DNA from: a virus
Reading direction: 5' to 3' (one strand)
IMG/VR virus record: IMGVR_UViG_3300030117_001971
Coordinates: 1 to 31,202 of that record
DNA: 31,202 nt
Position 1 is the stretch's first letter; each line of letters starts with the position of its first letter. The notes beneath the pieces are model-generated. The model was not told where the DNA came from. It did not search any database and was given only the letters and a program-made list of their open reading frames with translations. The translations under genes and the position numbers were made by a program. This document shows, one piece after another, positions 1 to 31,202 of the stretch.

Positions 1-308
1 ACAAAGAAGAAAAAATAAACGCTAAAGCAAAGATTAAAGAAATAATGAACTCTTATAAAATAGAAGTTGAAAAAAACATTACTGCTAGGTGGGAAGCAGA
101 CGCTAATGGTAATGTGCTTACAAGATCAGTAAGACCACTTGTTTTAATATTTCTTATAGTTTGTACTATGCTACTTGTATTTATAGATAGTGGTTCTATA
201 GCTTTTGAAGTAGCAGATAAATGGACGGACTTACTACAACTTACATTAATAACGGTGATAGGAGCTTACTTTGGTGGGCGTTCAGTAGAGAAATTTAAAA
301 AGAAATAA
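1..308 (+). CDS. 3TM holin, left allele, 5' end cut by window edge
   Basis: This is the C-terminal part of a small membrane protein of the 3TM holin type. The reading frame is open from base 3; the first ATG (position 45) is internal, because the complete copy at 29994-30380 has about 41 more N-terminal residues. Visible landmarks are a soluble helix with the ARWEAD motif, the SVRPLVLIF segment that begins the first hydrophobic helix, a second hydrophobic stretch, and the conserved end YFGGRSVEKFKKK. About 83 of the 87 comparable residues match the right-hand copy, but many third codon positions differ, so this is a diverged allele or paralogue and not a trivial assembly overlap. The expected role is timed permeabilisation of the inner membrane at lysis. 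The metallophosphoesterase follows directly. Confidence 0.8.
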   Translation, partial: KEEKINAKAKIKEIMNSYKIEVEKNITARWEADANGNVLTRSVRPLVLIFLIVCTMLLVFIDSGSIAFEVADKWTDLLQLTLITVIGAYFGGRSVEKFKKK

Positions 309-309
309 T

Positions 310-1041
310 ATTAAAAAAGAATATCGTTTAAGATTAACTAAATCAGAACACGATTTAATAAAAGAAATCCGTGTTTCTAATGGTGGTGTAATAAATAATG
401 TTTTAGTTATTGGTGATTTACACGAGCCTTTCTGCTTAGACAAATACCTAGAATTTTGTGTATCTAAATATGAACAGTTTGATTGTACAGAAGTTGTATT
501 TATAGGAGATTGTTTAGATAATCATTATTCAAGTTATCACGAAACAAACGCAGACGGAATGGGTGGGGCAGATGAATTAGAATTAGCTATAAAAAGAATA
601 GCTAGGTGGTATAAAGAATTTCCTAAAGCTACTGTAATAATTGGAAATCACGATAGAATGATTATGCGTAAAGCTCAAACTTCTGCTATACCTAGTAAAT
701 GGATAAAAAGCTATAAAGAAGTATTACAAGTGCCTGGTTGGAATTTTGTAGAAAGATATGTTAAAGACGGAGTACAATATTTACATGGAGAGGGTGGTAC
801 TGCTAGAACAAAGTGTAGAGCAGATATGATGAATACAGTACAGGGACATTTACATACACAAGCATATTGTGAACACTATGTAGGTCAAAATTTTAGAGTG
901 TTTGGTATGCAAATTGGAGCAGGTATAAATTTTTCAGAATATAGCTTTGCATATGCTAAGGCAGGTAAGAAACCTGCTATTGGTTGTGGTGTTGTTTTAA
1001 ACAATGGTAAGCTACCTATAAATCTACTAATGGAATTATAA
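310..1041 (+). CDS. Calcineurin-like metallophosphoesterase, left allele
   Basis: This is a metal-dependent phosphoesterase of the calcineurin-like superfamily. The motifs appear in order: GDLHEPF (metal-binding D-x-H), GDCLDNH, GNHDR, HGEGG and GHLHT, which cover the usual two-metal site. The first ATG in frame is at 559, but a protein starting there would lack the first two motifs, so that start is rejected. The frame is closed by TAG at 286-288, and no ATG, GTG or TTG lies between that stop and the GDLHEP motif. The listed start is an ATT at 310, matched by an ATC in the other copy; initiation there, or frameshifting from the holin, is inferred. About 55% of residues match the right-hand copy by eye. 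The substrate is unknown; phage relatives act on phosphoproteins, nucleotides or DNA ends. Confidence 0.8.
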   Translation: MKKEYRLRLTKSEHDLIKEIRVSNGGVINNVLVIGDLHEPFCLDKYLEFCVSKYEQFDCTEVVFIGDCLDNHYSSYHETNADGMGGADELELAIKRIARWYKEFPKATVIIGNHDRMIMRKAQTSAIPSKWIKSYKEVLQVPGWNFVERYVKDGVQYLHGEGGTARTKCRADMMNTVQGHLHTQAYCEHYVGQNFRVFGMQIGAGINFSEYSFAYAKAGKKPAIGCGVVLNNGKLPINLLMEL

Positions 1042-1121
1042 AAAATAAGGGCAAAAATATTAGAATGTTATCCCTACTAATATAATTACCCTTATTCCGA
1101 GTAGCAAAGTAATGAAAAAAG
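1037..1121. repeat. 85-bp exact repeat, left copy
   Basis: This segment is identical to 31118-31202, the last 85 bases of the window (offset 30,081). One mismatch before it (1036 versus 31117), the match resumes to 1011. It covers the end of the phosphoesterase gene and the hairpin that follows. Confidence 0.97.
1044..1096 (-). terminator. Long imperfect hairpin between convergent genes, likely terminator
   Basis: Outer arms AATAAGGG (1044-1051) and CCCTTATT (1089-1096) pair over 8 bp. Inner arms ATATTAG (1057-1063) and CTAATAT (1077-1083) pair over 7 bp. The two stems are separated by a symmetrical 5x5 internal loop, and the apical loop is 13 nt. Read leftward, the 3' arm runs into a T-rich tract, as expected of an intrinsic terminator for the early leftward operon. 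Read rightward there is no U-run, so its role for the late transcript is less clear. The element is repeated exactly at 31125-31177. Confidence 0.6.
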
Positions 1122-1129
1122 AAACTACT

Positions 1130-1402
1130 CTATAATGTAACATCTTTTAAAACTTCTCTTTCTCTTTCGAATTGTATATAATCGTGTTCATCTTCAATTA
1201 AATAATATCTTTTAAAGGTTTTAAGATCTCCATACATATTTTTTTTGCACATATAAAAAGATTCTATTCTGTATCCATCTTGTTTTAAATCTCTAATAAC
1301 TCCTTGCAGATCCAAAATTAATAATTTCTGCATACACTCTAAAGTTGTTATGCTAAAATCTTCTTCTTGAAAGTATTTTAATAATTGTTCTTTTTGTGTC
1401 AT
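1130..1402 (-). CDS. Small helix-turn-helix protein (HTH_39-like)
   Basis: This 90-residue protein is the last gene of the leftward cluster. Residues about 1-50 resemble the phage HTH_39-type winged helix: an MTQKEQLLKYF opening, a helix around SITTLECMQKL, then a recognition-like helix (LQGVIRDLKQDG) followed by a strand. The C-terminal third is charged (EREREVL). A role in DNA binding or transcriptional control of the early region is inferred from this pattern only. The start at 1402 lies 2 bases from the stop of the upstream microgene, indicating co-transcription. The stop codon overlaps a weak GAGTAG/CTACTC inverted repeat (1099-1104 and 1125-1130). Confidence 0.6.
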   Translation of the reverse strand: MTQKEQLLKYFQEEDFSITTLECMQKLLILDLQGVIRDLKQDGYRIESFYMCKKNMYGDLKTFKRYYLIEDEHDYIQFEREREVLKDVTL

Positions 1403-1403
1403 T

Positions 1404-1508
1404 TTATTTATTTACTATTATTTCTATTCTTTTAATTAATTCCCATACATCAATACCCCCCAACTCAAATTCTTCTAATTCATATTTTATATCCTCAATT
1501 TTATTCAT
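1404..1508 (-). CDS. 34-residue hypothetical protein
   Basis: This is a short ORF filling the gap between two leftward genes. Its ATG overlaps the end of the upstream gene by 8 bases and it stops one base before the next start, the tight packing expected of a translated phage microgene. The product is acidic and helical (MNKIEDIKYELEEFELGG at the start), without a membrane segment. No family is recognised. Confidence 0.5.
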   Translation of the reverse strand: MNKIEDIKYELEEFELGGIDVWELIKRIEIIVNK

Positions 1509-1866
1509 TGTTAGTTAATATATCTTCTATTTCATCATAATAGCTACCAAAAGATTCTTGTATTTTTTGACTAGCTAAAAGACTTGCTAAAATTTCAGAG
1601 TTTAAATCTTCTGCACGATAACCCATTTCACCCGCTATTGTTAAGCTATCTGTTAGGCTTGTATCGTTTCTTTGTAAATATTCCATAGCTCTAGCATAAT
1701 AAATTATTTCTACATTAAAAAAGTCTTCTTCTTCTAGTTTTTCATATAAATCATCGTAGCCTTCCATTTGTAAAATTTCTTCCATATCAATATGGTCAAT
1801 TACACATTGATCTGTTTCTGTTTCTATATATTTAAATATATTTTCTAATTTTTGTTTTTTATTCAT
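1501..1866 (-). CDS. Acidic helical hypothetical protein, 121 aa
   Basis: This early-type protein is rich in Glu and Asp, with no signal peptide or membrane segment. The middle (about residues 55-90) contains YARAMEYLQRND, SLTIAGEMGY and LNSEILASLL. This pattern recalls uncharacterised small proteins in other Bacteroidota phages and elements, but no function is known to me. The start overlaps the upstream ORF by 4 bases (ATGA type), so translation is probably coupled. Confidence 0.65.
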   Translation of the reverse strand: MNKKQKLENIFKYIETETDQCVIDHIDMEEILQMEGYDDLYEKLEEEDFFNVEIIYYARAMEYLQRNDTSLTDSLTIAGEMGYRAEDLNSEILASLLASQKIQESFGSYYDEIEDILTNNE

Positions 1867-2069
1867 TTTTTTTGATTTTCTATTATTATATTATAAAAGT
1901 ATTTGTAAAATTTGTCAAAATCTTTTTGAGCTTCTTTAGTGTAGTTAAAACTTCTAAATTCATCATAGTTATTTATAGTATATGCTATGTTTAAATCTTC
2001 ATACTTTTTTTCTACTTTATTATGTGCTAATGCTATAGCTACTGTATCTGCATCTATTGTTATTTTCAT
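1863..2069 (-). CDS. Hypothetical protein, 68 aa
   Basis: This is a small early-type protein with an N-terminal strand (MKITIDADTVAIAL), then a charged helical region and an aromatic C-terminal part (FDKFYKYFYN). There is no recognisable domain. It lies 3 bases after the upstream gene and overlaps the downstream gene by 4 bases, so it belongs to the leftward operon. Confidence 0.6.
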   Translation of the reverse strand: MKITIDADTVAIALAHNKVEKKYEDLNIAYTINNYDEFRSFNYTKEAQKDFDKFYKYFYNIIIENQKK

Positions 2070-2072
2070 AGT

Positions 2073-2282
2073 TTAAGTATTTATTTGATGTGCTAAATCA
2101 TTTACTAATTCTTGGTAATTATCTGTAATTTGTTCTAATTCATTACGATTCAATGCAGAACCGTCTAAAAATTTAGCATAACAAACATAAGCGTCACAAT
2201 ATTCAGGATAATCCCAAGAGTACACGCCATCTACTTTTATAGTATCTAAATTAACCTCTTTATTATTTATTATTATTTTCAT
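2073..2282 (-). CDS. Hypothetical protein with YPEYCDAYVC motif, 69 aa
   Basis: This is a small acidic protein. The pattern of an N-terminal strand pair, then DGVYSWDYPEYCDAYV, then a C-terminal acidic helix resembles a small uncharacterised phage family with a YPDFCDA-type signature; this is recalled, not searched. Two cysteines are present. Its ATG overlaps the stop of the upstream microgene by one base (TAATG). Confidence 0.6.
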   Translation of the reverse strand: MKIIINNKEVNLDTIKVDGVYSWDYPEYCDAYVCYAKFLDGSALNRNELEQITDNYQELVNDLAHQINT

Positions 2283-2359
2283 TATCTATATCCTTTTTTG
2301 TTTGCATATTCACAAACTTTAATTACTAATGCAAAAGTTAAAAATATTATTAATTCCAT
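2282..2359 (-). CDS. 25-residue single-TM microprotein
   Basis: This short ORF has start and stop abutting its neighbours: the stop overlaps the next ATG as TAATG, and it starts 2 bases after the upstream gene. The product has one hydrophobic stretch at residues 2-15 (LIIFLTFALVIKV) followed by a basic tail ending KKGYR, which fits a single membrane segment. Evidence for translation is the packing only. Confidence 0.45.
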   Translation of the reverse strand: MELIIFLTFALVIKVCEYANKKGYR

Positions 2360-2361
2360 AG

Positions 2362-2553
2362 TTATATGTTTTTTATAATTAAACCCTGTACTACATACCA
2401 TTGACTTTGTAGTTCTAGTATTCTACTTTGTATGTTAGAATAAAGAGTATAATTATCTTGATCCTGATATTTGTTTTGTTCTTTTTCTAATTCTTTTATT
2501 CTATTCATAAGAATATTTTTATATTCCTCTAATAATGTTATATCTTTTTTCAT
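2362..2553 (-). CDS. Coiled-coil hypothetical protein, 63 aa
   Basis: This is a highly charged helical protein. Residues 3-30 and 38-58 show heptad-like spacing of Leu and Ile, suggesting a two-helix coiled coil or hairpin. No family is recognised. It is part of the leftward early cluster. Confidence 0.55.
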   Translation of the reverse strand: MKKDITLLEEYKNILMNRIKELEKEQNKYQDQDNYTLYSNIQSRILELQSQWYVVQGLIIKNI

Positions 2554-2566
2554 TACTTATTTTTTT

Positions 2567-2740
2567 TTAATATTCCCAAATATAATAAGCGTCAGGTGAC
2601 ATTATATTATTCTCTAAACATTTTCTTATGCTATTTATTTTATGTTGATTTGCTTTATCAGAATCTATATACTTTATTAATTGTTGTAATTCGTCAATTA
2701 ATATTTCTTTAGATAATTTATAAATTTTTTCTTTTTTCAT
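2567..2740 (-). CDS. First gene of leftward operon, 57 aa hypothetical
   Basis: The ORF runs leftward from an ATG at 2740, preceded by an A-rich leader and, about 25 bases upstream, a TANNTTTG-type promoter. The product is a lysine-rich helical protein (KLSKEILIDELQQLIKYI near the N-terminus) ending in an aromatic patch (DAYYIWEY). No family is recognised. Its position immediately downstream of the early promoter suggests it is among the first proteins made. Confidence 0.55.
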   Translation of the reverse strand: MKKEKIYKLSKEILIDELQQLIKYIDSDKANQHKINSIRKCLENNIMSPDAYYIWEY

Positions 2741-2764
2741 TTTTTTTATTTTTTAATTATAACA

Positions 2765-2797
2765 CAAATATATGTAAAATATTTTTAATAAAACAAA
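2765..2797 (-). promoter_or_regulatory. Leftward early promoter, Bacteroidota type
   Basis: On the minus strand a TTTG (2794-2797) and a TATATTTG (2765-2772) are separated by 21 bases. This matches the Bacteroidota primary-sigma pattern TTTG-N(about 19-21)-TANNTTTG. It lies just upstream of the first leftward gene at 2740. Confidence 0.6.
2775..2793. repeat. AT-rich 19-bp intergenic element, copy 1
   Basis: TAAAATATTTTTAATAAAA is found here, inside the leftward promoter between its two boxes, and again exactly at 22960-22978. A 13-base core (TAAAATATTTTTA, near-palindromic) occurs also at 3562-3574. All three lie in intergenic DNA, so an operator is possible. Confidence 0.45.
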
Positions 2798-2846
2798 TAA
2801 ATAATTAATACTTTATTAACAATAACTATGTTAATATCTTTTTATT

Positions 2847-2873
2847 TTTGTAAAGTTATTTTAATTATATTTG
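2847..2873 (+). promoter_or_regulatory. Rightward early promoter candidate
   Basis: A TATATTTG box (2866-2873) lies 16 bases before the ATG at 2890. A TTTG at 2847-2850 could be the -33 element, but the 15-base spacer is shorter than usual, so the upstream half is uncertain. It would drive the small regulator and the replication genes, divergent from the leftward promoter. Confidence 0.45.
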
Positions 2874-2889
2874 TAAAAATTTATTGTTT

Positions 2890-3114
2890 ATGAAATTTAC
2901 ACAATTTAAAAATCAAGATGATGTAAGAGATACATTGATCTTGGAAATGATGAAAAACAAAATAAGAAAAAATTACTTAGCAATAGAATTAGGGCTATCA
3001 TACCCAACAATGTTGGCTAAATTAGATAGTCCTTTTTCATTTAAAGTGAGTGAGCTTTTATTATTATGTGAAATAGTCAATCTTGATATTAACGAATTAT
3101 TAATTAAATACTAA
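2890..3114 (+). CDS. Cro/CI-type helix-turn-helix regulator
   Basis: This small DNA-binding protein is about 74 residues long from the ATG at 2890; a TTG two codons upstream is less likely. Residues about 20-70 follow the XRE/Cro HTH pattern: IRKNYLAIELGLSYPTMLAKL for the helix-turn-helix, then a helix SELLLLCEIVNLDINELL. There is no dimerisation or peptidase domain. It sits directly downstream of the divergent early promoters, the usual place for a regulator that represses or balances the two early transcripts. Because no integrase is seen, it is better read as an early-gene regulator than as proof of lysogeny. Confidence 0.65.
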   Translation: MKFTQFKNQDDVRDTLILEMMKNKIRKNYLAIELGLSYPTMLAKLDSPFSFKVSELLLLCEIVNLDINELLIKY

Positions 3115-3118
3115 AAAA

Positions 3119-3520
3119 ATGGAAACAAAAAAATCAACAATTACAGAACTTAATTTACAAAATGAAAAATTTAACGATATGTTTATTTTTACTATTGTCT
3201 TTGAAAATGGAGATATAGGTAAATTATATAAAAAGAAAGATAAAACTTTTGAGCAAGTCGGTGATACAGTTGAATACACTATAACAGAAAAGGGAACTGT
3301 TAAAATCGCTTTTAAAGGGGATTCTTCTTTTAGTAAAAAATCACCTAGCTATACAAATACTAATAATGACGCTAAAGAAGATATTAGGTTTAGTGTGGCA
3401 TTTAAAGGAGCTATAGAATTAGCTGCAGGTGGTGTTATTGGTGTAGATGAAGTAGAGAAATTTACTGTTATGTATGATGAATTTCTTAAAGATAAAAAGT
3501 CAGTAGAAATGCCTTTTTAA
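3119..3520 (+). CDS. OB-fold / ssDNA-binding-like protein
   Basis: This 133-residue protein has an N-terminal beta-rich region (about residues 8-67, including FENGDIGKLYKKK and VEYTITEKGTVKIAFKGD) that reads like an OB-fold. A helical part follows (RFSVAFKGAIELAAGG), and the extreme end is EMPF, reminiscent of the acidic-aromatic tail of single-stranded DNA-binding proteins. Its place just before the replication initiator supports a DNA replication or recombination role. The assignment is inferred from pattern and context; the tail is only weakly acidic. Confidence 0.45.
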   Translation: METKKSTITELNLQNEKFNDMFIFTIVFENGDIGKLYKKKDKTFEQVGDTVEYTITEKGTVKIAFKGDSSFSKKSPSYTNTNNDAKEDIRFSVAFKGAIELAAGGVIGVDEVEKFTVMYDEFLKDKKSVEMPF

Positions 3521-3561
3521 CTATTCATTGTTAATAACTAATAATTAAATTTTATAAAATG

Positions 3562-3574
3562 TAAAATATTTTTA
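3562..3574. repeat. AT-rich intergenic element, short copy
   Basis: TAAAATATTTTTA, the 13-base core shared with 2775 and 22960, lies in the 69-base gap before the replication gene. In DNA this AT-rich a chance match is possible; its intergenic position is the main support. No clear TANNTTTG box was seen in this gap. Confidence 0.3.
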
Positions 3575-3589
3575 TATAATTTTAGGCAA

Positions 3590-4426
3590 ATGAAAAAATC
3601 AATACTAGCTTCTACTCCTTTTTTAATTTTAAATAAATGTCTTCTCGTTAATTTAGGCGTAGATGCTAGTTTGGTTCTTTCTGATCTTATACAAAAAGAA
3701 CAATATTTTAAAGATAACTCTCAAGATAATGGGGGTTATTTTTTTAATGTAACAAATGATATTAGTTGTAGTACCACCCTTTCTTACTATCAAATCAAAC
3801 AAGCGTTATCTGTGCTTGAAAAGTGGGGTATAATTCAGGTAGTGCTAAAGGGTGTACCTGCAAAAAAACATTTTAAGATAGACCATTCCCAGATCTTAAA
3901 TTTTTTAAATACTAGTATTGAAAAAACTGAAGAACTAGATTGTAAGAATTTTAATAACAAGATATTAAAAAATTCAAGCTCTATTAATAATAATAAAGAA
4001 ATAATAATTAAAAATAATATTATGAATACACGAAAAGAAAAATCTAATCTTATTGGTTCATTAACTGCTAAAGATTTTATGGTTGCTCATGCAAACACTA
4101 TAGCAGTAGAATTAGGGCAAAAAGAATTATTAGAGGACTTTGTAGATTATTGGACGGAAGAAAATAAAGCAGGTAAATGTAGATTTGAATTAGAGAAAAC
4201 TTGGAATACAAAATTAAGATTTAAAAGATGGTGTAGAAATCAAAAGAATTTTAGTAGAGGAAGTAGTGCAAATAATATGCCTGATTTTTTAGATAGTGCA
4301 TATTTAAATAGAATTAAAGACGACCAAGCACAAGTAAATAAGTTTTATAAACACTTAGTAGATAATTGTTCTTATGAAAAATTTGAAACAGTTACAGGTT
4401 ATATTAAGTACAGAAAAAAAAGATGA
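3590..4426 (+). CDS. Replication initiator / replisome organiser
   Basis: This 278-residue protein has the two-part layout of phage replication initiation proteins. Residues about 10-100 form a winged-helix-like domain (TTLSYYQIKQALSVLEKWGI is the recognition region, followed by a wing and KHFKID). A low-complexity Asn/Lys linker follows (about 120-150). The C-terminal region contains LLEDFVDYWTEENKAG, RFELEKTWNTKLRFKRW and WCRNQ, a pattern common at the end of phage replisome organisers. The likely role is recognition of the phage origin and loading of host helicase. No helicase, primase or polymerase gene is present here, so the phage probably uses the host replisome. The 3' end overlaps the methyltransferase by 4 bases. 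Confidence 0.65.
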   Translation: MKKSILASTPFLILNKCLLVNLGVDASLVLSDLIQKEQYFKDNSQDNGGYFFNVTNDISCSTTLSYYQIKQALSVLEKWGIIQVVLKGVPAKKHFKIDHSQILNFLNTSIEKTEELDCKNFNNKILKNSSSINNNKEIIIKNNIMNTRKEKSNLIGSLTAKDFMVAHANTIAVELGQKELLEDFVDYWTEENKAGKCRFELEKTWNTKLRFKRWCRNQKNFSRGSSANNMPDFLDSAYLNRIKDDQAQVNKFYKHLVDNCSYEKFETVTGYIKYRKKR

Positions 4427-4836
4427 AAAATAGAAATTTAGTACATAAGGACGATTGGAAAACACCAGGTGATTTTTTTTATAAGTTAAATAAAGAATTT
4501 AATTTTAATTTTGATCCATGTCCTTATATGCATAATATGGAGTGGTGTGGTTTAGAGGTAGATTGGGGATCTAGAAATTTTATTAATCCACCTTATAGTA
4601 GAAAATTAAAAGAAGCATTTATTTTAAAAGCTATAGAAGAAAGTAAAAAGGGTAAATTATGTGTTATGTTATTACCAGTATCTACAAGTACTAAAATATT
4701 TCACGAACATATATTACCAAATAAAAAAGAAATTAGGTTTATAAAGGGTAGATTAAAATTTAGTGGATATAATACTTTTGGAGAATATGTAACAAATAAA
4801 CCTGGAATGCACGATAGTATGATAGTAATTTTTTAA
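4423..4836 (+). CDS. Phage Dam-type DNA N6-adenine methyltransferase
   Basis: This 137-residue protein matches the short phage DNA N-6-adenine-methyltransferase family. It has the DDWKTP opening (residues 10-14), FDPCP (30-34), the catalytic NPPYS (55-59), and the typical strand IRFIKGRLKF near residue 105. It transfers a methyl group from S-adenosylmethionine to adenine N6. The gene overlaps the replication gene by 4 bases and is followed after 2 bases by a second methyltransferase; no partner restriction enzyme is seen. A protective or regulatory methylation role is inferred. The target site cannot be read from sequence. Confidence 0.85.
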   Translation: MKNRNLVHKDDWKTPGDFFYKLNKEFNFNFDPCPYMHNMEWCGLEVDWGSRNFINPPYSRKLKEAFILKAIEESKKGKLCVMLLPVSTSTKIFHEHILPNKKEIRFIKGRLKFSGYNTFGEYVTNKPGMHDSMIVIF

Positions 4837-4838
4837 AA

Positions 4839-5489
4839 ATGATATATAATAAAGATTATAGAAATATTATAAAAGATTTAGATAAAGATAGAACTTTAAT
4901 AATTACTGATCCACCTTATAATGTAGGTTGGAAATATGATACATATAAAGATAAAGTTAGTGAAGATGATTATTTAAAAATGTTTAGTTATTTTAAAGGT
5001 TTTAAATTTGTGGTTATACATTATATTGAAGATATTATTAAATATGTAGTACCTGTTATGGGTGTACCTACAAAAGTTGTTCAATGGGTTTATAATAGTA
5101 ATATGGGAAAACAGCATAGAAGTATAGCATTTTTCAATTGTAAACCAGACTTTAATAAAGCTAAACAATTACCAAAAAACCCAACAGACAAAAGAGTTAA
5201 TTCAGAAGTTAAACTTTATGATTGGTGGCTAATTAATTTAGTAAAAAATGTAAGTAAAGAAAAAGAAAATTATTCAAATCAAATACCAGAAAAAGTTATT
5301 GCAAATATAATTAAAATAGTAGCTGAAAAAAATGATGTTATTTATGATCCGTTTATGGGTAGTGGCACAACACCTGCTGTTGCAAGTAAATTAGGATATA
5401 AATATATAGGTACAGATATTTCAAAAAAAGCATATAACTTAACTAAAAACAGGTTAAAAAAAATAGAAAATAATTTATTTGCAATATGA
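4839..5489 (+). CDS. DNA methyltransferase, N6_N4_Mtase (beta class)
   Basis: This is a SAM-dependent DNA methyltransferase of 216 residues. The catalytic motif DPPYNVG lies at residues 24-30, and the SAM-binding part follows near the C-terminus (DPFMGSGTT, then GYKYIGTDIS). Catalytic motif first and SAM motif last is the order of beta-class enzymes. DPPY suggests an adenine target. At 216 residues it is short, with a compact middle region for target recognition. It is immediately downstream of the Dam-type gene and overlaps the next small ORF by 4 bases (ATGA). Confidence 0.85.
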   Translation: MIYNKDYRNIIKDLDKDRTLIITDPPYNVGWKYDTYKDKVSEDDYLKMFSYFKGFKFVVIHYIEDIIKYVVPVMGVPTKVVQWVYNSNMGKQHRSIAFFNCKPDFNKAKQLPKNPTDKRVNSEVKLYDWWLINLVKNVSKEKENYSNQIPEKVIANIIKIVAEKNDVIYDPFMGSGTTPAVASKLGYKYIGTDISKKAYNLTKNRLKKIENNLFAI

Positions 5490-5635
5490 TATTTATAAGT
5501 TTTATAAAGAATGGATTGTTATTTGGGGTTAGACACTTTGCACCTGATGAGATTAGAAGATATTGGGAAATACATATACTATTATTAGTATTTCAAGTTA
5601 ATATATTTATAACAATAAAAGATGATAATAAGTAA
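5486..5635 (+). CDS. Small membrane-associated hypothetical protein, 49 aa
   Basis: The ORF starts with an ATG overlapping the methyltransferase stop. The product has NGLLFGVRHFAPDEIRRYW, then a hydrophobic stretch (IHILLLVFQVNIFITI, residues about 29-44) and a short charged tail. Small proteins of similar pattern are seen in other Bacteroidota phages (recalled). No function is known. Overlaps at both ends support translation. Confidence 0.5.
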   Translation: MIFISFIKNGLLFGVRHFAPDEIRRYWEIHILLLVFQVNIFITIKDDNK

Positions 5636-5717
5636 TTTAAGTTTAGTGGCATTAATATTTTTAGTATTTACACTAGGATTTTTTACTGCTTTATATATAC
5701 AAAGTCAAATAAAATGA
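5622..5717 (+). CDS. 31-residue single-TM microprotein
   Basis: The ORF overlaps the previous one by 14 bases and the next gene by 4 bases (ATGA). Residues 6-25 are strongly hydrophobic (SLVALIFLVFTLGFFTALYI), consistent with one membrane helix and a short polar tail. No family is recognised. Confidence 0.45.
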   Translation: MIISNLSLVALIFLVFTLGFFTALYIQSQIK

Positions 5718-6058
5718 AAGAACAGGATTTACATAATAGCATAGTAGATTATTTAAACTATTATCCTCATATACTTTGGACATCTACATTGGGGGGTGTT
5801 TATTTAGGTAGAGGAAACTATAAACAAAAAGCTCTAGTTAAAAAGCATTATAAAAAAGGTGTACCTGATTTATTAATATTTGAGCCTAATCTAAAGTACA
5901 ATGGTTTAATGGTAGAGCTGAAAGTTAAATACAACAAACCTAGTAAGGATCAAAAGTTATGGATAGCTAATTTAACTGCTAGAGGATATAAAGCAGTTGT
6001 ATGTTATTCACTAGAAGAATTTATAGAAATATTTACTAATTATACTAAAACGATATGA
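5714..6058 (+). CDS. VRR-NUC domain nuclease
   Basis: This 114-residue protein fits the stand-alone phage VRR-NUC fold, a PD-(D/E)XK nuclease related to Holliday-junction resolvases. Visible are the early E in KEQDLHNSIVDYL, the catalytic G-V-P-D-L (KKGVPDLLIFEP), the E-L-K of MVELKVKYN, and the following Q in SKDQKLWI. It probably cleaves branched or flapped DNA during replication, recombination or before packaging. It is in the same tightly packed rightward operon. Confidence 0.85.
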   Translation: MKEQDLHNSIVDYLNYYPHILWTSTLGGVYLGRGNYKQKALVKKHYKKGVPDLLIFEPNLKYNGLMVELKVKYNKPSKDQKLWIANLTARGYKAVVCYSLEEFIEIFTNYTKTI

Positions 6059-6345
6059 GAAAAAAACATAGTCCACCAAAAAATATTAGAACAAAAGACG
6101 GTAGAGAAAACTTTAGATATTTTTTATTTGATGTAGATAGAGGTGTAACAAATGATGTTTATATACATAAGGAAACACAAAAAATAATAGATGAAGATGA
6201 ATATATACTAAACAAGATTGATTTTATACAAAATCAATACAATCCACAAATGGTAGTAGTAGAAATTAGTCCATTAGGAAAATGGGAATACAACGCTTTA
6301 AAACAAACAGGGGTTAATTTATTTGTAGAGCTTTGGAAAAACTAA
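6055..6345 (+). CDS. Hypothetical protein, 96 aa
   Basis: No family is recognised. The protein opens with a basic segment, has a middle part with KDGRENFRYFLFDVDRG, and a C-terminal strand-helix (MVVVEISPLGKWEYNAL). It has no signal or membrane segment. It overlaps the nuclease gene by 4 bases and the sigma-like gene by 13 bases, so it is probably co-translated with both. Confidence 0.55.
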   Translation: MRKKHSPPKNIRTKDGRENFRYFLFDVDRGVTNDVYIHKETQKIIDEDEYILNKIDFIQNQYNPQMVVVEISPLGKWEYNALKQTGVNLFVELWKN

Positions 6346-6860
6346 ATGACTACTTAAATAAAAGTTATCAGAATTTGTTAGATATATCTAAGCGTATAAC
6401 TAGCAATAGGTATCCTGACTATGAAGATTTGTTACACGAAACAATATTAGCTTTATATAATATAGATAAAGAAAAAATTAAAATAATAATAGAAAAAAAA
6501 CAACTTACTTTTTACATAGTTAGAATAATGCTAAATCAATACCATAGTAATACAAGTCCTTATCATAAAAAATATAGAAAGCAATACAACGAAAAACAAT
6601 TAAAAGAATTTTATATTTATACTAAAGAGCCTTTGACTAAAGAAAAGATGAAGAAGTTAGAGGAACAAGAAGATAGGTTACAATGGATAGAGGAAAAGTT
6701 AAAACATTTAAGCTGGTTTGATGTAGAGGTATTTAAGATATATTATAGAGAAAATTACAGTTTAAATACAATGAGTAAAGCAACAAAGATAAATAGAAGT
6801 ACATTAGGGAAGTCAATTAGGTTTATTAAAAACTTTTTAAAAAATGAAAAACAAAAGTAA
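6333..6860 (+). CDS. Sigma-factor-like protein, candidate late-gene activator
   Basis: This 175-residue protein has the layout of a small sigma-70-related factor. The N-terminal part contains ISKRITSNRYPDYEDLLHET, as in sigma region 2. A basic linker follows (about 75-110). The C-terminal region about 120-170 (LSWFDVEVFKIYYRE, then MSKATKINRSTLGKSIRF) reads as a region-4 helix-turn-helix. There is no ATG near the 5' end; the TTG at 6333 is the best start. Placed just before packaging genes, it could direct RNA polymerase to the late promoter motif seen four times downstream. That link is inference; the sigma-like fold itself is moderately supported. Confidence 0.6.
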   Translation: MEKLNDYLNKSYQNLLDISKRITSNRYPDYEDLLHETILALYNIDKEKIKIIIEKKQLTFYIVRIMLNQYHSNTSPYHKKYRKQYNEKQLKEFYIYTKEPLTKEKMKKLEEQEDRLQWIEEKLKHLSWFDVEVFKIYYRENYSLNTMSKATKINRSTLGKSIRFIKNFLKNEKQK

Positions 6861-7209
6861 AGGTATTGGTGATGATATAGCTAAATTCACCAAAGCAACA
6901 GGAATAGATAAATTAGTAAAAGCAATAAATCCTGATTGCAAATGTGAGGAACGAAGAAAGAAACTAAATCAAATGTTTCCAAAATTTAAGAATATAAGGC
7001 AGTTTACAGAAGATGAGATTAAGATATATGATGAAGTAATGCCTATAGTAGAAAAGAATCAAAGATTAAATAGAGAAGAAAAAACTATAGTTAATGCTTT
7101 ATATAAAGGGGTATTTGGTCAGAATCCACAATGGAAAAGTTGTTCACCCTGTAATAAACAAATAATAGATAATTTAAAAAAGGTATATGAAAAGTCGTGC
7201 AGAGTTTGA
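6844..7209 (+). CDS. Conserved phage protein with cysteine pairs, 121 aa
   Basis: The N-terminus (GIGDDIAKFTKATGIDKLVK) followed by CKCEERRKKLN resembles a small protein family that recurs near packaging genes in Bacteroidota phages; this is recalled, not searched. A C-x-C pair near residue 32 and a C-x-x-C pair near residue 100 suggest a metal site or structural disulfides. No function is known to me. It overlaps neighbours on both sides (17 and 23 bases). Confidence 0.55.
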   Translation: MKNKSKGIGDDIAKFTKATGIDKLVKAINPDCKCEERRKKLNQMFPKFKNIRQFTEDEIKIYDEVMPIVEKNQRLNREEKTIVNALYKGVFGQNPQWKSCSPCNKQIIDNLKKVYEKSCRV

Positions 7210-7528
7210 AAAAATGATGTCTGATGTTGAGGAATGGAAATATAAAGATATAAGATATAAATATTTGAAAAAGTACGTTAAAATATATATGGATTATTAC
7301 GACTATGTTATAGATGATGTAATACTGTGTGAGCATTGTTCTAAACAAGCAGTAGATATACACCATATAGATGCTAGGGGTTTAGGTGGTGATCCAAGAG
7401 GACATAAGAACCAAATAGAAAATCTAATTGCTTTATGTAGAGCTTGTCATATAAAAGCAGAAACAAATAAACAATTTAATAATCAATTAAGAGAATTAAA
7501 TAAACATAAACATAATCATAAATACTAA
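7187..7528 (+). CDS. HNH endonuclease
   Basis: This 113-residue protein has a classical HNH site: CEHC at residues 48-51, DIHHID at 57-62 with the catalytic histidine, GLGG, then NQIENLIALCRACH at 75-88. The paired CxxC motifs would hold a structural zinc. In tailed phages such HNH proteins next to terminase genes assist DNA cleavage during packaging. Here it also adjoins the ParB/Mom-like genes, so a role with modified DNA is possible. It overlaps the ParB gene by one base. Confidence 0.85.
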   Translation: MKSRAEFEKMMSDVEEWKYKDIRYKYLKKYVKIYMDYYDYVIDDVILCEHCSKQAVDIHHIDARGLGGDPRGHKNQIENLIALCRACHIKAETNKQFNNQLRELNKHKHNHKY

Positions 7529-8034
7529 TGAAAATAGAAAAAGTTAAAATAGCAGAATTAAATCCTGCCGAGTATAACCCTAGAAGAATGACTAACAAAC
7601 AATATGAGGACTTAAGAAACTCATTAGAAAAGTTTGGTTTAGTTGATCCTATAATAATAAACGCAGATAATACAGTAGTTGGTGGTCATCAACGCTTACG
7701 AATAATGAGAGAAATGGGAGCAGAGCTTGTGCCAGTAGTTAGAGTAAATCTATCTAAAGAAGATGAAAAAGAATTAAATATAAGGCTAAACAAAAATTCA
7801 GGTGAATTTGATTTAGATATATTAGCTAATAATTTTGAAGTAGATGAGTTAAAAGATTGGGGTTTTAAAGATATTGAACTTGGTTTTAATACTGATAAAA
7901 TACAAACAGATTTATCTGATTCAATAGAATTACAATACAAAATAGAAGTAGACGTAACTTCTGAAAAAGAACAAGAACAATTATATAATGATTTAACTAA
8001 CAAAGGATATATATGCCGAATTTTAACATTATAA
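7528..8034 (+). CDS. ParB N-terminal-domain protein
   Basis: Residues 1-115 form a ParB/sulfiredoxin-like domain: an early NPAEYNPRRM, LEKFGLVDPIIIN, and the core VVGGHQRLRIMREMG. The C-terminal tail (about 130-168, YKIEVDVTSEKEQEQL) is a small alpha-beta segment like the end of phage ParB-methyltransferase proteins, but no methyltransferase domain is present. In phages such proteins commonly accompany DNA modification genes and may act as nucleotide-dependent DNA clamps or guides. The gene overlaps the ATPase-Mom gene by 22 bases, which strongly suggests a joint function. Plasmid-type segregation is unlikely because there is no ParA. Confidence 0.85.
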   Translation: MKIEKVKIAELNPAEYNPRRMTNKQYEDLRNSLEKFGLVDPIIINADNTVVGGHQRLRIMREMGAELVPVVRVNLSKEDEKELNIRLNKNSGEFDLDILANNFEVDELKDWGFKDIELGFNTDKIQTDLSDSIELQYKIEVDVTSEKEQEQLYNDLTNKGYICRILTL

Positions 8035-9101
8035 AAGAAGTTAAACCTAAAAAGACATTTAGGGTTAGCTCAGTTATGGGTAAATTTGATTTACAAACTG
8101 AACATATTAAAGAACAATTTATAGGAGATATAGATTTAAATGATGAATGGCAAATAGGTTGTATAATTGGAAGTAGTGGCAGTGGAAAGACCACAATAGC
8201 AAAAGAGTTATTTTCTGAAAGTTATATAACTAATTTTAAATATGAAGCTGAAACTATTTTAGATGATATGCCTAAAGAAAAAAGTGTAGATGAAATTACA
8301 AGAACTTTTAATAGTGTTGGTTTTTCTTCTCCACCAAGTTGGTTAAAACCTTATTCAGTTTTATCTAATGGACAAAAGATGAGAGTAGATTTGGCAAATG
8401 GTTTATTACAAGATAAAGAGTTAATGGTATTTGATGAATTTACAAGTGTAGTAGACAGGAATGTAGCACAAATAGGAAGTTATGCGGTACAAAAAGCTAT
8501 TAGGAAAACAAAAAGAAAATTTATAGCAGTTAGTTGTCATTATGATATTGTGGATTGGCTTTTGCCTGATTGGATATTTAATACTGATTCTATGACTTTC
8601 CAAGATTTGAGAAAGCAAAAAAAAAATAGACCAGAAATTAAATTTGAAATATACCAAACAAGAGATAAATCAGTATGGAGAATGTTTGCTAAACATCATT
8701 ATTTAAGTCATAGTCATAATAACGCTGCTAATGTTTATGTGGCTTTTGTTAATGAACAGTTAGCAGGTTTTTATTCTGCTTTACCTTTTCCACATCCAAT
8801 AGTTAAAAATATTTATAAAGGACATAGATTGGTTGTTTTGCCTGATTATCAAGGTATAGGAATAGGATTAAAATTAAGAACAGAAGTTGCTAAACATTAT
8901 GTGCAGAAAAAGAAAAAAAGATTTGTAGCAACAACTTCACACCCTGCTATTATATATGGTTTAAAAAATAATCCAAATTGGATATTAACAAGAAAAGGCA
9001 GATTAAGTGCAGGTAGTAAAACAGGTAAAATACAAAATAAAAATGTAAAAGGAAGTACATCAGCAAATAGAATAACCACAAGTTGGGAGTATAAATTATA
9101 A
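8013..9101 (+). CDS. ABC-type ATPase fused to Mom-like GNAT acyltransferase
   Basis: This is a two-domain protein of 362 residues. Residues about 40-200 are an ABC-type ATPase: Walker A GSSGSGKTT (53-61), signature LSNGQ (117-121), Walker B LMVFDE (137-142), and a switch histidine in SCHYD (176). There is no membrane segment, so it is not a transporter. Residues about 205-362 are GNAT-like: HHYLSHS (228-234), the acyl-CoA-type loop YQGIGIG (279-285), and TTSHPA. The HHYLSHS and SHPA surroundings recall phage Mu Mom, which converts adenine to a carbamoylmethyl derivative. The fusion, with ParB overlapping upstream, suggests an ATP-driven hypermodification enzyme that shields phage DNA. The ATPase and GNAT calls are strong; the Mom-type activity is inferred. 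Confidence 0.8.
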   Translation: MPNFNIIKEVKPKKTFRVSSVMGKFDLQTEHIKEQFIGDIDLNDEWQIGCIIGSSGSGKTTIAKELFSESYITNFKYEAETILDDMPKEKSVDEITRTFNSVGFSSPPSWLKPYSVLSNGQKMRVDLANGLLQDKELMVFDEFTSVVDRNVAQIGSYAVQKAIRKTKRKFIAVSCHYDIVDWLLPDWIFNTDSMTFQDLRKQKKNRPEIKFEIYQTRDKSVWRMFAKHHYLSHSHNNAANVYVAFVNEQLAGFYSALPFPHPIVKNIYKGHRLVVLPDYQGIGIGLKLRTEVAKHYVQKKKKRFVATTSHPAIIYGLKNNPNWILTRKGRLSAGSKTGKIQNKNVKGSTSANRITTSWEYKL

Positions 9102-9116
9102 ATTAAATTTAATAAA

Positions 9117-9500
9117 ATGGGCAAAAAAGAACACAACCTAAAGAAAGAAACATTACTAAAAGCATTAGAGAGTAGTTTAGGAATAGTATCAACTGCTTGT
9201 AATAGGTCAGGTATAAGTAGAAGTAGTTTTTATAAATGGTATAAAGAAGATGAAGAATTTAGAAAAAAGGTAGATGAGATAGATAACCTTAAACTAGATT
9301 TTGTAGAAAGCAAACTATTTAAGAATATAGAAAACGAAAAAGAGAAAAGTATAATATTCTATTTACAACACAAAGGACACAAGAGAGGATATATACAAAG
9401 ACAGAATATTAATCTAACATCTAACGAAGAAGATATTAAAAAGATTGAAATTGAAATCATTGAATCTAAAGGGAACAGTAGTCCTACAAAAGAATCTTAA
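9117..9500 (+). CDS. Terminase small subunit
   Basis: This 127-residue protein contains a helix-turn-helix at about residues 20-55 (GIVSTACNRSGISRSSFYKW, then YKEDEEFRKKVDE), typical of Bacteroidota-phage small terminases. A helical oligomerisation region follows (IIFYLQHKGHKRGY), then an acidic-basic tail. It recognises phage DNA for packaging and hands it to the large subunit. Its end overlaps the large-subunit frame by about 40-56 bases depending on the TTG used. It starts 15 bases after the ATPase-Mom gene. Confidence 0.8.
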   Translation: MGKKEHNLKKETLLKALESSLGIVSTACNRSGISRSSFYKWYKEDEEFRKKVDEIDNLKLDFVESKLFKNIENEKEKSIIFYLQHKGHKRGYIQRQNINLTSNEEDIKKIEIEIIESKGNSSPTKES

Positions 9501-10620
9501 TGCTAGTACAAGAATTGTAGTTAATCAGGGTGGAACAAGAAGTAGTAAGACATATAGTTTAGCACAATTAATAATACTTAAAGCATTACAATCAAAGGGT
9601 AAGGTATATACTATTTGTAGAAAAACATTACCTGCTCTTAAATCTTCTGCATATAGAGATTTCTTTAATATATTAGAATCACATAATTTATATAATCCTG
9701 ATAATCATAATAAGTCAGAACTTACATATAAGTTAAATAACAATACAATAGAGTTTATTTCAGTTGACCAACCTGCTAAAGTTAGAGGTAGAAAAAGGAA
9801 CTATGTTTGGCTAAATGAGGCTAATGAGTTTAGCTTTGAGGATTGGGTACAATTAACACTAAGAACAACAGAAAGAATATATTTAGATTTTAACCCCTCT
9901 GATCCTTATAGTTGGATATATGATAATGTAATGAATAGAGAAGATTGTACTTTTATTAAATCAACATATTTAGATAATCCTTTTTTACCTGATGAAACAA
10001 TAAAGGAAATAGAAAGGCTAAAACAATTAGATAGTAATTATTGGCAGATATATGGATTAGGTGATATGGCTCAACCTACTGAAACTATATTTAGACAGTT
10101 TGAGATATGTAACAATATACCAACAGAATCAACGCTAATAGCTTTAGGTATGGACTTTGGTTATTCTAATGATCCTACTGCAATAGCAGAAGTATATAAG
10201 CTCAATGATGATTTATATATTAATGAATTGTTATATGCTAAAGGTTTAACTAATCAAGACATAGCAAACAAGTTAAGGGAATTAGGTATAACAAGACAGA
10301 CAGAGATTATAGCAGATAGTGCAGAACCTAAATCAATAGAAGAAATACATAGATTAGGATTTAATGTAAAACCTGCAAAGAAAGGAGCAGATTCTATAAA
10401 TATGGGTATTGATGTATTAAGAAGATTTAAAATACATATAACAAAGAATAGTACAAATGCTATTAATGAATTTAAGTATTATAAATGGCTAGTAGATAAG
10501 AATGGTAAGGTAATAAATAAACCTGCTACAAATCAATTAGACCACCTTATAGACGCTATTAGATATACTGCTTTAAATAAGTTAACTACTAATTATAGTG
10601 GTAAGTATTACATATTATGA
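9445..10620 (+). CDS. Terminase large subunit
   Basis: This is the packaging motor ATPase and nuclease, 391 residues. The ATPase has a Walker A-like GGTRSSKT (29-36) and a Walker B YVWLNEANE (120-128, catalytic E). The C-terminal RNase H-like nuclease shows GMDFGYSNDPTA (D237), IIADSAEP (D291) and QLDHLIDAIRY near the end, giving three acidic residues. Length fits the compact Terminase_3/PBSX-type group. No ATG exists near the start; TTG codons at 9445, 9451 and 9460 are candidates, all inside the small-subunit gene, so translation is probably coupled. The stop overlaps the first late-promoter-like motif. Confidence 0.92.
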   Translation: MKLKSLNLKGTVVLQKNLNASTRIVVNQGGTRSSKTYSLAQLIILKALQSKGKVYTICRKTLPALKSSAYRDFFNILESHNLYNPDNHNKSELTYKLNNNTIEFISVDQPAKVRGRKRNYVWLNEANEFSFEDWVQLTLRTTERIYLDFNPSDPYSWIYDNVMNREDCTFIKSTYLDNPFLPDETIKEIERLKQLDSNYWQIYGLGDMAQPTETIFRQFEICNNIPTESTLIALGMDFGYSNDPTAIAEVYKLNDDLYINELLYAKGLTNQDIANKLRELGITRQTEIIADSAEPKSIEEIHRLGFNVKPAKKGADSINMGIDVLRRFKIHITKNSTNAINEFKYYKWLVDKNGKVINKPATNQLDHLIDAIRYTALNKLTTNYSGKYYIL

Positions 10621-10645
10621 ACAAAAACAACAATTTTATATTTAT
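10616..10645 (+). promoter_or_regulatory. Late promoter-like motif, copy A
   Basis: TATGAACAA (10616-10624), 13 bases, then ATATTTAT (10638-10645), ending 5 bases before the ATG of the tail assembly chaperone gene. The same two boxes with the same spacing occur at three other late genes. If transcription starts a few bases downstream, the message would be leaderless or nearly so. Confidence 0.55.
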
Positions 10646-10650
10646 AACAA

Positions 10651-11232
10651 ATGGCTAGAGAGCAAATACAGGTTATAGTACCTACTGATTGGAAAGATAT
10701 TACTATTGCAGAGTATCAAAGATATTTACAATTAGCAAAGACAAGAAGAAAAACAAAAGATGATGAGATTATTGCTATGTTTTGTAAAGTGGATAAAGAC
10801 CTTATTAAAAAGGTAAAACTTAAAGATAAGAAAGTATTAGTAGATAAAATAAACAAATTTGTAAATAGCAAAAATGAAAGAGAGTTAAAGAAAAGAATAA
10901 AGTTTAAAGGTAAGCAATATGGCTTTATACCTAATTTAAGCAAGATAACAACAGGTGAATTTGTTGATATAGAGGAATACGGAAAAGATATAAATATAAA
11001 CTTACACAGAATAATGAGTGTGTTGTATAGAGAAGTAGATAGAGAAGTAGGTAAGTATTATAGTGTAAAACCTTATGATCCTGATGAGCTTGAAATAGAT
11101 AAGTTTAAAGATTTACCAATGAGTACAACACTATCTGCGATAGATTTTTTTTTTCGTTTAGGGAGAAATTTATTGGAAGATTTAAACAATTATTCGAGGG
11201 AGGTAGTGAAGAACAAGAAGATAAAACACTAG
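10651..11232 (+). CDS. Tail assembly chaperone, short (zero-frame) product
   Basis: This 193-residue protein resembles the tail assembly chaperone of Bacteroidota siphophages: TDWKDITIAEYQRYLQL near the start, GFIPNLSKITTGEFVDIEEY in the middle, IMSVLYREV, then the hydrophobic STTLSAIDFFFRLGRNLL. A run of ten T at 11145-11154 lies in this last part. A long open -1 frame begins there and continues to 11396, as in lambda G/GT-type genes. The short form would be the main product and the frameshifted form the minor one. It is the first gene after the terminase and carries its own late promoter-like motif. Its distance from the tape measure gene (17568) is unusual for a chaperone. Confidence 0.65.
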   Translation: MAREQIQVIVPTDWKDITIAEYQRYLQLAKTRRKTKDDEIIAMFCKVDKDLIKKVKLKDKKVLVDKINKFVNSKNERELKKRIKFKGKQYGFIPNLSKITTGEFVDIEEYGKDININLHRIMSVLYREVDREVGKYYSVKPYDPDELEIDKFKDLPMSTTLSAIDFFFRLGRNLLEDLNNYSREVVKNKKIKH

Positions 11233-11396
11233 CAGGAAAGTGGGGTTGGTATAATGTAATATTTGGTTTAGCTAATGACAATATACTAAATGTAGAAAAG
11301 ATTACTAGAACAGAAATAGCTTTAGTGCTTACTTATTTAAGTTACCAACAAGATAAAGGTAATGTAGAAAAAAATAATTATAATAAATTTAAATGA
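11145..11396 (+). CDS. -1 frameshift extension of the tail assembly chaperone
   Basis: At the T10 run the zero frame reads GAT TTT TTT TTT CGT; shifting back one base gives TCG TTT AGG GAG, which stays open to a TGA at 11394-11396. The extension adds about 80 residues to the first 168, giving a protein of about 248. It contains FIGRFKQLFEGG, KWGWYNVIFGLAND and IALVLTYLSYQQDK, coherent protein-like sequence without its own start codon. The stop overlaps the next ATG (11393), as expected of a translated frame. A miscounted homopolymer would instead make this one continuous gene. Confidence 0.7.
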   Translation, partial: FFFSFREKFIGRFKQLFEGGSEEQEDKTLAGKWGWYNVIFGLANDNILNVEKITRTEIALVLTYLSYQQDKGNVEKNNYNKFK

Positions 11397-11902
11397 TAAC
11401 ATATAAAAACATAATAGACGATTTTAACACAATAGCTACTAATCATTTTTTGATTAATTCTTTTCATAGTGGTATGCTAGATGAAGTTGATATAAACAAA
11501 TTAGACCAATCAGATTTTCCTATATTATATGTAGAGCCAGGTAACACTAATATAGATAAAGGCGTATTAACTTACACTTTTACTGTATTTACTATGAACA
11601 AAATAAAAGAAGATTTAAGTAATAGAGAGGAAGTATGGTCTGAAATGTTACAAATAATGCAAGACATTATAGCAGAGTTTAGACAGAATCTAGCGGTGCA
11701 AACTGCTAATGATCCTGGTAAAAAATTTAGTTATGTTCCTGGTGAAGTAGTTTTAAATCTACCTATTAATGCAGAGCCTTTTACAGTTAGATTTTCTAAT
11801 ATGCTTACAGGTTGGTCTGCTAGTTTTACAATGCAAGTTAATAACCCTAATTCACTATGTGATGCACCAATAGAACCTAGTGACGAAGATAGAAATACAT
11901 AA
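11393..11902 (+). CDS. Tail terminator / tail completion-like protein
   Basis: This 169-residue protein has the layout of tail-terminator proteins: an N-terminal helix (YKNIIDDFNTIATNHFLI), then FPILYVEPG, a strand pair (GVLTYTFTVFTMN), a helix (EEVWSEMLQIMQDIIAEF), and C-terminal strands (EPFTVRFSNMLTGWSASF). The order resembles the family seen in Bacteroidota siphophages. It would cap the tail tube and join it to the head. It overlaps the frameshifted chaperone by 4 bases and the next gene by one base. The assignment is by pattern and neighbourhood. Confidence 0.55.
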   Translation: MITYKNIIDDFNTIATNHFLINSFHSGMLDEVDINKLDQSDFPILYVEPGNTNIDKGVLTYTFTVFTMNKIKEDLSNREEVWSEMLQIMQDIIAEFRQNLAVQTANDPGKKFSYVPGEVVLNLPINAEPFTVRFSNMLTGWSASFTMQVNNPNSLCDAPIEPSDEDRNT

Positions 11903-12492
11903 TGGAATTTGAAACAAAAGCATTAGAGGGAGTATTAAGTAGTTTTGGTAGTAAGCTAATAGAAAAGGCTAGAGCAAATCTAAATAAGAAAGATAAGAGA
12001 GCTAAGGGAACTCTATTTAATGAAATGAGTTACAATATAGAAAAAACTCCTACAGGTGTAAAGTTTGTAATGGACTTTGGACAAGCAGAGGACTATTGGG
12101 TGTTTGTAGATCAGGGTGTTGAGGGTGCAGGAGGTTTTAAAGGTAGTGGTAGAAAAAGAGGTCAGGGTAGTAAGTTTAAATTTGGTAGAAAACAACCACC
12201 ATTAAGAGCTATATTGCCGTGGATTAAATTAAAAGGATATAGAGGAAGAATACAAAAAGATTGGAAAAATAACAAAGGTGCAGGTAGGTTTATTAGCGAC
12301 AAATCATTTGCTTTTATTGTAGCTAGAAGTATAAAACAAAGAGGGATAGAAAGAACTAGATTTATTAGTAAGCCTTATGAAGATATGATAGATGATTTAA
12401 AACAAGATTTAACTGTGGCTATGGCAGAGGACATAGACAACTCAATAACAATAGAAGAACAACCAAAAATAGAAATAAATTTAAGTAAATAA
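11902..12492 (+). CDS. HK97 gp10-like neck / tail completion protein
   Basis: This 196-residue basic protein carries an N-terminal helix with AKG, then strands with YWVFVDQGVEGAGGF, a pattern seen in the HK97 gp10-like family (FVDQGV). A glycine- and lysine-rich loop (KGSGRKRGQGSKFKFGRKQP) and a C-terminal helix (YEDMIDDLKQDL) follow. It probably functions in head-tail joining. Position next to the terminator-like protein supports this. Confidence 0.55.
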   Translation: MEFETKALEGVLSSFGSKLIEKARANLNKKDKRAKGTLFNEMSYNIEKTPTGVKFVMDFGQAEDYWVFVDQGVEGAGGFKGSGRKRGQGSKFKFGRKQPPLRAILPWIKLKGYRGRIQKDWKNNKGAGRFISDKSFAFIVARSIKQRGIERTRFISKPYEDMIDDLKQDLTVAMAEDIDNSITIEEQPKIEINLSK

Positions 12493-12494
12493 TA

Positions 12495-13985
12495 ATGGCG
12501 AATTTTAGTATAGAACAACAACCAAGTAAATTTGTAGCCTGTAATAGTCCTTTAGTTTATGTAGTTAAAGAAAGTAGTGGGACTATAACAGGTGCAGCAA
12601 AGTTTAGATATATAGTACAAGTACAAATAAGTCAAACAAATATAGGAGCTTTAACAACTATAGCTAAATTAAAAATACATAAAAATAAAGCAGGTGTAGG
12701 TATAGTTGATGTTCATAAGATAGTTAGAACTTATTTAGAAACAACACAATATAATGCAAACTCTACAACTAATAGTATTCATAATTTAGGTATAACTATA
12801 CCTGCTAAACCTTTTTCTACAAATGTAAGTCAAGCAGTTGCTATTAGAATATTAGGTGGTTATGAAACAGCTACAAGTCAAACTGCTGCTCCAGTAGAAG
12901 AATTAACACCCACAGGAACTTATACTACAAATGTTGCAGTTGGTATTCCTGCAACAACTCCTTATACACAAACAGCAACTAATGTAGGAGGTTTAGATAA
13001 TGGAACAAATTTTCCTTTAAACTTTTATAAAAATGATACTACTAATGAAGATGATTATAGTTTTTTAACTAATGCTCCAACTGTCCAATTTGTTAGAGGT
13101 AGTAGTACAAGTGCAGATAATGTAGATGAAATGACTATTTGTTTTAAACAGGGTGATGACGATTCAGGTAATAGTAGTATAATAACTGTTGGTAAAAAAA
13201 TAAATTATATAGCAATACAGTATTTTAATGAAAATGGAAATCAGATAGCAGGTACAACTGGTGGAGATTTAATACATTTTTTTATTAATAGCGTAGCTAA
13301 TGGTGGTTCAACTGCTGCTGAAAGTACAAGCGTAGATAGATCAATTTTATATTTTGGTTGTGGAACTAAAAATTTAGAAACACAAAACTTAACCCCTAAA
13401 GGCAGACCTAGTAACTTTTCTAATTGGGCATATTATAGAATTTGTGGAACAACAACAGCAGATATTACTAGCAACCAACCTGACACTAGATGTACTAAGT
13501 TTTATACTTTTTATAGATATGGTGTAAGTAGAACAGGAATAGATGATAGACACCAAAGTTGCACAAGATACGATAATATTAGATTAGCTTGGCGTAATAG
13601 ATTAGGTGCATGGGATTATATGAACTTTAGAAATAAATCTATAGAAAGCGTAGATATAACAAGTGAAGAAATGGAAAGTGTACCAGGTACTTGGGATAGT
13701 AGTACATTTAGTTATAATAATTGGGATAGAGGCAAAGAAACATTATTTACAGAAGCTACTAGAAAATTAGTAATCAATTCTGATTATTTAAATGAAGATG
13801 AGGCTATATGGTTAGAGGAATTGTTTACTTCTACTGACATACAAATTATAGATGATAATAGTGCAGTATATCCTGTAATTATAACTAATAAAACATACAC
13901 TAAAAAAACAAGTGTAAATGATAAAATAAAAATACAGTACACTATTAATTTAGAATACGCTAACAAAGTAAGAACCAATAGCTAA
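12495..13985 (+). CDS. Tail structural protein, 496 aa
   Basis: This is a large beta-rich protein without signal peptide. It has Thr/Ser/Asn-rich strands (for example the region around residues 140-170) and a cysteine-bearing segment (RFCTKF-like area near 330-350), typical of virion surface or tail proteins. The C-terminal part (ESVPGTWDSSTFSYNN and YTINLEYANKV) resembles tail or baseplate proteins of flavobacterial phages, recalled without search. The 3' end overlaps the next gene by one base, and the two are probably made and assembled together. The exact role is uncertain. Confidence 0.5.
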   Translation: MANFSIEQQPSKFVACNSPLVYVVKESSGTITGAAKFRYIVQVQISQTNIGALTTIAKLKIHKNKAGVGIVDVHKIVRTYLETTQYNANSTTNSIHNLGITIPAKPFSTNVSQAVAIRILGGYETATSQTAAPVEELTPTGTYTTNVAVGIPATTPYTQTATNVGGLDNGTNFPLNFYKNDTTNEDDYSFLTNAPTVQFVRGSSTSADNVDEMTICFKQGDDDSGNSSIITVGKKINYIAIQYFNENGNQIAGTTGGDLIHFFINSVANGGSTAAESTSVDRSILYFGCGTKNLETQNLTPKGRPSNFSNWAYYRICGTTTADITSNQPDTRCTKFYTFYRYGVSRTGIDDRHQSCTRYDNIRLAWRNRLGAWDYMNFRNKSIESVDITSEEMESVPGTWDSSTFSYNNWDRGKETLFTEATRKLVINSDYLNEDEAIWLEELFTSTDIQIIDDNSAVYPVIITNKTYTKKTSVNDKIKIQYTINLEYANKVRTNS

Positions 13986-16900
13986 TGGAAGTAAGATTAG
14001 TAGCATATAGACAAACTAACAGCTCAACACCTTTTGATGTAACAGAATTTGAGCTAGATTTACAAGAAAGTCCTAATGTTGTAGTTAATTATAATTGGTT
14101 AGATTTAAAAAACCCTGACCAAAGAAAAGCTAGTTTTAGTCAAACTCTTAAACTTCCTTTTTCTAATCGCAATAATGAATTTTTTGAAAATTATTTTGAT
14201 GTTAATTTAGAATCTCTAATATATAATGTTCAAACAAAATTTCAAGCTATATTATATATTGATAGTATCCCACAATTAAAAGGATTTATACAATTAAAGT
14301 CTATATATATAAATGCAAGATTATATGAAGTGTCTTTATTTGGAAATACAGCAGACTTTTTTACTGATTTAAAGGACAAAAAACTACAAGACGCTTTTAA
14401 AAATGTAAATGATTCTACAGGGGCTATTACAGATGATAAGCAATTAGACCACAAATTAACAGTAGATAATGTGATTAATAGTTGGACTACAGGTGTTACT
14501 ACTACAGAAGATACACCAACCACTACTAACGATATAATGTACCCTATAATAGATTATGGGTTTTCTAACCAACCTCTGAGTTCTTCTATGTTTTGGTCGC
14601 CTGATGACTTACTAGATGAAATGGGTTTTACAAATGAAAATTTTACTTTTGACAATTTAGCTGTTTTAAATGCCTTAGATGAATATGGGGTTATAAGACC
14701 TAGTATGTTAAAACCTGCAATAAGAATACAAAGATTAATTAGAATAATTGCACAAAAGGCAGGTTATCAAATTAAAAGTACATTTTTAGGCATAGATGAC
14801 ACTAACGCTTCTACTCCTGTAACTGATACAAATTGGTTTAGTAGAATGTTTATGACGTTAGCTCCACAACACGAAAGAGTACAGACTAGATTTAAACTTT
14901 CTACGGATAGTAATAATGGAGCTTTTGTAGGTTTTAAAGGAACAAATACAGGTACACTATTATCAGCAGCTATAAACTTTTATGGAGGCTCTTTAGGTGA
15001 TATAGCATATCCTTATTTAGTTTTAAATAACGAAGAATACGATCCTAACAATATGTTGTTCCAAACATTATCAGCAATGCCTATGTTTGTAGATCAACCA
15101 GTAGAATTTGCACCAGGTATATTTTTTCAAAATCAAGACTTAACAGGTCAAGATACTTTGTTGCCTAGTGGTCAAGTAGAAGTAGAAACAAAATTTACTA
15201 TAGTAATACCAAATCAATCTACATCTGGCTCTACAATAGAATCTATTGAGTGTTTTGCTCAATGGAGAAGTTATGAGGGAAACTCTTACGCTTTAGATAC
15301 TCAAAGTATAACATTAACTCCAGGAACTCACGAATTAACTTTTGTAAGTCCTATACCTACAGGTACAGGCTTTGGTTGTTATTTAGTTGTATTTTTTAAC
15401 AATGCTGAAAGTCCAGATAATTTATTAACTCAAACTTGGATTCCTATTATAAGCAATTTATCTGTTCAAAGTTTAGGTAATGGTCAAGTAGGTATGTTTA
15501 ATGGTTTAGAAAAAGGAGAGGTAAGTATGTTTTATAATATGCCTGATATAACACAAGCAGACTTTGTAAAAGACTTAGTAAATAGATTTAATTTAATTAT
15601 TAAAACTGATCCTGATAATGAAAAACTATTATTAATAGAGCCTTACCAAGATTACATAAATGCAGGTACTACTCTATATTGGACTGATAAATTAGATGTA
15701 TCTAAAGAGCAAGTTATTAAATCAACTAATGAATTACAATCAAAAGTATTAAAGTTTAAAGATTCAGAAGATAACGATTTTTTAAATCAACGTTATACAA
15801 GTCAACAGAACGTAGTTTATGGTCAAAGGACTAAACAAATGAATAATGATTTTTCTAATGGTGATTTTGAAAATTTTAGTGTAATGTCACCTTTTATTGC
15901 ACAGGGAATACCACAATGGGGTAATACAGGAATTAACGGAGCTATGCCTAATCAAGACGTTGCTATTGCTTATAATTTTGGTGCTGAATTAAATGAGGGT
16001 AGCAAACCTTTATCTGATTTAAAACCGAAACTATTTTACTATTCAGGAACTCCAGTAGAATTTACAGGAACTAATCCTGTTACTAATAATTCTTATAAAT
16101 TTGCTATATACTCAAATGCTATAATATCAAGTATTTTAACTGGATTACAGTTTTATAAATTTTCAAATCCTAGCACACCAACTACAAATAAATTTCCTTT
16201 ATGTACTCAATACAATTTAGACAATTTAAATACTGGTGTAGTATCTAACACAAAAATACTTAATTGGACTTATTATAGTCCTAATTTTAATACAGGTTTT
16301 TGTTTTAATTACTTTGGTAATACACCAAGTTTAAAAGGATATTATAATGAGTATTGGTCGCAATATATAAATGAAATATACGATAAAGAAGCTAGAATAA
16401 TGGATTGCTATATGTATTTATCTCCAGAAGATATACGAAGTTTTGAAGGCTCAGGATTTCAAAATACATACTTTATAAAAAATACTTTATGGAGAATTTT
16501 AAGTGTAGATAATTATTTAGTAGGTGGAAACAAATCTACAAAAGTAAAATTAATAAAGGTAATAGAAAAATTAGAAACAAGTTGTGACGCTATATTTACT
16601 GTTTTGGATTCAGGTTTAATGTCTTGGACAGATAGTGCAACAGGATTAAGCACAACTATTACTAACGAATGTTGCACACAACAAAATCCTGACTGGGTAT
16701 TTGTAGAAACCAATTCTACTACAGGGGTAGGGGATTGTTATTTTACACAAACCAATACAGATTTTACTTTTGGTGGTGTAGATTTTGATGACCAGTTATT
16801 TGGTCAGACTGAACAGCAACCTATGTTAATAAACAATACAAATAATAATAGCTATATACCTGCATTAATGCCCAATATAGAAAATAACTTTTCTATTAAT

Positions 16901-17419
16901 GCTATGGGTAGAGATACACAAATGACACGTTCTATTACTATTTATGCTCAAGCAACAAGTTTTGATAATTCTACACAATATGAATTCACAAATAATAACT
17001 ATACACGAAAAATGTTATTACTACCACCTTTAAGTATGGTAGATGTTAGAGTAACTTTATTAGGTACTGTTTTAGACGGTACAAATAAAGGTAAAGTAGG
17101 AACATTTATATATTTAACTTTATTAGTTAATAGAAGCTCTCCACCAAGTTTTGTAGGTACAGCAGGGGGTAGTTTAGACCATTCTACTAAAGATTCAGCT
17201 TTTAGTACACCTACTGTAAATATTACAAACTTTGATAGTAAAGGTTTTTGGAAGCCTTTAATAATTGGTGGTGCAGATGAACAGGTTATGTGGACAGCAA
17301 AGATTGAATTATTAACCCAACCTGTTGGGAATGATGATACAAAAATATCATTAAGTGCAATATTCCAAAATGGAAATAGAATATTATTTGAAGACTTAAC
17401 ATTTTTATTATGGAATTAG
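13985..17419 (+). CDS. Large tail/baseplate protein, 1144 aa
   Basis: This is the largest gene of the window. The N-terminal part (about 1-130) begins with beta strands and contains LKNPDQRKASFSQTLKLPFS and VSLFGNTADFF, a pattern found at the start of tail hub or baseplate-type proteins of Bacteroidota phages. The middle contains FVKDLVNRFNLIIKTDPDNE, like the phage-tail hub fold that follows host-envelope proteins. The C-terminal third is Thr/Asn-rich, with a Cys pair (NECCTQQ) and repeated beta segments. It probably forms the tail tip, hub or fibre-attachment complex. Host recognition could reside in the variable C-terminal part. Confidence 0.55.
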   Translation: MEVRLVAYRQTNSSTPFDVTEFELDLQESPNVVVNYNWLDLKNPDQRKASFSQTLKLPFSNRNNEFFENYFDVNLESLIYNVQTKFQAILYIDSIPQLKGFIQLKSIYINARLYEVSLFGNTADFFTDLKDKKLQDAFKNVNDSTGAITDDKQLDHKLTVDNVINSWTTGVTTTEDTPTTTNDIMYPIIDYGFSNQPLSSSMFWSPDDLLDEMGFTNENFTFDNLAVLNALDEYGVIRPSMLKPAIRIQRLIRIIAQKAGYQIKSTFLGIDDTNASTPVTDTNWFSRMFMTLAPQHERVQTRFKLSTDSNNGAFVGFKGTNTGTLLSAAINFYGGSLGDIAYPYLVLNNEEYDPNNMLFQTLSAMPMFVDQPVEFAPGIFFQNQDLTGQDTLLPSGQVEVETKFTIVIPNQSTSGSTIESIECFAQWRSYEGNSYALDTQSITLTPGTHELTFVSPIPTGTGFGCYLVVFFNNAESPDNLLTQTWIPIISNLSVQSLGNGQVGMFNGLEKGEVSMFYNMPDITQADFVKDLVNRFNLIIKTDPDNEKLLLIEPYQDYINAGTTLYWTDKLDVSKEQVIKSTNELQSKVLKFKDSEDNDFLNQRYTSQQNVVYGQRTKQMNNDFSNGDFENFSVMSPFIAQGIPQWGNTGINGAMPNQDVAIAYNFGAELNEGSKPLSDLKPKLFYYSGTPVEFTGTNPVTNNSYKFAIYSNAIISSILTGLQFYKFSNPSTPTTNKFPLCTQYNLDNLNTGVVSNTKILNWTYYSPNFNTGFCFNYFGNTPSLKGYYNEYWSQYINEIYDKEARIMDCYMYLSPEDIRSFEGSGFQNTYFIKNTLWRILSVDNYLVGGNKSTKVKLIKVIEKLETSCDAIFTVLDSGLMSWTDSATGLSTTITNECCTQQNPDWVFVETNSTTGVGDCYFTQTNTDFTFGGVDFDDQLFGQTEQQPMLINNTNNNSYIPALMPNIENNFSINAMGRDTQMTRSITIYAQATSFDNSTQYEFTNNNYTRKMLLLPPLSMVDVRVTLLGTVLDGTNKGKVGTFIYLTLLVNRSSPPSFVGTAGGSLDHSTKDSAFSTPTVNITNFDSKGFWKPLIIGGADEQVMWTAKIELLTQPVGNDDTKISLSAIFQNGNRILFEDLTFLLWN

Positions 17420-17583
17420 AAAAATACATAAAAGAGGTAGGAAAACTTATGCCTATATCATTAAACCTTTTAACAGAGCTAGAGGCAAGTGGTAATAAAT
17501 ACGCTTTTGAAACAGGATCAGAAGAATACCCTACAACAATTAGAGAAACATTTAAAAAATTAAAATTATGGCAGAAAAAGTAA
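17410..17583 (+). CDS. 57-residue hypothetical protein before the tape measure
   Basis: The ORF starts inside the end of the tail protein gene (10-base overlap) and ends inside the tape measure gene (16-base overlap). The product is a charged helical protein (MELEKYIKEVGKLMPISLNL at the start). No family is recognised. Overlap at both ends supports translation. Small proteins at this position often help tail assembly. Confidence 0.5.
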   Translation: MELEKYIKEVGKLMPISLNLLTELEASGNKYAFETGSEEYPTTIRETFKKLKLWQKK

Positions 17584-19265
17584 CAATAGAAGTAGAAGCA
17601 GATGTTAAAGAGGCTTTACAAAAATTAGGTGAAATAGAAAAAGGTGTTAAAGATGTTGGTGTGACTGCAAAAAAACAAAATTCTGCAATTAAGAGTTTGT
17701 CAAATGGGTTTAAAGGTTTAGGACTTGCTATGAAAGCAGCAGGTATAGGTATAGTATTAAAGGTTGTAGATCAATTAGGACAAGCATTAATGAGAAATCA
17801 GGAAACGGCAGACGCAGTAGCTACGGCTTTTAATATGGTTGGTATAGTATTTAACAAAATAATATCTACTATAAAAACAGTATATGATAGAGTTACTGCA
17901 ACTACTGAAAATTTTGACGCTTTAGGAAGATTAATAAAAAACCTAATGACACTTGCTTTAACACCTTTAAAATTAACTTTTAATAGTGTAGCTCTAGTTA
18001 TTAAAGAAGTACAACTAGCTTGGGAAAAATCGTGGCTAGGAAAAGGTGATGTTAAAAGAATACAAGAATTAACAAATCAAATAAACGGATATAAACAAGA
18101 AATTAAAGAGGCAGGTGAGGAAGCAATAGCAGCAGGTAAAGGTATTATAGTAGATTTTAGAGAGGGTATTGGGGAAATTTCTAAAATGGGTAGAGTAGTA
18201 GTACAAGAGTTTAATAATACTTTTAAAGGGGTTACTATAAAAACAGTAAAAGATCAGGCAGAAGCAGTTGTTAAAGCTACTAACAATTTAAGTTTATTAG
18301 AAGCCAAACACGAGGGAATTATTAAACAATTTGAAACAGATGCAGAAATACAAAGAAAAATTAGAGATGATGTTAGTAAAAGCATACAAGATAGAATAAA
18401 AGCAAATGATGAACTATTAACAATATCAGAAAAACAAGCAGAAGCAGAATTAGAAGCGTTAAAAGAACAAAAAAGTGCTTTAGCTACACAATTAACTTTA
18501 CAAAAAGATAATGCAGAAATACTAGCACAAATAGAAAGATTGAATAATGCAATAACAGAAACAGAATTTAGAAAGACACAATTAGAAAAAGAAAGTGGAG
18601 AACAAAAAAATGCCTTATTAGCAGAAGAAAGAGCTAATAAAGAAGAATTAGCTAAAATAGGGGTAGATGAGGTAAAAAGACAAGAACAAGAATTTTTAAA
18701 TGAGAAAAATAGATTGTTAAGAATGGCAGAATTAACTATTAACAACGAAGAAGAATTAGCCAAGAAAAAAGAACAAATAAATATAGATTATCAAAAAAAG
18801 AAAGATAAACTAGATGCAGAGGGAACAGCAAAAGAAGAAGCATTACAAGACCAAAGAAGACAAATTATAGGAGGAGCTTTAACAGGATTAACTGCATTAG
18901 TAGGAGCAGAAACAAAAGCAGGTAAAGGGTTAGCAGTAGCACAGGCAACTATGGATACTTATGCAGGGGCAACCAAAGCTCTAGCACAGGGTGGATTATT
19001 TGGTGCTATAGGTGCTGCAGGGGTAATAGCTGCAGGTTTGGCTAATGTTAGAAGTATATTACAAACTGATATTCCTGGTGAAAGTGGTGGAGGTACTGCA
19101 CCTAATATTGATGCAGGAGTAAGTATAGAAGATACTGTACCAACAGTACCTACATTTGGAGCTATAGAAACAGAGCCACCACCAGTACAAGCATTTGTAG
19201 TAGAAAGTGATGTTAGTAGTAGTCAGGCTTTACAGAATGATTTAAACTTACAAGCAACCTTATAA
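17568..19265 (+). CDS. Tape measure protein, short
   Basis: This 565-residue, almost wholly helical protein opens with strands and helices typical of tape measures (VTIEVEADVKEALQKLGEIE). It has hydrophobic helices (LGLAMKAAGIGIVLKVV), a long coiled-coil middle rich in Glu, Lys and Ala (about 230-430), and a hydrophobic alanine-glycine end (GLAVAQATMDTYAGATKALA, then FGAIGAAGVIAAGLANV). It sets tail length and passes DNA into the host. At the usual 0.15 nm per residue this gives a tail of about 85 nm, an estimate that assumes an uncleaved helical protein. Confidence 0.75.
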   Translation: MAEKVTIEVEADVKEALQKLGEIEKGVKDVGVTAKKQNSAIKSLSNGFKGLGLAMKAAGIGIVLKVVDQLGQALMRNQETADAVATAFNMVGIVFNKIISTIKTVYDRVTATTENFDALGRLIKNLMTLALTPLKLTFNSVALVIKEVQLAWEKSWLGKGDVKRIQELTNQINGYKQEIKEAGEEAIAAGKGIIVDFREGIGEISKMGRVVVQEFNNTFKGVTIKTVKDQAEAVVKATNNLSLLEAKHEGIIKQFETDAEIQRKIRDDVSKSIQDRIKANDELLTISEKQAEAELEALKEQKSALATQLTLQKDNAEILAQIERLNNAITETEFRKTQLEKESGEQKNALLAEERANKEELAKIGVDEVKRQEQEFLNEKNRLLRMAELTINNEEELAKKKEQINIDYQKKKDKLDAEGTAKEEALQDQRRQIIGGALTGLTALVGAETKAGKGLAVAQATMDTYAGATKALAQGGLFGAIGAAGVIAAGLANVRSILQTDIPGESGGGTAPNIDAGVSIEDTVPTVPTFGAIETEPPPVQAFVVESDVSSSQALQNDLNLQATL

Positions 19266-19290
19266 ACAATTATAAACAAATTATATTTAT
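19261..19290 (+). promoter_or_regulatory. Late promoter-like motif, copy B
   Basis: TATAAACAA (19261-19269), 13 bases, then ATATTTAT (19283-19290). The motif overlaps the tape measure stop codon and ends 4 bases before the prohead protease ATG. Confidence 0.5.
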
Positions 19291-19294
19291 TAGT

Positions 19295-20308
19295 ATGAGC
19301 AAAGAAAAACTAAAAAAAGTAGAACTAATTATAGATGAAGAAGCAGATAGATTTGGTGTTGAGGCTATTAGCTTAGTTGAATTTCCTGCAATAGAAGAAA
19401 ACTGGGTATTCTTTAATAAAGACCAATTCTTAACACTAGCTAAATTAGATGAAGAACAAAAAACTTTAGTAGGTGCAGTATTAATACCTAATAAAGAGAT
19501 TCCTAGATACGATCAAGAAAAAGATGAGAAGTATATTGTATATTTTACAGAAGATACTATAAAACAAGCTCAGGAGCTATTTATGTCAAGTTTAAGAAAC
19601 AATAATGCTACTTATGAGCATAAAGTACCAGTAAAAGGAATGACTGTTGTAGAGAGTTGGATTAAAGAAGATAAAAAAAATGATAAATCAAATTCTTTTG
19701 GTTTTAATAAATTACCTATTGGAACTTGGTTTGTAAAAATGAAAGTAAACAATGATGAAATATGGAATAGTGTAAAAGAGGGTAAAGTAAGAGGATTTAG
19801 TATAGAGGGGTATTTTACAGACAGATTAATTGAAGCGTCAAGACCTAAAGATATTATAGACCTAGCAGAAAATTGTACTGACTGTCCTGATGAAGTTACA
19901 TTAGGTAAAATTAGAGATTTAATACTAGAAAATGAATTATCAGTTGTAGGAACTTTAGACGGTGAGCCTTTATTTGCTACTAAAGAAGAAGCTAAGATAT
20001 ATGCAGAAATGTTTAAAGGGTGTTCAGGTTTTCATATTCATAGAATAAATGGTGTGACTAGATATATGGCTTGTGAAACACACGAAGATAGCACTAGAAA
20101 AGAATATGTTGAAGATGAGTTTGGAAAAAAGAAAAAGAAATACACTAAAAAATATAAATATGCAGAATACGCTGCTTTTGTAAATAGACAGGCTATGGCA
20201 GTTTATAAATGGGATCAATGTATAAAGGATATGGTAAAACAATATGGTAATAAAGAAGTAGCTGCTAAAGTATGTTCTGCCATTAAAAATAGGACAGTAA
20301 AACGCTAG
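19295..20308 (+). CDS. XkdF-type prohead protease with C-terminal extension
   Basis: This 337-residue protein opens with the XkdF/S78-like serine protease pattern: SLVEFPAIEENWVFF, GAVLIPNKEIPRYD, TYEHKVPVKG (candidate catalytic His), then VRGFSIEGYFTD (candidate catalytic Ser). It would cleave scaffold and capsid during prohead maturation. Residues from about 230 form an added domain: CSGFHIH, YMACETHE, a lysine-rich stretch, and an end with WDQCIKDM and KVCSAIKN. This tail has conserved-looking Cys and His and could bind metal or be removed on maturation. It carries its own late promoter-like motif. Confidence 0.75.
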   Translation: MSKEKLKKVELIIDEEADRFGVEAISLVEFPAIEENWVFFNKDQFLTLAKLDEEQKTLVGAVLIPNKEIPRYDQEKDEKYIVYFTEDTIKQAQELFMSSLRNNNATYEHKVPVKGMTVVESWIKEDKKNDKSNSFGFNKLPIGTWFVKMKVNNDEIWNSVKEGKVRGFSIEGYFTDRLIEASRPKDIIDLAENCTDCPDEVTLGKIRDLILENELSVVGTLDGEPLFATKEEAKIYAEMFKGCSGFHIHRINGVTRYMACETHEDSTRKEYVEDEFGKKKKKYTKKYKYAEYAAFVNRQAMAVYKWDQCIKDMVKQYGNKEVAAKVCSAIKNRTVKR

Positions 20309-20311
20309 TCC

Positions 20312-20341
20312 TGTGAACAATAATTTAAGTTTAATATTTAT
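20312..20341 (+). promoter_or_regulatory. Late promoter-like motif, copy C
   Basis: TGTGAACAA (20312-20320), 13 bases, then ATATTTAT (20334-20341), with a 15-base A-rich leader before the scaffold ATG. Confidence 0.55.
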
Positions 20342-20356
20342 AAAAAAAAAGTAACA

Positions 20357-21013
20357 ATGAGTACACTAGAAAAAATCAAAACGCTTTTATCTTCTAGTAA
20401 AGAAGAAAGCAAAGAAACAAAAATGTATGCAGAAATGATTTTAGATGACGGCAGAGTACTAGCAACAGAAGATGAGCAATTTATGATAGGCTCAAAAGTT
20501 ATGGTTGTTGGTGATGACGGTGAAACTTCCCCACTAAGTGCAGGAACTTACACAATGTCTGACGGTGCTAAAATGTCTGTAGATGAAGATTCTAAAATTA
20601 TGGACTTAGGTGAGGAAAAAGAAGCAGAAGAAGTAGAGGCAGATGAAGAAGAAAAAGAAGAAATGCAAGAAGAAGCAGATGTAGCAGATTGGAAAGGTAT
20701 GGAAAAAAGAATTAAAAATCTTGAGGACGCTATTGCAGATTTAAAAGCAGATAAAGAAAATATGTCTGTGGAAACAGAAGAAGTAGTAGAAGAAGAAGTA
20801 ACTGAAGATGAAAAAGTTGAAATGTCTAAAGATATGGTAAACAGTTTAGTTGAAGAAGTAGAACACTTAAAAGCTAAAATTGTTGAACTAGAAAAAGAAC
20901 CAGGATCAGAGGGTTTTACTCACAATCCTGAAAATAATGTTAAATCTGAAAAAGTAGATTTATCTCAAATGTCTGCAACTGAAAGGGCGGCATATTACAT
21001 TAATAATAAATAA
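20357..21013 (+). CDS. Scaffold-like protein, acidic coiled coil
   Basis: This 218-residue protein is strongly acidic. The first half has a small beta region (MILDDGRVLATEDEQFMIG, then GETSPLSAGTYTMSDG). A Glu-rich run follows (about 90-115), then a long coiled coil (about 165-195, VEEVEHLKAKIVELEKE) and a C-terminal tail (LSQMSATERAAYYINNK) that may bind capsid. Position between protease and capsid, charge, and coiled coil all fit a scaffolding protein. It is 16 bases upstream of the capsid gene and probably co-transcribed from its late promoter-like motif. Confidence 0.7.
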   Translation: MSTLEKIKTLLSSSKEESKETKMYAEMILDDGRVLATEDEQFMIGSKVMVVGDDGETSPLSAGTYTMSDGAKMSVDEDSKIMDLGEEKEAEEVEADEEEKEEMQEEADVADWKGMEKRIKNLEDAIADLKADKENMSVETEEVVEEEVTEDEKVEMSKDMVNSLVEEVEHLKAKIVELEKEPGSEGFTHNPENNVKSEKVDLSQMSATERAAYYINNK

Positions 21014-21029
21014 TTAAAATTTTAAAAAA

Positions 21030-22022
21030 ATGGCGAATAACAAATATAATTTATCAAAAGAGTATCAGTTTGACATAACTGTTACTGACAACACTTACGC
21101 AGGTAAGTTAGCTTTGCCTTATGTAACTGCCGCAGTTAAAAGTCCTGACACAGTTGCAAAAGGTTATGTAAGAACAATAGACGGTTTAAATAGAAAAGCA
21201 GTAATTTCTAATTTAGGAATTAATGATCCTATTGTATCAGCAGCTTGTTCTTTTTCATCAGGTAATGATACTTCATTAACTGAACAAGTTTTAACACTTA
21301 CTGATTTAAAAGTAAATGAAGAAATTTGTAGAGGTACAGTATTTCCAACTTGGATTGGTGAAAATATGGATAGAAATGGAAACCTACCAGGAACTTTTGA
21401 AGATTTTTTATTAGCTTCAGTTGCAGGTAAAGCAGGAGCTCAATTAGAAAATGGAATTTGGGTAGCAGACGCTTCTTCAATATTTGGAGCAGGGTTTTTA
21501 TCTAATGATGGAGTATTTGACCAATCAGGTCTTAACGCTTCAGCTTGTGCTGACTTTACACAATCTACTTTAAATTCAGGAGCAGCTACTACTAATGCTA
21601 ACATAGATGATGCATTAGCAACAGTATTTGATGCTGTAGTTGGATCACATCCTGGATTAATTGATAAGCCAGGATTTGGATTCTATATGAACAACAAAAT
21701 GTATGGATTCTATGGACAGTTTTTAACTGCTTCTGGTAATGGACAAGGTATCAATATGAAAGGTTCAGACCAAGGTATTGATGGTTTAACATACTTAGGC
21801 TACCCAATTTACAGATGCCCTGGTATGCCAGATGACGCTATTGTTGCAACATATACAGAAAATATGGTATTTGGAACTAACCTAGCTACTGATTGGACAG
21901 AAGCAAGAGTTATACCAACTTATCAGTATGATGGTTCAGACAATGTAAGAATTGTTATGAACTTTGCAGTTGGTGTACAAACTGGAGTTAAAACTGACGG
22001 AGTTGTTGGTTGTATATTCTAG
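21030..22022 (+). CDS. Major capsid protein
   Basis: This 330-residue protein is the best candidate for the HK97-fold capsid subunit. It follows protease and scaffold and ends at a strong terminator. There is an N-terminal segment before a long mixed alpha-beta core, with FGFYMNNKMYGFY and YLGYPIYRCPGMPDD in the loop and strand regions typical of the P-domain. The last part (VRIVMNFAVGVQTG) is typical of the end of capsid proteins. Assignment is by context and pattern; sequence similarity among capsids is weak. Confidence 0.7.
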   Translation: MANNKYNLSKEYQFDITVTDNTYAGKLALPYVTAAVKSPDTVAKGYVRTIDGLNRKAVISNLGINDPIVSAACSFSSGNDTSLTEQVLTLTDLKVNEEICRGTVFPTWIGENMDRNGNLPGTFEDFLLASVAGKAGAQLENGIWVADASSIFGAGFLSNDGVFDQSGLNASACADFTQSTLNSGAATTNANIDDALATVFDAVVGSHPGLIDKPGFGFYMNNKMYGFYGQFLTASGNGQGINMKGSDQGIDGLTYLGYPIYRCPGMPDDAIVATYTENMVFGTNLATDWTEARVIPTYQYDGSDNVRIVMNFAVGVQTGVKTDGVVGCIF

Positions 22023-22035
22023 ATTGAATTAAATT

Positions 22036-22064
22036 AGGGGTGTGAAATACCACCCCTTTTTTTT
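22036..22064 (+). terminator. Rho-independent terminator after the capsid gene
   Basis: Stem AGGGGTG (22036-22042) and CACCCCT (22051-22057), loop of 8 bases, followed by a run of eight T. It lies 14 bases after the capsid stop. The next gene follows after 36 bases with no late motif seen, so the terminator must be leaky or a promoter is missed. Confidence 0.85.
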
Positions 22065-22099
22065 AAAAGGAATATTAATAATTAAAAAAATAAATAAAC

Positions 22100-22717
22100 A
22101 TGGCTTGTAATTTAACAAAAGGTTTATTAGTTGATTGTAAAGACCAAATAGGTGGTTTAAAGCGAATATACTTTGTTAAGTCATATTGTTCAGACATTAG
22201 AGCTAATGCTACTTTTGACGGTACAGATACTAATGTTATAGATACTGCAGGATTTGCTAACTGGGACATTCAAAGTGGTGGAGCAGTAACAGTATTTCAA
22301 TATGATTTAAGACCAAACTTATCTTCTATGACAGTAAACTTTACTAGTGATCCTGCAACAGGAACTACTTTTTTTGAACAAACTTTGTCTATTACTATGC
22401 AAAAATTAAGCGTTGCACAAACTAATGAACTAAAACTAGTTTCTTACAATAGAAGTCAGGTTTTTGTTCTTGATAACAACGATAACTTATTTTTATTAGG
22501 TATAGATAATGGAATGGATGTATCAGGTGGTACTGCAGTAACAGGAGCTGCTAAAGGAGATATGACAGGATATACTTTAGAATTAAGAGGAGAAGAAAAA
22601 GATCCTATGATTTGGATTAATGCAACTGCAGGTGTTGGCTCAGGTGGAACACCGACACCAAAATATCCATTTGACGGTTTAACTGATGAAGCAAATTTAA
22701 CTATCACTACAGGATAA
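22100..22717 (+). CDS. Major tail tube protein candidate
   Basis: This 205-residue beta-rich protein lies between two strong terminators, a sign of an abundant single-gene message. The start (MACNLTKGLLVDCKDQIGGL), the central strand series (FEQTLSITMQKLS), FLLGIDNGMDVSGGT, and YTLELRGEEKDPMIW match my recollection of tail tube proteins of flavobacterial phages. The position right after the capsid, away from the other tail genes, is unusual. A capsid decoration protein is the main alternative. Confidence 0.6.
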   Translation: MACNLTKGLLVDCKDQIGGLKRIYFVKSYCSDIRANATFDGTDTNVIDTAGFANWDIQSGGAVTVFQYDLRPNLSSMTVNFTSDPATGTTFFEQTLSITMQKLSVAQTNELKLVSYNRSQVFVLDNNDNLFLLGIDNGMDVSGGTAVTGAAKGDMTGYTLELRGEEKDPMIWINATAGVGSGGTPTPKYPFDGLTDEANLTITTG

Positions 22718-22740
22718 TTAATAAATCGTTACTCAAAAAG

Positions 22741-22766
22741 AAAGGGGCAAATTAGCCCCTTTTTTT
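22741..22766 (+). terminator. Bidirectional terminator
   Basis: Arms AAAGGGGC (22741-22748) and GCCCCTTT (22755-22762), loop of 6 bases (22749-22754), then a T run to 22766. The complement strand also shows a T-rich tract after the stem, so it would stop the short leftward gene at 22765-22893 too. Confidence 0.85.
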
Positions 22767-22893
22767 ATTTATTTATTTTTTCAATACTTATAACATCTTC
22801 AATTCTTGCGAATGATTTAATTATATATATTATTTCATCAATATTTTCGTTATATGTTTCATCTGCGAAACCTTTGATTTTTACTTTATACAT
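22765..22893 (-). CDS. Isolated leftward gene in the structural region, 42 aa
   Basis: The ORF runs leftward from ATG 22893 to TAA at 22765, against all surrounding late genes. The product starts MYKVKIKGFADETYNENID and continues with a hydrophobic-charged helix (EIIYIIKSFARIEDV). No family is recognised. It has a TATATTTG -7-type box upstream (22921-22928), and its stop abuts a bidirectional terminator, so it looks like a complete small transcription unit. It may be a moron or an early-expressed regulator. Confidence 0.5.
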   Translation of the reverse strand: MYKVKIKGFADETYNENIDEIIYIIKSFARIEDVISIEKINK

Positions 22894-22920
22894 TTTTCTA
22901 ATAATTAGTTTGTTATACAA

Positions 22921-22948
22921 CAAATATATAAAGAAAATTTAATACAAA
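22921..22948 (-). promoter_or_regulatory. Leftward promoter candidate for the isolated gene
   Basis: On the minus strand, TTTG (22945-22948), 16 bases, then TATATTTG (22921-22928), about 27 bases before the ATG at 22893. The spacer is slightly short. The same -7 sequence occurs at both early promoters. Confidence 0.45.
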
Positions 22949-22959
22949 TACTATAATTA

Positions 22960-22978
22960 TAAAATATTTTTAATAAAA
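22960..22978. repeat. AT-rich 19-bp intergenic element, copy 2
   Basis: TAAAATATTTTTAATAAAA is identical to 2775-2793. As there, it lies upstream of a leftward gene and its TATATTTG box, between that promoter and a rightward promoter. Confidence 0.45.
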
Positions 22979-22987
22979 TAAACAAGT

Positions 22988-23017
22988 TGTGAACAATATA
23001 ATGACTTTTATATTTAT
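22988..23017 (+). promoter_or_regulatory. Late promoter-like motif, copy D
   Basis: TGTGAACAA (22988-22996), 13 bases, then ATATTTAT (23010-23017), 13 bases before the ATG at 23031. It restarts rightward transcription after the terminator at 22741-22766, which is strong functional support for a promoter. Confidence 0.65.
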
Positions 23018-23030
23018 AATAAACTATATT

Positions 23031-23246
23031 ATGGCTTGGAAAGTAAAAGATGAATACAAAGATTTTAAACCTTTAAATATGAACTTAGCATATGGTGAGT
23101 TAAGACCTCATCAAATAAACAATCTAAGTGATGAAGTAAAAGAAAAGTATTTTACTAATTCATCTAAATCAAAGAAGAAAGTAAAAACAAAAGAAGTTAA
23201 AATAGAAGATGATTTAGATTTTATAGGTGGTAACAATGGGAACTAA
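23031..23246 (+). CDS. Small basic hypothetical protein, 71 aa
   Basis: The start at 23031 is chosen because the longer frame from 22989 would run through the late promoter-like motif. The product begins MAWKVKDEYKDFKPLN, has a middle segment LRPHQINNLSDEVKEKYF, then a lysine-rich linker and an acidic end. The pattern suggests a small head or neck accessory protein, but no family is recognised. The next ORF overlaps by 11 bases. Confidence 0.55.
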   Translation: MAWKVKDEYKDFKPLNMNLAYGELRPHQINNLSDEVKEKYFTNSSKSKKKVKTKEVKIEDDLDFIGGNNGN

Positions 23247-23379
23247 AACAGAAAATGTAGATATAGATAAAACTATGTATGAGGAGCTTATTGAAAAATT
23301 AGCTACTGTTGAAGATTCAAAAGAACAAGCAAAATTAGTAACAGAGTATTATACTAAAATTTTTACAGTTAGAAGTTAA
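23236..23379 (+). CDS. 47-residue acidic hypothetical protein
   Basis: The ORF overlaps the previous gene by 11 bases and its stop overlaps the next ATG by one base (TAATG). The product is helical and charged (MYEELIEKLATVEDSKEQAK in the middle). No family is recognised. Packing supports translation. Confidence 0.5.
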   Translation: MGTKTENVDIDKTMYEELIEKLATVEDSKEQAKLVTEYYTKIFTVRS

Positions 23380-23969
23380 TGGCTACATATAATTTACATT
23401 ATACAAGTGGAATGTCGCAAAGTCAAAATATTTTTTTTTATGAAAATATTACAAGTGCTATTGATACAAGTTTATTAAGTGGTAAAAATTTAATTTATTA
23501 TGTAAGGGGAAGAAAAACAAATTGGGTTAGAACAATAGCAGCTTACCCTACAGATAATGGAAATTATGCATCTCCAACATATTTAAACAATGATAGATAT
23601 TGGACTTTAAGATTTACAAATCTATATCCAACTAGCTCAAATATAACAACATATGACGGAACATCAGGAGCAAGTAGGTTATTAGGCATATTTACAAGTC
23701 CTATTAATGAAACCTACGATATAAGCGTTTACTATGGCTCTTATACTTTATCTAGGAGTGCTTTAACTAAAATAGAAGGAATAAATATAGTTTTAAATGT
23801 TACAGTAGATAAAAGTTTTGATTATATAGAAACTGACAATCCAGTAAGTTATTTTACAGAATACACAGAAAATGATTTAATTGAAGCTATACCTATAGGA
23901 ACTGGAAAAGCTAATAGTGGTCAAAATGAACGAAATGCACAATATGGAACTCAAACATGGGATAACTAA
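23379..23969 (+). CDS. Virion-associated protein candidate, 196 aa
   Basis: This is a beta-rich, Thr/Tyr/Ser-rich protein with no signal peptide or membrane segment. It opens MATYNLHYTSGMSQSQNIFF and contains YYVRGRKTNWVRT and YDISVYYGSYTLS. The composition and its position directly before the portal gene (one-base overlap) suggest a minor head, neck or appendage component. No family is recognised. Confidence 0.4.
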   Translation: MATYNLHYTSGMSQSQNIFFYENITSAIDTSLLSGKNLIYYVRGRKTNWVRTIAAYPTDNGNYASPTYLNNDRYWTLRFTNLYPTSSNITTYDGTSGASRLLGIFTSPINETYDISVYYGSYTLSRSALTKIEGINIVLNVTVDKSFDYIETDNPVSYFTEYTENDLIEAIPIGTGKANSGQNERNAQYGTQTWDN

Positions 23970-25825
23970 TGAAAAAGAAAGACAATATATCAGTAATACA
24001 TTTAGCAGAATATAATCTGCCTACTATAACAGAAACTAACAATAAAGATTGGATACAATTTGGATCAGATAACTTATATCCACAATATTTATTAGAATTA
24101 TACAATGGTAGTAGTATAAACAACGCTATTATAAAAGGTGTAAGCTCTATGATTTATGGTGAGGGTTTAGACGCTACTGATAGAGAAGAAAGTGATGCTA
24201 AAAAAGAGAGTTGGTTAGCTTTAAACAGTTTGCTACACAATTCACCAAAAGATACTTTAAAATGCTTAGCATTTGATTTAAAGCTATTTGGAATGTGTTA
24301 TGTTAATACTATATGGAATAGACCAAGGACAAAGATTGTAGAATTTAGACATATCCCTGCTCAATATATAAGAAGTGGTAAGGCAGATGCTTATGGTAAA
24401 GTTAATGAATATTACTATAGTGCAGATTGGGAAAACACAAGAAAACACAAACCTAGATACTATAAAGCATTTGATTTAAAAGATAGGTCAGATGCTAATC
24501 AAGTATTATGTATAAAAGATTATTCTCCAGGATCATACTATTACGCTACACCTGACTATCAAGGTTCTACTAGCTATATTCAATTAGATATGGAGATAGC
24601 ACAATTTCACTTATCTAATATAAAATCAGGTATGTTTCCAAGTATGGCTATTAACATGGCTAATGGAATACCAACAAGAGAAGAAAGAAGAACAATAGAA
24701 AGACAAATAAACGCTAAATTTGGTGGTAGTGGTAATGCAGGTAAAATATTATTAACCTTTAATGACGGAAAAGAAACTGCTCCTGAAATAGTACCTATAA
24801 ATGCTAATGACAATTCAGATAGTTACCAATTCTTATCTACTGAAACAACTAGAAAAGTTTTAACTGGTCATAGGGTTACAAGTCCGTTATTATTTGGTGT
24901 TAATGGAAATTCAACTTTTGGCAACAATGCAGATGAGCTTTCTGATTCTTTTTCACTTTTTTCGAATACAGTTATCAAACCCTTCCAAAATACACTTTTA
25001 AGCGGTTTAGAGCCAATATTTCACGCAAACGACATAGACCTTGATTTATACTTTAAAACGCTTAAACCTGCTGATTTTATTAATGTTGAAAGTGTTTCTC
25101 AAATTAGCGAAGATGAGCAAGAGAAAGAGGGAATAGATACAGGTAATGAGGGTGAGCCAATAAAAAAAGAATTTGAAACAGAAGATGTTGAAGAATTAAC
25201 TGAACTATCTGATGAAAGTTATGATAGTATAATAGAAAATTTAGAGGGGCAACAAATTGATAGTGAAGAATGGGAAGTGGTAGAAGAAAGAGATTATGGA
25301 AGTGAAGAAAGTTACGAAGATTGGGCAGATAGATTAATACAAAAGAAAGAGAATTTTGCAGTAAATGAAATAAAATCTAATGAAGATAAATTTAGTTATT
25401 TAGACAAATCTATTTATAGAGTTAGATTTAAGTATGCAGTAGGATCTACAAAACCAAAGAAAACAGGAAAATCTAGACCTTTCTGTGAAAATATGATGAG
25501 ATTAAGTAGAGCAGGTTTTGTTTATAGAATAGAAGATATTGATAAAGCAAGTCAAGCAGGGGTTAATAGACAATTAGGACACAAAGGTAGAAAGTACGAT
25601 TTGTTTAAATTTAAGGGTGGTGTTTATTGTAGGCACAAATGGAAAGAAATATTATATAGGCTTAAAAAAGGTACTGAATTAAAAGACGGTCAAAGTTTAG
25701 ATAATGATTATAATAAAGTAAATAGTATTCCTAAAAGCTATGTTAGGAATCCTAAAGGAATTAAAGAAAGTAAAATAGCACCTGTTAATATGCCTAATCA
25801 GGGGCATTATCCAGGTGTAAAATAA
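23969..25825 (+). CDS. Portal protein with C-terminal extra domain
   Basis: This 618-residue protein is the best portal candidate. The first 400 residues show portal-type landmarks: WIQFGSDNLYPQYLLELYN, a stem-like helix region, and the late segment with TSPLLFGVNGNSTFGNN and FSLFSNTVIKPFQNTLLSGL before a helical end. From about 460, past an acidic linker, a second domain follows: RFKYAVG, SRPFCENMMRL, GHKGRKYD, and VYCRHKWKEIL. Similar fused domains occur on Bacteroidota-phage portals (recalled). The portal forms the ring through which DNA passes. Its place downstream of the capsid rather than before the protease is unusual. Confidence 0.75.
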   Translation: MKKKDNISVIHLAEYNLPTITETNNKDWIQFGSDNLYPQYLLELYNGSSINNAIIKGVSSMIYGEGLDATDREESDAKKESWLALNSLLHNSPKDTLKCLAFDLKLFGMCYVNTIWNRPRTKIVEFRHIPAQYIRSGKADAYGKVNEYYYSADWENTRKHKPRYYKAFDLKDRSDANQVLCIKDYSPGSYYYATPDYQGSTSYIQLDMEIAQFHLSNIKSGMFPSMAINMANGIPTREERRTIERQINAKFGGSGNAGKILLTFNDGKETAPEIVPINANDNSDSYQFLSTETTRKVLTGHRVTSPLLFGVNGNSTFGNNADELSDSFSLFSNTVIKPFQNTLLSGLEPIFHANDIDLDLYFKTLKPADFINVESVSQISEDEQEKEGIDTGNEGEPIKKEFETEDVEELTELSDESYDSIIENLEGQQIDSEEWEVVEERDYGSEESYEDWADRLIQKKENFAVNEIKSNEDKFSYLDKSIYRVRFKYAVGSTKPKKTGKSRPFCENMMRLSRAGFVYRIEDIDKASQAGVNRQLGHKGRKYDLFKFKGGVYCRHKWKEILYRLKKGTELKDGQSLDNDYNKVNSIPKSYVRNPKGIKESKIAPVNMPNQGHYPGVK

Positions 25826-25833
25826 TTTAAAAT

Positions 25834-26406
25834 ATGGCGATACAACATACATTATTTATAAGTACAGATAGATTAAAAAGAGATAGTGCTTTAGGTGGCT
25901 CAGTAGATGATAATTTATTACTACCATATATCCTTATGGCTCAAGATAGATACATACTACCAATACTAGGTACTGATTTAAATGCTAAACTAGTATCAGA
26001 CATTCAGGGTAGTAGCCTAACAGGTAACTATTTAACATTATTACAAACATATATACAACCTGCTTTAGTACAGTTTGCATTTGCTACTGTTTTACCGTTT
26101 TTACGCTTAAGAATGGTTAATAATGCAGTAGTAACTATGTCAAGTGAGCAGGGGGGTACTGTAAGTCACGAAGAATTAAAACCTCTTATAAATGCTAGTA
26201 TGGATCAGGGTGAGTTTTATAGAGAAAGATTAATAGATTACATAACTAACAATACATCAAGTTTTCCTGAGTATTCTAGTAATACTGGCTCAGATCTTAA
26301 TCCGACAACGCAAAACTATTATGCAGGGCTAAATCTTGATACTGCACCTTTAAGTAATAAAGCTAAATCTTTTTTACAGGGTGCAGATATAACTATATGT
26401 TGTTAA
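25834..26406 (+). CDS. Head-tail connector protein
   Basis: This 190-residue helical protein resembles the head-tail connector group that follows portal genes in Bacteroidota phages (gp6-like or DUF6712-like, recalled). Landmarks are HTLFISTDRLKRDSALGG, LLPYILMAQDRYILPILGTD, LQTYIQPALVQFAFATVLPF, and the C-terminal MDQGEFYRERLIDYI. It would extend the portal ring to receive the tail. It follows the portal by 8 bases. Confidence 0.65.
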   Translation: MAIQHTLFISTDRLKRDSALGGSVDDNLLLPYILMAQDRYILPILGTDLNAKLVSDIQGSSLTGNYLTLLQTYIQPALVQFAFATVLPFLRLRMVNNAVVTMSSEQGGTVSHEELKPLINASMDQGEFYRERLIDYITNNTSSFPEYSSNTGSDLNPTTQNYYAGLNLDTAPLSNKAKSFLQGADITICC

Positions 26407-26407
26407 A

Positions 26408-26518
26408 ATGATAACTAAACAAAAAGTCAAAGAAAGACAAAAAAATATAACTAAATTAAAAACTTATTTAAAACAAAATGGCAGGACAAAGATTAACAGA
26501 CAAAACGGCTCTAAATAA
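26408..26518 (+). CDS. Possible 36-residue basic microprotein
   Basis: The ORF starts just after the connector stop and overlaps the next gene by 41 bases. The product is very basic (MITKQKVKERQKNITKLKTY at the start). Support is weak: position only. It fills the 71-base gap before 26478. Confidence 0.3.
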   Translation: MITKQKVKERQKNITKLKTYLKQNGRTKINRQNGSK

Positions 26519-27014
26519 CCATACAGGAACAGGCGATCAATATATGGTTGTAGATGTTTCTGATACTACAGGAAGTAGTGCAGGAACAAGTAAAAAAATA
26601 GATTCTAAATTTGTAATTCAAACAGATAAAATTTCTGTTAGTGCAACAGAAACACAATCACTTAAATCAGCTCCTAAAACATTAGTTTCAGCACAGGGTG
26701 CAGGATATGCTGTTATCCCTCTAAACTTCACTATGCAAGTGACTTATTCAAGTACTCAGACAGGTTCTATTACATTGATATTTGGACACACAGGAAGCAA
26801 CAGTACGGCTTTTTCTTGTGCAACCATAACTAGTTTTATGAAAGGTGTAACAGCAAATGCTACCTATATAGTTTCTAATGCAGGATCATCAACATCAATG
26901 ACAGCAACTCCTACTATAGACAATGTGCCTCTATATCTTTCATCTTCAGGTAATTTTGGAGGGGGGTTTAGTATGGATGTTTATGTAACTTATCAAGTAA
27001 TAAAATTAGCATAA
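26478..27014 (+). CDS. Virion appendage / fibre-type protein, 178 aa
   Basis: This Thr/Ser/Gly-rich beta protein starts with TDKTALNNHTGTGDQYMVVD and DSKFVIQTDK, the opening typical of small phage fibre or head-fibre proteins that attach by the N-terminus. The rest consists of repeated beta segments (GSITLIFGHTGSNST; SMDVYVTYQVIKLA at the end). There is no signal peptide. It ends overlapping the next start by one base. Confidence 0.5.
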   Translation: MAGQRLTDKTALNNHTGTGDQYMVVDVSDTTGSSAGTSKKIDSKFVIQTDKISVSATETQSLKSAPKTLVSAQGAGYAVIPLNFTMQVTYSSTQTGSITLIFGHTGSNSTAFSCATITSFMKGVTANATYIVSNAGSSTSMTATPTIDNVPLYLSSSGNFGGGFSMDVYVTYQVIKLA

Positions 27015-28042
27015 TGGATGCTTCTAAATATATATACGCTTTACTAATAATATTAGTATTAGGATTAGGAACTTGTAAAGCTCAGTTTTTTAAGTATGCT
27101 ACTTTTTATACTTCTATGAGTATGAATACAAGTATGATAGAAGATCAAGATTTTATTGCTATAAATAAAGGATATGAAGAAACTACACAAATTAACCCTT
27201 ATGATTACAACTTTACTATTGGGATTCGTAAAATCGCTAGGTTTGACTTTGAGCAAAAAGTTAAAACTTGGTACTACGGTGATGAGCAAAGCTATAGCGA
27301 TAATACTCTTATTGGTAATAATAGTGGGTGGGAGTATTTATTTAATTATTCTTTTATACGTCACCGTTCTGAAAAACTTACTAATCAAGATTTTTGGATT
27401 AGATATTTAGGACATAATGGGGTAACAAAAATTCAAGTAAAAAATGATGAAGCTAGAGATTTACAATTTACTTCTTTTGATACTAGACATAGAATTAATA
27501 AGGGACGTTGGGATTTTACTATGGGTATTTGTTTAAGAAACCACCCCGTTTATCATATAAACCCTATTGAGGATACTTGGGAAGCAGGAGAACAGAGTTT
27601 TTTTGATTTAGCAGAAGATTTTGGCTATTCTAATCAATTTGTCAATGGTAGATTCCATTGGTTTAAAAATGGTGAATTATTAGCTACTTCAAATGATGAG
27701 TTTTTTAAGCATTATTTTGGCTCTGCAATAGCAGAATATAACAGAAATGAAATAAGTGCATTAGGAAGCGTTTATGAGCTTTCTGGGGTGCTTGGTGTTT
27801 CTTATTATAAGTATAGTAATGACTTTTGGTTATTAAGTTGGGTAAATGTAATGCCTTATCATTACGGATTAAATGAATTTAGTTATGAATATGAACAACT
27901 ACCTATAGATTTAGATTTAGGTTTAGTTACTGGTTGGAAGATTACTAAATCACTAGGAATATTTATAGAGGGTACATATTTAAGGTACTGGGAAAAACCT
28001 ATCTATGAATGTAAATTAGGGTTTAACTATTTAATATTTTGA
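27014..28042 (+). CDS. Secreted outer-membrane beta-barrel-like protein
   Basis: This 342-residue protein has an N-terminal signal peptide (hydrophobic YIYALLIILVLGLGTCKA, cut probably after about residue 23). The rest alternates aromatic and polar residues (for example FTIGIRKIARFDFEQKVKTW, WDFTMGICLRN, LSGVLGVSYYKYS, DLDLGLVTGWKIT) and ends in an aromatic strand (CKLGFNYLIF), the signature of an outer-membrane barrel. Similar proteins recur in marine flavobacterial phages (recalled). In a phage, an outer-membrane protein could block superinfection or alter the host surface, or weaken the envelope at lysis; which is unknown. Confidence 0.6.
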   Translation: MDASKYIYALLIILVLGLGTCKAQFFKYATFYTSMSMNTSMIEDQDFIAINKGYEETTQINPYDYNFTIGIRKIARFDFEQKVKTWYYGDEQSYSDNTLIGNNSGWEYLFNYSFIRHRSEKLTNQDFWIRYLGHNGVTKIQVKNDEARDLQFTSFDTRHRINKGRWDFTMGICLRNHPVYHINPIEDTWEAGEQSFFDLAEDFGYSNQFVNGRFHWFKNGELLATSNDEFFKHYFGSAIAEYNRNEISALGSVYELSGVLGVSYYKYSNDFWLLSWVNVMPYHYGLNEFSYEYEQLPIDLDLGLVTGWKITKSLGIFIEGTYLRYWEKPIYECKLGFNYLIF

Positions 28043-28044
28043 TT

Positions 28045-28554
28045 ATGAAAAGAATGTTATTATTTTTTGTGTTTAGCTTTGGCTTTAGTCAAACAAATTG
28101 TGAGCTTTGTGTTGAGCAAAATGGCTTTTATTGTGGTGATGATGAATCTAATTGGACTCAATATAGTCCTAATGGTTGTGTTCCTAATGGTTTAAATGAT
28201 TTGTTTTATTTGAATGACGGTTGGAGCGACTGTGTAGATAATTCAGATGAAAATGGTGCAGAGCCTACTACTTTAGCAGATTGTGATATATACAATATAG
28301 GTGATACTATATTTATAACTGATACTTTGTATATAGATGTTATAGATACTTTGTATATAAACACAATAGATACATTAACTATAACAGAATATATAGATTG
28401 TTTAACTGGTTTGCCGTGTAATAATACAGGTATATTAGAAATATTAAAAAAATCACAAAACGAAAATAAAATATATAATATTGAGGGAAAAGAAATATAT
28501 AGAAGAAAAGGATTATATATAGAAAATGGAAAAATTAACTTTAAATTAAATTAA
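28045..28554 (+). CDS. Secreted LDLa-like protein with possible T9SS-type tail
   Basis: This protein of about 169 residues starts at ATG 28045; an upstream TTG in frame overlaps the previous stop and is less likely. It has a signal peptide (MKRMLLFFVFSFGFSQ). A cysteine-rich part follows, with NGFYCGDDESNW, GCVPNG and NDGWSDCVDNSDENG, close to the LDL-receptor class A calcium-binding pattern DGWxDCxDxSDE. A DT-rich spacer (DTLYIDVIDTLYI) comes next. The end (YNIEGKEIYRRKGLYIENGK) resembles a shortened C-terminal sorting domain of the Bacteroidota type IX secretion system. Surface display on the host is inferred. Confidence 0.5.
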   Translation: MKRMLLFFVFSFGFSQTNCELCVEQNGFYCGDDESNWTQYSPNGCVPNGLNDLFYLNDGWSDCVDNSDENGAEPTTLADCDIYNIGDTIFITDTLYIDVIDTLYINTIDTLTITEYIDCLTGLPCNNTGILEILKKSQNENKIYNIEGKEIYRRKGLYIENGKINFKLN

Positions 28555-28556
28555 AA

Positions 28557-28739
28557 ATGAAAGAAGTAATAAATAAAATTGTAAACAGTAGAAAATTTTG
28601 GTATGGCTTTTCTATACTAATGGTTATAATGTTTTCAGAAGATTTAGGTATTAGTGCAACAAAAATGAATAGCCTATTGGTTGTTGGGGTAGCTCTAATC
28701 ATAGGTCAGGGATTAGCAGATAAATCTTGTAACAAATAA
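28557..28739 (+). CDS. Small two-TM membrane protein, holin-like
   Basis: This 60-residue protein has two hydrophobic stretches (WYGFSILMVIMF, about 15-26; LLVVGVALIIGQGL, about 40-53), a charged start and a short KSCNK tail. The topology fits a small holin or accessory lysis membrane protein. No family is recognised. It lies in the lysis region, 2 bases after the LDLa-like gene. Confidence 0.5.
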   Translation: MKEVINKIVNSRKFWYGFSILMVIMFSEDLGISATKMNSLLVVGVALIIGQGLADKSCNK

Positions 28740-28743
28740 ACAA

Positions 28744-29019
28744 ATGGCTACAGAAGTTTCAGAATCAAGTAAATTTACTCTATCATTAAAAAGTATTATA
28801 GCTATAGTTGTATTAGTTAGCAGTTTAGTTGGACAATATTGGGTTTTAAGTAATGAAATAGAATTAGCAAAACGATTACCAGAATCAGAAATATCTAGGT
28901 CTGAATTAGATTTAAAGCTAGAATTAATTAGTAAAACGGTTATGTCCAATGCAGAAAAACTAGGCAAAATGGAAAACACAGTAGATAAGATAGAGGAGAG
29001 GGTTTACGAATTAAAATGA
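28744..29019 (+). CDS. One-TM coiled-coil protein, spanin- or holin-like
   Basis: This 91-residue protein has a short polar N-terminus, one membrane helix (residues about 17-32, SIIAIVVLVSSLVGQYW), then a charged coiled coil to the end (ELDLKLELISKTVMS, KMENTVDKIEERVYEL). This is the layout of an inner-membrane spanin or of membrane-anchored coiled-coil proteins in Bacteroidota phages. The product overlaps the next gene by 4 bases. A lysis role is inferred from location. Confidence 0.5.
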   Translation: MATEVSESSKFTLSLKSIIAIVVLVSSLVGQYWVLSNEIELAKRLPESEISRSELDLKLELISKTVMSNAEKLGKMENTVDKIEERVYELK

Positions 29020-29393
29020 GATTTCTAAAATACATACTACTATTGTTGGTAGGGCAATCCATAGCTCAGACAACTGTAACAACAGAAAGTGCTTTAAATA
29101 AGCACACTAAAACTAATGGGATTGTTGTTATAGAGTTTTGGGCAAAGTGGAATGATAAAAATTCTTGTAGTTTTTTAAAAGACTTGGAAGATTGCAATAC
29201 TGTGAGAGCAGATATTGGAATTGGTACAACACTACAGGAAAAATATAATATAGATGTTCTACCAACTTTAGTAGTTATTAACAATTCACAAGAAGTTTGC
29301 CGATTTACAGGTAACTTACTTTTTCAACTAAATGTTAAAAAGAAAGAAGTACAAGCAAAAATAGATAGTATAATAATTAGTAAATTTGAATAA
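29016..29393 (+). CDS. Periplasmic thioredoxin-fold protein without CXXC
   Basis: This 125-residue protein has a signal peptide (MRFLKYILLLLVGQSIAQ). The mature part follows the thioredoxin fold: IVVIEFWAKWND, a helix, KYNIDVLPTLVVI with the cis-proline, then CRFTGNLL. The usual WCxxC is replaced by WNDKNSC, so only one cysteine remains at the active site. Classical disulfide exchange is therefore doubtful; a chaperone, a monothiol role, or binding of a host protein is possible. It overlaps the endolysin gene by one base. Confidence 0.65.
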   Translation: MRFLKYILLLLVGQSIAQTTVTTESALNKHTKTNGIVVIEFWAKWNDKNSCSFLKDLEDCNTVRADIGIGTTLQEKYNIDVLPTLVVINNSQEVCRFTGNLLFQLNVKKKEVQAKIDSIIISKFE

Positions 29394-30007
29394 TGAAATT
29401 AACTAGAGAGCTTATTGAAGAAACAGTAAAAGATAGAGGTTATAATTGGTTTGAAAAAGGTGATTATAATTTAAACATTGTAGGTGTTAGAAATAGCTCT
29501 ACTGGTGATGAGGTTACTAATAAGTTTGATGATAAAATTACACTATCTTATAAAGTAGAGGGTGAATGGAAATTTTATAGTTTTGACGCTACTACTGATC
29601 CTGGTAGATATTGGGTAGAAAATATAATGAGAGTAGAGGGTGTAGCTTGTTTAAAGCCTGGACAATACAAATCATACAGAATAGACAAGCACAGAGGAAT
29701 TTACGATTGTTTAGCACAGAGAGAGGGTGAAGTGACAGTATATAGAGATAACAATAAGGATGGTTGTTATGATTTAGATGATAACAACACACAAACAGGT
29801 TTTTTTGGTATAAACATACATAGAGCTACTGCACGAGCAGGAAAAAAATCTACACAAGTAGATAAGTGGTCTGCAGGTTGTCAAGTAATAGCAAGTAATG
29901 ATGATTGGTCAGAGTTTATATTTGCTTGTTATAAAGCTAGAGAAATATGGGGAAACAAGTTTACATATACATTAATTAATAGTGAAGATATTTATGGGGA
30001 TATTTAA
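29393..30007 (+). CDS. Endolysin candidate with L,D-transpeptidase-like active site
   Basis: This 204-residue soluble protein has no signal peptide. The C-terminal half has FFGINIHRATARAG and, about 18 residues later, KWSAGCQVIAS, close to the H-x(n)-S-x-G-C-x-x motif of L,D-transpeptidases and L,D-carboxypeptidases with a catalytic cysteine. A calcium-like loop (DNNKDGCYDLDDNN) precedes it. It lies next to the holin, so it is probably the cell-wall-degrading enzyme released through the holin. Exact bond specificity cannot be read. It overlaps the holin gene by 14 bases. Confidence 0.65.
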   Translation: MKLTRELIEETVKDRGYNWFEKGDYNLNIVGVRNSSTGDEVTNKFDDKITLSYKVEGEWKFYSFDATTDPGRYWVENIMRVEGVACLKPGQYKSYRIDKHRGIYDCLAQREGEVTVYRDNNKDGCYDLDDNNTQTGFFGINIHRATARAGKKSTQVDKWSAGCQVIASNDDWSEFIFACYKAREIWGNKFTYTLINSEDIYGDI

Positions 30008-30380
30008 AAACATATTAGGAACAGAAAAAATTGTTGATAGCGTTGGTCAAATAATAGATGGTGTTGTAACAAACAAAGAAGAAAAGCTAAACGCTAAAGC
30101 AAAGATTAAAGAAATAATGAACTCTTATAAAATAGAGGTTGAAAAAAACATTACTGCTCGTTGGGAAGCAGATACAAATGGTAATATACTTACAAGATCC
30201 GTAAGACCTTTAGTATTAATATTCCTAATAGTTTGCACTATGCTACTTGTATTTATTGATAGTGGTAGTATAGCTTTTCAAGTAGAAGACAAATGGACAG
30301 ACCTATTACAATTAACTCTAATAACTGTTATTGGAGCTTATTTTGGTGGTCGTTCAGTTGAGAAATTTAAAAAGAAATAA
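29994..30380 (+). CDS. 3TM holin, right allele (complete)
   Basis: This protein of 128 residues starts at ATG 29994 (a GTG at 29982 is less likely). It has a soluble helical N-terminal part (GQIIDGVVTNKEEKLNAKAK), then ARWEADTNGN, SVRPLVLIFLIVCTMLLVFI, a second hydrophobic stretch (LLQLTLITVIGAYFGG) and the end RSVEKFKKK. This matches the 3TM holin pattern. It would form the lesion that lets the endolysin reach the wall. It is almost identical to the left allele at the protein level. Confidence 0.8.
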   Translation: MGIFKNILGTEKIVDSVGQIIDGVVTNKEEKLNAKAKIKEIMNSYKIEVEKNITARWEADTNGNILTRSVRPLVLIFLIVCTMLLVFIDSGSIAFQVEDKWTDLLQLTLITVIGAYFGGRSVEKFKKK

Positions 30381-30381
30381 T

Positions 30382-31122
30382 ATCAAAAAAGATTATCGTT
30401 TAAGATTAACAAAGGTAGAACACGACCTTATAAAAGACAAAAGAAATAAAGACAATAACAACATTCTAGTTATTGGAGATTTACACGAACCATTTTGTTT
30501 AGATGAATATTTAGATTTTTGTATAGAACAATACTATAGGTTTAATTGTAATCAAGTAATTTTTATAGGTGACATTATTGATTCGCATGGGTTCAGTTAT
30601 CACGAACAAGATCCTGACGGATATTCAGCAGGTAATGAGTTAAAATTAGCAATTAAAAGAGTAGCTAGGTGGTATAATGCTTTTAATAATAAAACAGTAC
30701 CTAATGGAATTGATGTTTGTATCGGAAATCACGATAGAATGGCTGCTCGTAAAAGTATGACAGGGGGAATACCAAGTGCTTGGATAAGGTCTTATAATGA
30801 AGTTTTAAATACCCCTGATTGGAATTGGGTAGAAAATGTTATATATAATGATGTTCTTTATGAACATGGAGAGGGCGGACAAGCTCTTACTAAAGCTAAA
30901 AATAATATGATGTCTAGCGTTTGTGGTCATACTCATACATCTTGTTATGTTCAATGGTTAGTAGGAAAAAAATTTAGAGTTTTTGCTTGTCAAACAGGTT
31001 GTGGTGTTGATAATAAAAGTTATGCAACTGCTTATGCCAAAAATTTTAAAAAACAAGCTATTGGTTGTGCTGTTGTTTTAAATTCAGGACAGCTACCTAT
31101 AAATCTACTAATGGAACTATAA
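30382..31122 (+). CDS. Calcineurin-like metallophosphoesterase, right allele
   Basis: The metal site motifs are GDLHEPF, GDIIDSH, GNHDR, HGEGG and GHTHT. The product is about 246 residues from the ATC at 30382 that aligns with the ATT of the left copy. In this copy TTG or GTG codons further upstream (30331-30360, inside the holin gene) are also available, but they are not conserved. About 55% of residues match the left copy, and an insertion of a few residues lies before GNHDR. The start and end of the two proteins are far more alike than the middle. Substrate unknown; transcription from the lysis operon is likely. Confidence 0.8.
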   Translation: MKKDYRLRLTKVEHDLIKDKRNKDNNNILVIGDLHEPFCLDEYLDFCIEQYYRFNCNQVIFIGDIIDSHGFSYHEQDPDGYSAGNELKLAIKRVARWYNAFNNKTVPNGIDVCIGNHDRMAARKSMTGGIPSAWIRSYNEVLNTPDWNWVENVIYNDVLYEHGEGGQALTKAKNNMMSSVCGHTHTSCYVQWLVGKKFRVFACQTGCGVDNKSYATAYAKNFKKQAIGCAVVLNSGQLPINLLMEL

Positions 31123-31202
31123 AAAATAAGGGCAAAAATATTAGAATGTTATCCCTACTAATATAATTACCCTTATTCCGAGTAGCAAAGTAATGAAAAA
31201 AG
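31118..31202. repeat. 85-bp exact repeat, right copy
   Basis: This segment is identical to 1037-1121 and reaches the last base of the window, so the true length of the match cannot be known. Confidence 0.97.
31125..31177 (-). terminator. Long imperfect hairpin, right copy
   Basis: This is an exact copy of 1044-1096: 8-bp outer and 7-bp inner stems with a symmetrical internal loop. If the genome is circular, this and the left copy are the same site. Confidence 0.55.

Follow-up and report, generated by a model that had tools for sequence, protein, structure and literature searches.

The window analyzed here is the whole of a single virus record, 31,202 bases long, with a GC content of about 28%. 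It carries several copies of the bipartite motif TRTRAACAA-N13-ATATTTAT, and these copies and the features around them are located as follows.

2843 to 2873, plus strand: two host-type boxes (TAHHTTTG), TATTTTTG and TATATTTG, upstream of the early rightward operon with the sigma gene
6333 to 6860, plus strand: gene for a putative ECF-like sigma factor of 175 aa in the early operon (PHROG 1740, structure model)
6595 to 6620, plus strand: candidate fifth copy, core AACAA-N13-ATATTTAT, within the sigma gene
10616 to 10645, plus strand: copy 1, TATGAACAA-N13-ATATTTAT, which overlaps the stop codon of the terminase gene and lies 5 nt upstream of ATG 10651 of the gene in the tail-chaperone position
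19261 to 19290, plus strand: copy 2, TATAAACAA-N13-ATATTTAT, 4 nt upstream of ATG 19295 of the prohead protease gene
20312 to 20341, plus strand: copy 3, TGTGAACAA-N13-ATATTTAT, 15 nt upstream of ATG 20357
22737 to 22766, plus strand: intrinsic terminator closing the capsid operon, about 220 nt upstream of copy 4
22765 to 22923, minus strand: short ORF between the terminator hairpin and copy 4
22988 to 23017, plus strand: copy 4, TGTGAACAA-N13-ATATTTAT, 13 nt upstream of ATG 23031 of the portal-containing operon

The genes next to the four full copies are late by content. TerL lies just 5′ of copy 1 and the prohead protease gene 3′ of copy 2. Copy 3 is followed by the gene at 20357, which occupies the scaffold position, and then by a capsid-like gene, and the portal gene belongs to the copy 4 operon. 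The gaps from the end of the right box to the ATG measure 5, 4, 15, and 13 nt, as expected from an earlier note on this DNA, which had placed the copies 4–15 bases before late-gene ATGs. That note had also put the copy at 22988 directly after a terminator, which proved incorrect: the hairpin lies about 220 nt upstream, with the minus-strand ORF in between.

An exact search of the window for the full motif returns 10616, 19261, 20312, and 22988, all on the plus strand, in agreement with the earlier note, which had also proposed shuffled sequence and related phages as checks. No full match occurs in 100 dinucleotide-preserving shuffles of the window. When up to three mismatches are allowed, 12 matches are observed versus 5.4 expected, and the relaxed core AACAA-N13-ATATTTAT occurs five times versus 0.05 expected. 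The note had found no other full match, which holds, whereas the relaxed core adds the copy at 6595–6620. Together with its preceding base, the right box reads AATATTTA in copy 3 and TATATTTA in the other three. A copy at 28287 with one mismatch lies in a coding region and was regarded as a chance match. De novo counting of 5-mer pairs upstream of starts did not recover the motif in the window.

Conservation was examined in 160 related loci from IMG/VR, found via terminase and capsid. The full pattern occurs 149 times at a spacer of 13 and once at all other spacers from 8 to 19. Further loci were added for a relaxed core search of 2.6 Mb of related viral DNA, in which AACAA-N13-ATATTTAT is found in 188 unique contexts on the plus strand and none on the minus strand, as compared to 0–21 contexts for the same boxes at other spacers from 3 to 29. 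Among 180 unique cores collected with AAC[AG]A, 151 have an ATG within the next 20 nt, 28 are located in a sigma gene, and the remaining one is truncated where its contig ends. The box letters in this set are invariant by design of the search, and there is little information in the middle of the spacer (positions 13–16, 18, and 19). Comparison of the three homologous sites per genome shows conserved boxes and a drifting spacer sequence. In one group of relatives, ATATATAC or close variants, at a spacer of 13–14, replace ATATTTAT at all three sites. Every site of classes A, B, and C has AAC[A/G]A as its left box, as do those of Nonlabens phage P12024L. Only these five positions are strict in relatives, so that the nine-base left box of the earlier note is retained in its core and not in its additional bases. 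A separation of promoter classes A and C was tried and rejected, as they have the same core and differ in flanking bases and site ancestry.

A genome of this composition will contain AT-rich words, and homologous sites have common ancestry; however, chance or plain inheritance is hardly credible as an explanation. The shuffles contain no match, there is only one spacer peak, several nonhomologous sites per genome carry the motif, and it persists where proteins are only 22–38% identical. Two boxes separated by two helical turns would also suit a dimer bound to one face of the DNA, and the elements could then be sites for a phage DNA-binding regulator, either a repressor or an activator, and not core promoters themselves. 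This explanation is quite improbable, because the two boxes are neither repeats nor inverted repeats of one another, the strand is fixed, with no core on the minus strand, and the 4–16 nt between the boxes and the ATG contain no other promoter-like element. The earlier note's designation of the motif as a phage late promoter is better sustained: more than 100 loci of related viruses retain the boxes, exact spacer length, strand, and position ahead of late genes despite a changing spacer sequence.

The short distance to the start codon bears on a further explanation. The boxes are unusually near start codons for promoters, and Bacteroidota lack Shine-Dalgarno sites, which would suit an RNA-level signal, such as a translation enhancer or processing site, inside a longer late mRNA. 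However, the elements are restricted to a few operon-leading genes, and copy 4 sits 220 nt past a terminator. In relatives, the distance from core to ATG is mostly 4–16 nt and ranges from 4 to 18 nt, whereas the spacing between the boxes is constant at 13, and the left and right boxes have no mutual complementarity. We therefore consider an RNA-level role very improbable and favor late promoters, which raises the matter of the sigma factor that would read them.

The product of the gene at 6333–6860 matches PHROG 1740 (RNA polymerase sigma factor) weakly, with E = 5e-4. It gives no match to the Pfam sigma families Sigma70_r2 and Sigma70_r4, and a sigma-profile sequence search of solved structures yielded no matches. 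A structure model built from an alignment of sixteen homologues has a pLDDT of 79 and consists of four-helix N- and C-terminal parts. Over its full length, it matches the structures of bacterial sigma factors, most of them of the ECF type; the leading Foldseek sigma matches have probabilities of 0.9–1.0, with a best E value of only 9e-3. The modeled region 4 alone superposes on region 4 of E. coli sigmaE at 2.4 Å. The model has the composition that defines an ECF sigma factor, with regions 2 and 4 in a short protein lacking regions 1.1 and 3. This predicted fold suggests that the protein is likely a phage-encoded ECF-like sigma factor and the reader of the late promoters. Sigma homologues are present in relatives wherever enough upstream sequence is available. 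Twenty-one of 30 further records contain one, and the remaining nine are fragments of 15–23 kb.

Nonlabens phage P12024L, the sole annotated isolate recovered by capsid (22% identical), affords a distant comparison. P12024L and P12024S (JQ823123, JQ823122) share with the window the gene order VRR-NUC, sigma, terminase, as well as a repeated bipartite element just upstream of late-gene ATGs; they differ in having an N15 spacer and a CGTTAATA right box. AACAA-N15-CGTTA occurs in P12024L in seven copies (one with N14), only on the plus strand in that spacing, and ends 6–7 nt before an ATG. Twenty unique P12024-type sites have an ATG in range, and in 14 of them CGTTA is separated from it by exactly 7 nt. 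Relatives of P12024L with sigma proteins 47–92% identical to its own retain N15-CGTTA, and the P12024L protein scores 25.2 bits for Sigma70_r2 against a cutoff of 24. That P12024L has a sigma gene at the corresponding position as well as its own version of the element supports pairing of sigma and promoter. De novo 5-mer pair counting upstream of starts recovered this motif, for which no description was found in the literature searched. In Flavobacterium phage FPSV-S2 (TerL 38% identical) and Polaribacter phage P12002L, no sigma of the window family was detected, and reading of their upstream regions revealed no repeated box pair. Pair counting was also negative for these two phages, a weak result given that the same method missed the motif in the window.

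When bacterial genomes were scanned with the sigma alignment, the single hit was CACVAR010000201.1, a contig from a MAG labeled Sulfurovum whose sigma protein is 26% identical. The core motif, set in advance, was run over the whole assembly. This 29 kb contig contains six exact cores, all on one strand, whereas the other 2.57 Mb contains three, an enrichment with a Poisson p of about 2e-12. The cores lie right after the sigma gene, after TerL, before the protease gene, before the scaffold-position gene, and before two others, each shortly upstream of an ATG. Identities to the window proteins are 38% for TerL, 28% for the protease, and 27% for the portal. The contig was found by sigma alone yet is rich in cores, which further supports the sigma–promoter pairing.

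Sigma genes from the ATATATAC genomes group in a single clade (support 99/98). TerL does not reject this grouping (AU p = 0.57), so that the agreement between sigma clade and promoter class is consistent with coevolution but is not separated from shared descent. Natural recombinants, in which the promoter would follow the sigma gene, were considered because a quick tree placed the TerL of one locus (L070) with class A; this claim was dropped when a careful tree and the same AU test did not reject a single clade. Distant sigma-like matches in L271–L277, 22–31% identical, have no matching motif that could be found, and the sigma–motif rule thus does not cover every sigma-like phage protein.

The sites could alternatively be promoters of the host primary sigma factor at which TATATTTA acts as a weak TAHHTTTG and a phage activator, bound to the left box, makes up for the absent −33 contact. 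Primary-sigma promoters of Bacteroidota have the form TTTG / TAHHTTTG (PMC6847099). TATATTTA is located where the host box would be and fits seven of its eight positions, which qualifies the earlier note's distinction between the late motif and host-type boxes: the two do differ, but by one base (G to A). However, F. johnsoniae promoters almost always have that final G (PMC6847099), whereas it is missing from all copies in the window, which also have AAC[A/G]A rather than TTTG as the left box. In addition, neither ATATATAC nor CGTTA of P12024L resembles TAHHTTTG, and the ATATATAC genomes and P12024L each have a sigma-like gene. Recognition by the host primary sigma factor is therefore unlikely, and recognition by the phage sigma remains the preferred explanation.

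The candidate fifth copy, at 6595–6620, lies in codons for the peptide FYIY, which is encoded as TTT TAT ATT TAT in all 37 unique sigma genes that contain it. Elsewhere in those genes, ATT accounts for 28% of Ile codons, versus 37 of 37 at FYIY, without correction for kinship. In both P12024L and CACVAR010000201.1, a copy of the respective element lies right after the sigma gene and ahead of the terminase genes, which makes an internal late promoter for TerS/TerL plausible; the 6595–6620 copy may drive the genes down to TerS/TerL. It could also be a coding coincidence, because the ATATATAC class has ATA TTT at the same place in the sigma gene.

These observations allow us to propose a mechanism. 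We estimate a probability of roughly 80%, based on comparative evidence, that the four elements are late promoters used by host polymerase with the phage ECF-like sigma factor and giving near-leaderless messages. In this scheme, the left box, with its core AAC[A/G]A, would serve as the −35 element, and the −10 element, about two helical turns away, would be the right box (TATATTTAT). The sigma factor would be made early, probably from host-type promoters such as the pair at 2843–2873, and would bring host core RNA polymerase to the late sites; over the whole window, TAHHTTTG shows no enrichment (46 observed versus 41 expected). The host is probably a marine member of the Bacteroidota, as indicated by the early-region boxes and the isolate P12024L. 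Transcription in F. johnsoniae starts 4–5 nt downstream of the 8-nt −7 box (PMC6847099). If this geometry applies, initiation would occur about 4–5 nt downstream of the right box, the protease message would start at the AUG or 1 nt upstream, the chaperone-position message would start 1–2 nt upstream of its AUG, and the messages from copies 3 and 4 would have leaders of roughly 10 nt. The near-leaderless messages proposed in the earlier note are thus upheld in geometry, with the right box 4–5 nt from the ATG at two sites. Binding of the sigma factor to the sites, late timing, and the exact start points are what we infer from these patterns. Such messages would be uncommon for flavobacteria: 87% of leaders in F. 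johnsoniae exceed 10 nt (PMC6847099), and only 5.5% of messages in F. psychrophilum are leaderless (PMC9723704).

A broader proposal, to which we give even odds, is that a widespread group of Bacteroidota phages uses a phage-borne ECF-like sigma factor to run late expression from promoters built onto the start codon, yielding leaderless late mRNAs in hosts where such messages are rare, and that sigma/promoter specificity has shifted between lineages (ATATTTAT, ATATATAC, CGTTA). The motif can serve as a marker of late operons in viral contigs that lack annotation, and the analysis names their likely regulator. P12024L with its Nonlabens/Persicivirga host offers a cultured system for direct study of sigma switching and of leaderless translation in a phylum without Shine-Dalgarno sites. 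Late transcription control in marine Bacteroidota phages appears little described, as nothing was found in the open-access literature searched.

Activation of late genes by phage sigma factors is a known kind of control, as in T4 and SPO1. In T4, the late sigma gp55 recognizes a TATAAATA −10 element, and late promoters lack a −35 box and require the sliding clamp and a co-activator. The mechanism proposed here resembles that of T4 in that a phage sigma-like protein would redirect host RNA polymerase to an AT-rich late −10 element. It differs in having a strict left box at a fixed distance, with ATATTTAT as the right box rather than TATAAATA as the sole element, and in a sigma factor for which both region 2 and region 4 folds are modeled. 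A combination of an ECF-like two-domain sigma factor, a fixed left box, and promoters at the start codon was not found for Bacteroidota phages in the open literature searched, and this ECF-like, near-leaderless version of sigma-directed late promoters appears to be new. ECF promoters such as SM6 of F. psychrophilum, an ECF-type CGT-box motif (PMC9723704), share with the window a two-domain sigma factor and AAC in the left box; the CGT of their right box recurs in P12024L. The window's right box, ATATTTAT, has no CGT, and CGTTA occurs only in the P12024L group; the window sites would thus work like ECF promoters but are not classed as typical ones. Unlike SM6-type systems, the sigma factor here is phage-borne and is proposed to drive virion genes.

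The capsid-like protein encoded at window positions 21030-22022 is 97% identical to its counterparts in two related viral loci (L082 and L083, the window 7081 loci), in which the phage sigma factor and the promoter-flank type are those of a different lineage from the window's. Such close identity despite the mismatch in sigma factor and promoter flanks suggests that these phages have exchanged the capsid module by recombination.

Among loci carrying sigma homologues, the 29 kb contig CACVAR010000201.1 (L253 and L262-L263) looks like a complete phage. It is akin to window-type phages yet lies in a metagenome-assembled genome labeled Sulfurovum, which suggests either that the contig was mis-binned or that this phage group has a wider host range. 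For three other sigma homologues (L236, L241, and L252), the homologue search reported a single in-frame TGA within the match.

Features near the window ends and ahead of the fourth late promoter copy are as follows.

332-1041, metallophosphoesterase-like gene near the left end
30331-31122, metallophosphoesterase-like gene near the right end
22765-22928 including its box, minus strand, short ORF of 42-52 aa, MYKVKIKGFADETYNENIDEIIYIIKSFARIEDVISIEKINK, located after the terminator and before late promoter copy 4
22921-22928, minus strand, host-type box TATATTTG of that ORF

The apparent start of the left metallophosphoesterase-like gene lacks an ATG. Elsewhere, a single ORF (8013-9101) fuses an ABC-type ATPase part to a GNAT acetyltransferase part, matching Pfam ABC_tran and Acetyltransf_1 as well as PHROG 11143, a family of unknown function.

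The short minus-strand ORF has parallels in the cultured Nonlabens phage P12024L, where small minus-strand genes occupy comparable positions ahead of late promoters (JQ823123: 2750-2980, 5123-5365, and 25649-25945). The gene following late promoter copy 1, in the tail-chaperone position, has its 3′ end close to a T run, with a further open stretch in another frame overlapping it (region 11140-11400). The same arrangement, a T run with an overlapping frame, is found in tail chaperones with a programmed frameshift.
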